64,000 nt of DNA. It comes from Rhizophagus irregularis. Lineage: Eukaryota; Glomeromycota; Glomeromycetes; Glomerales; Glomeraceae. Location of the stretch: the NCBI RefSeq assembly GCF_026210795.1, contig NC_089441.1:1674001-1738000 (forward strand). Direction: 5' to 3'. Under the pieces are notes generated by a model. It saw nothing but the letters and a program-made list of their open reading frames with translations, had not been told where the DNA came from and did no database searches. The translations under genes and the position numbers were made by a program. This document shows, in pieces, positions 1-64,000 of the stretch. The stretch's first letter is position 1, and each line of letters begins with the position of its first letter.

Positions 1-675
1 TAATTATGATTTATAGTTGATTTTTCAATCGAGAAATCAACACAATAGGACGCTAACGATTTTCTTAATTTTAATTAATTGATTTGATTTTTTAAATTAT
101 GATTTATAGTTGATTTGTCAATTGAGAAATCAACGCAGTAGAACGCTAACAATTTTCTTATTATTAATTGATTAGTTTTTTTTAATTATGATTTATAGTT
201 GATTTTCCAATTGAGAAGTCAACGCAGTAGGACGCTAACGATTTTCTTATTATTAATTGATTGATTTGTCTTTTTTAATTATGATTTATAGTTGATTTTC
301 CAATCAAGAATTCAACGCAGTAGGACGCTAACAATTTTCTTATTTTAATTAATTGATTTGACTTTTTAATTATGATTTATAGTTTATTTTTCAATCGAGA
401 AATCAACGCAGTAGAACACTAAAGATTTTCGTAATTTTAATTGATTTGATTTTTTAATTATGATTCATAGTTGATTTTCCAATTGAGAATTCAACGCAGT
501 AGGACGCTAACGATTTTCTTAATTTTAATTAATTGATTTGATTTTTTAATTATGATTTATAGTTGATTTTTCAATCAAGAAATCAACGCAGGACGCTAAC
601 GATTTTCTTATTAATTAATTTATTTGATTTTTTAATTATGATTTATAGTTGATTTTCCAATTGAGAATTCAACGC
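1..675. repeat. Satellite array, ~90 bp unit, left block
   Basis: About eight head-to-tail copies of an AT-rich unit. Each carries the marker gatttatagttgatttt, then a short inverted pair around caatcgagaaatcaacgcag, then the phrase taggacgctaacgattttc. Marker starts recur every 87-93 bases (near 8, 101, 190, 283, 373, 462, 553 and 640). The array runs off the left edge of the window and resumes at 3059 after the hAT insertion, so it is one array split by a transposon. No coding potential is seen. Confidence 0.95.
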
Positions 676-683
676 AATAGGAC

Positions 684-3058
684 TAGGGTTGGTAAAATAA
701 CCGTTAGTTATGAATTTGGTTAGTTAACGGTTAATTAACCCATAAATAACCTGTATATATAATTTTAAGGAAGTTAAAATAAATTTATAATTTATTAAAT
801 ATTATAAAATTTTAATATATTTTATTTATTCTTCATCATCTAAATTAATAACATTTGCTTCAAATCCAAATATACTATCATTATCAGAACTATTATTATT
901 ATCATCTTCTTTATTTTCATTATCAGAACTATTATTACTATCTTCTTCATTTTCATTAAAATTACTAATCTGTTTCTTTTTTTGTATTTTTACAAGTCTA
1001 TTACACATTCGAAGATTTCCATAAATATAAACTAATTTTTTAACACGTTCATTTTTCAATCTATTTCGAATTTTATTATGAATAAAACCAAAAGTAGAAA
1101 AATTTCTTTCTGCAGCTGCAGAAGATGTAGGAATTGAGAGAATTTTAATAGCCAGTTGTTGAAGTTTACTAGTTGGCCATGATTGCCACCATAAAGATGA
1201 ATTAAGAATATTAGCAGATTTCCAAATAATTTCATTATCATAAGGTGAATTTTTATTACGAAAATTTACCAATTCAGCAAATAATTCTACTGCTTCTTCC
1301 TGATTAAATCTTTTATTTACAAATGTTGTAAATTCTACATAACCAATAGATTCAACTTCATCATTTTTACTTTTTTCCAAAAATTGTGGATCTAACATAT
1401 AAGCTGTTATCATAATAGGATGATAAGTATATTCCCATCGCTTTGCAATAAGTTCTTGAAGTTTATCAGAAAAATTACAATCTATTTGATTAATTTGATT
1501 CATTACTTCTTTGAAATATGAATAAACATTTGAAAGAATTGAAATATCTGATTCAAATAACTTTAATGCTGAAACCATTGGTTCCATAATTTTTGTTATT
1601 ATATCTAAATCTTCCCAAAACTCATCTGATAAAATATGAGCTCTTAAAGTTAAATCCATATTTTGACGAATTCTTATATCCATTAAAGCCTGTTCAAGTG
1701 CTGTTCTTGAATTTTGAAGTGATTGAAAACAAGCAAGATGTGTTCCCCATCTTGTAAGTGCTGGTAAAACCAATGCAATTTCTTTAGAATAATTTTCTTT
1801 TTGAATATGTTTCAATTTAGCTGTTGCCTGTACATGTGCCTTAAAATAATTGACCAACTTTTTTGCATTTTCAACAACAGATTTAATTTGATCAATCTTT
1901 AAAATATCACTAATTAAAAGATTCATTACATGAGAATTACATCCTAAACAAACAATACTTGGATAACTATCTTCAATAATTCGCCAAGCTGCTTTCATTA
2001 CACTAGCTGTATCTGTAATAACTGCTGAAAATTTATTAATACCAACAATTTCCATTTGTTTAATAATTTCATCTGCAACCCATTTAGCTGTATGAGATTC
2101 TTCACCAGAATAAATAGCATCAAAGAATAATGGTTTTGGAGTACAAATAACAAAATTTTGAACTGATTCTCGATTAATATTAGACCAACCATCTGAAACC
2201 ATTGTAAGAGATTTAGCTTGTAAAATTTGTTCATTACATTCAGCTTTAACTTCATCAAAAACATCATCAAGTAATTCATCAGCAAGTTTTCTTCGATTAG
2301 GTAATTTGAATGCTGGACGTAATTGTTGAAAAAACTGAATAACATAATTATTTTCAAGAAAAGAAAAAGGAACTCCAGCAGCAAATAATGCTTGAGCTAG
2401 TAAAATTTCAAGAGTATCTTGTTCTTCTTCACTCATACGATCAACAAAATTCTCAATTGTTGTATTTTTTAAATGCTTTTTTGATGTTTTTACTGTAGGA
2501 ATAAAAGTAGAAGTAGTAGCATCAGAAGTTTCTAATAGTTCAGGAATTTGTTGTTTCTTTGTTTTTGCACTTTCTGGAGCTCTAGGACAACTATCATTAA
2601 GATGAACTTGCATTCTTTTAGCTGTACCTTGTTCAAAAACTTTAGAACAATAATTACAACGTACAGAAGGATGTGTTTTTTTCTTAGACCTACTACCTTC
2701 TTCATTACTTTCTGCTTCAGTAATTATTGTCCAATGTTTCCAAACAGTTCCCTTTTTTTTTACCATGATAATGAACAATAAATTTGCAAAAAAAAAGTGT
2801 TTTTTTAAAAAAAATTTATCTTAAAAAAAAGATCATGCAATATGTAGATCATAGATTTAATCAATATTTATATTAATTAATATTTAATTGTGTAACAAAA
2901 TAATGGATTATCATTTAATCACATGATTTAAATTCTGCATTTTGATTGGCTAATTATAAATAACGGTTAATTAACCATTTTAAATCAATCATAACTAACA
3001 AAATTAACGGTTAATTAACCATGGTTAATTAACCGTGGTTAATTAACCCCCATCCCTA
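684..3058 (-). mobile_element. hAT transposon, apparently complete, in the satellite
   Basis: The element begins TAGGGTTGG at 684 and ends CCATCCCTA at 3058, giving imperfect terminal inverted repeats of the form TAGGGWTGG. It is flanked by a perfect 8 bp target-site duplication, aataggac, at 676-683 and 3059-3066; 8 bp is the size expected for hAT. Both subterminal regions hold repeated ggttaattaacc motifs (715-740 and 2965-3045), plausible transposase-binding sites. The single gene inside is uninterrupted. The clean duplication inside a satellite monomer indicates a fairly recent insertion. Confidence 0.95.
826..2778 (-). CDS. hAT-family transposase with BED zinc finger
   Basis: Predicted 650-residue DDE transposase that would cut and paste the surrounding element. 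The N-terminus (about residues 35-70) has a BED-type zinc finger pattern, CNYCSKVF followed by H and C ligands. The catalytic core shows SDGWSN (first Asp), VITDTAS (second Asp) and the RW motif TRWGTHL. The C-terminus holds the hAT dimerisation block with PTSSAAAERNFS, which contains the usual catalytic Glu. The frame is open from ATG to stop with no introns, and the length is normal for hAT. The second Met, four residues downstream (MVKKK), is an equally good start. An acidic Asn/Asp/Glu-rich tail follows the dimerisation block. The family call is firm; activity is inferred from intactness. Confidence 0.95.
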   Translation of the reverse strand: MFIIMVKKKGTVWKHWTIITEAESNEEGSRSKKKTHPSVRCNYCSKVFEQGTAKRMQVHLNDSCPRAPESAKTKKQQIPELLETSDATTSTFIPTVKTSKKHLKNTTIENFVDRMSEEEQDTLEILLAQALFAAGVPFSFLENNYVIQFFQQLRPAFKLPNRRKLADELLDDVFDEVKAECNEQILQAKSLTMVSDGWSNINRESVQNFVICTPKPLFFDAIYSGEESHTAKWVADEIIKQMEIVGINKFSAVITDTASVMKAAWRIIEDSYPSIVCLGCNSHVMNLLISDILKIDQIKSVVENAKKLVNYFKAHVQATAKLKHIQKENYSKEIALVLPALTRWGTHLACFQSLQNSRTALEQALMDIRIRQNMDLTLRAHILSDEFWEDLDIITKIMEPMVSALKLFESDISILSNVYSYFKEVMNQINQIDCNFSDKLQELIAKRWEYTYHPIMITAYMLDPQFLEKSKNDEVESIGYVEFTTFVNKRFNQEEAVELFAELVNFRNKNSPYDNEIIWKSANILNSSLWWQSWPTSKLQQLAIKILSIPTSSAAAERNFSTFGFIHNKIRNRLKNERVKKLVYIYGNLRMCNRLVKIQKKKQISNFNENEEDSNNSSDNENKEDDNNNSSDNDSIFGFEANVINLDDEE

Positions 3059-3745
3059 AATAGGACGCTAACGATTTTCTTAATTTTAATTAATTGATTT
3101 GATTTTTTAAATTATGATTTATAGTTGATTTGTCAATTGAGAATTCAACGCAATAGGACGCTAACGATTTTCTTATTAATTAATTTATTTGATTTTTTAA
3201 TTATGATTTATAGTTGATTTTCCAATTGAGAATTCAACGCAATAGGACGCTAACGATTTTCTTAATTTTAATTAATTGATTTGATTTTTTAAATTATGAT
3301 TTATAGTTGATTTGTCAATTGAGAATTCAACGCAATAGGACGCTAACGATTTTCTTATTAATTAATTTATTTGATTTTTTAATTATGATTTATAGTTGAT
3401 TTTTCAATCGAGAAATCAACGCAGTAGGACGCTAACGATTTTCGTAATTTTAATTTATTTGTCTTTTTTAATTATGATTTATAGTTGATTTTCCTCGAGA
3501 AATCAACGCAGTAGAACGCTAACGATTTTCTTATTAATTAATTGATTTGTCTTTTTTAATTATGATTTATAGTTGATTTTCCAATCGAGAAATCAACGCA
3601 ATAGGACGCTAACGATTTTCTTATTAATTAATTTATTTGATTTTTTAATTATGATTTATAGTTGATTTTTCAATCGAGAAATCAACGCAGTAGAACGCTA
3701 ACGATTTTCTTATTAATTAATTGATGATTTTTAAATTTATAAATA
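3059..3745. repeat. Satellite array, ~90 bp unit, right block
   Basis: Continuation of the array from 1-675, with the same gatttatagttgattt marker and gacgctaacgattttc phrase, about eight copies. The first bases, aataggac, are the right-hand target duplication of the hAT insertion. The array stops a few bases before the start codon of the gene at 3753, so it probably covers that gene's proximal promoter. Confidence 0.95.
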
Positions 3746-3752
3746 GGACGAT

Positions 3753-6209
3753 ATGACGATATTGAACCCGCTTCGATTTTTTAAACAAATATTGAGTGAA
3801 AATAAAATGTCAAATAATAGCAATAATAAAAAAAACAATAAAAAAAATAACAAACAAAAGCAACAGAGGTTTCAAAAAGAAACACCTGACGAAGGATCTA
3901 ATCGTCAACGGGGAAGAACGGAAGAAGAAAGTAATCTGAATGAGACGAGTGACAAGACCAATAAGTCGACTAGCAAATCGTCACCCACCAAGTCAAACAA
4001 ACAAAAGCAGCAAAGGTTTCAAGAAGAAACACCTGACGAAGGATCTAATCGTCAACGGGGAAGAACGGAAGAAGAAAGTAATCCGAATGAGACGAGTGAC
4101 AAAACCAATAAGTCGACTAGCAAATCGTCACCCACCAAGTCAAACAAACAAAAGCAGCAAAGGTTTCAAGAAGAAACACCGAGCGAAGGATCTAATCGTC
4201 AACGGGGAAGAGCGGAAGAAGAAAGTAATCCGAATGAGACGAGTGACAAAACCAATAAGTCGACTAGCAAATCGTCACTCACCAAGTCAAACAAACAAAA
4301 GCAGCAAAGGTTTCAAGAAGAAACACCGAGCGAAGGATCTAATCGTCAACGGGGAAGAGCGGAAGAAGAAAGTGATCCGAATGAGACGAGTGACAAAACC
4401 AATAAGTCGACTAGCAAATCGTCACCCATCAAGTCGATCCTCAAATCTGCAAAGTCGACTAAGCCGACTCAAGAAGAGTCTGACGATGAGGTTATAGAAA
4501 TTGAACCGCCAAATATTCCTAAAGGTAATTGAATTTTGGAAAATTGCTGATTGACATGTACGATAATTAATAATTTTTATAGATCAACAAGAGATGTTAT
4601 CGGAAATGAAAAAACGATATGGGAATATTCGAATTCCACAAAAATTCGTATTAGTGGTTAAAGACGATCAAGGTAATGAAAGGATGATCGATGATGACGA
4701 TACTGATTTAAAAGCAGGTACGATTTTGACTTCATTCGTATAAATTCAGAATTATTCGTAAAAAAATATTACTATTAATAAAATTCTTTATTTAGAAAAT
4801 CTAAAATTAAAGAAACAAATTGAAGAAGTACAAGTAGAGAATGCAAAGCTTCAACGCGAAAATAACTGATTATTCGACGAAAATCGTTTTTTGACTCGAA
4901 TAAACGAGGCCTTTGCAGACGAGAATGACGATCTACGCGAAAGCTTAAACAGGTATTCGAGAATCCGTCTGCCTAAAGCCATTCATAGGCAGACGGATCT
5001 CGAACAGCTGGCAAAACGTCAAAAAAGAATTAAGACAAAAAAGTCCGAGCGATACGAGGAAGAATCGGAGGAAGAACGGTCTGGTTCTAACAATAATGAT
5101 GAGTACGACGAAAAAGAAGCTAGGGTATATTAATTTTATTTGTCTGATTCAGTTATTTAAAATTGCAGTATTGAGTAATTAAGTACCGGTTATCATTATT
5201 TGATTGTTATATTTAGGCTGAAATGAAGTCTATTTTGAAAACCATCGATGAAACTCGAGGACTAGATTACAATGAAACGTTCAATAGCGCGAAAAATCTC
5301 AAGATTCGTCGTAAGCTAGTCCCTGAATTGCGTTCAGCCCTTGCTCCGTGTTTTCCCGCTTCGAATAAGCAACTTACAAAATGGTTGGATTGTCTCCACA
5401 AGTCTCGTCGTTCTCATCAAAGATTAATGGATAGGGGAAAAGCCGATGAAAATAAACACCGGGTGCACTCAAACAATCGAGTACACGACGTTAGTAATGA
5501 TTTATAATTATTATGCTGAATTTTATTCAGATTATATATTGAATTTTATTCAAATTATAACGTATTTTAGAAGAAAATCCGCCGAATTAAGGCGGCAAAG
5601 AGATTATATAGTTTTGACGATGAACGGATAACAAAATATGATAAGCGTAGATTACTAAAGATGTTATCCAATCGCTTATTTCATTCTCCAGAAATAAGCG
5701 AGACGGACGAAGAAGACCCAACAAAGTCCATAATCGCTATTTACGACTATTCGTGGAGATCTGATGAGGTTATTAGAACTTCTGAATCTTGATTTTTCAG
5801 ACGAATCGCTGGATTTAATTTTTATATTTTATTGTTTCTTCAGCTTAAAAATTTGCTACGAAATGTACTCGATGTACACTCGTCAAATAAGTCGAAATTA
5901 ATACGCGAACGTAGATACGACGACGAGGTACAAAAATACGACCGACCACATCCGTCGAATGCTCCCGAATGGTCTTATATCGTACAACAACAAGATTTAA
6001 TATTCGATACTGATATCGATCAGGGTTTAATCACTGAATATGATGAAGAAAAAGAAGAAGTTAGTAGAGGGACAACACCAGCAACTGGCAACACCACCGA
6101 AAATGATGAAGACCATAACAAGGAAGGAGAAGAAAATCCATCAAAATCAACGGTCGGCGACAATCATAATAATTCAGATTCTGATTTACATATGGACGAC
6201 GCGCAATGA
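3753..6209 (+). pseudogene. Six-exon repeat-containing fungal gene with in-frame stop
   Basis: Unrecognised lineage-specific protein. Exons with consistent GT..AG borders and phases are 3753-4524, 4583-4717, 4796-5124, 5217-5480, 5571-5768 and 5844-6209. Exon 1 is Lys/Gln/Ser-rich and carries four 49-residue repeats. Exons 2-3 turn into a coiled-coil-like stretch (ENLKLKKQIEEVQ). Exons 4-5 are basic, and exon 6 ends acidic. A TGA at 4867-4869 in exon 3 interrupts a frame that clearly continues, with the same coiled-coil style, on both sides. The gene is therefore either a pseudogene or makes a short N-terminal product. The start may be 3753 or the later Met at about 3808 (MSNNSNN). No localisation or function can be assigned. 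Confidence 0.7.
3849..4436 (+). repeat. Four 147 bp (49-codon) coding repeats
   Basis: Units begin at 3849, 3996, 4143 and 4290. Each encodes NKQKQQRFQ, then an acidic/Arg stretch with GSNRQRGR, then TSDKTNKSTSKSS. Units 2-4 differ by only a few codons (for example PDEG versus PSEG), so the expansion is recent or kept homogenised. The 147 bp length preserves the frame. The last unit changes into KSILKSAKS before the acidic exon end. Confidence 0.95.
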
Positions 6210-6354
6210 ACGAATCTGAATTAATTTGGTAGAAAACTTTCTTTTTTTCGTCAAAAATCTATATATATATGTAATTAATATTCCAAATTATTAGTATTAG
6301 AATTTTCCATAATTCAAAATAAATTTGTCTTAATTCAGAAAAAAATTAATTACA

Positions 6355-6925
6355 ATTCGAAATAAATTTACTGCAAATTTACCGCAATTCAGAATAAAAT
6401 TTACTGCAAATATACCATAATTCAGAATAAAATTTACTGCAATTCAGACGCAATTCAGAATAAAATTAACCGCAATTCAGAATAAAATTTACCGCAATTC
6501 AGAATAAATTTACCGCAATTCAGAATAAAATTTACCGCAATTCAGAATAGAAAATTTACTGCAATTCAGAATAGAAAATTTACTGCAATTCAGATTAAAT
6601 TTACTGCAATTCAGATTAAAATTTACTGCAATTCAGAATAAAATTTACCGCAATTCAGAATAGAAAATTTACCGCAATTCAGAATAGAAAATTTACTGTA
6701 ATTCAGATTAAAATTTACTGCAATTCAGAATAAAATTTACCGCAATTCAGAATAAATTTACCGCAATTCAGAATAGAAAATTTACCGCAATTCAGAATAA
6801 AATTTACCGCAATTCAGAATAGAAAATTTACTGCAATTCAGATTAAAATTTACTGCAATTCAGATTAAAATTTATCGCAATTTATCAAAATTTATCATAA
6901 TTCAGAATAAATTCACTGCAATTCG
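6355..6925. repeat. Minisatellite of ~20-27 bp units
   Basis: More than twenty degenerate copies of a unit reading tttaccgcaattcagaataa, with variants tttactgcaattcagatta and an extended form containing gaaaa. It follows the 3' end of the six-exon gene and reaches to within about 200 bases of the Polinton-like element. Bases 6210-6354 are AT-rich and already hold decayed copies. Bases 6926-7123 hold a non-coding stretch rich in cggcc/gccga motifs that abuts the element's left breakpoint. Confidence 0.9.
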
Positions 6926-7123
6926 GTAAATTTATGAATATATTTTTTTAAACAATTCGGATCAAAAATACTAAGCAATTCAGATACAATTTGGATATTC
7001 TGATCGGCGTCGATCGGCCTGCCAATCGGAACTTTGCCTAAATTAATAAATCGGCCATCTTTATCACCAAATTCGGCCTAAAATCGGACATCCGATTTCT
7101 AGCCGATTTGGACTATTTCGACC

Positions 7124-7714
7124 AGTGTAATGGCCTTCTGACAGGATGAGAGTCGCACGTCTATCGGACTTACTCTTAGAGATTCAGGTAATGTCCCCCA
7201 CGATATTAATTGCGAGACTTCCTGCGAGTTGTTCAACTTTGTCCATGCATGAAACTGGGATGGGAGCATCGCGATTGAGACCTAATGCCTTTTTGATATA
7301 CTCGGGCTTTTCGATTGACTTTGGCATTTTAGAGAATGTGCCGTAGATATATTTCAGGCATTCATACAGGCAATCATTTAGCTACCCGTTGCAACCCCCT
7401 GCAACCGGTGGGGCATCTCTCACATAAATTATGAATCGTTCAAAATAATCAGGGTCTGCGTCATCCGGTAGTTGTGCTTCGTCGTAGTGGTCCAAGAGTG
7501 AGAAGAGGCTGGTTGGTTGGTTTTCTGATGTCCATCCACCGGGTTTCCAGTTTTCATAGGGAAGTAGGATCTGGAACTTTCTATCTGGAAATCGCGCCTG
7601 GAGAGTCTGACCGAGTCTGGTGATAGCTCCTCTGGAAAAGCGGGCACCAGAATATTGAAGTTCCTTGATGTCAGGTCGTGTTGGTAAAGTGCGGGCGATT
7701 CTTGAGTATTGCAT
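7124..7714 (-). pseudogene. Family B DNA polymerase, N-terminal fragment
   Basis: The frame starts at 7714 (MQYSRIAR), meets TAG at 7382-7384, continues in the same frame with LNDCLYECLKYIYG, meets TGA at 7184-7186, continues with ISKSKSDRRATLILSEGHYT, and ends abruptly near 7124 where unrelated repeat DNA begins. I take it as the N-terminal region of the element's polymerase: it lies 85 bp behind the helicase gene in the same direction, and the remaining polymerase (10838-11971) lacks this part. The Cys in NDCL and the His in GHY are arranged somewhat as in OTU-like cysteine proteases; that is only a resemblance. Two stops plus the truncation make it dead. Confidence 0.65.
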
Positions 7715-7799
7715 TTTTATGTATATGATTTGTCTTCAAATATAAATAATAACTTTCTATATATACGAAAAAAAAAAAAGAAATAATCTCAAATAGCGC

Positions 7800-10373
7800 T
7801 TACAATATGTCGTTGATAGCGCCCTCAGTATTTTCTTCGTTCCAGTCATCGATGATTCCATTGGCGGCCTCCCATTCACGTTCCATATTGGTTTTTGGAC
7901 GTTCCTCAGGGATCTCTCGCGCTTTTCCCTTATCTGCCCTCATAGTTTCATACCTAGAGGGGGTGGGAATAATCTCGGCATTACGATTCTCCTTGTATGC
8001 TCTTATTAAATCCGCGAGTTCTTTACGGCTAGGTATTTTAGGTAAGTATCCATTATATTCGATCCAGTCCTTGAAGCGGTCTACTACTTCCTTAAGGTAA
8101 TACTGGTACTCGTCCTCAATACGCGTTGTGGGACATTCCTCTATTTCAAACGCGAGTATTTCCCAGTCATATTCGTCTGACGTGTCTTGGTACTTAGCCC
8201 ATAATTCCTTACCTGTATTGTAGAGATCATTGAAGACCTGGTCCTTTGAATTTTTAACCCACGGTTTGCGATCCCATCGGTGCCTTTCATGCCAAGCCCA
8301 GTGTGCTCGAGTGCCTTCCTTTGGTTCAGGATCCCGGTCGACTTCTGGTTCTGTGTCGGGTTCTGGGATAAGCTGCTCTTCGGGAGCCGGTACTACTACA
8401 GGTTCTGTAGAAAATTTAGAATCTGCGAAGGATTCGGATTTTGTGGAAGATTCTGCGGGAGACTCAGGTTGTTGTTCAAGAACTGGGTCCACGGTTGTAG
8501 AATCCGAGTCTGATAACAAGTCGTCTAAAACATCGTAGTCATCTGGCTCAGGGGTGGGTTCTTCTTGGTCAGGTTCCTCGTCAGATAGATAACAATCTGA
8601 GAAGCTATCTATAGGTTCATCGGTGTTTAACTCACTAGTGTTTACATCGGGATCCGGTTGTTCTTCCCTTAACCCTTGTGGACGTTCTTTTAAGTGGTCA
8701 GGCTTGGGTGGAAGCGGTGGAGGAGTCTTGCAAATTACAGGTGCGGGTTTTTCTTCAGCGGGTTCGGGTTTTTCCTCTGCGGGTTCGGGTTTTTTCTCAG
8801 CGGGTTTTTCCTCTGCAGGTTCGGGTTTTTTCTCAGCGGGTTTCTCTTGTACGTCTTGTGGATTGTTGGCTGGATTATATATATTTGCCAAGAACTTCTC
8901 CAAGGCTTTGGGGTCTGATGCGGGTTTTTTAGAAGTCTCTATATCGATTCCTTCTATGTCTATCTCATCTGTTTCGTGGATCCAGTTTTTGCCGAAGAAC
9001 TTTTTGTAGAGGTCCTCCCTGGATATGCTGTAAACCCGTGGTGTTTTTCCACCCTTGCGTACTACTTTGCTATTTATACCCAACTCATTTGATAGGATTC
9101 TAGAAGCGTTTATCTTTGATAGGGGTGAAATGCAATGAGTTTCGCAATATGAAGTATATACCCTATAAAATTCTTGAACAGGTAGGTCGGTCATATAATT
9201 TTTCATTACGAGGTATGTGTCCTTTATAAATTGGAATAGGGGTGGAAGAGTCGAGATGATATGTTCCTGTTTAGATGTTGTCATGGGTGGCGGATTCCCA
9301 TTGAAGTCTGGGTAAGAATCCGCGATGGCTCTCAAGTAAGCATAGAACGCCTCACTGGCGCCTGGGTATTTCATAGCGTCACCGAGTTTCTTGAAATATT
9401 CCAGGTCTCCCTTGCGGGATGGTGACACATCTAAGAATACTGTGCGCCTATCATCGTTCTCTACTCTGAGAGCATTTTCGTTAGTAAGGACAATAGTTGA
9501 CATAAAGTTCTTGTAATGTGTTGGCGTCTTATATTTTTTGTGGATTTCCATTATATCACTCGTTACTTTATCTTTCAAAGAGCGATACAGAGAATTCCAC
9601 TGGCTTTTTTCTGTGGGCATTTCCTCAAGAAGAAGAAGAACTTTACCCTGTAATTGCCCATTGAAACTTCCAAGAATCGTCTGAGGATCGCTGGTCTTAT
9701 AAACGAGTTGAGTGCCTAGGACGCTGCGCTGAATGAAATCTGTTATAATACCTTTGCCCCAACCCTGTCCAGATTTTAGGTAGAGAATCGAGTACATCTT
9801 CCTTCCAGCTGCCACACCGGCTAACCACTTGATGATATATTCAGTGAGATTCCAATCACCCAAACACCAGATTTCCTGAATGTGAGAGAAGATAAATTTA
9901 ACTGCGAGGTGAATTGTAGACTCAAAGGTGGATATCGGACGCAAGACGTGGAGAAATCCTGGGAAGATATTTAGATAGAGTTGGCCGGTTAAGGATCTGA
10001 AGATTCGCTGTTTATGGGGATCACAGGTTGCATTACATACATCGGTATTCTCGACCATAAACCACTTGTAGATGTTGAACTCGGTCTTTTGAGAGGGTCC
10101 TTGTTCAGGTTGTGTGTAGAATGCCTTCGTGATTGGACGGATAAGCTTACCAATATTTTTGTCAATAATGTGTTTCAAACTTTTACTATCCGGGTCCCAC
10201 CAGAAAACCCCATGAGGATCTGCACAGGGAATGAAATAACTGCAAAGATACTTCTTGGCTTGATCGAGATCACTCATACTTTTAGCAGCATTAATGAGTC
10301 GTTTAAGCTCATTGATACTGAAGGCTTTCTTTTGTTCACCGAACTTGGGGATAACTTGAGCTTGAGCGGCCAT
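7800..10373 (-). CDS. D5-like superfamily 3 helicase of the element
   Basis: 857-residue replication helicase, expected to unwind the element's double-stranded DNA. Walker A is SGQGWGKG at 201-208, the Walker B strand is VLLLLEE near 245-251, the SF3 sensor (motif C) is VLTNEN at 295-300, and an arginine-finger-like DDRRTVFLDV follows. This is the DUF5906/D5 pattern of NCLDV and Polinton-like helicases. I see no clear archaeo-eukaryotic primase domain N-terminal to it. From about residue 500 there is a Pro/Glu/Lys repeat tract (EPAEEKPAEKKP) and a long acidic linker, then a conserved-looking C-terminal domain of about 150 residues. The frame is intact. The upstream side (10374-10420) leads directly into the terminal block, so this was the first gene of the element before the inferred inversion. 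Confidence 0.9.
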   Translation of the reverse strand: MAAQAQVIPKFGEQKKAFSINELKRLINAAKSMSDLDQAKKYLCSYFIPCADPHGVFWWDPDSKSLKHIIDKNIGKLIRPITKAFYTQPEQGPSQKTEFNIYKWFMVENTDVCNATCDPHKQRIFRSLTGQLYLNIFPGFLHVLRPISTFESTIHLAVKFIFSHIQEIWCLGDWNLTEYIIKWLAGVAAGRKMYSILYLKSGQGWGKGIITDFIQRSVLGTQLVYKTSDPQTILGSFNGQLQGKVLLLLEEMPTEKSQWNSLYRSLKDKVTSDIMEIHKKYKTPTHYKNFMSTIVLTNENALRVENDDRRTVFLDVSPSRKGDLEYFKKLGDAMKYPGASEAFYAYLRAIADSYPDFNGNPPPMTTSKQEHIISTLPPLFQFIKDTYLVMKNYMTDLPVQEFYRVYTSYCETHCISPLSKINASRILSNELGINSKVVRKGGKTPRVYSISREDLYKKFFGKNWIHETDEIDIEGIDIETSKKPASDPKALEKFLANIYNPANNPQDVQEKPAEKKPEPAEEKPAEKKPEPAEEKPEPAEEKPAPVICKTPPPLPPKPDHLKERPQGLREEQPDPDVNTSELNTDEPIDSFSDCYLSDEEPDQEEPTPEPDDYDVLDDLLSDSDSTTVDPVLEQQPESPAESSTKSESFADSKFSTEPVVVPAPEEQLIPEPDTEPEVDRDPEPKEGTRAHWAWHERHRWDRKPWVKNSKDQVFNDLYNTGKELWAKYQDTSDEYDWEILAFEIEECPTTRIEDEYQYYLKEVVDRFKDWIEYNGYLPKIPSRKELADLIRAYKENRNAEIIPTPSRYETMRADKGKAREIPEERPKTNMEREWEAANGIIDDWNEENTEGAINDIL

Positions 10374-10419
10374 TTTTTGTTCTATTAAATCGAGTACTAA
10401 TTTATAGTTACCTAATCTT

Positions 10420-10600
10420 CAATTGCCGAATGTATTTTTTCCAAAGATCCGCGCTCCTACCCGGTTATCCTCCTGTGGTTTTACAGACCTTCTAAGGGCT
10501 ATTAACCTACCTGTTAACTTGGTTTGCTATCTCACTGCCTCCAATAAGAAAACGAACGGAATCCTGAATCGGTTTCAGATGTTTCAGAAGTTTCGGATCT
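10420..10600 (+). repeat. Terminal-block copy 1 (displaced left end)
   Basis: Shares an order of motifs with 20225-20430 in the same orientation: cagaccttctaagggct, then ttggtttgctatctcactgc, then cggaatcctga, then a cagatgtt-type stretch. One copy lies just outside the helicase gene and the other just outside the zinc-ribbon gene, as expected for the two ends of an element. Polinton ends should be inverted. Direct orientation is what an inversion of the left arm would produce. Confidence 0.7.
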
Positions 10601-10885
10601 GGGGGGGTAAAATCAAAACTTTTTCTGGGAGGGTTGTCCTCGCCTGACTTTTACCAAAATTGCCAAAACATCTGAAACATCGAAACGCCCTCTCTGATTC
10701 TCTCTTATTTTCCTCTCTTTTCCCTTATTTTATCCTTTTTTGCTTATATTGTTATGTTTCAGATCTTGTTTCATATTGTTTCAGATATATAGGGATTCTC
10801 CGCCCCACGGAGGGGGGATGTAGGTACTGCGAGGCCTGTGAGGCCGAGGTGGGGTGAGCGTAGCGAGGCACACTACCAGCACGAC
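10600..10885 (+). repeat. Dispersed ~300 bp repeat, copy 1
   Basis: Aligns along its length with 35276-35585. Both start gggggtaaaa..aaaactttttctgg, run through tgtcctc and gaaacatc, then atatagggattc/atatggggattc, and end with ggtactgcgaggcc, ccgaggtggg and cgacgac. Here it lies between the displaced terminal block and the polymerase C-terminal frame, exactly at the rearrangement junction. It may be the outer part of the element's terminal repeat or an independent solo repeat that was the recombination substrate. Confidence 0.8.
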
Positions 10886-11971
10886 GACATATATGAAACA
10901 CTTGAGGAAACATACCAGAGGATCCATGAAGAGCGGGATTCCTTCCTACAGGCTACAAAGAAGTTCGGTCTAGGAATCGACTTATTTTACCACAACTGGT
11001 CATACAAGAGAACTGCACTCTGGCTTTTTGAATGGTTTAGTGTAGGGGTTCCAGCCAATGATCCTCTTAACCCAGTCGAAGCAGAGTGGATAAGTGATGC
11101 AATGATGGGAGGTCTTATCTGGGCAGACAATGAATGGAAGGGTTATGGAAGGCAATACGACGTGACAAGTTTATATCCAAGTATTCAGCAATCAAATGCA
11201 AACTTTCCAATCCGACAAGGTAAGTTTCAAATACTTAAAGACTTTGTAGACCATAGAGGTTATGCCTTGTATGGATTATTTCGTGCTAGCTCCCAGGGAG
11301 CGCCCAAGGGCAAGGTAAGTGGTAATGATATTCTCTTCCGACAGAATAAGAGGGGAGTCTATACATTCATTGACTTACAACGAGCAAAGAAACTTGGACT
11401 CGATATACAGTTAATCCAGGATGGAAAGCCAAATGCCTTGATATATGACAGAGAAGCAAGAATTCCTGGGACTGTAATATTTGGTGAGTATGTCCACTTT
11501 CTCTTCAATATAAAGAACCAGGGTGGCGTGGCCGGTCGTGTTGCAAAGAGAGTTCTCAATACACTATGGGGAGCACTCTGCCAGAGGAAACGCAATTACA
11601 AGACACTCACCACAGATCAAACAGATCCATTCAAGTTTCCAGAAGGCCACACACTTGACTCCATCATACCAGTAGGATCTGACCAGTGGCGATTCCAGTT
11701 CACAAACCCAGGTAGTCCCTTCAAGGGTGAGTATCCTAGGATCGCTCCATTCTTATTAGCATATGGACGGAAGACGACTTCAGAGTTATTAGAACCATAT
11801 AAGGATAAAGCACGACGCATCCATACAGATGGATTTATTCTAGAGGAACAGCCGAGTAGTCCTACACTTATCACTTGTCCAGAAAATGCATCCAAAGCAT
11901 TGAAAGCTCTCAAGTTTGAAACCGCAGGATACTGCCATGTGAAAAATGCAAACAAGGTTATCTGGACATGA
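10838..11971 (+). pseudogene. Family B DNA polymerase, palm/C-terminal fragment
   Basis: Polymerase domain of a Polinton-type PolB. Motif A is YDVTSLYPS (about 107-115), motif B is KRVLNTLWG (about 237-245) and motif C is RRIHTDGF (about 327-333). Motif C has HTD where most family B enzymes have DTD, and motif B has LWG instead of LYG; either this is a divergent lineage or a catalytic Asp is missing. No exonuclease motifs are seen. The frame opens with a GTG inside the dispersed repeat, and protein similarity appears to start only around HDDIYETLEE, near 10885. The C-terminus looks natural (NANKVIWT). The N-terminal part lies inverted at 7124-7714, so this copy cannot make a whole enzyme. Confidence 0.85.
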
Positions 11972-12084
11972 TTGCCAAGAATGCGGTTGGATTTACAGTA
12001 GGTATATATATTTTTTCTTGCTTGAATGTAAAGTCAATTTGAAGATTCCTATTTATTACAAAGTACAAAAAAGTATAAGGAATC

Positions 12085-12555
12085 ATGTCAACATATACCG
12101 AATTAGCAAGCATTATTAACAGCACTGACAGCATTAGTGATAAAGTTATTTATGATGCATCACACAATCAGTTCACCATTGTCTCTGATGAAACTGTCCT
12201 CAAGATTATCCGTGCATTGAAAGACACTATAGTAGTCACATTAGTATCTGGGTTTAGCAAAACCAGCTACCTTGTCCAGGATCATGTGAAGTATATCAAG
12301 CGAATCCAGACAGCAAAGTCTCCTGTATCATATGTGAAGTTCGTGGCCAGAAAACTCTTCCCAGATAATGCAGCATATACTGCTAAGATAGCAAAGATTC
12401 GTGAATCATACAAGAATAAACAAGCTCTTTTAGACAAGCTTGAGGCCCTCTTCGAGTTGTATTATAATGTAACTAAGGACTCATTAACAGGTCCCCCAAA
12501 GCGAGCTGTCACTATAAATGAGGCTGAGAAAACCTTAGCAGAGCTTCTTGCATAA
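12085..12555 (+). CDS. Element protein of unknown function, 156 aa
   Basis: Not recognised. It starts at an ATG 113 bp after the polymerase fragment and is uninterrupted. The sequence is mixed alpha/beta in character with a helical second half (KNKQALLDKLEALFELYYN). No transmembrane segment, cysteine cluster or nucleotide-binding motif is visible. Its place between polymerase and F-box genes and its plus-strand orientation put it in the element's main gene series. In Polintons, small genes in such positions often encode virion or accessory proteins, but nothing in the residues supports a specific role here. Confidence 0.75.
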   Translation: MSTYTELASIINSTDSISDKVIYDASHNQFTIVSDETVLKIIRALKDTIVVTLVSGFSKTSYLVQDHVKYIKRIQTAKSPVSYVKFVARKLFPDNAAYTAKIAKIRESYKNKQALLDKLEALFELYYNVTKDSLTGPPKRAVTINEAEKTLAELLA

Positions 12556-12648
12556 GCGGCTCCTGTACGAATTTAGTTTATATTTTTTATCCATTTGTAA
12601 TGGGCATACAGTAATTGAAGATGGCTATAGTATAAGTAACATAACATC

Positions 12649-13065
12649 ATGTTGGACCGATTACCAGTAGAAATAGTCGAACGTATTGTTGCAAAGATCC
12701 CAGATACTGACCTTATTGCAGCGAGTAAAGTAGATAGTGTGTGGTGGCAGGAGGTTCGTCAAGAAGCATATAAGAGATGGAAAAATTACGCTACTACAAT
12801 TGGGCATGTCCAAGCTCTTGGAAAGCCGTTTGAAAAAAGGAATATTGACTGGATATCATTTGAAGATGTAAACGACTTCTATAAAAGATGGATAGACCGC
12901 CTCACCGAGGATCAGCTTTATATTATGGAGAAGATGCTTAGGAATGGGATGGTCGTGGACCCCCAAGAGAGGGAAACCATAGAGCATGCATTAAGTGAAC
13001 AAAGATGGGGAGGCGACCCTTGGGGACTGAACTGGGAGTGGAATGAATGGACTCAACAGGAGTAG
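12649..13065 (+). CDS. F-box protein carried by the element
   Basis: 138 residues. The N-terminus (about 3-45) fits the F-box pattern: LPVEIVERIVAKI, then DLIAASKVDSVWW and a Tyr/Trp at the expected spacing (AYKRW). F-box domains bind Skp1 and bring substrates to SCF ubiquitin ligases. The remaining ~90 residues have no leucine-rich repeats or other recognisable substrate-binding domain. F-box proteins are greatly expanded in arbuscular mycorrhizal fungi, so the gene could be captured from the host; several large DNA viruses also carry F-box proteins. A role in tuning host proteolysis is inference. Confidence 0.75.
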   Translation: MLDRLPVEIVERIVAKIPDTDLIAASKVDSVWWQEVRQEAYKRWKNYATTIGHVQALGKPFEKRNIDWISFEDVNDFYKRWIDRLTEDQLYIMEKMLRNGMVVDPQERETIEHALSEQRWGGDPWGLNWEWNEWTQQE

Positions 13066-13077
13066 CTTATTTATCGG

Positions 13078-13281
13078 GTATCCTCATATTTCTTGACAAG
13101 GACTGATGACCATGTAACCTTATCATCAGGTATCCTTGCATTTTTTTGACAAGGATTGATGACCATGTAACCTTATCATCAGGTATCCTTGCATTTTTTA
13201 ATAAGGATTGATAACCATGTAACCTTGTCATCAGGTATTCTCGTATTTTTTGATAAGGACTGATGACCGTGTCACTTGGTT
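13078..13281. repeat. ~53 bp tandem repeat, four copies, between element genes
   Basis: Four imperfect copies of a unit made of tatccttgcatttttt, gacaaggattgatgac and catgtaaccttatcatcagg. It fills the gap between the F-box gene stop and the start region of the 13334 gene. Because it lies directly upstream of a gene start, it could act as a repeated promoter or protein-binding site; there is no direct evidence for that. Confidence 0.9.
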
Positions 13282-13333
13282 ATTGTAAATTGAAGAAAAC
13301 TATTAGGTATGTAGACACGTACAGAAAAAAGAC

Positions 13334-13912
13334 ATGTCTTACCCTTATATAGCTAACCCTATAACTGGACGTCCAATTATTATCGGTGGAGATACCTTTA
13401 ATCGAATAGTTATGGAATCCCATGATTATATTGATAGAAGGCTTGTCCGTAGACAAACTGCACCTTCACCTGAAGAGCAACCTGTATATTTAAATACAGA
13501 TACAGGACGTTATGTTCGACGTGGTACTAGAACATATCATAGACTGATTGAGAGTGACTATGAGGTAGTTGAGGATTACTACCTTGTCCATTATGAAGAA
13601 GAGGCGCTTATAGAGGAAATCATCAATGAAACACGCTATAATGAGGAAAATCTTGATGGGCAGCGGTTAACTTTCAATGATATACAACAAATCAGGACTG
13701 CTATTCAGGCTGACCAAGATGAATATGATGATTTTATCTTACAGCAGGATATGACTGATATGACAACTATCGGTCCTTCCGGTCATCCACGTACTTTGGA
13801 GGACCATACCCCGAGACTTGCAGAGCTTAATATTGAGTTGTGTAGGGAATGTCTCATGCCTGTAAGCCCAAGTGACTTAACGGACAAGTTGTGTAAGGAC
13901 TGCTCTGAATAG
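13334..13912 (+). CDS. NPxTGR (2-cysteine adaptor-like) zinc-binding protein
   Basis: 192 residues. The N-terminus has two related motifs: NPITGRPIIIGGDTFNRI at about 8-25 and NTDTGRYVRRGTRTYHRL at about 53-70. These match the NPxTGRxIxxGGxxFxxL signature of the viral 2-cysteine adaptor domain known from iridoviruses and other large DNA viruses, though the two cysteines themselves are not obvious. The C-terminus is a CREC...CKDC zinc-ribbon-like pair of CxxC motifs. The middle is acidic. In viruses such motifs occur in fusion proteins of unclear role. This gene supports a viral ancestry for the element. The motif match is by eye. Confidence 0.65.
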   Translation: MSYPYIANPITGRPIIIGGDTFNRIVMESHDYIDRRLVRRQTAPSPEEQPVYLNTDTGRYVRRGTRTYHRLIESDYEVVEDYYLVHYEEEALIEEIINETRYNEENLDGQRLTFNDIQQIRTAIQADQDEYDDFILQQDMTDMTTIGPSGHPRTLEDHTPRLAELNIELCRECLMPVSPSDLTDKLCKDCSE

Positions 13913-13957
13913 TTACTTAATTTTGAATAATTCTTTTTTACATAAAGAAAGATAGCC

Positions 13958-14518
13958 ATGTCAACATCAATCGTAATAAACCAGTGCCAAAACTGTGGAG
14001 TAATCACTCCAAAAACAGCATATAGAGGATTATCCAGTGTATTATACAGACAGATTATAAAGAAGATTAGTGATGAGAATGACCCTCTACAAGCCTTGGG
14101 ACTTGCTAGGGATAAGTTAGTTCAGATCATTCGTCGGGGAAGTAATGTGGACTTTACACAATTGTTTACACAAAGACTGGATATGAAAATTATGGATGGA
14201 GAGCCATATGAAGATATTAGGAAGTGGCTTCTCGAACAGCTTATAGCTATAGGTTGTGACAGTGGAGAAATTGCTTTATATCAATTTCTAAGGGGTACGT
14301 ATCCAGATGGTATTGACGAGCCTTTCACTACATTCTATGAGAACTATGTAAATCATATAAGTAATCCAATGACTAAGAACTTTGCTTCTCGTGCTTTAGG
14401 AGCAATAGGGTTGAAGGCTAAGATGTTAAGGATTGACTTTGAAGGCCGTAAAAAAAGTGCTATGATTCTTAAAGCTTCTGCAGACGAATTACTTGATATT
14501 CTCACAAGATACTATTAA
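13958..14518 (+). CDS. Element protein of unknown function, 186 aa
   Basis: Not recognised. ATG start, no interruption. There is one CQNCG motif near the N-terminus and a mostly helical body (LARDKLVQIIRRG; WLLEQLIAIGC). Its last codons overlap the stop end of the convergent ATPase gene by 17 bp, a virus-like packing. The single CxxC would need a partner to bind zinc. No membrane segments are seen. A minor structural protein is possible on position alone. Confidence 0.75.
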   Translation: MSTSIVINQCQNCGVITPKTAYRGLSSVLYRQIIKKISDENDPLQALGLARDKLVQIIRRGSNVDFTQLFTQRLDMKIMDGEPYEDIRKWLLEQLIAIGCDSGEIALYQFLRGTYPDGIDEPFTTFYENYVNHISNPMTKNFASRALGAIGLKAKMLRIDFEGRKKSAMILKASADELLDILTRYY

Positions 14519-15725
14519 TCCCTACTTGTAATGCTCGACGGTCCATGTGGCTCTTAGAAAAGATCTGTAGAAGGACTTCAATACCTTCTATTATTTGTTT
14601 ATTATTCAGAGAGCGACTAGACTTCAGGGCTTCATATCGGGAGAATAACTCCTTCACATTCTCAGTTTTCAGAGTTTCAGTCTTTGCAGTCCTACCCTGT
14701 ACTTTTGCTAAGAAATTCTGAAAGTCAGCTCCTAGGGTCTTACCAGAGAGTCCATAAGCTTCCCGAAAGACATATTTAATCCAGGTATCTGCATTCTTGG
14801 CTAAGACACCAGGTACAAGTAAATGTTGACGTTCTTTAGAGGATGGAAATATCCAAGCAAATTCAATCAAGTGTCCACCTTTTTTTGCTTCAAATACAGC
14901 TTTCTGACCATAGGAACTAAACTTGGATCGAACTGTGATTGAACTGGGTTCAGACTGAGATCGAACTGGGTTCAAACTTGGATCAAACTGAGATTGAACT
15001 GAGATTGAACTAGGATTGAACTGAGATTGCTCTGTGATCGAACTGAGACTAGTATCCCATCTTACTCGAATGGACAGTGGATCACTTTTGGACCGTCTAA
15101 GATCAAACACTACAAATTCACGTTGCAGAGTAAGATCATCAATTACTGGTGCTAATGACTCTGATTCTTCTGTATATAGGCGGATGATTCTCTTGGTATC
15201 TGTAAGGCTTCCATGACCTCCATGCAGTGAGATGTAGTTAACATTTTCTCGAATAGCCTTAGGAATGGCAAAGAATCTTTGGGCTACATAAATACATGAA
15301 ATATTTTTGTGTCGTCCATGTGTAAAGTAACCAGTGATGAGATCCTGGATTTTTTTAGGTGCATCCATCAGATCCTCGAAGATTACCACAGTAGCTTGAG
15401 TAGGGTCGAAGGAGTCAATCTCTGGAATCTCACTATGGGTTACTGCAGTGAATGGGATCTTCTCCTCTTCGAAAAAATCATGTACAACTGCCCACTTCAG
15501 CTCGTCAAGATATCTGCTAACTAAAAGTACTGCATCACATAGTACATACCGATTACCATCCTCCTTTGCTTTCTTGTCACCCATTAACAAATTAATGATC
15601 ATAGTTGTTTTACCTAAGTCTGAGCTACCTGCTACGGCTAATCGAAAGGGCCATGATGGAGCAAACTCATTGCCTTGTCTTGAGTCGGTCGTGTACTCGT
15701 CCAAATTGTATACATAAAGATCCAT
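14502..15725 (-). CDS. A32/FtsK-HerA-type DNA packaging ATPase
   Basis: 407 residues. Walker A is GSSDLGKTT at 33-41 and Walker B is VVIFEDLMD at about 113-121, followed by RHKNISCIYVAQR, the arginine/sensor region typical of poxvirus A32-like and Polinton packaging ATPases. These pump genome DNA into a capsid, so the element is likely to form particles. Residues about 225-270 are an insertion of short repeats (SQFDPS, SQFNPSS), followed by a ~130-residue C-terminal extension that the minimal family does not have. The gene is on the minus strand between two plus-strand genes. It starts at 15725, 31 bp from the divergent gene at 15757, so the two probably share a promoter region. Confidence 0.88.
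   Translation of the reverse strand: MDLYVYNLDEYTTDSRQGNEFAPSWPFRLAVAGSSDLGKTTMIINLLMGDKKAKEDGNRYVLCDAVLLVSRYLDELKWAVVHDFFEEEKIPFTAVTHSEIPEIDSFDPTQATVVIFEDLMDAPKKIQDLITGYFTHGRHKNISCIYVAQRFFAIPKAIRENVNYISLHGGHGSLTDTKRIIRLYTEESESLAPVIDDLTLQREFVVFDLRRSKSDPLSIRVRWDTSLSSITEQSQFNPSSISVQSQFDPSLNPVRSQSEPSSITVRSKFSSYGQKAVFEAKKGGHLIEFAWIFPSSKERQHLLVPGVLAKNADTWIKYVFREAYGLSGKTLGADFQNFLAKVQGRTAKTETLKTENVKELFSRYEALKSSRSLNNKQIIEGIEVLLQIFSKSHMDRRALQVGINSIL
14925..15050. repeat. Short tandem repeat inside the ATPase gene
   Basis: Degenerate copies of gatygaactgrgatt/gggttc, in steps of about 15-18 bp. They encode the repeated SQFxPSS segment of the ATPase and keep the frame. The tract links the ATPase core to its C-terminal extension. 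Confidence 0.85.
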
Positions 15726-15756
15726 TTGAATTTTATTCTAACTTAGTTTAAATACT

Positions 15757-16554
15757 ATGTCGACATCAACACCAATTCCAGTTTATACTCCTTCAGAACC
15801 TACTGGACCGCCTCCTGCACACTTAGTCAATGAAAAAGACGATGATGAATTAGTTAGAATACTTAAGGCTCATGCAAATTTATTGACTACCAGGGGTCGT
15901 TTAACTGTTGATTCAGAGATACAGGAGGCAAATAATCAAATCAAACATATTATTAATATATTAATGTATCGCTGTAAAGCAAAACATGAAGAACTTGGTA
16001 TTACAAAAGATTTGTTAGTTTTTGCACAAGGTAAGATAAATGCATTTGATGAAACGTTTACTAATTTAGAACGTCAATTAGTTATTATACGTGCTGCCAA
16101 TGATAATTTCATAGAAGAAAACCATAACCTGCAAAGAGATTATGATACTATGGTAGAGCTTCGTCGACGGGCTATAGGTGAACGTAATCAGGCACGACAT
16201 GAACGTAATGTATTACAAGCAGATTATACTCAAGCAGTAAGGGATCGTAATGAGGCTCAAAATGCTGTAAATCGTGGTAATATCCTTTTAAATCATTGGC
16301 GGCTGAGGGCTACTCAGACTGGAGGACAACTTGTATTGGTTAATGCGCAACTTGAACAGGTTAATGCACAGCTAGCACATGCTAATAATAGGGTGCGTTT
16401 TGGGATTCAGACATTAGGGAGACTTAGGAATAGACTTTTCCAACAGATAGCTGCTCTTAGAATTCAGGTACAATGGTTTCGAATTAGACAATTGAACCCT
16501 CCTCCACCTCTTTTAAACAATCCACTAGAGACGATATGGCTACCACTGCGATAG
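15757..16554 (+). CDS. Coiled-coil element protein, 265 aa
   Basis: The N-terminus is Pro/Thr-rich, followed by a long charged coiled coil from about residue 70 to 215 (EENHNLQRDYDTMVELRRR; LVNAQLEQVNAQLAHANNR), ending in a short basic and proline segment. No enzyme motif is seen. Its 3' end overlaps the gag start (16536) in another frame by 19 nt, so the two are probably expressed from linked messages. Being immediately upstream of gag, it could be a scaffold or minor virion protein; that is inference from position. Confidence 0.75.
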   Translation: MSTSTPIPVYTPSEPTGPPPAHLVNEKDDDELVRILKAHANLLTTRGRLTVDSEIQEANNQIKHIINILMYRCKAKHEELGITKDLLVFAQGKINAFDETFTNLERQLVIIRAANDNFIEENHNLQRDYDTMVELRRRAIGERNQARHERNVLQADYTQAVRDRNEAQNAVNRGNILLNHWRLRATQTGGQLVLVNAQLEQVNAQLAHANNRVRFGIQTLGRLRNRLFQQIAALRIQVQWFRIRQLNPPPPLLNNPLETIWLPLR

Positions 16555-17966
16555 GATTGCCGATTTTTGAGGGTAAAGCTACTGATGATATTGATACATT
16601 TGTTAGGCTTTATATGGGTTATCTTGATACTATTAATCTTAACCCATACGCTGCTGGAGGGCCACCAGAGTCTTGGAAAAGAGCTATGGGTATACTTAGA
16701 AGCTGCATGGCTGGTGAAGCGGCTGAATGGTTTGATCGAGAAATTACAGGAAAAAATTGGGAACTTTCTGGTATCACTTCAAGAGGTGGAGCTAATTTAG
16801 CTGCTTTTCTAGCATTAGTAATACCAGAAGGTGCAGGAGGACCAAATGCAGGTACCTATGTAAATGGGTCTGAAGCACATGTTTATGCTACAGATGGAGC
16901 TAATGCATTAGTAACTATTAGAGCAGCATTTATTCCTACCCATGATTTAATAGGTGGAGATAAATCTTGGGGAAGAGCTGGTGCTCGTCCGACAGATAGA
17001 GCTGCTCCAGCTACTGCAGATGCTGGTGTTGCTGCTAATAATAATCGTTCTATAGTTTTTCCAGGTATTAAACCTAACCAGGCGCTTTATTGGCTTAGAA
17101 CACAATTTCCAACTATTTTAGATGAAAAGAAACGTATCCGTTTTAACAGTCTTTATCAGGAAAATGAGCCAGTCGATGCATTTTATAGAACTGTAAAGAG
17201 AGCTGGAAAATTACTAAAACTAACTGATGATCTTATTATTGACCAGTTCTTCAGAGGTCTTTCGGCTGATAATATTTTTGAAGCAGAAAGGTTTAGTAAT
17301 CTTAATCCTGATGACTTGGTTAAACATCTGAGAAATTTAGAACGGAAAAGGGCTGAAATGCGCTTGGGGTTACAAGATAGAAATCGACGACTTCAAGCAG
17401 ATTACAGTGATGTAACTCAACCTCCGTTAGGAAAACAGGAACCTGTCGTACTGACATCAAAGTCATCTGGGGTTACTCAAGAACAATTACAAGAGTTACT
17501 TAAGGCTCAAGCTGAGGAACTTACCAAGAATTTTCAGGTGCAATTTAAACAATTACAGGCTCGGCCAGTTCGTAATCCACCAGTTTATAGACAGCAGATT
17601 AAACCTGTTCGACCAAAACCACAGAGACGTGTTGTTCAGGATCCTCAGGATCCTGATTGGGATGATGGTTATATAGATCATGATGTTGGTGATGACCCTG
17701 ATGCTCCTGAGTGGACTTTGGATGATCATCAAAATGCTATTGATCTTATTATGGGATATAAACGTGGGACGTCTAAAATACTTACAAAACAACTTCAGAA
17801 GGCTAAAGATAGACGTGATGATCTGGATTTGGCCCGAGCAATGAGAAACCTCGATCTTAATGATGATGCTATGGACATTGATACTGCGAGTTTTGGTGAA
17901 AAGGTAGAATTGAGAGAAAAAGATGGTGATGTCTATATGGTTCGTGTTGGGTCAAAAAAAAAGTAG
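16536..17966 (+). CDS. gag: Ty3/gypsy-type Gag capsid protein within the element
   Basis: 476 residues. The retrotransposon Gag pattern is clear: an N-terminal FEGKATDDIDTFVRLYMGYL, a later LRSCMAGEAAEWFDREI, and the C-terminal capsid region FNSLYQENEPVDAFYRTVK followed by IIDQFFRGLSADN. A Gly/Ala-rich segment of about 100 residues separates the two halves. There is no CCHC zinc knuckle; the tail is Gln/Pro/Arg-rich, then acidic. No reverse transcriptase or RNase H is found nearby, and the start overlaps the previous element gene, so this is not a nested retrotransposon. Gag proteins assemble capsids; here it may replace the jelly-roll capsid of other Polintons. The stop codon follows an A9 run, and the protease frame continues in -1. 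Confidence 0.82.
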   Translation: MATTAIGLPIFEGKATDDIDTFVRLYMGYLDTINLNPYAAGGPPESWKRAMGILRSCMAGEAAEWFDREITGKNWELSGITSRGGANLAAFLALVIPEGAGGPNAGTYVNGSEAHVYATDGANALVTIRAAFIPTHDLIGGDKSWGRAGARPTDRAAPATADAGVAANNNRSIVFPGIKPNQALYWLRTQFPTILDEKKRIRFNSLYQENEPVDAFYRTVKRAGKLLKLTDDLIIDQFFRGLSADNIFEAERFSNLNPDDLVKHLRNLERKRAEMRLGLQDRNRRLQADYSDVTQPPLGKQEPVVLTSKSSGVTQEQLQELLKAQAEELTKNFQVQFKQLQARPVRNPPVYRQQIKPVRPKPQRRVVQDPQDPDWDDGYIDHDVGDDPDAPEWTLDDHQNAIDLIMGYKRGTSKILTKQLQKAKDRRDDLDLARAMRNLDLNDDAMDIDTASFGEKVELREKDGDVYMVRVGSKKK

Positions 17967-18028
17967 GTTCGAGTATCTCAAAACTTCTTAAGTCGTCCCC
18001 AAATAAGACAGCAGTTAGCTCTTCTAGT
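17952..18028 (+). promoter_or_regulatory. Gag-Pro junction: candidate -1 frameshift site or 65 nt intron
   Basis: Gag ends TCA AAA AAA AAG TAG. The nine A residues (17954-17962) followed by G allow tandem slippage back by one. The -1 frame is then open from 17963 straight into the protease frame with no stop, and the protease has no upstream ATG. Alternatively, GTAGGT at 17963 could be a splice donor and TCTTCTAG ending at 18027 an acceptor; removing these 65 nt also joins the two frames (AA+T, then GTG). Both routes give Gag plus Gag-Pro. The sequence alone does not decide between them. Confidence 0.65.
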
Positions 18029-18703
18029 GTGCCATTGAAAGGCAAAGCAACCCCTGTTAAGATTCCTGTGAAAGTTACTGGTAGTAAGTCTACACCTGCA
18101 AAAGCTGTTACTAAGAATGATTTATTAAGCCTGTTAAGGTCTGCAGACTTTAGGAAATTACTCCGTGAGATTCTTCAGGAGGAGTTATTGTCTGCTAGAA
18201 AAGTCACAGAGATTCCGGAGGACCTAGTTGAGGAGGAACAAGAAGAGGATATCAGGGTAGATGATCCTATGGATATTGACATAGCTCGTTTAGAGAATAC
18301 TAAAGATCTTTTAGCACTGGATGGGGAGGTTAATGGAATAGCAATTCAGTGTTTAGCAGACACTTGTGCTAATGCGTCTTTTATTCAGAGAGAAGCTGCT
18401 GAGGAATTAGGGTTGGATATTGACAAGAGTATTACATATAACATATCTGGTGCTTCAGGAACAGGTAGGACATTTGGCATGGTAAAGGGAGTGACAATCA
18501 AACTTACCCCTGATTATGCTATCACTGAGGACCTTGCAGTCTTAAGTGGTTACAAGCATAGGGAAATTGGGTTAAGCCGAATGTGTCTGAAACGTTACAA
18601 TTATGATGTCCATGAATCACGTGAACATATAGCCTTTACCTGTGATGGAAAGAATGTTTTTATCCCGATAGTTCCTGATGCTAATCGAGGGGATAAAAAA
18701 TAA
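17963..18703 (+). CDS. pro: Retropepsin-like aspartic protease (Pro, -1 frame of gag)
   Basis: The frame continues from the gag stop; the first in-frame candidate starts are a GTG at 18029 and an ATG only at the DDPMDID motif, so I read it as the C-terminal part of a Gag-Pro fusion. The retropepsin-like core lies at about residues 95-215 counted from 18029. The flap-preceding motif is CLADTCANASFI, with the catalytic D-T followed by Cys-Ala instead of Gly-Ala. A second half, REIGLSRMCLKRYN, matches the hydrophobic-hydrophobic-Gly element before the final strands. The expected job is cleavage of Gag or other element proteins. The DTCA variant is unusual and may lower or abolish activity. A short DDPMDID motif upstream echoes DDAMDID near the Gag C-terminus. 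Confidence 0.75.
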   Translation, partial: VGSSISKLLKSSPNKTAVSSSSVPLKGKATPVKIPVKVTGSKSTPAKAVTKNDLLSLLRSADFRKLLREILQEELLSARKVTEIPEDLVEEEQEEDIRVDDPMDIDIARLENTKDLLALDGEVNGIAIQCLADTCANASFIQREAAEELGLDIDKSITYNISGASGTGRTFGMVKGVTIKLTPDYAITEDLAVLSGYKHREIGLSRMCLKRYNYDVHESREHIAFTCDGKNVFIPIVPDANRGDKK

Positions 18704-18728
18704 GACCCTTTAATTCTTCTATTTTTTT

Positions 18729-19819
18729 TTATTCCCAAAATTTGCGAATTAAGTCAGGGACATCCTCCTTCAACCGGTCAGCAAGTTCCCAAGTAGCCTC
18801 AGTGTCTGGATAACGCTCCCACTTAACCAAATACTGGTCTTGACCTTTTCTAATGCGATGCCGAAGTATCTGCTCAGGAACAAATCTTTCAGGTTGTCCT
18901 CTTATCACAGAGTCAGGGGAGGCTTTTCATTAATAGGAACTACTTGCAATTCCTTTTGGGTATATGCACATCTGGATACACCTAATCGACCATGTGGTCC
19001 ATTAAGGAGATATGTAGGAGGCTGTTCGGGTAAGAGTATCATTTTTTTGATTACACGAATGTTTGGGTTCCATCTTATGTCTCCTGTACGGAATTTTCCG
19101 TGAAGTTTATTACCGAGTACTGAGATAGGTTCATCTAACTTGACTCTGACACGTGCTCCTTCAGAGAGGAGATCCGTCTTTTTTGACACTTTGGGTGATC
19201 CTGTTGGAATGTCTGGGGGATTTCTCTGCCAGAGTTCATTTACTTTACTCACTATATTATGGAAATCTTCTGACCATTCCACGGATGTCACCCCGGTTTT
19301 CAACTCCTGTGCTACCATTCGTTTAAGAAGGGGTTCTTGGATGGCTTGGATAGCTCTTTCAGCATAAGATTGCTGTTTATGCCTTCCTGGCTCTCCGAAC
19401 CTCATCATTACCCCTAGGCTGTTCAGGAAAAAATCACGTACCTGGTCGTTAGTGAATTCTGATCCGGAGTCTGTCTCCAGTCTGTGTGTTGGTGGCTTAA
19501 TACGATTTCTTCTGTAGATTTTGACAAACCCGTTTAGAACTCTATTTGCAGTCTTATCCTTTAGGGGTTCTGCATCAACTCTCTTTCCTGCAACTTCCAC
19601 CACTACGAGAAAATAGTGGAATCCTTTGGGGTCAACTGGCATCTCTGCAAGATCTGCCTGATGTGTTGCATTTGGTTTCCATACAATTACCTTTGGGCGT
19701 TCTGTTGACTTTTCCTTTAGGGGCTTTTTGTATAGGTTGTAGTGCTCTTCACCTTTTAGAATTCGTGCTGGTATTCCGGAGAGATTGTAGTATTTGTAAT
19801 AATTCTCTAAATGCGACAT
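18729..19819 (-). pseudogene. int: DDE integrase with chromodomain, one-base frameshift
   Basis: Retrovirus-like rve integrase of Polinton type. The catalytic triad is visible as HQADLAEM, ETDSGSEF and the Glu in SYAERAIQ, with 36 residues between the second Asp and the Glu. I chose the ATG at 19819 (MSHLENYY); the open frame upstream has only a TTG. No HHCC zinc domain is seen N-terminally. The core frame stops near 18905 after NEKPPLTL. One base away, another frame continues as SPDSVIRGQPERFVPEQ and encodes a clear chromodomain (YLVKWERYPDTEATWE) ending at 18729. The natural protein is therefore an integrase-chromodomain fusion, broken here by a one-nucleotide shift around the AAAAG at about 18918-18923. 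A sequencing error is possible. Confidence 0.85.
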
Positions 19820-19863
19820 ATTACGACAAATTAAAGGAATGGTTTTAGACTTCAAATCTTAAG
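19820..19863. promoter_or_regulatory. Divergent promoter region, integrase / zinc ribbon
   Basis: Only 44 bp separate the integrase ATG (19819, minus) from the zinc-ribbon ATG (19864, plus). Control elements for both must lie here or inside the neighbouring coding sequences. No TATA-like motif stands out. Confidence 0.4.
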
Positions 19864-20184
19864 ATGACACGATTTTACTGCCTAAAGTGTAAGAAGGAAA
19901 CCGAGACTGCTAGTGAAATACAAGATATGACCACAAATGGCTGCTATCGTTTACATGGTGACTGTGTAGTTTGTGGGATGCATAAGAATACTTTTACTGG
20001 GATAGACTGGGTGATCAAGAAGAAGACTAAGGAGAAAAAGAAAGAAACTGCTGCTAAGAGACAGCAGACGACTTACAATCGGCAATGCAAAAAACTTGGA
20101 CAGAAAATCTTAGATTCTGATGACACGTGTAAACAGTGTATTGATAAATGCCTTAAGGAGGCAAAAAAGAGGAAGACGGATTAG
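19864..20184 (+). CDS. DUF5679-like zinc-ribbon protein with basic tail
   Basis: 106 residues. The N-terminal zinc ribbon reads FYCLKCKKET, then GCYRLHGDCVVCGMHKNTFTG: two CxxC pairs about 30 residues apart with the YCxKCK and GxCxxCG signatures of DUF5679, a small domain I know from many large DNA viruses and Polinton-like elements. After it comes a strongly basic stretch (KKKTKEKKKETAAKRQQ) and a C-terminal CKQCIDKC. A small nucleic-acid-binding or core protein is a reasonable inference. It is the last gene before the right terminal block. Confidence 0.75.
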   Translation: MTRFYCLKCKKETETASEIQDMTTNGCYRLHGDCVVCGMHKNTFTGIDWVIKKKTKEKKKETAAKRQQTTYNRQCKKLGQKILDSDDTCKQCIDKCLKEAKKRKTD

Positions 20185-20224
20185 TACTGTCTTCTAAACT
20201 TATCTGGATATGCTCTATTCTCAA

Positions 20225-20430
20225 TACCCATTGTTCAATTACTTATTTTTTCTGACGGGGGCGGGACGGGGTTGGTCTTACTGGCTCTATAGACCTTCTA
20301 GGGGCTTACCTACTAATTTACCTGGTTTGCTGTCTCACTGCTTCCAATAGATTATTAGACGGAATCCTGACTTGTTCCAGATGTTCCGGATGTGGCAGAT
20401 CTGCCCAGTAAAAAATTGAAAATCCGGAAT
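20225..20430 (+). repeat. Terminal-block copy 2 (right end of element)
   Basis: GC-richer block after the last gene, containing gacgggggcgggacgggg, then atagaccttctaggggct, cctggtttgctgtctcactgc and cggaatcctga, in the same order and orientation as 10420-10600. It then grades into cttgttccagatgttccgg and AT-rich DNA. It is taken as the right terminus of the Polinton-like element; the exact end cannot be fixed without a partner in inverted orientation. Confidence 0.7.
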
Positions 20431-20437
20431 TTGTTCA

Positions 20438-20840
20438 GAAAATATTATTGTACGAATTCTGTACAAATTCCGTACAATTAGTGACTGAAAATGTACTGAA
20501 TATGTGCCAAATTATGAAATATTCCGTACTTGTACAAATTCTGAATTATGTTGAATTTATACAGAATATAACCACATTTTGTCCAAATTTTGTAATGAAT
20601 TTGTACAAATTATATACCAGTTTTGTATTCAATTCACGATGTAATACCAGCCGAAATTATAATTCAAATTTAATAATACTAGCCAAAATTATGGCTCAAT
20701 TTGCAATGTAATGCCAGCCGAAATTATAATTCAAATTTAATAATACTAGCCAAAATTATGGCTCAATTTGCAATGTAATGCCAGCCGAAATTATAATTCA
20801 AATTTAATAATACTAGCCAAAATTATGATTCAATTTATTA
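20438..20840. repeat. ccgtacaa-rich stretch and 67 bp tandem repeat
   Basis: From 20438 to about 20635 there are scattered variants of attccgtacaaatt. From about 20639 to 20840 there are three near-identical 67 bp units reading atgtaatgccagccgaaatt, then ataattcaaatttaataata, then ctagccaaaattatggctca. The same attccgtacaa motif is concentrated at 35060-35260, next to the other copy of the dispersed repeat, which suggests both belong to one family of element ends. Confidence 0.85.
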
Positions 20841-21835
20841 TAACAAATATTATGCTAACAATACAAAAGAGAAATCTGACAATGAAAAAATGAATTATGA
20901 AAAACAACAGAGAAAAATAATCAAGGAGATAAAAGAACAAAGAAATAGGAAAGACAAAAAAATTAAGGAAGCACCAAGTAAATAATAATGAAATCACAAA
21001 GACCAAAAATAATCATACAAATTAATGATAAAAACACGAAATTTTAAGATTAAAAATGAAATCCATAAAGTTTAAAGAACAATCCATAAAGTTAAAAAAA
21101 AAATGAAATAAAGTTAGTAAGACAAAAAAAGGAAAAAAAAAGAAAAAAAACATACATCTGACGTAAAATCAGAAGAACTTAAGAGATCTAAAGAAAAAAG
21201 AAAGAAATTAAAAATGAAATTAAAAATAAAAACAATAAAGATAGAAAAGAAAAAACAACAAACCTTCAATGCCAAACTGGAAGAACTTAAAAGAACTAAA
21301 AAGAGAGAAATTAAAAACAAAAATGAAAAAATAACTGGAAAATAAAAAAAAAAATACCTTCAACGCAAATGAAACCTATAATGTAACTGGAAAATAAATA
21401 AAAAAAAAAATACCTTCAATGCAAATGAACCTATAATGCCAAACTGAAAGAACTTAAAAGAACTAAAAAGAGAAAATAAAAAGGAGAAATTAAAAATGAA
21501 AATGAAAAAATAACTAGAAAATAAAAAAAAAAATACCTTCAATGCAAATGAAACCTATAATGCCAAACTGAAAGAACTTAAAAGAACTAAAAAGAGAAAA
21601 TAAAAAGAGAAAACGAAAATGAAAAAATAACTGGAAAATAAATAGAAAAAAAAATATCTGACGCAAACAAAACCTAAAAAAAGAAGGGAATAAAAATGAA
21701 AAAGTTGAGAAATATACCTTTAAATTCCCAAGTTCCAAATATAATATTAGATGTGTCCTTAAACTAAAAAAAAGAAAAAAAAAGGATAAATGAAAGGAAA
21801 AAGACAAGAGAGGAAAGAAATAAACAAAACATGTC
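20841..21835. repeat. A/purine-rich low-complexity block with ~120 bp decayed repeats
   Basis: Strongly A-rich on the plus strand. Between about 21240 and 21670 a degenerate unit recurs three or four times: taccttcaatgcaaatgaa, then cctataatgccaaactga, then aagaacttaaaagaactaaa. Open frames on the minus strand here are Phe-rich and follow the base bias; I take them as artefacts. No gene seen. Confidence 0.8.
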
Positions 21836-23310
21836 TGAAATCTGTGTTATGCATGCACTGCGCCACATTCCTGATCACGTGATACATCCAATCAAGAAAT
21901 TCGTGATCATCGTGTCGCACTGATCAAATATTATGCTAGATTTTTTGACAACGTTAACATAAATAATGTTTAAAACCTTAAACTTGAAAATAAAGTAAAA
22001 AATTTAATTATATATATATAATATAATAAATATATTATAAAAAATTTTATTGAAAAATTTCTGGATAAACATTATAAGCATAATTAATTAAATTTGCACT
22101 ATCTTCTAATTGTTAATAATAAAAATTTTTATATTCTTTTTTTCTTGATAATCCTAAAAAGATGTATAAATTAAAGTAAGTACTGCATTTATAGAAATCA
22201 AACAAAATTTTTTTTTTAAAATAAAAATTGGCCTCAGAACACTTGAGTCACCAAGATTTTCAACCTTAAGAATCAAAAAATGCAATAAGTGGGTTGAGCT
22301 CATCCGGCGGGGTCTACCTCATTAGAGTGTCCCTTAGGTCGTCAGCCATTAGCACCCAACTGCCTATGACCCAATGATACATCACCACTACCTTCCAATA
22401 CCACAAGATCCCAAGTATTATATAGGAGCACGGCGCTTTCGCTATGTGCATACCCTGCCTCCATGATACGGCTTACCATATAGAGGTCTTAAAATGGTGC
22501 ATTTCATCAGCAGCCAAAAAAAACTCTCGAATGATCCCCAAGTACAATAGTACCTTTTGTGAAAAATTTCAGGGTAATCTGCATATAGTTTCTGTTCTTT
22601 TTATTTTTTTCTTTTTTTTTCATTTGTTACAATTCTTTCCTTTTAGTGAAATAGAAATATATATTAGCATAATAATAGTAATGATAAAAGAAATAATATG
22701 TCGCAAAAACTTACATTAAATAATGTATTTAATGTTTCTTCAGCGTTTCAGCTCTTCGGTTCTAAGATACGTTTTTTTCCTTATTTCTTTTTTAGATGAT
22801 AAAGGAAAATAATTAAATATATTAACTTACTTTTCCAAATCACTTAGGCAAAACTTGTTAGGTGTTGGATAGAAATGGAATAAATTTTTTTAAAAAATAA
22901 TAAAGGCAGAAGTAGGAAATAAAAATGTTTTTAAATTAAAGTGGAAGAATCATGAAGAGAAAAAATGAAATAAAAGAGTTAAAAAAAAAGTAAAATTTTT
23001 TTGAAGAAACTTGCTGATGAGAGGAAAAAAAAAATTTGAGGATTAAACGCGTATATATATAAATATCAAAGATCAGTACTTTTGCGTCATTTGCGTCACA
23101 AAATGCAATGATATGATGTGGTCACACAATTGTAAATTGTGGATAGTCTAAACATAACGCCTATGCGATTACAGTATTTTTAAATATTAAAAGTTAACGG
23201 CAAAGGTATAATTTAAAATTCAATCAAGCCTATAAAAATATGTGATGAAAAAATTATTGTATTTTAAATAGAAATTTATTTAAATTCAAACCTAAATCAA
23301 TAAAACGACT
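21836..23310. other. Gene-free AT-rich stretch with one GC-richer island
   Basis: Mostly AT-rich, no credible frame. Positions 22245-22580 stand out as a more GC-balanced island (gcctcagaacacttgagtca; ccggcggggtctacctcatt; cacggcgctttcgctatgtg) without coding potential. It resembles a short interspersed element or a decayed insertion, but I could not find terminal repeats or Pol III boxes I trust. The right part leads to the 3' end of the CACTA gene. Confidence 0.4.
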
Positions 23311-23313
23311 ATG

Positions 23314-26300
23314 CTAATTACAAACTACTTGGTTTTCTTTATCAAATATATAAATTTTGTTATTAAGCTCTATGAACCCAACACATCTATCGATATCTGA
23401 TATATCAATAAATCCATATTTTGATGATTTCCCTTGGAAATACTTTATACCTAATTGATCATTTATGATCTTATTTGACCAATGTATATATGCCAGCATC
23501 CTACTTTCACCCAAATGTTTGTGAACCAAATAAAAAATAATTTCGCCAAATAATTCTTTATCCTCACTTATTATAACCTAAAATAATTTTTTTTTTGTAA
23601 TATTAATGATTAATAAGAACATAACAGGTAAATAAAGATAATTAAACAATAAAATTTTACCGCTACACAATAATTGTTTCTAGATATTTTATCACGTTTT
23701 ATCTAGGACGAACCAACATAGTGACCATCTTTTGTTCGCATACGACCATATTTTATACATTTATTATCTATTGACTATAAAAAATTATAAATAAGATTAA
23801 CATTATATTTTAAATCAAAGTAAAGCATGTAAATTAATTAATAATATTTACTTACAGAAACTATTTCTTCTTTGGAAATTTCTAAAATAGCAGAATAAAA
23901 ATGTATAAGTTTTTGTAATTCATTCCTTCTATCAAGAGAATAAATTACACTTGGAAAATATAATTCTTCATCATAATTTTCCAAACTAAATACTTTGTGT
24001 TGCGGCCAATTTTTTCTTGAATTATTTTTTATAATATGTTTGGATGCTGAAATATATGACAAATAATTAATCTTCTCCATAAGCATTACATTATTTGCTA
24101 AATTAACATATGGATGTAATTTGGAATGCACTAGGGGCAATAGCATTCCACACAATCGCTCCATGGGATATTGCCACGATACCCAACAAGGGCCACAGTC
24201 TTTAATGCTATCGGCAACATGCAAAAGGTAATGAAAGGACATAAGCATTGCGCTTAATTTTTCTTCTTTTTTTTGATAATAATCGCTATGATATCAGAAT
24301 TTTTTAAATGAGAATTAATGTATTAAACAAATAATGCGTTTATTTAAATAATATTTATTCATACTCACCTCTCATAATGTTTGTAAAATTCTAATAATAA
24401 TTGCTGAACTTTATCTAAATCATTACTCGTAAGGGTGAATTGTAGACATTTTTGAACAGCTTGAACAAATTTTGCCCATCCTTTTAAATATCTATACGTA
24501 TTTTAATTATATTTTATTGTTTTAAATTTTCTGCAATTACAAACAAAAAAAATACTATAACTTACTTAGCCGATAATTTATTCAATAAAAACGGGATGGA
24601 ATAAACTGTTATCCAATCTGACCATTCAACAGCTTTATATCCATTATGGTGCTTAAAAATATTTCTTGGCGAGCGTCCGAATTCTAAAGGAATTTGTTTA
24701 CGGCATTCATGCATAATTTGACCTATTTGTTTCCATACTTGGCTATTAAGAACATATTGTTCATTATTTAATGATTGATCCTTAAAATAGGTTCCTGACC
24801 AATGCTTAAACATGTTTATAGAAATATTTTCGAAAAAGAGATGCATGATATCTACAGGAAATGATCGCGGAAATTTAGTTGATTTAAGTTCAAAAAGTAT
24901 ACTACGGCCATTAATTCCTAATTAAATAAAAAAAAAATTATGATATTACTAAAATTCAATTAAAAAAATTAATTTAAATAACGTTAATTATACCTGTTTC
25001 TTTAATGACTGATACTTTTGTTTTCTTATTAGTTTCATTTATAATCTTGCTTATATCATTTAAAAAGTTATCCTCAGTACGTTTAGGAAGTTCTTTAGGA
25101 TCAAAGTCCGTAATATCACTAGTTCTTGGCATAGAACATGGAAAATATACATGTCTAGATTCTTCAGAATATACACCTTTCAAATAACAATATCTACAAC
25201 CAAGATATGCGTTATGGCCTGTCATACACATTAATTTTGATACAGCAGGCATGTCTCCTGTCCACATTACAACGTGACATCGTAATATAAAATTTTCTTT
25301 TAATAATGCATCATATATAGATACTCCTTCTACAATTTAAAATAAATATTATCTATTAATTTATCAATTTAATTAATATAATATAGTTTATTAATCTTAC
25401 CTTGAAGAACTTTCAATTCATCTATAATAGGTCTTAAGAATGAATTAAAATCTTTAGGTTGATTAGGACCAGGAATAATTGCTGAAATTAACAAATTTTC
25501 CTTTTTTACACGAATTGTTGGAGGAAGATTTGCATTAATAAACATTAAGATCCAGCAACTATCCGTCTTTTGCCTGAATATTTGGTATCCGTCAGTGGAA
25601 CCAATTAGTGCTATGTCTCGTTCGTCAGAAAAAAATCCTTCTTCTACTAGTTCTTTGTATAAATCCCCATCAAAAATATCACTATATTCATCATCACATT
25701 CTTCTCTTTGACTCCTATATCGCAATTTAAGTGCTCGTTCTGAATCCGCATACTGAATACGAAATCTTTCTAATAATGGAAAATACATTGCAGTTTTTTG
25801 TGGTTCTTGCGGTTTTTTGGAATTATTGCTAATAATATATCTTTCTAAATTACAAAAACGGCATGTTACATCATTAATATAAATTCCCGTGAAAGCACAA
25901 CACGAATTTTTACACATATCAACATGATTTAGTTTTAAATCAACTAATCTATTCAACCTCTGTTTTGCTAAATAAAGTGTTGACCCTTCGCCTAAACCGC
26001 CCCCAATAAGATTAAGGATATTAGTGAAAGCATTGTTGGTAAAATTGTGTTTGCATTTTAAATCTAATAAGCGTAAAGCAAGAATCATTGATTCAGAAAG
26101 TTCTGATACTATAGAAATAATTTAAACAACATATTAGCTTTGTAAAAATTATATATAAATACAGTAAATACGGTGAATAAATAAAAAATTTTTACCAGTT
26201 TCATTAGAATCATCAATTACATCGTCATCTATGGACATATCACTTAACGATTCTTCTAAGTCATCATTATCATCATTTGAATTTTGTGATTCTTCTAAAT

Positions 26301-26854
26301 CATCATCATCATTTGAATTTTGTGAAGAATCTGGAGTAATGTCCAAATATTCAGAATCATAATCTTCTAAAGATATATCAGCAGAATAAATAGAATCATC
26401 TAAGCTTGGTTCTGAGTTGTCAGACTCATTATCACGTAAAGAGATATCATCAGCGGGATGTATAGGAGAATCATTGTTTGGAGACAATTCATTATACTTT
26501 TCATAACTAGAATCAACGCCTAAATCTTCACTTTCATTTTGATTAACAATTTCTCGTTGAAAAATATCTTGTTTCTGATATTGATTTTGTACAAGTTCTC
26601 TAAGTTTGATATTAAGCATTTTTATTAAATTAACACTTAAAATTAACTTAAATATTTAATAACATTAATACTTACAATTCATTTTCTTGATTAGTTAATG
26701 GATCATTTATTGAAAACATTGAATCAAAATTATCTAAATAAGTATGCCATTCGTTTTCTTTTTTATTATGTCTCCATTTTGTCACAGTACTAACTTCTCG
26801 ACCGCCAGCTACAATATTTAACGCTTTACACTCTTGACATTTACAAAATACCAT
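23314..26854 (-). pseudogene. CACTA/Tnp2 transposase gene, nine exons, one nonsense codon
   Basis: Exons on the minus strand: 26854-26676, 26635-26196, 26108-25401, 25329-24994, 24917-24566, 24491-24369, 24285-23856, 23774-about 23662, and a last exon ending 23314, with matching phases. The domain order is an N-terminal FCKCQECK zinc-type motif, a Ser/Asp/Glu-rich acidic region, then the Tnp2 core: IGSTDGYQIF, NANLPPTIRVKKENLL, WTGDMPAVSKLMCMTGHNAY followed by a CRYC motif, and FPVDIMHLFFENI. A DUF4218-like region follows (FHYLLHVADSIKDCGPCW; YPMERLCGMLLPLVHS). An in-frame TAG at 23703-23705 in exon 8 breaks the C-terminal part (GHYVGSS stop IKRDKIS). All else reads through, so decay is recent. 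I could not define CACTA termini. Confidence 0.85.
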
Positions 26855-27888
26855 TTTTTTAAAATACAAGAAAAAGCTTACCAATTTAGATATTCGCCTT
26901 TTTTTTTTTTTGATAACCGTGTATTCGCTTTTTTTTAGAAATTCACTTTTTTTTCTTCCAAATTTATCAAAAAAAAAAAAAGCCACCAAAGCCACCATTC
27001 CTAAATTTAGAAGCTATTTCCCTAAAAAAATCAATTCGGTAAAAAAATTTAAGGAGTATAAAATATTGTTACACATGTGTAAGATTAACATGAAACAAGA
27101 ATTTTCTCGCAATCCTTACAATAACAATTACAAACAATTTTAATTACAGATATTTTTTTTTTTAAATGCACGCGTGATTTTATTAAAGTGATATTAATAA
27201 AAAAAGTATTTTAATGTATGAATGTCGTTTACTTATACTGATTGTCTTGTTTCATGTTAATCGCTATGGTCTTATACAACATATTCACAATATAGGTCGT
27301 ACAAGATAGTATGTCGTACAAGTATGAGGAGGATATATTTGCTACTCTAATAGGCAATAGACATTGTATTGTATGCAAATACAATTGTATGCAACGAATA
27401 TTATTAATATCGATCTCCATCCAAAAGGATCACATTAGAATCAAAAAAAAACACCATTATTATAATTTTTTATTAAAATCGATCTCCATTCAAAAAAAAG
27501 GATCACATTAGAATTAAAAAAAAAACACCACCATTAATTACGTTGAATTGTTATTTAATAATAATTTTACCGACTACGGTGTTCAATTAAGATCCAATTA
27601 AGATGCAACCGATTAGTATTATACTGTATATCAATTTATCAATTGCAAATTAGGTACTTCTGTATGCTATCTGCCGTACATGAAAATTGATTATAAAGGT
27701 GTAACTGATTAGAATCATATATCAATTTATCAATTGCAAATTAGGTACATAAAAATTGATCATAAAACATCATAACAATTAATAAAATTTATATAAATAA
27801 AGTCCATTTTTGACATTCGATATTTTTTTAAATCTTACATTTGATCATTAAAAAAAATCTATAATAATAAAATAATAATCAATATCAA
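26855..27888. other. Intergenic, with a short duplicated A-rich block
   Basis: AT-rich. At about 27405-27535 there are two copies of atcgatctccatycaaaa followed by ggatcacattagaat and an A-run. At 27600-27780 two diverged copies of ttaggtacttctg/ttaggtacataaaa with the surrounding atcaatttatcaattgcaaa are seen. No gene is recognised. The last 100 bases are the presumed promoter of the 27889 gene. Confidence 0.5.
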
Positions 27889-28266
27889 ATGGCTGCTCCC
27901 GTATTAAATACAAATTACCAAGATAATAACAATCTTCGCTCTTGGCCGATGGACGCCACAGAGGCCCTGATAAGACGTCGTCGGTATTACCACAACCGAT
28001 TTATTGATACTTGCGTTCAAAATCAGGGCACTCTGTGGCAGTACATCTCCAATCATATATATAATAATCATAACTTTAACGTTACGGCAACACAATGCCG
28101 AACTAAGTGGAATGCGCTGGTCGCGGGTTATGAAAATTTGAAGCGACTATTGTCCGATAACCCGGAGGGGTATCGGACGTACACCCCATCATTTTACGAT
28201 CGGCGATTTCATCATGAGCTGTCTGACAAATTTTGGTATAACATGGATAATTATTCAATTAATTAA
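27889..28266 (+). CDS. Myb/SANT-like (trihelix-type) DNA-binding protein
   Basis: 125 residues from ATG to TAA. Residues about 20-90 fit a Myb/SANT-like fold: the first helix around ATEALIRRRRYY, a middle Trp (LWQYISNHIYNN), then ATQCRTKWNALVAGYENLKR as recognition helix, with Trp spacing typical of trihelix or transposon-derived SANT domains. Downstream, 28315-28638 is an open plus-strand frame encoding RYQAAHRRNN followed by an Arg/Ser/Pro/His-rich tail (RSPRPSRPP; SPYYSPHHH) that ends in TAA. It looks like a second exon with acceptor TTTTTTAG at 28312, but the best donor (GTATAAC at 28236) leaves it one base out of phase. Either an indel has occurred or the short form is the product. Confidence 0.6.
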   Translation: MAAPVLNTNYQDNNNLRSWPMDATEALIRRRRYYHNRFIDTCVQNQGTLWQYISNHIYNNHNFNVTATQCRTKWNALVAGYENLKRLLSDNPEGYRTYTPSFYDRRFHHELSDKFWYNMDNYSIN

Positions 28267-28314
28267 TTTTTTTATTTAACCAATATATTTATTTGTATTA
28301 TCTATTTTTTAGGC

Positions 28315-28638
28315 CGGTATCAGGCAGCTCATCGAAGAAATAACGTCGATAGACGTAGAAACGAATACAGAAATCGAACCCGTTCTCCTCGTCCTTCTCG
28401 TCCTCCTCGTCCTCGTTCACCATATTCTTCTCCTCCCCATTCACCATATTTCCCTCATTCACCATATACTTCTCCTCGTCATTCACCATATTATTCTCCT
28501 CATCATCATTCATCATATTATTCTCCTCGTCCTCATCGTCATCATTATCGTTCCCATCGCCGCCATCATCCTTATTCCTCCCACTCTTTCCATCATCACC
28601 ATCATCACCATTCTTCTCGTCGACATCATCGTTATTAA
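28315..28638 (+). pseudogene. Possible second exon: RS/His-rich tail, out of phase
   Basis: Open frame rich in RS, SPY and His-run codons directly after a good splice acceptor (tctattttttag). Low-complexity composition could keep other frames open too (the 0 frame is Leu/Ile/Val-rich), so the coding call is tentative. The natural joining point after the WY of KFW in the SANT protein would give FW then RYQAAH, but the phase is off by one. Confidence 0.4.
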
Positions 28639-28815
28639 ATTCGTTTTTTTTAATTATTTTTTTATTTTTATATATTTTTAGTTATTTTTTATTATTAAAT
28701 TCATTTTTTTTAATTATTTTTTTATTTTTATATATTTTTAGTTATTTTTATTATTAAATTCGTTTTTTTTAATTATTTTTTTATTTTTATATATTTTTAG
28801 TTATTTTTTATCATT
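28632..28815. repeat. ~60 bp tandem repeat, three copies
   Basis: Three nearly identical T-rich units of the form aaattcgttttttttaatta, then tttttttatttttatatatt, then tttagttatttttta, starting right at the end of the RS/His-rich frame. Confidence 0.9.
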
Positions 28816-29031
28816 CATTTTTTATTTTATATTTTTATTATATACATATATTTTTTATTTTATTTTTAGTTTACAATAAATTTTATAAAATATATATTTT
28901 ACTACGGTAAAACGCATCAAACTTTTTTTTTTGTGACTATCGTGTGATCAATTTATTTATTACAAATGTGAATTATTGCAAAAATTAAAACTACCGTATA
29001 TATTTTGTTTAAATATATAAATATGTATACA

Positions 29032-29559
29032 TTATCCCCTGATCGGCACCATTTACACGATTATGCAATTGTAGTTATACCTACTGGGTAGCAAAATTTA
29101 TATGTATTTATTTATCCGTTTCTAGGAAATTTTGCGGTAAAAATTAACTATTGATTATACTATAATGGACTGATTTGAAAATTTGAGTAATTCAGAAAGA
29201 TTTGCATTTCCAAATGAGAAAATCTTTCTTTTAATTTATTTGTAATCTCAATATTATTTTTCAAGTGTAATAGTAATAGTTCCGAAGCTTTTAAAATTCA
29301 ATTATTTTTTTAAAATCTTTTAAAATAAAAAAAAACCAAGCAAAAGAAAAATAAGATTCAACAATTAAATATACTATATTATACTCACGATATACTATAA
29401 AACACTTACTATTGTGTAAATGGCAGGGGATAAATCAATTATCTCCTGGCTAATTGGAATAGTAAAATTTTACTTAGAATCGGAACATGATCAGCCTTCG
29501 GCCGATCATTTATCCAATCCTAGTAAAATTTTACTTATTCCTAATTAGCCAGGAGATAA
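29032..29559 (+). mobile_element. Composite MITE, copy 1
   Basis: Four TTATCYCCTG modules in alternating orientation: TTATCCCCTG at 29032, CAGGGGATAA at 29424-29433, TTATCTCCTG at 29439-29448 and CAGGAGATAA at 29550-29559. The outer 400 bp part has matching inner ends (..CCATTTACACgat / ..CCATTTACACaat). The 120 bp right part is a near-perfect foldback whose arms carry tcctggctaatt and tagtaaaattttact around a gccttcggccgat centre. The whole composite recurs inverted at 46783-47292, so the two parts move as one unit. No coding capacity. Confidence 0.85.
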
Positions 29560-30001
29560 GTAATACGTATACGTAAAAAAAAATTTTTTTTACCGGAATC
29601 ATCTGATAAAAATAATCTCACCTCCTTAAATATTACATCATTTTCTATCGTCCTGCATATACCAATGAGCAAGTCTTCATCTATTTTCTCCAATATATGT
29701 GTGATAAGTTTCCAATTTAGTATTTTTTCCATTCCTATGATGAAAAAAAAGTTTTTCCTGAATGATCAAAAGTTTTGCGTCAATCGTAACTTCCTTTCTT
29801 CGTGTTGACGCATCAGAGCCTGTTACATATAAATATCATCCTTTTTCTTAACGAATTGTTTTCACTTTCTCTCTCTTCTCATAGGTTTATTCTCTGCTGG
29901 TAATATGTATGTCATGATTTATCTATTGTTTTCTTTGTTGCTGAAGTTACAATTACAAATACTTAATCTTCTCATTATATTTTATAAGATCTTCATCCAC
30001 T

Positions 30002-30548
30002 ATGGCTCGTGGACCTCATAAATCAAAGGCTGCCAAAGCGAAATCTATACACCGCTTTAGGATGAAAATATTGAAGAAGAAGCGAAAGGCAGTCTATGAA
30101 ACAGGTGGGTGAATACCACGGCTTCCGTACATAGTCTGGCCTAGGTTTAAACTTCTGTAAGGTGACCGTGAACTCGCCTCAGGCTGATGTTTTTAAGGAA
30201 TCCCGGGAAGTACCTGAATTGTTGGACTGTTGGATTGTCTAGCCTTTGCTTTAACGGGGCTCTCCTGCTGGGGCGAGTGATCATAGCTTGACCCCACCTT
30301 CTGTCTTTCTATTTTTTCTTTAATTCCTTCCCTCTTCAGGTTATGTCGAAGCTCTCGAAAAAAGAATAAATATATTAGAAGAGAAAGTGAAAAACCTAGA
30401 AGAGGACAACGTTAAGCTTTTGGCCGAAAGAAATGATGCAATTTCAGATTTGAATGATAAAGTTGCTAGAATCAGGGCTTTGGAGATGGATCAGGAGTTA
30501 AATGCGCGTATTAGACCGGGAAGGAAAAAAAAGAATAGTGATTATTAA
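30002..30548 (+). CDS. Small bZIP-like coiled-coil protein, two exons
   Basis: join(30002..30104, 30340..30548) gives 103 residues. Exon 1 is basic (MARGPHKSKAAKAK; MKILKKKRKAVYETG). Exon 2 is a heptad-repeat coiled coil (VEALEKRINILEEKVKNLEE) ending in a basic RPGRKKK tail. A basic region followed by a leucine-type coiled coil resembles bZIP proteins, but the canonical NxxAAxxSRxRK signature is absent, so DNA binding is only suggested. Splice sites are clean (ACAG|GTGGGT, CTTCAG|GTTATG). The intron is long and GC-rich for this genome. A pyrimidine-rich leader (ctttctctctcttctc) lies about 120 bases upstream of the start. Confidence 0.7.
30105..30339 (+). other. GC-rich 235 nt intron of the bZIP-like gene
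   Basis: Most introns in this window are 55-100 nt and AT-rich; this one is 235 nt and far more GC-balanced (ctcgcctcaggctgatg; acggggctctcctgctgggg; tagcttgaccccacc). It keeps a pyrimidine tract and cttcag acceptor. It could host a structured or small nucleolar RNA or a short insertion; I could not identify convincing C/D or H/ACA boxes. Confidence 0.45.
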
Positions 30549-31282
30549 TAAAATAAATATATTATAATTAATTCTTAAGAATAATTATATTTTTTACATA
30601 TATATTTATAAACTTTCTTGTGTGACTATCGTGTCAAACTCTCTATTGTTGCCAGAAACAATTAATGATGCAATTATTGTGTAAAGATTTTTTTTACTAT
30701 AAAATATAAAATAATGGGTTTTTTCCTAATTAAAAAAACTACCATGATATATGTTTGAACTATGGCGTATTTTTTTTTTAACCAATATAATATTATTTGT
30801 GACACTAATATTTTTCACATGGAATTAATGCAAATATTAATGCACATATATCGATCTTGATAATAGATCTCGATAGTAGTTGTAGATTATCCCTTAAAAG
30901 TGTCGATTGATCAAAAAAAAAAAGACTCTAAAAAACTAATTCCAAAGAACTATTATAAGATTTTAAGAAAAAAATTATTAAAATGATTCCAAAAAACTGA
31001 TTCCAAAGAACTATTATAAGATTTTTTTTAAAAAATTATTATTATGATATCAAAAAAAAAAATCGATTCCAAAATAATTATAAAATTCACAAAAAAAAAA
31101 AAAATTATAGGGTTCAGTTCAAAAAAAAAATGTCCAAAATCCAGTTGATCCAATTTATTATATTACATTAAATTTTGCTACGTGTTGTAACACGTCGCGT
31201 CAGCTGCATGATTTAAATACCTTCACGTCTGTGATTTTAAAATTTCATCTCTTTTTTTTTACGAATTTTTCTAATATCAACA
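30549..31282. repeat. AT-rich intergenic with short duplicated phrases
   Basis: From about 30930 to 31085 the phrase ctgattccaaagaactatta, followed by taagattttt, occurs twice, with decayed versions around it. The rest is AT-rich. The last ~30 bases before 31283 (ttttttacgaatttttctaa) are the presumed leader of the next gene. Confidence 0.5.
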
Positions 31283-32887
31283 ATGGATCGAAAAAACCTA
31301 CAAGATAAACTAGACCTCTTATCGAAACAAATGAAACAAATTCAAAATGAAATGTATAGTCTGCAAGAACAAGAAGACGGTTCTAATAATTTAGTACGTA
31401 AAATTGCATTTTTGACCATTTTGATATTCATTAATCATTACTCATATATTCTTTTTTAAGGTTAATACACCTGATATCCCTGCTTCTACGGTCAGTAATT
31501 TTATAAAACTAAGTGCTATTTGTATATCTAATTTTAATATTATTTTACTTTAGAGTCATCAATCATCGCCTCAAATCCTTTCAGTTGACCCGCTTTCTAC
31601 ACCTACAACTGTCTTATCACAACCTTCTCAAGATGTAATCATTTTTTATTGTTTTTTTATATTATAAATTTTCTATTATTCTAACTATATAAATCGATCG
31701 CTCTTGATTAATATAAATTATATAAAATTGATTGATTTTCTAATTATATAGACTCGTCAACAATCACCAATCCCAAAACCTTCAGGAAATTACGTTAATA
31801 TTCCTAAAACATTGAAACTTTCGAAGATCACGCTTAATGATTACCAGGTAAAATTGAGTTTACAAATAATTAATCAATCATCATATTAATAATATTTATG
31901 CGAATTTAGAATCATATACGTGATTTAGTCAAGCTTCATGTCGATCTAAAAACAGAATACAAGAATCAAAATCTGAAAACAATAGATCTAGTCGTTTCAA
32001 AAGTAAAATCGTAAAAATTTAATTTTTTTTTAAAAAAAAATTTAATAAATTTAAATTTTTATTTAAAAAAAATTTAATAAATTTAAATTTTTATTTTTTA
32101 GTTTAAAAAATGTAACACGACTTTTCCAGATACCATCAATGATTGGGCTATAAAAATGATGATCAAGCAGTCCATTAATAATATACGTAAGTGTTATATT
32201 ATTGTTAAAAATAATTACCATATACTAACTAATTAAATTGCTTATTAGGTGATTACTATAGGAGGAAAGGACATGATAATAAAAAGGTGAATAAAGTACC
32301 TAAAAAAGTAAGTTTTATTTTATGTTCTTAAAAATTATATATTTAGATAACATGGTCTAATACGTAACCTTTTTTATATAGTCAAAAAATAAAGAATCTG
32401 CTGATGATAATAATAATACTAATATTGATCAAAATAATGGTTCATCCGATGAAATAAATGAATCGGTAATAAAATATACTAGACTTTGTTTTTATTTTAT
32501 TGTAAGCTGAATAAAAATTAACCAAATTATAATTTTTTGTATAAAAGAGTAGTGATAAATACAAAGAAAGTACTCGTCAAATTGACAAAAGTGATGAAAT
32601 TGCGGTATGCATTTATATTTTGATTATTTTGATTTAATGGTAATAATAATTTTTTTATTATTATTAGGATAAAAGTGACAATGGTAAAGAAAGCACCAAA
32701 ATTGGTGAGTTTTATGATAAATTTAATATTGAAATATTTGAAAGTATTAAAGTTAAGGATTTTTTTTTTATAAAAATAAGTAGAGACGGTACAAAAGCAA
32801 AAAGCACCTCTAGTTACACGTGCTAAACGCAAACGAATAGAAAACAAAGTCAACACAAAAAATAAAAATAAAAAGAATCACCTGTAA
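31283..32887 (+). CDS. Unrecognised gene of about ten short exons
   Basis: ATG at 31283, TAA at 32885-32887. Consistent GT..AG junctions give exons encoding, in order: MDRKNLQDKLDLLSKQMKQI (coiled coil), a Ser/Pro/Gln linker (SPQILSVDPLSTPTT), IPKTLKLSKITLNDYQ, NHIRDLVKLHVDLKTEY, FKKCNTTFPDTINDWAIK with SINNIRDYYRRKG, an acidic Asn/Ser/Asp linker, and a basic C-terminus (RAKRKRIENKVN). About 240 residues. The central part from LSKITL to YYRRKG is globular and helical and may be a DNA-binding domain; the basic tail could be a nuclear localisation signal. I do not recognise the family. Every intron is short and AT-rich, typical of this fungus. Confidence 0.65.
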
Positions 32888-33813
32888 AGTTGGCTTTTGC
32901 ATTTGATATAATAAACATATAACAATTCACCGGAAATGTCACATGCAATTAATATACGATTATTATTAATTATGCAGGTTCAAATTTTTACAATTGATTT
33001 AATTGATTTACAATTGAAATAAATTGTATGCAGTATTAAATAACAATCATTGGTATCATACCATACAGATAGTTGGCACGGTATAACTGTGGTTTCCAAA
33101 AAAAAAATCAAGTGAATTCACGTGAAATTTAAACAAAGCTGGTGCAGTTCTTAAAATTATTCCGTATAAATAAATTTAATTATGCAATATTTGTATCAAA
33201 TCAAACCGATATTAAATTAAATAAAAATCATGTATAATCTATTAACAAATAAATCAATGAACTACACGCGAATTTACTTTAAATTCAATTCTTTTATTAT
33301 TTTTTTCAATAATACATTATATTAGAACAGTAATAATTATACTTCTCCGCGAATTAAAACTTAGAATGCCGAAATATTACGGCACAGATACCAAATCTGA
33401 CATAATTATTTTGACGGACGAAATGTATTTTTACAGGCGTAATTTATTTTTACAGAAGATATTTATTTGATAAATAATTCATTTAATAAGTAATTTATTT
33501 GACAAACAAACAATTATGATGGACTTAACATATTAAAATAATAAAATCCATCTTTTAATTTACTACAAAATAAAGTAAATAGAATATTAATAAACATTCT
33601 TACATAAAAAAAACCAAAAAAACCTGCAACAACTATCCGTCTCCATTTCCAAGTTCCAAGCCAAAATTTACAAAAAAAAGAAGTAAAAGAATGTTAATAA
33701 ATATTCTTACATAAAATAGTAATAATAAGAAAAAAACTGCTTCCTCCCTTTAGAAACACTACTTACCCATCTTAATTTCTAAGTAATCTTCTATATTTAT
33801 TAACTAAATAATT
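32888..33813. other. Gene-free AT-rich stretch
   Basis: No credible frame, repeat or RNA recognised. It holds scattered homopolymers and a short repeated phrase, ttattaataaayattcttacataaaa, near 33580-33610 and 33690-33715. Confidence 0.5.
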
Positions 33814-34015
33814 TACAGTCAGACCTCTATAATTGCACTCTCCATAATTGCACCCACTATGTATACCCTCTCTAAATGCACCCTCTGGTTCGGTCCCAAG
33901 CTTATATGATCTCTAATTATTTTACCTCTATAAATGCACACCCTCTTTAAATGCACTATTTTGAAAATTATGCATATGGTCCCAAGGGGTGTGCAATTAT
34001 GGAGGTCTGACTGTA
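33814..34015. mobile_element. Tc1/mariner-type MITE (~200 bp)
   Basis: Terminal inverted repeats TACAGTCAGACCTCTATAAT (left, from 33814) and the reverse complement of TACAGTCAGACCTCCATAAT (right, ending 34015). The ends are TA dinucleotides as in Tc1/mariner insertions. The interior repeats aattgcac and aatgcacc motifs and has no coding capacity. Confidence 0.85.
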
Positions 34016-34134
34016 TTACTAAAAAAAAATATTTTATTAAATATAATTTTAAATATGGTCAATGCATTGTGAAGCTAAACTCAACATAATATACAAGTAG
34101 ATTAACAATATTCAATTAATAAACAGTAAAAGAA

Positions 34135-34680
34135 AAATTCGAAATTAATGCTATTACAAAAAATGTAAATTTCTTCACGAGTATTATACTTACACCCATA
34201 AAAGTCAATATGTAGATAGTTTCGACCTTGCTGAACAATTCTCAATTAATCTAGAAAGTCGATTTCATTTGACGAAAAGGGTGTAATTACGCTCTGAAGT
34301 TATAAACAGAGAAATAAAAAATTCAAAAGTTAGTACCGTTATGAAAAATGCACTTTTCTCTATAAGTATTATACCCACACTCATAAAAATTAATATATAA
34401 GTAGTTTCGACCATGCTGACCAACTTTCAATTAATTTAGAAAGTCGATTTCATTTGACTAAAGTGGTGTAATTACGCTCTGAAGTTATAAACGAAAAAGT
34501 GAAAAATTAAAAGTTATTACCATTATAAAAAATATGCTTTTCTATATAAATATCATACTTTGCCTCATGAAAATTAAAATTCAAGTAGATTTAACTTGCT
34601 AAACAACCTTACTCAAGTATAAAAGGTAATTTCATATAACCAAAGTGAAATTATATTTTAAAGTAAAACATATTTACAGT
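34135..34680. repeat. ~183 bp tandem repeat, three copies
   Basis: Three diverging units containing attatacyyacacccataaa, agtagtttcgacc, tagaaagtcgatttcatttg and gtgtaattacgctctgaagt. They start near 34137, 34320 and 34503. Copies 1 and 2 are close; copy 3 is more decayed. Non-coding. Confidence 0.85.
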
Positions 34681-35059
34681 AATTTATTTAACAAAAAGAT
34701 TTAAACATATATAATATGGTAATTTTATATTAAAAATGGTACACTAAGTTTAATAAAAATTAACACAAGATACTATTGAAGATAATTAATAAAACATTGA
34801 AAAAACTGAAGTTTCGTCAAAAAAAAAAATTTAATGTATTTATATAAAATTGTGAAATGTAGTACAAAATTAATTGAAAGTAAAATCACCGGTAGTGAAA
34901 ATAAAATATAAATTTGATATATAATATTTTAAAAAGTTCTATAAATATAAAAATTAAGGCAACTTAAAAACTCTTAGTATTTTAAAATAATACCAAAAAC
35001 ATGCAATTTAATTATCTTACATAGTATAAAATTTCCTTAAAATTAAGCATTATAAAATT

Positions 35060-35590
35060 CTTACATTATTAAATTCCGTACAATTTTTGATGACAAATTC
35101 CGTACAAAAATTGTTAATTTACAAATACTGTACAAATTCAGTCATATTTCGTACAATTCTTTTAATAAATGTATATAATAAATTATCTTAATGTACACAT
35201 CACTACAAATTCCGTACATATTTCGTATGGAAACGTATAAAACCCGTATAAATAATGAACAATTACTTTTTATAGGGCTGGGGGTAAAAATAAAACTTTT
35301 TCTGGGGGGATGTCCTCTCATATTTTTTCTGAAACATCTGCCACATCTGCCACATCCGGGACAACCCTTTCATTATATCCGTTATTCCTTCCTTTTCTAT
35401 TGTTTTCTAGTTATTTGGTATATATATTTGTTCCATATGTTGTCCCAGATTGTGGCGGATATATGGGGATTCCTGATCCCCCGCAGGGGCGATATAGGTG
35501 GAGCGATAGCGAGATATAGGTACTGCGAGGCCCCCTGGCCGAGGTGGGTGGAGCGGTAGCGACACACACACCCAGACCGACGACTTTCAG
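35060..35590 (+). repeat. Dispersed ~300 bp repeat, copy 2, with ccgtacaa flank
   Basis: 35276-35585 aligns with 10600-10885 (shared blocks gggggtaaaa, actttttctggg, tgtcctc, atatggggattc, ggtactgcgaggcc, ccgaggtggg, cgacgac). The preceding 35060-35260 is full of attccgtacaa variants like those at 20438-20635 beside the Polinton-like element. It is probably a solitary end of the same or a related element. Small open frames here are short and not conserved between the copies. Confidence 0.8.
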
Positions 35591-35825
35591 CTCATCTTCA
35601 TCAGGAAGTTTTTACTGGTTAAAATCTGCACAGAAATCCATGTGGAACTATCATGGAAATTCCAAGTGGAACCAATATTTTCCGAATACCCTGTGATGAA
35701 ACATGTGTAGTGGAATCACAGAGTTCGAGGCCATCACACGTGGATTAATATCAGGTGATTTGTAAAAATATTTTATCTCAAATTATTATTATTATTAATT
35801 TAATTTAATTGTATTTATTTTTACC

Positions 35826-35903
35826 TACCTTAGGAACTGAACCATATACCTCAACTCTACTATTAATATATCGCATCTCACAAACTAACCATTATACTAT
35901 TTG
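35826..35903 (-). tRNA. tRNA-like relic (tRNA pseudogene or SINE head)
   Basis: On the minus strand the stretch contains an A-box-like TAGTATAATGGTTAG and, about 35 bases later, a B-box-like GGTTCAGTTCC followed by CTAAGGT. This is the layout of a tRNA gene; the A box and 3' acceptor end resemble those of tRNA-Asp/Glu types. The 5' acceptor arm and the T stem no longer pair and no anticodon arm is convincing, so it is a decayed copy or the Pol III head of a SINE. The neighbouring 35590-36215 has no gene. Confidence 0.4.
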
Positions 35904-36221
35904 ATTTTTTTTAATAATTACTAGGATTATATTTTATATTTATTATTGAATCGCGTAAAAAAATTTATAATATAAAAAAAAAGATAAAAATATTTATTCT
36001 ATATTTTCTATATTAATTTATATTAATATATCTTTAACTAGCACTATTATACTGTGCTATTAATAATTTCTTGAAGAATTCTACGGATTTCCAATTAAAT
36101 TTTACAATACATGAAAATCTTGGAAATCCATATAATTCTTTTATGAAATAAATGGTTTTGTGTGGAAACCTATCCATGAAAATTGATGTAACTAACCTAC
36201 ATAGTTTTACGTGGACTGATC

Positions 36222-36529
36222 CAGTGTTCGGAAATGACCTGGTCATTTGACCTTTTAAATGATTTATGAAATCATTTGTCATTATTCATAATCATTTGTC
36301 ATTTGGTCATTTCAATCATTTGATTTTGATTGGCTAATATTTATCACATAAATAATCATGTGACTATAATTAAAAAATAATGAATGTAGTGTAGGCAAAA
36401 ATTATAATGCTGACCAAAATTACATTCAAATGACCAAAGGTCATTTGTCATTTAAGCATTGAAATGACATGTCATTTGTCATTTGTCATTTGAATCATTT
36501 GGTCATTTAAAGTCATTTGCCGAACACTG
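36222..36529. mobile_element. hAT-type MITE with 8 bp target duplication
   Basis: Ends CAGTGTTCGGAAATGACC (left) and the reverse complement of CAGTGTTCGGCAAATGAC (right). It is flanked by a perfect 8 bp direct repeat, gactgatc, at 36214-36221 and 36530-36537. The interior is built of reiterated catttgtcatttg/aaatgac motifs in both orientations, which could pair extensively. Non-coding. It is unrelated in end sequence to the TAGGG-ended autonomous hAT at 684-3058, so that element is not its obvious driver. Confidence 0.92.
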
Positions 36530-36537
36530 GACTGATC

Positions 36538-38777
36538 TACCTAAAAATTTCCTGATGTTCCTCTACTTCTTTCACTTCTTTATTTGATACCTCCCTCCAT
36601 AACTGCCACTTATCACGTTCATGCCTATCTTTCACTGATGACTTTCCATCATACCACCTTATAAAACTATTGTTAACAATAATCCAAATTTTTAATAATA
36701 TTAAATCGATTATTAATCGATTAGGGCCCTTGGTTAATTTATTAATCGGTTAAGGTTTTTTTTGTCAGTTTCAACCTCTAGTTTACTTTCCGATAAAATC
36801 ATGATGATTTTATGTGCAAGAACAAAATGGTTTACTACTTATTTAGAGTGGATGGATAATTAGTAAAATATACTTAAAAGTTAGTGTTAAAATTTGAAAA
36901 AGGATTTAACATGCCAATAAAAGCAAAAGATCTGACTCACTTATTTTTATATATTAGATCCCAATAATTTTGTGCAAATAAAGAAAATAAATGAATTACC
37001 TAGCATTTTTCAAATTAATGAAGTTAATGAATAAGAAATTCATTATAATTTCTTTTCTTTAATATTTGACTCTACAAATTTGCATGGTCTGACAAAATTT
37101 ATGTATTCGAGAATATTTAAAATGTAAAATCCAAATTATTTCTTACAACAAAATGTTATACTATTTCCGAGTTAATCATCTATAATTATAACAGGTTATA
37201 CCAAAATAATTCTCGTGAAAAAAAATTCTAATTGCCTTTCCTAAGAAACTTTAGCTTCTATTATTCTGAAATTAAACATTATTTTGTAAACAAATATTGT
37301 GATATCTAATTTGATGTCGCTCATTATTCTTGATTCTTGTAATATTTTATGAAATAAGTATCTGTGCAAGTAATAAATTAATTTTAAAATGTGTTAATTA
37401 AAAATGTATATATATATATAGTATATTTCTTTTTTCTTTAATTTGTAAAAAATATATTAATAACTGAATACTTATATTTTTTAATTACACCTTATCAAAA
37501 TATTTTTTTATAATTTTGTTATATTTATCTGTAGCATGCTTTATTATAATGTAATTTAATAATATTAAGAATGAGTGATTTCTTTTTTTTAAAAATAAAT
37601 TTTCCAAACCTTTACAGTCCCTGGCAAAAAGAATATCATTTGTTATTTTGGATATGAGATCAGAATTTTCCTATTTAAATTAAAACTTGTAATGCCCAAT
37701 GGATTTTTAGAATACTATTTTAAAAATCAATGAAAAAAAAATGAAAATTTATTATGTTTTTACGCCTATTTTACCTTCTAAAAAACTAAGAAGTTATAAA
37801 TTTAATATAATAATTTGCTATGAATTTTTTTAAAATGCTCAAAATCCTACATAATAATAAATTCCAATTTTTTTTTAAAAAAAAACCACTTACTTTTAAC
37901 TGCCAAATATTATAATTGCATTTTGTTATATCACATTATCACATAGAAATACTACTAATAATTTTTACATTAAAGTTGAATTTGGTATGAAAGTTTGAAA
38001 TAAAAAGTTTAAACTTCATTTTCTCATCAACCAAAGCTCGTCTTGAAACAAAATTACAACTATTAGATTTCTTGCAATTACGAGATTTAAATAATGGTCT
38101 TTTATTATTTTATTAAGTTTTTATATTGCTTTTAGAAATGATTATCTTTATACAACATAAAAATTCATAATACTCACTATTATACTTGAACTATCACATT
38201 ACACAGATGCCACACAGTAATTTTGAGACCACCATTCGAACCACATAGTCAAGAGGAATCCAATGGTGGTAAATTTGTCTCAATCTGACTTCTGGATGGC
38301 GAGAAAGTTAAGAAAATATTAAAATGTCATAATAAAATAACGCTGGTTAAGAGTGCGAATAGTACACAATACTAAATTAAAGCATTTATTGACACGGGAA
38401 GATGATCATATCAAATATTATTTAAATAATGAAATATATGTATTTTCTGTTCTTCTTTCAGAGAATAAAAAAAAATTTCACATTTTACTATAAATTACAT
38501 TCGTGATATCGAAAAAACTGACCGCCATTCTTTTCACTGGGGACTGTAATTGGAAAATTGAATTTTTTGTTTTAAAAAATGAATATTCATATAAAGTTCA
38601 TCTTTTAATTATTATTTTTGTATATATTTGTTAATATTAATAAATATAAGGAAATATTATCAAAATTTTTGAAAAGAAATCATATAAGTGGTTTTCTCTA
38701 ATTTGTTAAAAACATATTAATAATACTTTATATTTTTTGATTACACATTCATCAACATATTTTTTTATAATCTTACC
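36538..38777. other. Gene-free AT-rich stretch
   Basis: About 2.2 kb without a credible frame. Positions 37380-37600 and 38560-38790 share phrases (taatttgtaaaaaatatatt; tatattttttaattacac; ttttttataat), suggesting two old copies of one sequence, the second leading into the zinc-finger gene. A similar tail may be a promoter duplication. Confidence 0.45.
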
Positions 38778-39598
38778 ATGTCTTCTTCCATAACACCATT
38801 TATCTGCAAATGGACTGATACTCATTCTAAACCACTGTACTTTTACACTCAGAAGTCAGAAGGAACTTGAGCTTCACATCTACAATGAACACAAGGATTT
38901 GATTTGGCTAATTTAAGGTAGGTTTCCTAACTAGTATACTTGATAAGAGTCATTACTAGGTTTTATTTTCTGATCTGTTCTTATGCAATGTCCGTGGGAA
39001 AATTGTGAAAAGCAATGGAATGATATTCTCATTAAAAGGTATAAATAATATGCCAAGTACTTAAGTACTTTCTAATGCTGTGTAAATTGTAATTGATTTC
39101 TTACAGAACATTTGCATGAATACACTCAACAGATGATATTTAAGGTAGGCTCAAAGAATTGGTTTTGCCTGTTATTTATAAAATGGTCACATTGACTTTA
39201 TTTCTTTCATGTTTAGTGCCCAATTTGCAATAGTTTTCGATTTGGATCTTTTGATAAACTAAAACAACACCTGATTTTTATCCATCATGACAGCATTGTA
39301 TACTACGTGGTCACAGATGATATGATGAAACAGGAAAAAGGTACTCTTGCTTATACTTCATAAAAAACTGTTATTTCTTATTGAAACAAAAACTCTAATT
39401 ATATCATGATACATGAATTATCTAAAGCTTGTTTTATCTTATCTCTTTATTTATCAAAAAAAAAAAAATAATCAAGGCGATACTTTTGAGGATGAAAATG
39501 AAGATTACGTTATATGTAAAGCGTTTGCTAAACATTGTGATCGGGAATTTATTGTAGGACAAAAATCATTTTATGGAATTGAAGATCTTGATCTTTAA
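38778..39598 (+). pseudogene. C2H2 zinc-finger gene broken by a 7 bp duplication
   Basis: ATG at 38778 (MSSSITPFICKW). Finger 1 starts with ICKWTDTH and is interrupted: TCAGAAG occurs twice in tandem (38849-38855, 38856-38862), shifting the frame so that translation stops at EGT. Without the duplicate the frame would run on into QKELELHIYNEHK, which supplies the finger's two His. Later exons encode finger 2 (QCPWENCEKQW, then HLHEY) and finger 3 (CPICNSFRFG, KLKQHLIFIHH), then an acidic C-terminus ending EDLDL at 39598. Introns are short GT..AG. It was probably a nucleic-acid-binding protein. If the duplication is real the gene is dead; a sequencing artefact of that form is less likely. Confidence 0.7.
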
Positions 39599-39849
39599 TT
39601 CTATTTCTATGATACGTTCCTAGTAAAAAATTTTCATTTATACTTAGAAAAGAATAAACATACAAATATTAATTCTACATGCAATAGTAGTTGCATTATA
39701 AATCTATTATTATCGAGAAATTAGCTTTTTATTTACATTTAGCAAAAAAATTATTATATATACTATTTTAAAAGGTGAAAAAATAATTAAAGATTTATTA
39801 TTATATTATAATGTAATATAAAATAATTGTGTATCATTAATAATCTTAA

Positions 39850-41170
39850 TATATTTTTCAAATCCCTGCTTGCATATTGGTGACATGTAAGCACTAGCTA
39901 TATTCAAACGTTTGAGTGCAATGTTCCTTGGCAACTTTTTCCTCTTTTGAACTCTATGATTTTGAGCTAGTTTGTAAAAACCCATCGCAGATATTTCTAT
40001 ATCTGTTAATTCACCTAAATTTTGGCTTTTTCCTTTATCTCACACAGCTTGATCATTACTATTCAGTAAATCTTTGATATTATCAATACACTTATCATCA
40101 GGTTGGTCTTTGTTATATTCTAATAAAAGTCATGCATTCCATTCTGACAATATATCACATAGATCGTCTATAGCATCGCGGATTTCCTCATTAAACACAT
40201 AGTCTTTGCAGTCCTTGTATTACCTGTAGATTAATATATTTAGAAATATTAGAGTCATGTAAAATATTAAAAGTTCTTCATATTGAATTGAGATATACTC
40301 ACTTCTTTCAACTATACTATAATTATATTATTTGTAATCTTAACCTGTTTATTCCAGTCATCTTTTTGAATTCTGCCAAAAAATGTTTCATTTACTTTCA
40401 AAGAATAGAGGGCAACCTTGTCTCTTGGTTTGATACTTTCAGGTTCCACATTGTTCCAACATCCACCGATCCCGATCCTCTCAAGTATTTTATAATAAGT
40501 TATGTTGATGAGAGAGAGGTCTAAAATAATGGAGAGAAATAGAAGAGCTGATCCATTCAAAATCAGTAAAAATATGTGAACTGATTAAACTGAGTTCAAA
40601 AAGTTTTTACTAGGCTTTATTAATATAATATAACGGGTCATACCTTGATAGAATAATCGAAACTTTCATCATCAACTGTTTCGTATTAAAGTCTCATGCT
40701 GAATTCCTTGCTCATGATCTCACGATATGGAAGGATGTATGAAGTATAGTAAAAACGTATTCATTGCACATAGGATTCCAAGCTATCCACAACCAATGAC
40801 CCGTAATGCTTCAAAATATTTTTCATACAATGCTCAAAGTATTTATCAGAGTCTTGAATTTCGTGGGTTTGTAAGGAAAAAATCGGGATGGTATCTTGCT
40901 AACATCCTTTTTCAAACTTCGGTATGTTGAAAAGGCTCTTCCTTTTCTCTTTACATTCCCTAGCAAAGTACACAAGGTCTATCTGGCATTCCATAAATAC
41001 AAAGCTTTTCTTCAGCTAACTTGAGGAAAGCACGGCCATTAACCTCCCCCCTGTGAATTATTCTAAGTCATTCATAAGTCCTGTTCCCGAAAAAATTATC
41101 ATGCTGCGTATTTTTCAGATCACGTTCCGGATGGTTTGGAGTACTGTAGGACTTGTGCCGTCATAAAGAC
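39850..41170 (-). pseudogene. Decayed minus-strand gene relic
   Basis: Minus-strand pieces look protein-like but are cut by stops: YKDCKDYVFNEEIRDAIDD and ELTDIEISAMGFYKLAQ in 39850-40230, GGCWNNVEPESIKPRDKVAL in 40312-40560, and KRLYDGTSPTVLQTIRNV near 41100-41160. The pieces lie in order on one strand, but I cannot join them or name a family. Mixed in are frame-neutral AT-rich segments. I take it as one or two dead genes. Confidence 0.4.
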
Positions 41171-41179
41171 GTTTGCCAC

Positions 41180-42814
41180 CACAAGCTACAAAATAATCCT
41201 TTATTAAATTTGATAAAAATTATGATAATTCCCCAAGTTTCTTCATAATAAGATAAAATAATTAATAAAATAAAAAAATAAAAAAAAAATTCAAGAGAGA
41301 AATAATTTCGAAAAACAATTCCTATTAAATTTATAAATTCTATATTTAAACACTAAACACCAATTAGAATAATAATTTCCCTTTTTAGATCCCAAAGGAG
41401 AACCAATTAAAATAAAAAGAATATTTGATATAAATTATTCGTACTTTTCTACTACCCTTTGGTCACGATTATGTAGATCATTTCAAGGATATGCACGTCA
41501 TCTATTACCCGATCCCTATAATAAATAATAACCCAATAAAAATTAAATTAATATCTAACCAATAAAATAAGCATCCTCAAATTGGCTATACTTGATCACT
41601 TAATCTCCTATAAATCCCATTCGATGATAGTTTAAGGTCACTCCGGACCACAGCAAATAAAAACAGAGAAAATTTTATACTAAATATAAATATAATACTG
41701 CGCCCTAAAATTAATAATGTCACTAGAGCTACAGTACTGGAGGAAAAAATACAGAGCCCGTGATTATACCATTTAGGTAATTGTATCGGTAGGTAATACT
41801 CTGTCGTCATCCATACTCCCAATCATCTGCTTCATCATAATTTGGTTTCATGTAGCGTATTTCTTGATTTATCGCTTATTGCAGTTGTAAATTTATAAAC
41901 AGATATCCTTTACGAAAACATCCTTAAAATATTAATCATGATTTGTAAAGAGATATTACATATTAGGCATTGTCTACTATGCCGGTAAATATAAAGGCAA
42001 TTCACTCACGAACTGTTTTTAGCCTGTCAAAACAAAATCTTTCCTATTTTTGTTTTTTTTTCACCTTAAATTTTTGTTATGCATTCGAAGTTGTTCTTCT
42101 CTTAATATATTTTCAATAATTAGCACATCACTAATTAAGTTTTCGTCAAATTCATAGTAGAAACGGGTTTAGAAGTATTAAGTATTAATTATTTGAAAAA
42201 TGAGAATTTCCTTCAATTGATATCATTGAGTAGGCGCTTGTTTTGTAATTAAAAATATCATTTGCATAAAAAAAGTCGGCCGCACATCAACTAGAAATTT
42301 CGCTCTAAGTCATTTGCGCATTCGCACATAATTTGAATTTCGAACACTGTTTATTAGTAAGAAATTTTAAATGTAGATGACATACAGTATGACATTCTAA
42401 TGTACTAATGTTAAACAAGAAGTTTTCCGTCGAAATTTGAAAAACAGTTCCTTATAAAATAATTTTAGAAAATATATCATATGTATATTTAAAACTAGAG
42501 AAAAAAGTCGTTTTTGCAGTTTTTACATGGATTCACGAAAATTATCGTTCGTAAGATATCTAAATTAATTTGTCATTAAAAGTTCTTTTATAAATGAGTC
42601 GTTTTTTTAAGAAAAACCATATAGGCGATGAATAATGTTAAAAAGTAAATACATTACTTTTTTTAAATGTTTCTTTGCAACAAATTATGTATTTTTTTTT
42701 ATTTTTTATTTTTACATCAATTTTTGTACTCTAGGAATAATTCCATCGATCATCTCAGCCAAATTTAAACATAATTTCGGCAAAAATCGGAAATTTGAAA
42801 CACACATATGCTGA
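41180..42814. other. Gene-free AT-rich stretch upstream of the BTB gene
   Basis: No gene recognised; the open frame on the minus strand at 41586-41822 has no features of a real protein. Bases 42300-42800 contain homopolymers and lead into the conserved promoter block. Confidence 0.45.
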
Positions 42815-42933
42815 AACACAGAAACGCCTATTTCTAATTGAGGGGTTTGATCAACGTTTCACACAATTACTAATAAATTTAAGATAATGGAATTTTACTT
42901 TACTTTCCCCAAAAATTATAAAACCGTGAGAAA
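42815..42933 (+). promoter_or_regulatory. Conserved promoter block of BTB-TLDc gene 1
   Basis: Shared with 49100-49207 in front of the paralogue: aacacagaaacg, then cctatttc, then TCAACGTTTCACA (42851-42863), then actaataaatttaa and ataatgg/ataatga before the ATG. The blocks outside this stretch are not obviously alike, so this ~100 bp stands out as retained or constrained. TCAACGTTTCACA lies 83 bp before the start codon here and 60 bp before it in the paralogue. Confidence 0.6.
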
Positions 42934-44379
42934 ATGACTTTTGAACACTCTCAAGAAGTTAGTAATGATTATGAAAAATTATTTGAAATTGAAAAAGGAC
43001 ATGACGTAATTATATGTGCTGGTGAAGATGAAAATATGAAAGAAATTCGGGCACATTCACTCATCCTATGTACTAGGTCTCAATATTTTTGTGCCGCATT
43101 CTATAATGATTGGGTCGAGAAGAAGAATGGAATTTTCATTTTTAACAAACCTAATATTTCTCCTCAATTATTCAAAATTATTTTAAGGTAATATAATGTC
43201 TGACTATTTTATTATATTAAATTCGGAAGAAATATTAAAGTTTTTCTTTTAATATTTAGGTTTATTTATTGTGGAAAAATTGATTTAACAAATTTTCGAG
43301 GACCCGAACTGTTAAAACTTTTAATGGCGGTAGATGAACTTAATATTCAAACATTGGTTACTTGTGTTCAAAAGCATTTAATAAATGATAAAGAATTCTT
43401 ACAAGAGAATTTTATGGAGATTCTTCAAATGGTTTATCATAATGAATTATTCACAGGCTTATTGAATTATTGTCTTGAAGAAATTGATACGATATTTAAT
43501 TCTGATAAAATTATTAATTTAGAAGCACCTTTATTGGAATTTCTTTTAAAACAAGATGATTTAAATTTAGATGAGATTGAAATTTGGGATGGTTTAATCA
43601 AATGGGGATTAGCACAAGAAAAACTCAATCGAGACACCTCTAAATGGAACAAGAATGATGTAATTATTTTTAAAAGAATTCTTTATAAATTTATTCCCTT
43701 AATTAGATTTTATGGAATTCCTTCTGAAGATTATATTAACAAAGTTAAACCCTATGAAGAGGTTTTATCTAAAGAATTGCGAGAAGAAATATCAAAATTT
43801 CACTTAGATCCTGAATATGAACCAACATCCAACCTTTTACCAAGACGTTTTATTGGATCTACTCTAATTAATCGAAAACACATTACACTTTTTATAAATT
43901 TTATTGACAGAAAAAATATTGACACCGATTATAATAAGAATCCTTATAAATTTAATCTTTTATATAGAGCAAGCAGAGATGGCAATACAGCTACATCATT
44001 TCATGCTAAATGTGATAATAAAGGAGCTACTATAGTTGTAGCAAAAATAAAAAATTCGGAACAAATAATTGGAGGATATAATCCACTTTTTTGGGATTCA
44101 AATAGTAGTGATAAATCAACAAATGATAGTTTTATATTTTCATTTTCAGATAAAAATAACCTTCGGAACGTACATGTAGCTTACAGTAATGGTAGTCAAT
44201 ATTCTGTACGAGGTTACTCACATTGTGGTCCATTATTTGGTTTAAATGATTTATATATAAATTATAATAATGATCCTAATAATTGGTACCATTTTGGATC
44301 AGGTTCTTATCCTACAATTAACATACCAAATCGTATAAATATAGGTGATTATGAGGTATTTCAAGTTATTAAAAGATAA
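42934..44379 (+). CDS. BTB-BACK-TLDc protein, gene 1
   Basis: join(42934..43187, 43260..44379) gives 457 residues. BTB domain at about 15-125 (GHDVIICAGED; HSLILCTRSQYF). BACK-like helical region at about 125-240 (EILQMVYHNELF; IEIWDGLIKWGL). TLDc domain at about 285-457 (FNLLYRASRDGN; FHAKCDNKGATIVV; GGYNPLFWDS; GDYEVFQV). BTB proteins commonly serve as Cullin-3 adaptors, and TLDc domains are tied to oxidation resistance and V-ATPase regulation; this combination is hugely expanded in Rhizophagus, and its specific role is unknown. The 72 nt intron sits inside the BTB domain at the same place and phase as in gene 2 (49208). No defects seen. Confidence 0.92.
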
Positions 44380-46782
44380 TCAGATTAAGTACTGTATTTA
44401 CGTTACTAATGTATTTCGAGATATTTATAATAGATATAAATAAAACGAATATTTAAAAGTGAACCTAAATTTATTTATATAAATTTATAGATTTACAGTG
44501 AGTTTTCCATTATAAATAATGATTTCAGATTTTATATACTATGTAAATAAAATAACTTGAATTTATTATGCCTATTAATTGACCTTCAGTAGAAAGGGTG
44601 GGATAAATATTGTTCATGTACAAAAATAACACGCACGTTAAAAATAAAATTCGATTTTTAATTATTCACGTGTAATATATTTTGGCTTCCCGTGAATGAA
44701 GATCACTCATGTAATCATGTTGATCTAACTCATTTTTTGATCGAGTCCCAATAGGCCAATATATGATTCTTTGAGCATTGGCTCGTACCAATCAATAATG
44801 TTGCATAATATACATACAATATTTGTCAACCGCATTCCTTAAAAATTAAGAACTTCCTTTTTGAGCAAACACAATCTAGGTAAAAACTTTATAATTTTGG
44901 CCAGGACCTTATAAAAAATTTTATCCGTCATTTTTGTAAAAACTCCTTTCACGGATTCGTTCACGGATTCGTTCAGAATAATTCGATAAATTTCGTTATG
45001 TAAGATTACTAATTCCGGAAATATGAGCCTTTTACGGAAAAAAAGATGGAATATAAAAAAAAACGAATCGACTTTTTTTACAAGGAGAATGTTATTATTA
45101 ATTTTTAATATTTACTAGTAATTCACTACACACAAAGTCACTCTATACAATAAAATTGTTTATTTTCTATTATTATTTTTTTGTTTTTTTATTAAATTAC
45201 CGTATTCACCCGAAATAAGCACTACCAAAAATAGTCAAATTAAATTGATAATTGGCTGGTTTTTTACCATACAACGTTAACTTAATATTATTTAATATTT
45301 GGAACAATGCAAAATATACTAAATTTTCAATAAATATACTTTATAAGTTAATTATAGTGATTATCCTAAATTTTACTTGAAAAAATAAATTATTCGGTGA
45401 AATAAAAAATTTTTAGCGAATTCAGTGGACCATCTGATTAATAAAAATAACTTCAATGGATTATTCCATAATAGTTAATAGATGCCTACGTAATACAATT
45501 TCAAAAAATCTTCCATATGATCGGTAGGTGATCTTTTTTTTTGCGAATTGCAATAGTAAAGATACTAATAAATTTTTATAATTTCAATAAAAATTAATGT
45601 TGCGCCAAACAAATCTGCAAGGTATTATACTAGTTTAATAGAATAATTTTCCCAGTACATATTACCCAGAAGAACCTGACATCGTACGGAGGAACATGAG
45701 AAAGCTCTTAAACGAATGAAAAATTATTATTTAAAGTGGGAAATTATGAATTGAATTTGTATAAGAAAATAATACTTACTATTCACAATACTTGTAAGTC
45801 TGCAGTGTTAACGGAACTTTATGACCTCCCATGATTATTCAACAATTTTAAATGCAAGGAAGAAGCAAAAATGAAAAATTATGAGTTAAAGACATACTTT
45901 GAAATTTGGTTAAATAAGGAAGAATTTACAAGTTAGTTTATCGTATTGTAGATATGCAGAATTTGATCTAACCTATTTTCTAATGAAATTATAAAAGGTT
46001 AATATAGATTTAATCTTAAAAATATGATTATAAACTTCTATTTTGTCATAAGTAAGAATCTAACATTTGATGATACTCATATTTTAAAATGCATTATCAA
46101 ATATTTAAAAAAACCAAACCAATAAGTAAAAAATAATTTTAACAAAGTTCTATATATTGTTACAATAATTTTGTTCATGTTACATTAAAGGACTATACGA
46201 GATAAATCAATTATAAACCATTTTTTTTGCTAAAGTCAAAACCAGTTTGATTTTGAAAATAAAAATAAAAAATTTACCAACATAATATATTATAACTGAT
46301 AATACATTAATATAATTAAATATAGCCTCATCAGGAAGCCACATCTGTAGCTTAGTTGTTACTATTTTTATAGTTATGTAACATTTATCTCATGCGTGTT
46401 TTTTAATAAAAAATAATCTAAATACCTTTAAAACAAATTCACAATTCTTTATTTTATATATACTGAACTTTTTTAACAATAGGTAATATTTTTTCTTAAT
46501 ATTAGTTTCTTTAATGAAATACATCAATCAATCAATCATAATATCTGTCATTATGATCAGTATTGTCAGTATTACTAATAAATGTGGTAGATAAATATCA
46601 TAAATATTTTACTCTCACTTCCTCTCTCATACTTTTAAACTCTTATCTTATACTGGCTCTTTTACTTATATATTCTATACTCTTATTCTGTTTAAAAAAA
46701 ACAAAATACCTTATCAACTTTATATTTAAGAAGTTTTAAAATTTTTAGAGAATGATAAAAATACTTTATATATAAGTATTAC
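44380..46782. other. Gene-free AT-rich stretch between the BTB gene and MITE copy 2
   Basis: About 2.4 kb without a credible frame on either strand. It contains repeated short phrases such as cacggattcgttc (44955-44980) and caatcaatca (46525-46540). No RNA gene recognised. Confidence 0.5.
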
Positions 46783-47292
46783 TTATCTCCTGGCTAATTA
46801 GGAATAAGTAAAATTTTACTAGGATTGGATAAATGATCGGCCGAAGGCTGATCATGTTCCGATTCTAAGTAAAATTTTACTATTCCAATTAGCCAGGAGA
46901 TAATTGATTTATCCCCTGCCATTTACACAATAGTAAGTGTTTTATAGTATATCGTGAGTTTAATATAGTTTATTTTATTGTTGTATCTTATTTTTCTTTC
47001 GCTTGGTTTTTTTTTTCATTTTAAAAGATTTTAAAAAATAATTGAATTTTAAAAAGCTTCGAAAAATAATATTGAGATTACAAATAAATTAAAAGAAAGT
47101 TTTTCTCATTTGGAAAATGCAAATCTTTCCAAATTACTCAAATTTTCAAATCAGTCCATTATAGTATAATCAATAGTTAATTTTTACCGCAAAATTTCCT
47201 AGAAACGGATAAATAAATACATATAAAATTTGCTATCCAGTAGGTATAACTACATTTGCATAATCGTATAAATGGTGCCGATCAGGGGATAA
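46783..47292 (-). mobile_element. Composite MITE, copy 2 (inverted relative to copy 1)
   Basis: Reverse-complement counterpart of 29032-29559: TTATCTCCTGG at 46783, foldback with gatcggccgaaggctgatc at its centre, then TTATCCCCTGCC, the 370 bp body, and CAGGGGATAA at 47283-47292. The order of all four modules is kept. The flanks differ from copy 1 apart from a shared gtaatac beside the foldback end, so the true end may lie a few bases further out. Confidence 0.85.
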
Positions 47293-47786
47293 TAGTTATT
47301 ATGCAGACGTCCAAGATCATGTTCCATATGAAAAGCATAGTAAATGTGTGATAATAATCTATATGACGTAATGCGTCAAAAATATCAAAGATATTTACGC
47401 AATAATAGTTTATCTAAAAAATATCAGTATGTAAAACAACATGATCCCTATTTGGCTGTATAATAATCATGTTTATTTGTTAATTTGTTAACTATTTTTT
47501 TTTTGAAGTTACATTAAAGTTTTATAGAGAAATATTAAGAATTTCAAACTTCGATCAGATGCATCATCACAAATTTTGAGGATTGTCTTTCTATAAATAA
47601 AAGTGCCTTTTATACAAGAGGGAATTATTATTCCAACTCCGACTTCAAAACCTCCATTATTTGAATTTGTAAATCACTTTCAATTGGTGATATTAGTAGA
47701 ATGATAATATTTTATTTTAAAAATCAACAATAAACAAAAATCATGAATAATAAAAATAAAAAGTTGGTAATAAAAGAATATAAAAA
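47293..47786. other. AT-rich spacer
   Basis: No gene recognised. The last part (from about 47740) leads into the F-box/LRR relic without a clear start. Confidence 0.4.
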
Positions 47787-48660
47787 ATGTATATAAATAA
47801 GATCAATAATTTAAAGAGATTAGATTATAGTTTTGAAAGAGATACTTATAATAATAAAACAATAAAACAAAAATTCCGAAAAATATTAAAAAATCTTACA
47901 AAATTAAGTTGCGCAAGTGATATACAATCAAAATTTTTTCATCAATTATCAAAAATATGTAATCATTACATATTTATTATCAAGAATATGTCAGTTATAA
48001 GAAGGAAAGTGAATTAATGGAATTATTATAATATATTCACAAAATTGTTTAAAAAAATTAGTTATGATACATACATATTGGAAAGGGGGAATTTATAATG
48101 AAAAACCAATTATCATTTATTACTAAATTAATAAATTTACAAGAATTCTTTTTATCATTTGATTACAGTAAAGATTATATCATTATAATGAATTAAAATA
48201 TGCTATTTTTCCAAATTAAGAAGTTTAAGAATTTATTATGAAGATTTATTTGAAACATTAATTTTATTTTTAGAAAAGAATGGAAAGAATTTAGAATGTC
48301 TTAAATGTTACATTATTAAATATAACTATAGCAAAATTTCGTTCAGAAGTAAAATATTTATATGCTAAATTTATAAAGTAGAGGAATTAAAAGAAATTTT
48401 AAATAAATTGTAAGTAATTAGAAAAGCTTAAAGTTATGTGTAATAATTATTTTTACTTGAAAGTAGGTGTAGTATTGGAAATTATTTCTAATTTTTCACC
48501 AAAAAATTTTCATGAATTGTATATAAAAGAATTTGAAAAAAATTAGGTGAAATCAAATATCTTTCCGGAGGAATTGGAATCTTTTTTTTATTATTTGGAA
48601 AGACTTCGCAATATTTATTATTGAAATTAATTTAAAAAGTTTACTTGCTACTGTTACGAT
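47787..48660 (+). pseudogene. F-box/LRR-type protein relic
   Basis: A short open frame (47787-48017) with DIQSKFFHQLSKICNHY is followed by frames broken by several stops and shifts. In order on the same strand are RSLRIYYEDLFETLILFLEK with NGKNLECL, then AKFRSEVKYLYAKF, then VEELKEILNKL, then FSPKNFHELYI and FPEELESFF. This order and wording match the C-terminal leucine-rich part of a very large Rhizophagus F-box/LRR-like family (recalled pattern, not searched). The F-box end is lost. Heavy stop-codon load shows an old pseudogene. Confidence 0.65.
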
Positions 48661-48754
48661 GAAAAACAATGTGACGAAGTCACGTGATATAACCGTTGAT
48701 CAATGGTAATTTCCGGGACGATTAATTATTGTTGGATGATCAACGTCATATAAC

Positions 48755-48909
48755 ATAATGGTGTAGTTAGCCGAAAAATTCAGCCGAAAATAGTTAGATG
48801 TTGAACCAATAAAATATTCAAGATCAACATGAATTTTTTTCGGCTGGGTGTTGTTAGCCGAAAATTTACTGCGCCTTCGGCTGAATTTTTCGGCTAACTA
48901 CACCATTAT
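48755..48909. mobile_element. Short foldback MITE with 34 bp inverted repeats
   Basis: Perfect inverted repeats: ATAATGGTGTAGTTAGCCGA (left, from 48755), continuing with aaaattcagccgaa, and the exact reverse complement ending at 48909. A second inner cggctgggtgttgttagccg motif lies in between. About 155 bp, non-coding. I could not identify a target duplication, so the superfamily is open. Confidence 0.85.
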
Positions 48910-49099
48910 ACGTTCGAGCATGATTGACACGATCAATTTCATTTTATAAACTGAAATAAGCACAAACCGTCCATTTTTTTTTTTGGTGATTGACTTTCAA
49001 TTCAGAATATTATATGTAATTTCATCAATTTGTGTTGGTCATTTCAGTCAAAATTAAATACATAATTCCGGAAAATCGGCAAAATATGTGCCGAAAGCT

Positions 49100-49207
49100 A
49101 GGAACACAGAAACGGGAAATTCCTATTTCGTACAACTGAGACGTTGGTCAACGTTTCACATTACTAACTAATAAATTTAAATAATGAATACTAAAATTTG
49201 AAAGAAA
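49100..49207 (+). promoter_or_regulatory. Conserved promoter block of BTB-TLDc gene 2
   Basis: Counterpart of 42815-42933: aacacagaaacg, ttcctatttc, TCAACGTTTCACA (49148-49160), then actaataaatttaa and ataatga. Retained while surrounding DNA differs. Confidence 0.6.
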
Positions 49208-50660
49208 ATGTCTTTTGAATACTCTCAAGAAATTTGTAGTGATTATGAAAAATTACTTGAAACTGAAAAAGGGCATGATGTCATTATATATGCTGGTGAA
49301 GATGAAAATATGAATGAAATTCATGCACACTCACTCATCTTATGTACTAGGTCACAATATTTTTTTGCGGCATTATATAATGATTGGGTCGAAAAGAAGA
49401 ATGGAATTTTCATATTTAAAAAACCTAACATTTCTCCTCGACTATTCAAAATTATTCTAAGGTAATGAAATGAACAATTACACAAAAATGTTTTGATGTA
49501 TTAAATGCGAAGTAATTTATCATTTTTTTTCATTTAGATTTATTTATTGTGGAAAAATTGATTTAACAAATTTGCAAGGTCCCGAGACATTGGAATTATT
49601 AATTGCAGTAGATGAATTTAACATTCAAACATTGGTTACTTGTGTTCAAAAGCATTTAATAAATGATAAAGAGTTCTTACAAAAGAATTTTATGGAAATT
49701 CTTCAAATGGTTTATCATAATGAGTTATTCACAGACTTATTGAATTATTGTCTTGAAGAAATTGATATGATATTTAATTCCGATAAAATTATTAATTTAG
49801 AAGAACCTCTATTAGAATTTCTTTTAAAACGAGATGACTTAATTTTAGATGAGATTGAAATTTGGGATGGTTTAATTAAATGGGGTTTTGCACAAGGACA
49901 AGGACTTAATCAAGACGTATCTGAATGGAATAAAGATCATATTAATATTTTTAAAAGGGTTCTTAATAAATTTATTCCTTTGATTAGATTTTATGGGATG
50001 TCTTCCGAAGACTATTATAATAAAGTTAAACCCTATGAAGAGATTTTATCTAAAGAATTACGAGAGAATATGATAAAATTTCACTTAGATCCTGAATATG
50101 AACCAACATCCAACCTTTTACCAAGACGTTTTATTGATTCTATTCTAATTAATCGAAGACACATCGCGCTTTTCACAAATTGGATTGAAAAGAGAGATAA
50201 TGACACCAAGTATAAAAATATTTCTTATAAATTTAATCTTTTATATAGAGCAAGTAGAGACGGTAATACAGCTGCAGCATTTCATGCTAAATGTGATGAC
50301 AAAGGGCCTACTATAGTTGTAGTAAAAATTATAAATTCAGAACAAATAGTCGGAGGGTATAGCCCAATTTTTTGGGATTTAAGTAATAATTATAAGACTA
50401 CAAGTGAGAGTTTTTTATTCTCTTTTACAAATAAGAATGATCTTCAAACTGCAAAAGTAGCCTATAGTACAGGTAGTCGATATTCTCTATATAGTAGTCC
50501 GGTACATGGTCCATCGTTTGGTAGTGATTTATACATAAATTATGATAATAATTCTGATTTTTGGTATAGTACCAGTACAATCTGCTACCCTGGACTCGAT
50601 TTACCAAAAAGCATGAATGTAGTTGATTATGAAGTATTTCAGGTTGTTAAAAAATACTGA
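49208..50660 (+). CDS. BTB-BACK-TLDc protein, gene 2
   Basis: join(49208..49461, 49538..50660) gives 458 residues, a close paralogue of the 42934 gene over its whole length. Same domain order: BTB (GHDVIIYAGED), BACK-like (EIWDGLIKWGF) and TLDc (FHAKCDDKGPTIVV; GGYSPIFWDL; VDYEVFQV). The intron sits at the same phase-2 position. The two differ most at the C-terminal face of TLDc (for example the region before YINY), while BTB and BACK are nearly alike. Both are intact and in the same orientation 6 kb apart, with a MITE and a dead F-box/LRR gene between them. A third, dead copy lies at 60651-61800. Confidence 0.92.
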
Positions 50661-51595
50661 TCGTTTGTATCGTATTTATTATTGTATTCATTAAGTTAAT
50701 AAACTAAGTTTCGGATCATTTAATAATAAAGTGAATAAAAATTTACAAAGAAAGGTATTATAGTTTTTTTTTGTATTGATTAACACAAATTGAGAATTCT
50801 ATTAGTATTTATTTTATAACTTTGTTATGAAAAATTTTTATTTAAGAATTTGAAAGATTGATCTGTAAATTTAGGTGTATACATTATTTAGCGAATTAGC
50901 GTAAGAGCTTATATTTCGGTAAAATAAATTTGCAAATTATGTTTGTGTGTGTATAAGCATGTGAATTCAACAAAGGCTAGGCATATTTTAACTTTATTTA
51001 TTTATATTTGGCACAAATTTTAATTTGTAATACATAACAAACTTCTCTACCAAATTTATTTGATTTATTTTTTACTCTTTAAAAAATTTGTTCTCAATCG
51101 CTTTCTAATACAATGCATTAATCAAAATAATAACTAAAATATTTGCATCAAAATGTGCAAAGCGTAAAGCATAGGACACACCCCAAACCAGAATTTCTGT
51201 CTGTCCACACGCGTGTAAATACCAATCAAATTTCAGATTTTGTGTAACTATTTTTTGTGTTTTTTGTTATGTGATTTAATTGTCCAAAGCTTCAAGCTTC
51301 AAGTACACAGGCACGCCGCGTATATGGTCAATGAAATTTTAGAGTTTTATTTGATGATCTGTCATCTGTGATTATACCGCTTTGAATGCCCAATGGTTCC
51401 TGTTACCTAGTTATTATTATTTCAATAGTTGAAGCATTAAAAACTCTTGTCCGATTCTTGTTAATTTAATATCTTCAAATTTTGATCGTAAAAATTTTAT
51501 TTACATCGAGCTTTTCCTTGTTTTGATAGCACGTTAGCACGTTAATCATGTCTTCTTTGCAGAAACCTTCAATTTTCATAAATATGATAAACATA
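50661..51595. other. Gene-free stretch after BTB gene 2
   Basis: No gene recognised. Around 51180-51320 it is somewhat less AT-rich (cacaccccaaaccagaattt; cacgcgtg; ggcacgccgcgtatatgg) but has no open frame or repeat I can name. Confidence 0.45.
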
Positions 51596-51599
51596 TAAT

Positions 51600-51872
51600 T
51601 GTTAGATAGCAGTCATATTTTCGATATATAATAAAAATATTTTAGTACATGTTATATGATCAACAGATGTATAAAACATGTTCGTAATTTCCTTGATTAT
51701 GCTATTAGATAACAGACATATTTTCAATATATAATAATAATATTTTAATACACGTTATATAATTATGAGATGATCAACAGATGTATAAAACATGTTCGTA
51801 ATTTTCTTGATTTACGCCATTAGATAACAGTCATATTTTCGATATATAATAATAATATTTTATAATTACTAG
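51600..51872. repeat. ~103-115 bp tandem repeat, about 2.4 copies
   Basis: Units start ttagatarcagtcatatttt, continue with cratatataataawaatatt, and contain gatcaacagatgtataaaac followed by atgttcgtaattt. The second unit carries a 12-base insertion (attatgagatga). A fragment of the same phrase recurs at 53938-53960. Confidence 0.85.
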
Positions 51873-51949
51873 GTGTAACCCATCACGTTGTGGCGGGAAT
51901 GATACTTGCTCATCAAGTAAGAGAGTAATAAAGAGAAGTAATGATAACA

Positions 51950-52665
51950 CACGTCTCCCATCACTCCTCTTCATCTTCTCATCACTTCTTTACGTCTCCC
52001 ATCGCTCCTTTTCGTATCCCATCACTCCTCTTCATCTTCTTATCACTTCTTTATGTCTCCTATCGCTCCTTTTCGTATCCTATCACTCCTTTTCGTCTCC
52101 CATCACTCCTTTTCGCTTCTTTTCGTCTCCCATCACTCCTTTATGTATCCCATCACTCCTTTTTGCTTCTTTTCGTCTCCCATCACTCCTCTTCATCTTC
52201 TTATCACTTCTTTATGTCTCCTATCGCTCCTTTTCGTATCCTATCACTCCTTTTCGTCTCCCATCACTCCTTTTCGCTTCTTTTCGTATCCTATCACTCC
52301 TTTTCGTCTCCCATCACTCCTTTTCGCTTCTTTTCGTCTCCCATCACTCCTCTTCATCTTCTTATCACTTCTTTACGTCTCCCATCGCTCTTTTTCGTCT
52401 CTCATCACTCCTCTTCATCTTCTCATCACTTCTTTATGTCTCCTATCGCTCCTTTTCGTCTCTCATCACTCCTCTTCATCTTCTCATCACTTCTTTATGT
52501 CTCTCATCACTCCCTTTCATCTCCCATCACTCCTCTTCGTCTCCCATCACTTCTTTTAGTCTCCCATCACTCCTCTTCGTCTCCCATCACTTCCTTTTGT
52601 CTCCCATCACTACTTTTCATCGCTCATCATGTCTTATTTCTCCTTTTTGTTTCCTATCACTTCTT
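51950..52665. repeat. Pyrimidine-only-style minisatellite, ~18-20 bp unit
   Basis: About forty copies of cgtctcccatcactccttt and variants (cttcatcttctcatcacttc; cgtatcccatcactcc). The plus strand is almost purine-free apart from the A of atcactcc. More than one frame stays open for over 160 codons because the unit lacks stops, so the 294-codon frame at 51941-52825, with its periodic Ser/Pro/Phe/Leu content, is most likely a by-product. Confidence 0.9.
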
Positions 52666-52849
52666 ATTACTCTTTTTTTCATCTTCTATTACTTTCCATT
52701 ACTCCATTGTTATTTCATCATCTTTCTCCTTGGTCATTGTAATTTATTTATCTTTTATTTATTGTTATTGTTTAAATATGGTGATTTTTTTCTTTAAAAT
52801 CGTAAATGTGTGGCTTAAATTTTAATATTTGCAAATAAAATTTCATTAA

Positions 52850-53985
52850 ATAAGATTATTTTAAATTAATATGCAAAAATTTTTTTTTAAAAAAATATCT
52901 TTGCAATAAAATTTTAAGTTTAACCGATCAAAATAACTAAGTTAAAAAATCAGCCATCAGCTGACTAATAAATTTGTACATCATGTGACATATTTGAAAA
53001 AAAACCAGGCGGTGATCGCCCAGGCGACGGTTAGCAATCCTTCCAAAAAAATATCTCACAATCCCCCAAAAATCAATTATAACAATCTATTGCTATGAAA
53101 AAAAAAATTCCCATAGAATTTACTAAACCGATCTATTGTTACAAAAAATAAATAAGTAAATTATATGTCAGTCTATTTATAAAATAATTAGGGAAAATAT
53201 TATTACTAATAATAATAATAAGAATCGGGAAAAAAGGCAATTACCATAGTACCACAGCATCAATCCGATCACCGAACCAAATCTAAATGGTTTAAGAATG
53301 TGGTTTGGGAAAAAAAAATAACAATGAAGAAAATTGAAAAAAAAGCGAAAAATAAAATTTAGGGGAAAAGAAAAAGGATAAGGAAAGAAAAAAGGGAATC
53401 CGTAAAAAAAATAAGTACTGAAAAAAATTCCGAAAAAAAAAAGAATAATCTGGTCTAAAAAGACTGAAAAAAAAATTTTAAAAAATAAATTAATAATACG
53501 GTCTAAAAAAAAGACTGAAAAAAATAATAATATAAAAAAAATCGGTCTTAAAAGACCAATAAAAAAAAATTTTTCAGTTTGGGAAAAACAACCAATAAAA
53601 TTCTCAGATTGGAAAAAAAAAACCAAACCGAAAAAGAGGGAAAAAAATGAAGGTTTTTTAAAAAAAAAGGGAAAAGAAAAGGAAAAGAAAAGGAAAAAGG
53701 TTTGGAAGAGAAAAGAGGAAACTTAAAAAAAGAGAAAGAACCGAAAGCAAAGGATCGATTCAAGGAAAAAAAAATGAAAAAAATACTAATAATCCGATTA
53801 AAATTTCATTAACCGGAATTGGATTAGATATAACAATATGACTTGCTGATCAAAGGGGTCTTAGCTATAAAGAATACAGATCAGCAATTTATACAGGTTA
53901 ATCTAAACGTAACGATTACACACCAATTTTTATTTTTTGATATATAATAAAAATATTTTAATATTTACAAGCAATAATTTAATAA
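52850..53985. other. Purine-rich low-complexity stretch
   Basis: From about 53290 to 53790 the plus strand is dominated by A and G (gggaaaagaaaaaggataag; ggaaaagaaaaggaaaaagg), with a decayed repeat of aaaaaagactgaaaaaa and cggtctaaaaa. Minus-strand frames here are Phe/Ser-rich and follow the base bias. Together with 51950-52665 it makes a pyrimidine-rich then purine-rich pair on the same strand. Confidence 0.75.
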
Positions 53986-54098
53986 AATTATGCAAATGAA
54001 GCAAAATAAAATAATAAATCTTGTAGATATATGTTTACAACAATTTAAAAATATTACCACAATCTTTGTTATGCATTTAATCATTAAATTTCATTATT

Positions 54099-55572
54099 CT
54101 AATAGTCTAATAGATCTCGCACTGGTAGCACCTTTACGATTCCAAGCTTGGTTGGTATTGGCAGGTCAATGGTGTTTTCATCACATTTTTTAACTACAGC
54201 CTGCGTATCTTCTTTATCTCTCTGGGCAATAAGTATGGCTTTAACAACATGACGTACAAAAATACCAAGATTTGTAATAATTTCAGAATCTTTTTTTAGT
54301 TTTTGTTGATCTGTCACTCTTAAATGCATCTGAAATAATTGTCGCCATACATCCTCAGTGATAAATTCATCTAATTCATTATATGGTTCCACTGCCCTAT
54401 TTATTAATATTAATTATTAATTAATTTGATTTTAAAAAGTTAAATAATATTGTAAGTACTAACCTTTTATGTGTTGTTTTAAATTCATTTGCAAGTTTTA
54501 CAATGGCAACATGGAATTTGTAGCGATATGTATTAAACCATGAACCTACATCTTTAACCAAGGTTCCTAACCTTGGATCAGTTTTGGTAATTTTACAGAC
54601 ACGTACAACAAGTTCCTCATATAGTGCTACTGTATTGTTCCTTGTACGAAGAAAAAGTGCCTTGCACTCTTCCTGTAACTGGAACTTAATATACTAAAAA
54701 TTGAAATAAATATGAGTATAGTAATAATTAATTTTGTAATTAGATATAATGAAATTTCACCTGATCAATTTCTGGAAGTGACGATCCTGATTGTAATACA
54801 GCTTCATGAGATAAATTTGATGTTAAAGACGTTTCACATTCTTCTTCATTAACTTTAGTTGACATTCCATTTCGGATGCTTATAGCCAAGTTTAAAATTC
54901 TTTGATGATAAGCCAACCACAAGGCGATTTCAAATTCGTTAGTCATATTATGAAATTGCGATGGAAATTTTGGCTGCTGTCCACTTAATGGTATATTTGT
55001 CTCATCTTCATTGTCACTGCATGTTTGGCCTGTTACAGAGAAATTTTCATCACTGCTTTTCATATTATTTTTATCAATATTGAACTGCTTTTGGTTCGAT
55101 ATAACAGTATTAGTACTATTAATATCTGCTTGCTGCTCATTTTGATTAACACAAGATAAGTTGGTAGATATGTCATCTGAACTAGCTGTTTCTACTGATT
55201 CAGAATCTCTAATATTAGTACTAGTAATATCAATTTGCTGTTTATTTTGATTTGACTTTTTTATCTTTTTTACAGCAGGCATATCTATTTCTGTTATTTC
55301 TGGATCATCATCAGAAGGAATTTCGTTATTTTTATTATTTTGCTGATGATTAGATGTCTTTGTTCTGGCAGAGTTACCAGGCGCCTTCTTTTTTCGACCA
55401 CGTTTGGTGGGACCTCTTGTGCTAAGTTTGTTTGAGTCATCATAATTATTAGAGGGAGTTTCTAACTCTTTAGGTACCACTAAGACTAATAAATGTTTGT
55501 TAATGCAAATATAGTAAATAAAGATAATACTGTATTAATTTATTGCTTACCAAATTTTTTTTTCGGAGGCAT
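54099..55572 (-). CDS. AT-hook partner protein of the CACTA/Plavaka-like element
   Basis: Exons on the minus strand: 55479-54761, 54693-54464 and 54396-54099, phases consistent, ending VRDLLDY. A first exon with ATG at 55572 (MPPKKK) and donor GTAAGC at 55548 looks natural but is out of phase with exon 2 because of an 11-A run, so the 5' end is unsettled. The N-terminal region has an AT-hook-like RGPTKRGRKKK, then a Ser/Asn/Asp/Gln-rich linker, then a helical region (ALWLAYHQRILNLAISI; LQEECKALFLRTRNNTV; WFNTYRYKF; DVWRQLFQMHLRV). No enzyme motif. I take it as a DNA-binding or transposition accessory protein because of the AT-hook and its divergent pairing with the transposase gene. Confidence 0.6.
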
Positions 55573-56269
55573 AGTATTGAAATATTATCAAATATTTAAT
55601 TTGAAAAATTGACTATGTTTATTAAAAAATTATTAAGTGTATTAATGTAATATCAAACGAATATATTATATTATTGCAAATGTTTTTATAATCAAAGTGG
55701 CTTTAAGTATGATAAGAAATATGGTTTATATATATCTAAATAAAATGATTACGCAAGCAAATAATTATTATTTTTTTTAAAATTAAATGATTACACAAGC
55801 AAATAATTGATTGATTATGTAAGCAAATAATTAATTCTTTTTTTTTTAATTAATTACGCAAGCAAATAATTAATTCTTTTTTTTAAACTTAGTAAATTTT
55901 TTATAAACTTTATAATTTCATAGTCTATTTGATCATTTTAAATAGTTATTTTATATTATTTTGAGAATACTTTTGTATAGTTTATTTAATACTTTCATAT
56001 AGTTTATTTAATACTTTTATAGTTTATTTTTATTTAATACTTATGTTTACACTTTTGTATAGTTTATTATATAGTATAGTTTATTTTAAACTATTTAATA
56101 CTCTTTTGTCAGTCATTGCTTTTTTTGAATTTTTAGTTTTATACTTTTATTGTTCTTATATATTGATTGTTAATATCATATAAAATATAAAAAAAAATTC
56201 TTCATGTTTCTTTTATAAACAAAAATAATAATAAGAATATCTCTGCAATTTGAAAAAAAAAATTCTAAA

Positions 56270-59200
56270 ATGAAACGTTCAAAAAATAGTCGTCTATATG
56301 TACCAACACCAAAACTACGTGTTAGAGCTACTAGAAAACTAAGAGCTACTGAAGAAGACGAATCTTTTATATCTGATAACATTTCAGGACATGACAATAC
56401 AGATGACATTCCAGAATACAATAATACAGAATATATTTCCAATTTCAGAGGAAACACTGGTGAGGCTGAAAGCTCATCAGAAATGACAAACGAGGTTAGT
56501 ATATATGTTCTGAGATTATAGTGCTATGTACTTCATGAAAGAAATATTAAATATGAGTATTTAACATACAATTTTTTATAAATTATTTCAAGGAGTTCAA
56601 GCAGCAGCTTCCTGAACATAATATGGACATTAATGATAACTACCAACCTTCAGACATTGACACTACTGATACTACAGAAGAAATTTTAATGAAAAATATT
56701 GATGATTCACATAGGTCATTACTTGATATTGTAGAAGAAGATGAAGAAGATGATTCAATGAATAATAGTGATGTGCTGGAAGAAGAATCTTCTAATTTCG
56801 AAGGTTTTGATAGTGAATACGGTCCATATTTTCCAAATTTTACATCAACAATGATTTTTATTTGGATTACTAAACATATGATTTGTAAGTAATATTGACT
56901 GAATGCTTTATTATGTAAACTTACTGATTTTATGTAGCAACATCTGCGTATGAGGATCTTGCCAAGATTCTCACACATCCTGAGTATCGAAAGGAGGATA
57001 TCACTAAAAATATTCGTCAGATACGAAAATGGAGAGATAGGCTACCTCTAGTCAAAGTTCGCAAACATGATGTACCTCTCAGCATGCAGCGGACACCATC
57101 CACATATGCATCTACAAAAAAAGCATTTACAATTTCTCCACTTACGCATCTGGAGCGTATTTTAAAAAATCTATTAATCATGCCAAAGATGTATTTTGGT
57201 CCCAGAATAGTTGCAAATGAAAAACGAGAATTCTGGCATGGTGAACTCTGGCAGGATTCATTATTATTTGGAGAAAACAAGATTAGAACTACAAATGAAG
57301 GTTTGTAATATTTTCACTCTTTATAGTAGTAAGATTAATCAGATAAATAACATAATTTTTTATCTAGAATTTTATAAAGCAGGCGAATTTTTAATATTTC
57401 GTGAGCAATCATCCACATTTATGTGTCGAGTACGTAGTGTAGTGAATAATGAAATGGATAATAATACACTTAAACTAAAGGTTGATATGCTACTTAAACA
57501 TGAAAAGCTTCCTAATTGTCGTCCTAGCTAATGATAATCAACACACTCGTGGAAACAATATGGAGTTATGGTTAGTTGAAGGAGAAGCAAAATTGGTAAA
57601 CCCATCAAATGTAGTACAACACATCGTTGTTTGGTTATGTGACATGCCAGAACCTGATGAATACGATTTTTATATTAAAGAAATTGTATATAGTTTTGAT
57701 AGCAGGTGGAAATATCGTGATATAGCATCAAGACATCGATTACCTTATGAAAATATTACAATTATGCAGTCACAACAGAACCTGCCCATCTTAAAGGTAT
57801 TTCTTGATATATATGTTGATGATTTTGGTACTTACAGAAATGTGTACCATTCCTTAGGTGGTGTTTACTTACAAATTGGAAACATGCCATCAACTCTTCG
57901 AAAACAATTAAAGAATCATTTTTTAATAGGATTTGTTCCATTTGGAGCAAATTTTAACGATTTTATAAAACCCATAGTTCAAGACATAAAGTCCTTAGAA
58001 AATGGTCGTGTAATGCAAACTTTATATGGTGATGCATGGGTAATAGGTGGTATTGGATGTGTTACTGCTGACTTGCCACAAGGCAATGATTTAGCAGCTG
58101 TAAAACGACATGGAGCTAATCATGGGTGTCGAACATGTAATGTTTCAAATGACCAATATACTGATCCAAACTATAATTACATTAAGAATGCTCGTTTTCA
58201 ACAGCAAACAAATGAACGAATTGCAGAGATTGAAAGTCAACATTTAAGAATGGATCAGGATCGACTAGCTACCAAATATGGATTAATAAAACCAGGTCCT
58301 CTCAATGATTTGAAATGGAATCAACACCTCCAAACACCACAAGATGCGTACCATTCTATGGCTGGAAAGGCACGTACTCTATTAGAAGTAACATTTAACA
58401 TTTTTAATACAAATGGTGAAAATGATTTTTTAGAGTATTGGAAACGTATTGAAAAACCCTCCCACTGGAGTAGAATGCCTAATCCATTGCGACATCGTCA
58501 AAGTTTCATGTTTTCCGATGTGTTAAGACTTGCAATGCTAATGCCGTTTATACTCCAGCGCTTTTTAGAATCTTGTCATATAAAGACAGATGCTTTGAAT
58601 AACTGGCATAAAAATTCTGGAATAAGACGAAATTTAGTTGCATCAAAATTATGTGCATGTTGGGCTATTGAAGCAAAAGCACTAAAACTTGCATTTTCAA
58701 CCACTATGACGGAAAATACTTATCAAGAATTGCAAGAAACACTAAAAAAAGAACGAGAGATACTAATACAAGTAAGTATTATATATGCAACCAAATGGTT
58801 TCATTAAATGTTATTGAATATACCACTAATATAACAAACTCATTATTTGTTCTTAGATATTCCCAGATACCTTCACCAATCTGCCTAATTTGCATGTAAA
58901 TATGCACCTTTTACAGCATGCTCGTAATTTTGCAACACTCGTAAATACTGCTGTTGGTGTAAAAGAGATGGTACATCGTATATTTAAAACAATGGTACCA
59001 CATATGAACTGTAAAGAAATCGAACTTGACCTTACACGACGGTATAATACAATTCAGGCATTACGGCATCTCATTGATGGTTGGACAGATCCTCGTTTTA
59101 ATACAAGACCAAATGCATTACCTAAACTTATTGCAGATCCAAATATTTACACGATATTAACTGCTTGGTATGCTACAGAAAATTTTAATACTATAAATAG

Positions 59201-59907
59201 TCAAGAATTCGAAGACAAACAGGATGGTAACTAAGTAAATTTTATTAGCCATTATTGGAAGTAATGAAGTACATTTTATACATGCTAATTTAATATTATT
59301 TACAGACGATAATATTACCATATGCTGCCATAATAGCAATTTTATTGATATTTCATTAAATAGTCGATGGAGTGCCAAAAAAGTTAATGACAGAGGACTA
59401 TCAAAGAAGTTGGATTATAAGCATCCATTTTTTCAAGATATTTCTGTATCATATAGGGAACACTTCAATTCAAAAGAAGCAATACTAAATAGGAAGTTAG
59501 AATTTTATAATTCTATTTCCTATACCATCCTTAAAGATGGTCAAGACCCTATCCGATTGAAAATTCATATTGGTGATATTGTGGAGCTACCTGAAGAATC
59601 CGAAGGTATCGCATATGCCAAAGTGAAATCAATTTTTCGGCATCAAGCAAACAACGGCCAATACTATGCATTTTTTTTCTTTGATTGGTTTCAGGCAACA
59701 AACATTATGGATTCTGTATTAGAATGCCCATTTTATAATATTCAGAAACCTGAAGAATCACGGTGGTTTCAAAATTTTCCAATTACGTTTATTGATCGCA
59801 ATCCATGTGTATTCTTTATACACAATTGTGGGAATACATGTAATACTGAGCATGATGAAGAAAATCGAAGTTATATTTTAAACAGATATTATTATAATGC
59901 AGTATAG
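56270..59907 (+). pseudogene. Tnp2/Plavaka-like transposase, multi-exon, one frameshift
   Basis: Exons: 56270-56494, 56593-56884, 56938-57300, 57368-about 57525, about 57525-58771, 58857-59226, and a last exon of about 59307-59907. N-terminal acidic region, then a conserved-looking core: VWLCDMPEPDEYDFYIKE, VYLQIGNMPSTLRKQLK, LIGFVPFGANFNDFIKPI, CVTADLPQGNDLAAVKRHG with a CRTC motif, YHSMAGKARTLLEVTFN, then LHVNMHLLQHARNF. This order resembles Tnp2 and fungal Plavaka transposases (growing similarity around the GN..R and DLP..CRTC motifs). Near 57525 the frame shifts by one: MLLKHEKLPNC runs into a stop, and the open frame resumes as ANDNQHTRGNNMELWL. No splice pair resolves this, so a one-base indel is likely. 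Confidence 0.65.
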
Positions 59908-60187
59908 GTAGAAATATAGTTTATTTATGGCGTTATTATATTACTAACATAAACATATTTTATTATATTACTTTATTCAGTTATTCATCAAAAACTGAAG
60001 TTGCCGATTGATTGACGGTTTACAAGCTTTTAACGACATTTTTAATTCCATACCCAAGAAATTTGGTCAAGAGTAATTTATTCTTGGTCTTTATTTACCG
60101 AAAATTACGGTAAAATCAATTGATCTTGTTTTTTTTTTGAAAAAATGAATCATTTTGAGATTTTGAGATATTTTCAAATTATTTTAT

Positions 60188-60487
60188 ATATTGTTGTTAT
60201 ATTATCATTATATGATTGCTATATAAACCAAGACATATTGTTGTCACATTTTCGTTATATGATTGCTATATAAACCAAGACATATTGTTGTCACATTTTC
60301 GTTATATGATTGCTATATAAACTAAATCATATTGTTGTCATATTTTCGTTATATGATTGTTATATAAACTAAATCATATTGTTGTCATATTTTCGTTATA
60401 TGATTGCTATATAAACTAAGTCATATTGTTGTCATATTTTCGTTATATGATTGCTATATAAACTAAGTCATATTGTTGTCATATTGT
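60188..60487. repeat. 47 bp tandem repeat, six copies
   Basis: Six copies of atattgttgtcatattttcg followed by ttatatgattgctatataaa and ctaagtc. The first two carry ccaagac and later ones ctaaatc or ctaagtc, so the array grew by successive local duplication. It lies 280 bp behind the transposase gene. Bases 59908-60187 are AT-rich with nothing recognised. Confidence 0.95.
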
Positions 60488-60650
60488 AAGCATATAGTTA
60501 AAAGAGAGATAACAGAAATGCAAATATCATATGTTCGATATATTTTAAAAATGTTGTTGTCATATTTCTTAAATTTATAAGTTTCTGCAAAAGTTGTTAA
60601 AACTTCGGCCCACTTTATAATTTTTATTACTTTTACATCAATTTTATGAG

Positions 60651-61800
60651 TTATCTAATGAATGTATAATATATGTTGCTATTTCTTAGATTTTTTATAT
60701 TATAAAGTAATTTTTTTTGGAATGAAAAAAAATAGATAATTTCACCCATTACAGCATATTTTGCTTCATTGACATAACATAATTTTGCAATAGAAATGTC
60801 TTTTCTATCTGCAAAATTAAATAAAAAACTAACTGCAGGTATTTTTCCAGTCATTACTTCCATTCCAATCAAGTGGATTGTACCTTCCAATTAATTGTGT
60901 TGAACTTTGACTATCTAGATGGTAGCTCCTTTATTATCACAGTTATCATGGAATGTTGTAACAGCAATAAGTACATCCCAATTTGAATAATATAATAAAT
61001 TAAAATCATAAGGAACCTTCTAATTATTATAATGTGAAAAATCTTTTTTATCAATCCATGATGCAAAAAAGAGGAATAATGTGATTTGTTTCAATTAAGT
61101 TTGAATCAAGTTCAAATTTTAAATATATTTTCTTGATGGTGCTACACTGCATATTAGGGACTATATGAAATTCTAAATATTAATTCTTGTGATAAGATAT
61201 CTTTATAAAAGTAAACTTTATAAAAGAAATCTTAGAGTTTAATATCATAAAATCAAATTAAGTGATAAATCTGCGTAATGATCTTTCAACTTTATAATTT
61301 CTTCTTTACTCCATTTTTTTTGGATCGCTCTAATTAATCTTCATATTTTGTTGAATAAAACACCACTTTAATAAACTCTCCCAAATTTCAATCTCATCCA
61401 TATTTAGTCTCTCTTCAACAATAATTCTAATAAAGAGGCTTTTAAGTTGATAAATTTATCCGAATCAAATAAAATATTAGGTTCTTCACAGGTTCTTCAC
61501 AAATTTTTCAAGACAAAAATTCAATAAATCTGTAAAAGTTTCAAAGTTTCATACTGATAAACTATATTTCGAATACTGGCAGAATTTTGATTTAATATGA
61601 GAAATTAATTTACCTGATATCAAATATATGGGGAGGGATATTTGGCTTTCTTAATATAAACTTTCCTATATTTTTTCCAGTCAAATTAGTAAATGCATAT
61701 TATCTGATACATAGAAGGTTTGAATGAGTTTCTTCTCCAACATAAATAATAGCATTATATCTTATTTGAGTTTCAAAAAGTTTTTTTAATCATTAGATAA
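60651..61800 (-). pseudogene. Third BTB-BACK-TLDc copy, decayed
   Basis: On the minus strand, pieces match the two intact paralogues in order but with stops and shifts. A BTB piece (NAIIYVGEETHSN) lies near 61720-61770, a BACK piece (NMDEIEIWESLLKW) near 61340-61420, and TLDc pieces near 60730-61060 (PYDFNLLYYSNWDVL; FHDNCDNKGATI; HLIGMEVMTGK; VSFLFNFADRKDISIAKLCY). Its C-terminal end (YEVFQV) is missing. It is more diverged than genes 1 and 2 are from each other. Confidence 0.75.
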
Positions 61801-62304
61801 CTCTTCCAAAAATTTTGAAGACATTTCCATTGCATAAAATATAAGAAGTTTTGGAATTCGGCCATGTGAAAATATATATATGATAAAAGTTTTTGTGAAA
61901 TAGGGTTAAACTAAATTAAGAAAATGCCGTTTTAAGTATGAAAGTGTTAAAACATTGTAATTCAATCAAGATAAAATTATTATTAAAACCGTTTTTTTTA
62001 TAAAAAACCTAAATAAACTTTTTTTTAAAAAAAAGGCTTTAACATTTTAAGTTTTAATTAATTTTATTATGGAAAGAAGTAGGAAAAGATGAAAAAAAAG
62101 CGTTTGTATTATATGAAGAAATAGTTAATGGTGGATATATTTGGGAGTAGAGACAAATTACTTATATAATTTGTAGAAAATTCTCTTAAGATTAAAACAT
62201 TGTGACTAATAAAACAGACTACGATATAGGTACTCTAAAAAAAAGAAAAATAAAGATTTATGCAAAAAAATGATTAATATGGTTTGCATGATGAAATTTT
62301 TATA
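61801..62304. other. AT-rich spacer
   Basis: No gene or repeat recognised; short homopolymers only. Confidence 0.4.
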
Positions 62305-62766
62305 TACAGTCTGATCTCGATGTAACGAACCCACGATGTAACGAACTCTCTCGACTTAGCCGAACTTTTTTTTAAAAACCAGTTTCATAGTATTTAAAAA
62401 CATCTTGATATACCGAACATCATATAAACTTTGTATAACGTATACCGAACTTTTATTGATTCACCGCGTATTATGAAACAGTAAAAAAATTTTTAATATA
62501 CCGAACTCAGTCACATGATTTTCCAATTTCGCCTGAATTTAATTAATGTCGGCCAGAATTAGAACCACTTAATTTTTGCCTAAATTAAGACATCTTTAAT
62601 TCTGGCCGAAATTGGGATATTAATCACGTGATTTTCTTTATATACCGAACTTTCACTGAAAAACTTAGGGGTTCGGTATATAATAAAAATTGGCTTTACC
62701 GAACTCTACTATATACCAAACTTTTACTCCCAAACCGTGAGTTCGGTATATCGAGATTTGACTGTA
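62305..62766. mobile_element. Tc1/mariner-type MITE (~460 bp) with inner foldback
   Basis: Ends TACAGTCTGATCTCGATGTA (left, from 62305) and the reverse complement of TACAGTCAAATCTCGATATA (right, ending 62766), with TA at both edges. The interior repeats taccgaac and gttcggtata in both orientations, plus an inner inverted pair around cggccagaattag and taattctggccg (62550-62606). Non-coding. It shares the TACAGTC tip with the MITE at 33814. Confidence 0.85.
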
Positions 62767-63320
62767 AGAATATGACCGATTTTTGTGTTAAAGATTTTCT
62801 CAACAAGCAACTACAAATTTATTTACACAATTAAAATACTAAACTCTGTAAATATACAACAATTATTGAATGTATTTAATAGTTTATATTATAATTTTAG
62901 TTATCCATAGCGCAAGTTTTCTGTATTTACCTGTTATAAAAGAGTTTGTTAGTAGTGTGTTAAAATTTTATTTTGTAATAAAAGAAGATACATAGTCAAT
63001 TCCTCCTCCAGAATTAACAGACTTTTATTAACAACAAAGATAGGGTGCCCATATTGAGATCCTGGGTTGGTTACCAACATGTCAATACAGTAATTCTCCT
63101 AATTAAACCAGGAATTCCTTTCTAAAATGACCCAAATTTCTTGATCTATTACTGAAGTGTTGTACTAAGGCTGTATTCGCTTAAATCAAACCAAAAAGTT
63201 CTTGGTCAGTTACTACCAAAGCTGGTGTACCAAGGCTGTATTCTCTTAAATTCAACAAAAGTTTTCTTGATCTACTACCAAAGTTATTGATACAGTAATT
63301 CTTCTAAATTGAAACAGGAA
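62767..63320. repeat. Spacer with ~80 bp decayed repeat (63050-63310)
   Basis: Between 63090 and 63310 a unit containing ttcttgatctaytactraag, then tgttgtactaaggctgtatt and cgcttaaatcaaacc, recurs about three times with drift. The rest of this stretch is AT-rich without genes. Confidence 0.6.
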
Positions 63321-63635
63321 TTCCTCGACTCGCTTAGGAGTTACCCTAACTTTGCAAAATAAAAAAAAACACACCCTTTCTTTCAAAAATTTCTGATATA
63401 AGTTCAATCTTTCTGCTTCCTCCAAAAAATGAGTAGACCAAGCATTATCAAGGCTTTTCCAGTTATCTGAGAATGTTGAAGTAACCATGACTCTATAATG
63501 TAAATTCAAAAATCCATAATATGATGAATTATTGCCTTGCCTTTTTAAATAAGAAATAAGAATTAGAAGGTCAAAAGATTGGTTGGTCAGTAGCTTTATA
63601 TTACAAGTTAAAATATTATTCACAAGATTTACCAT
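63252..63635 (-). CDS. Small open frame, 127 aa, unrecognised
   Basis: Uninterrupted ATG-to-stop frame on the minus strand, starting MVNLVNNILTCNIK and containing SYLKRQGNNSSYYGFLNL and VTPKRVEEFLFQFRR. Its composition is more protein-like than that of other frames in this AT-rich end, but its 3' part runs into the decayed repeat, so it may be a gene fragment. No domain recognised. Confidence 0.25.
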   Translation of the reverse strand: MVNLVNNILTCNIKLLTNQSFDLLILISYLKRQGNNSSYYGFLNLHYRVMVTSTFSDNWKSLDNAWSTHFLEEAERLNLYQKFLKERVCFFLFCKVRVTPKRVEEFLFQFRRITVSITLVVDQENFC

Positions 63636-63689
63636 TTTGGCCAGGATAGTTTTTGGATGTGTTCATATTGTTAATTTCAAATAGGTAAA

Positions 63690-64000
63690 TAAATTGTTGA
63701 GAAAGAAGTTTATAATAATGCAAATACTAGTTAAAGAGTTGATAAATACTAAATTGTTTAATAAGGAGTTAATAAATTGTTAAAGAGTAGATATTAATAT
63801 ATTGTTAAGAATAGAAAGAAATAAAGATTCAATAATATGAATCGTTAAAGAATAGAATTAAAGAATAAAAGAATATCATAATAAATTGTTAAAGAATAGA
63901 ATTAAAGAATAAAAAGAATATAAATTGTTAAATAATAGAATTGAATAAAAAGAATAAATAATAAATAAAAAATAAAAGTATTAAATCGTATAAATTGTTA
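63690..64000. repeat. Low-complexity aataaattgttaaagaatag array
   Basis: Degenerate repetition of aaattgttaaagaatagaat and aaagaataaaaagaata up to the window edge. No coding potential. Confidence 0.8.

Follow-up and report, generated by a model that had tools for sequence, protein, structure and literature searches.

A gag-pro module in Polinton-like DNA elements of Rhizophagus irregularis points to a swap of capsid type

Virus classification is built largely on capsid type, which places Polintons and their kin among the double jelly-roll DNA viruses and Gag among the reverse-transcribing viruses. A 64,000-nucleotide stretch of the Rhizophagus irregularis genome (contig NC_089441.1, positions 1,674,001 to 1,738,000; hereafter the window) raises the question of whether a DNA element has crossed this divide. 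According to the original prediction, a Gag and a retropepsin-like frame are built there into an array with a family B polymerase, an SF3 helicase, a packaging ATPase and an integrase, and both Pfam searches and a structure model confirmed this arrangement. Reverse transcriptase and RNase H were said to be missing; indeed, neither was found among the window ORFs scanned by Pfam. A capsid module swap in the R. irregularis elements is well supported; in this reading, the original capsid of a DNA virus-like element would have given way to a retroviral one. If true, a DNA element devoid of reverse transcription would combine gag-pro with a packaging ATPase, and the major capsid types would be exchangeable across the divide.

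Organization of the elements and comparison with Polintons

The window contains two partial copies arranged head to head, in which the polymerase is truncated and the integrase frameshifted (Table 1). The blastn order against other copies identifies the helicase segment as a left-end fragment of subfamily B, inverted relative to intact copies, and the outer terminus of the single retained TIR, at 10889, adjoins subfamily-A sequence. In five copies, the TIRs measure about 460-590 bp and share 93-99.6% identity. All five TIR-bearing copies show a 5-bp target duplication; one of these falls within a CAG repeat, which makes it ambiguous, and another was read by eye. The copies are bounded by inverted, not direct, repeats, no LTRs were seen, and the element is about 15 kb long with a high copy number. 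The polymerase match to PF03175 passes the cut-off in the window and falls just under it in the C13 copy (E 7.5e-6), where the protein reaches 617 aa versus the 377 aa frame of the window; by sequence, it belongs to the DNA_pol_B_2 type (protein-primed, organellar/viral class). The DDE triad is present in the A and B integrases, and a motif test found neither the H2C2 pattern in the first 150 integrase residues nor GPY/F. No ORF scanned had a Pfam match to an adenovirus-type cysteine protease.

Table 1. Features of the element copies in the window (positions within the 64,000-nucleotide stretch)
Feature	Position	Strand	Evidence
SF3-type helicase (DUF5906), 857 aa	7800..10373	-	Pfam DUF5906 E 4.7e-17
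Terminal inverted repeat, single end	10402..10889	.	matches both ends of other copies; termini and target duplications
Truncated family B DNA polymerase (C-terminal portion), 377 aa frame	10838..11971	+	DNA_pol_B_2 E 4.6e-8
Small ORF, 156 aa	12085..12555	+	conserved A vs B, dN/dS 0.17
F-box-like protein, 138 aa	12649..13065	+	F-box E 0.0086, below cut-off
Small ORF, 192 aa, 2-cysteine-adaptor-like	13334..13912	+	2C_adapt E 7.7e-4, below cut-off
Small ORF, 186 aa	13958..14518	+	dN/dS 0.08 A vs B; weak Pfam match Gag_p24_C E 0.067
A32-type (FtsK/HerA-like) DNA-packaging ATPase, 407 aa	14502..15725	-	Pox_A32 E 3e-8; dN/dS 0.10
Coiled-coil protein, 265 aa	15757..16554	+	co-varies in rate with Gag; a Gag fusion in family C
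Gag, two-domain CA fold, 476 aa, without zinc knuckle	16536..17966	+	structure model; linked by sequence to the L095 Gag, which has a zinc knuckle
gag-pro overlap, 37 nt, slippery run A AAA AAA AAG right before gag stop; pro open in -1 frame	17930..17966	+	
Retropepsin-like protease of 224 aa with DTCA at the active site	18029..18703	+	Asp_protease_2 E 8.8e-9
rve (DDE) integrase, 316-aa frame without the chromodomain owing to a frame change	18905..19855	-	rve E 4e-9
Small zinc-ribbon-like protein (DUF5679), 106 aa	19864..20184	+	DUF5679 E 1.7e-15

Polintons make a 6-bp target duplication and carry an adenovirus-type cysteine protease. The R. irregularis elements share with Polintons/Mavericks the family B polymerase, an rve integrase lacking the N-terminal H2C2, the A32-type ATPase, TIRs, a size of about 15 kb and a high copy number in a eukaryote genome, but differ from them in the 5-bp duplication, in the SF3-type helicase and in having Gag instead of a double jelly-roll and a retropepsin instead of the cysteine protease. 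Ty3/gypsy elements have the Gag CA fold, the retropepsin, the gag-pro order and the chromodomain integrase in common with them, whereas the R. irregularis elements lack reverse transcriptase, RNase H and LTRs, possess their own polymerase, helicase, packaging ATPase and TIRs, and encode the integrase on the opposite strand. We regard them as probably Polinton-like self-synthesising DNA elements whose morphogenesis genes were exchanged for a retroelement gag-pro module. As part of this best overall explanation, there is good reason to think that Gag stands in for the double jelly-roll capsid and the retropepsin for the adenovirus-type cysteine protease. In its passage on Polintons of Glomus intraradices, PMC7805220 describes no detectable MCP, whereas here a Gag CA occupies the position of the morphogenesis genes. 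Equated by species, our elements are very likely those Polintons or their close kin; if this is right, Gag would be the missing capsid of the Glomus/Rhizophagus Polintons and would answer the MCP question left by that passage.

The Gag capsid protein and the gag-pro junction

The proposal that the 476 aa protein is a Gag held in structure modelling: it shows the two-domain helical fold of Gag CA, and so does the Gag of the distant family C. All 50 PDB matches listed by Foldseek for the 476 aa model are Gag CA proteins, with E-values that are all at least 0.001 (best 0.016 for family A and 0.072 for family C) and an overall pLDDT of 60.7 for the family A model. Profile comparison of the family A Gag with a Ty3 polyprotein encoded in this genome gave 2.8e-4 over 50 columns (probability 40.8; unrelated control 0.27). 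The family C Gag gave no match to this polyprotein, and comparison of the family A and C Gags was not significant (0.056). The CCHC zinc knuckle is not universal among Gags. It is absent from the window (family A) sequence and is found in the L095 Gag (CX2CX4HX4C; Pfam E 0.0073, below cut-off) and in 6 of the 34 family-C relatives scanned.

The gag of families A, B and C and of L095 ends in an A-run, and the protease follows in the -1 frame; read from the sequence, this corresponds to retroviral gag-pro wiring. Such a frame with an A-run is the route by which particle-forming Gag systems (retroviruses) load their protease. Like the retroviral frameshift cassettes (A AAA AAC/G), the junction combines a -1 frame pro, an A-run at the gag end and a short overlap, but its host is a DNA element and the window copy has no recognisable stable RNA structure downstream of the slippery run (z +0.85 and +1.23). 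The A9 is missing at 15 of 60 gag-pro junctions. In L093, the -1 frame after an A9-G run stays open for 47 codons only and does not reach the protease in that copy; the gag-end ORF of L094 has no slippery site, its gag being broken and the stretch examined ending beside it. A further candidate frameshift site, at the coiled-coil/gag overlap, was rejected as not conserved (TTTAAAC in A, missing in B).

The assignment of the 224 aa frame as a retropepsin was borne out by its Asp_protease_2 match. Families A and B carry DTCA at the active site, family C has DSCA, L093 DPGA and L095 DPGS, whereas the motif of retropepsins is D[ST]G. Since these motifs depart from D[ST]G, protease activity is uncertain.

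A possible replication and packaging cycle

Gene content suggests that linear dsDNA could be copied by the element's family B polymerase together with the SF3-type helicase. The element Gag would then assemble the capsid, probably along with the coiled-coil protein encoded upstream. At the A-run, where the signal itself is present, either ribosomal frameshifting into the -1 frame or slippage during transcription may yield a minor Gag-Pro product, through which the retropepsin would be incorporated and mature the particle. By analogy with Polintons and giant viruses, the A32-type ATPase may drive the dsDNA into the Gag shell. Finally, the chromodomain DDE integrase would insert the TIR-ended DNA, with the 5-bp target duplication observed in the copies. 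A related case is that of adintoviruses, for which a passage of PMC11071296 describes helical accessory proteins remotely like the retroviral capsid and a Hexon-type major capsid that defines the group. They thus share with our elements a polinton-like genome with a retroviral-capsid-like protein, and no gag-pro module is described for them there.

Genomic distribution and alternative explanations

Ty3 elements are abundant in this genome (150 scored Retrotrans_gag matches), so that one of them might have landed in a single Polinton copy and decayed to gag-pro. Such a one-off event is refuted by the number of copies and by the occurrence of gag-pro in distant families, which leaves its chance practically nil: Gag or protease lies within 9 kb of 99 of the 102 A/B-type ATPase loci, and gag-pro occupies the same position in dozens of copies, in two subfamilies and also in distant families. 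Sixteen A/B-type loci have Pro without a listed Gag, and L012, the one of the 16 examined, does carry Gag. Nor is reverse transcriptase nearby, as RT_RNaseH_2 was scored within 6 kb of none of the 89 A/B Gag entries versus 73 of 150 Ty3-type Gags. Moreover, the element genes, gag-pro included, are under purifying selection between A and B, although constraint on Gag (dN/dS 0.40) is weaker than on most of the others. The opposite direction of change, starting from a gag-pro-int retroelement that discarded RT-RNase H and gained polymerase, helicase and ATPase, would produce the same working from another ancestry. The Ty3-like association of gag, pro and chromodomain integrase is compatible with it, as is the clustering of a fungal Gypsy-like integrase lineage with Polintons reported in passages of PMC2836005. 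We consider it rather improbable: the integrase shows neither the finger (first 150 residues) nor GPY/F, the former absence matching the Polinton integrases as PMC2836005 describes them, and it is encoded on the other strand and, in family C, adjoins the ATPase and not Pro.

Alternatively, a jelly-roll capsid could come from the element itself or from a helper, for instance the integrated asfarvirus-like giant virus of R. irregularis, leaving Gag-Pro as an accessory. A 1.5-Mb asfarvirus-related region of this species, cited in a passage of PMC12455990, would offer such a source, and the small ORFs could hold a single jelly-roll. However, none of the element's ORFs without an assigned function is longer than 265 aa, which is insufficient for a double jelly-roll, a length argument that covers the double type only. 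The Pfam models PF21738 and PF04451 had no match in the host genome, which is weak evidence because the control genomes were silent too; together with the MCP missing from the PMC7805220 description, these observations make a jelly-roll source very improbable. The module swap of the original prediction survived the search for a one-off insertion, for a non-Gag fold and, by ORF length, for a double jelly-roll among the small genes. Less easily dismissed, though still unlikely, is that Gag and Pro are genes of a pure transposon that forms no virion, with Gag working inside the cell, Arc-like or as a nucleoprotein, to coat or move element DNA or RNA, and the ATPase serving other ends than packaging. 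Arc, PEG10 and PNMA2, Gags with non-viral roles, are indeed structural neighbours of the Gag model; the elements showed no recognisable gene for an envelope or receptor-binding protein, and 9 Gag and 2 ATPase pattern matches in IMG/VR viral contigs yielded no confirmed relative. On the other hand, a packaging-type ATPase and a protease are retained with Gag across distant families, and the -1 frame with its A-run is the arrangement of particle-forming Gags.

In the distant families, the ATPase, integrase, coiled coil, Gag and protease are joined to other replication genes, and in family C the coiled-coil protein is fused to Gag. The occurrence of the same structural module with two polymerase types would speak for a stable exchangeable module and not an accident. 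Collectively, arbuscular mycorrhizal fungi could, in a judgement evenly poised, harbour dsDNA viruses or virus-like transposons that integrate and make up an old, diverse lineage, with a Gag virion matured by a retropepsin and Polinton-type replication, packaging and integration.

Separately, 31 further Gag loci were noted in the genome; one list has 32, of which one also appears in the family-E list.

Gene company of the Gag protein

The original prediction had weighed a one-off insertion, with other copies lacking gag-pro. Searches of the same genome (146.7 Mb, 32 contigs; the window is C13:1674001-1738000) gave 91 Gag matches, 56 of subfamily A, the window type (72-100% identity), and 35 of subfamily B (49-62%), with 89 scored of 335 candidates, besides 107 ATPase, 155 protease (Pro; part of them listed) and 129 integrase matches. 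Pieces were merged before associations were counted, and 106 of the 129 integrase rows were used. Gag or Pro lies within 9 kb of 99 of the 102 merged A/B-type ATPase loci (Gag at 83, Pro at 98), which argues against such an insertion. Three ATPase loci have neither gene, and 16 have Pro and no Gag among the matches listed; the sole one of these that was read (L012) carries a B-type Gag, unscored by the Gag search. Among 88 A/B Gag loci, 87 have Pro, 82 the ATPase and 80 an integrase among the matches listed. As a control, a scored RT_RNaseH_2 match was found within 6 kb of 73 of 150 Retrotrans_gag loci. The corresponding count for A/B Gag entries is 0 of 89 (random positions, 1.3%) which, since the RT_RNaseH_2 set comprised the best 150 of 264 candidates, means none among those scored.

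In an open B copy of 15 kb, terminal inverted repeats of ~490 bp (99% identity) bound the gene array. It starts with a 171-aa ORF, the zinc-ribbon protein, an integrase of 363 aa with a chromodomain (Chromo E 8.7e-18), Pro, a 498-aa Gag, the coiled coil and the ATPase. These are followed by ORFs 186, 192, F-box and 156, a further ORF of 173 aa, the polymerase (617 aa) and the helicase (821 aa). A 5-bp target duplication was present in all five copies examined: four were found by script (C4 ATCCT; C24 CCGCT; C6 GAGGA; C3 ACAGC, ambiguous as its site lies inside a CAG repeat), and that of the C13 copy, ATTAA, was read by eye from the flanks. The adjoining element termini are 5'-GTCGTCGG or a one-base variant. 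The A/B integrase has the D, D, E triad, and a motif test found neither an H2C2 finger within the 150 N-terminal residues nor GPY/F; the N-terminal finger is stated to be missing from Polinton integrases (accessible text of PMC2836005). The F-box-like protein could have an effect on protein turnover in the host.

In the A-B comparison, the lowest dN/dS values (0.08-0.20) belong to the ATPase, helicase, integrase, protease and ORFs 156 and 186, followed by ORF 192 (0.22-0.26), the F-box protein (0.36), Gag (0.40-0.41) and the coiled coil (0.48). Since dN is high for Gag and the coiled coil alone (0.33-0.38; other genes 0.05-0.09), both evolve fast together, which, along with their occurrence as a single protein in the distant family C, hints that they may work together.

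Distant families and the proposed capsid

Family C (L027-L030) was reached via weak protease matches (27-31% identity). It encodes an ATPase, an rve-like integrase, an 803-aa coiled-coil-Gag protein, a protease, a transmembrane coiled coil and a polymerase. Collinearity between L027 and L028 extends for more than 7 kb (88%); L029 also matches them, its ATPase lying just beyond the fetched stretch, and L030 holds the Gag-Pro part only. The integrase matches Pfam rve only at E 0.047, and a script found no E of the DDE triad at the expected spacing. The family-C Gag model, built from 34 sequences (P0160 first), has pLDDT 81-94 at residues 51-240. All 50 matches listed by Foldseek are HIV CA chains (E 0.07-0.33), and all 50 listed by VIA are Gag CA (PEG10 10.8, Ty1 9.5, Copia 9.5, Arc, MLV, HIV). 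Among the 34 aligned members, six match zf-CCHC and five Asp_protease_2 (E up to 0.1). Relatives (74 matches), which may lie in DNA elements or in retrotransposons, occur in R. clarus, R. diaphanus, Glomus cerebriforme, Gigaspora, Diversispora, Entrophospora, Paraglomus and Ambispora. Asfarvirus-like polymerases are known from R. irregularis (accessible text of PMC5294986).

A family-C ATPase search (best 150 of 275) returned A/B loci, six family-C loci and ~48 hand-picked others at 33-49% identity. Three of these were read, L094 and L095 chosen for the ATPase and L093 also for a weak protease match nearby. Each encodes an integrase, coiled coil and Gag. A protease is present in L093 and L095; in L094, gag is broken and the sequence read stops next to it. 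The single L093 protein scores against both C-type coiled coil (phmmer 1.2e-146) and A-type CA (8.2e-30; set of 20 proteins), suggesting a domain swap between element families. In the set of 20 proteins, L095 Gag matches window Gag at 2.3e-22; it bears CX2CX4HX4C near its end (Pfam zf-CCHC E 0.0073, below cut-off). By tblastn among the sequences collected, L093 and L095 Gag match window Gag at 31% (E 4e-26) and 28% (E 1e-20). A C-to-E-type ATPase lies no more than 15 kb from family-E Gag in 20 of 29 rows (18 of 27 merged loci; random positions, 1.0%), with no scored RT nearby among the 31 rows first listed. Thirty-one further family-E-like Gag loci, with open frames up to 1081 aa, have no scored RT within 6 kb and no Polinton-type ATPase within 15 kb, and are possibly the donor retroelement or Gag-only derivatives.

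Across families, the ATPase, coiled coil, Gag and Pro are kept together, and integrase position and polymerase type vary, as would be expected of a morphogenesis module. Nine MCP-less Polintons also devoid of both ATPase and protease have been read as concerted loss (accessible text of PMC4028283). Unlike these, the Gag-bearing group retains the ATPase, and its protease belongs to a different class, so that capsid replacement fits better than capsid loss. Capsid assembly and dsDNA packaging by Gag are predicted. The accessible text of PMC7805220 treats Polintons of Glomus intraradices (R. irregularis) and reports that no MCP had been found. The nearest precedent is a few helical proteins of adintoviruses that remotely resemble retroviral capsids; adintoviruses are defined by a Hexon (both from accessible text of PMC11071296). 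No description of a Polinton-like element with a Gag capsid was found by title or abstract start in literature that omits most subscription journals, and the main texts of two R. irregularis papers (PMC11075540, PMC10640383) contain no word starting "gag".

The gag-pro junction

In the window, gag ends in A AAA AAA AAG and a stop, and pro is open in the -1 frame, overlapping the gag end by 37 nt. The same arrangement is observed in one B copy (overlap 49) and in family C (overlap 43), the three gag stops being TAG, TAA and TGA. Sixty further A/B junctions were read (38 A, 22 B) out of the 91 Gag matches. Their runs are A9 in 45, A8 in 11, A7 in two, and A10 and A11 in one each, lengths that rest on the assembly and may include homopolymer errors; G, then TAG or TAA, follows in all 60. 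In both A7 copies, gag and pro form a single 737-codon frame. In L095, A AAA AAC lies 10 nt upstream of the stop, and the -1 frame of pro stays open for 235 codons; the run in L093 is A9-G, its -1 frame closing after 47 codons, and no slippery run was found at the L094 gag end. Since no stable RNA structure follows the A-run in the window copy, transcriptional slippage and ribosomal frameshifting are equally possible. The junction would, in sequence terms, represent retroviral expression wiring.

The TTTAAAC at the coiled-coil/gag overlap is absent from the B copy read. The protease motifs suggest that the catalytic triad has drifted more than once, its Asp being retained.

Features and loci (window coordinates unless a contig is named)
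Location	Strand	Feature
1-3740		89-93 bp tandem repeat arrays on both sides of a 650-aa ORF
826-2778	-	650-aa ORF
3753-4532		147-bp direct repeats (94-97% identity) making up a 259-aa ORF
7124-10889		subfamily-B left end, inverted; its TIR terminus adjoins subfamily-A sequence at 10890
12649-13065		F-box-like protein, E 0.0086 (below cut-off)
16512-16518		TTTAAAC in coiled-coil frame, 43 nt upstream of its end (A); gag in -1 frame
16536-17966	+	Gag (476 aa)
18029-18703		protease, active site DTCA (A, B); DSCA in C, DPGA in L093, DPGS in L095, DTGA or DSGA in some relatives
29031-29577 / 46765-47293		inverted repeats, spacing 17-18 kb, 91-96%
42929-43922 / 49203-50203		direct repeats, ~6.3 kb apart, 83-90%
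C13:658.2-673.2 kb		open B copy (L021-L023)
C18:3866488, C24:2538690, C25:3087731		ATPase loci without Gag and Pro
C4:5174750, C8:3623879		A7 copies
C8:3487000-3503999		L027/L032; family-C polymerase, PF00136-type with exonuclease domain, not DNA_pol_B_2 type
C14:2692500-2702499 (4509-6602)	+	L093; C-type coiled coil and A-type CA in one protein
C7:3056990, C15:685760, C29:3005529		examples of the 31 further Gag loci, mostly 32-45% identical to family-E Gag

The window copy and its setting

The window copy is damaged, with its Gag and Pro frames open; its Gag shares 98% identity with proteins predicted for R. irregularis DAOM 197198. The simplest reading of the left part would be an element end inserted into the polymerase region of another copy, the remainder being later lost. 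GC content is highest across 8-20 kb (38-44%), intermediate across 4-8 kb (35-37%) and 22-32% in the rest of the window. The inverted and direct repeats in the right part were read as other mobile elements.
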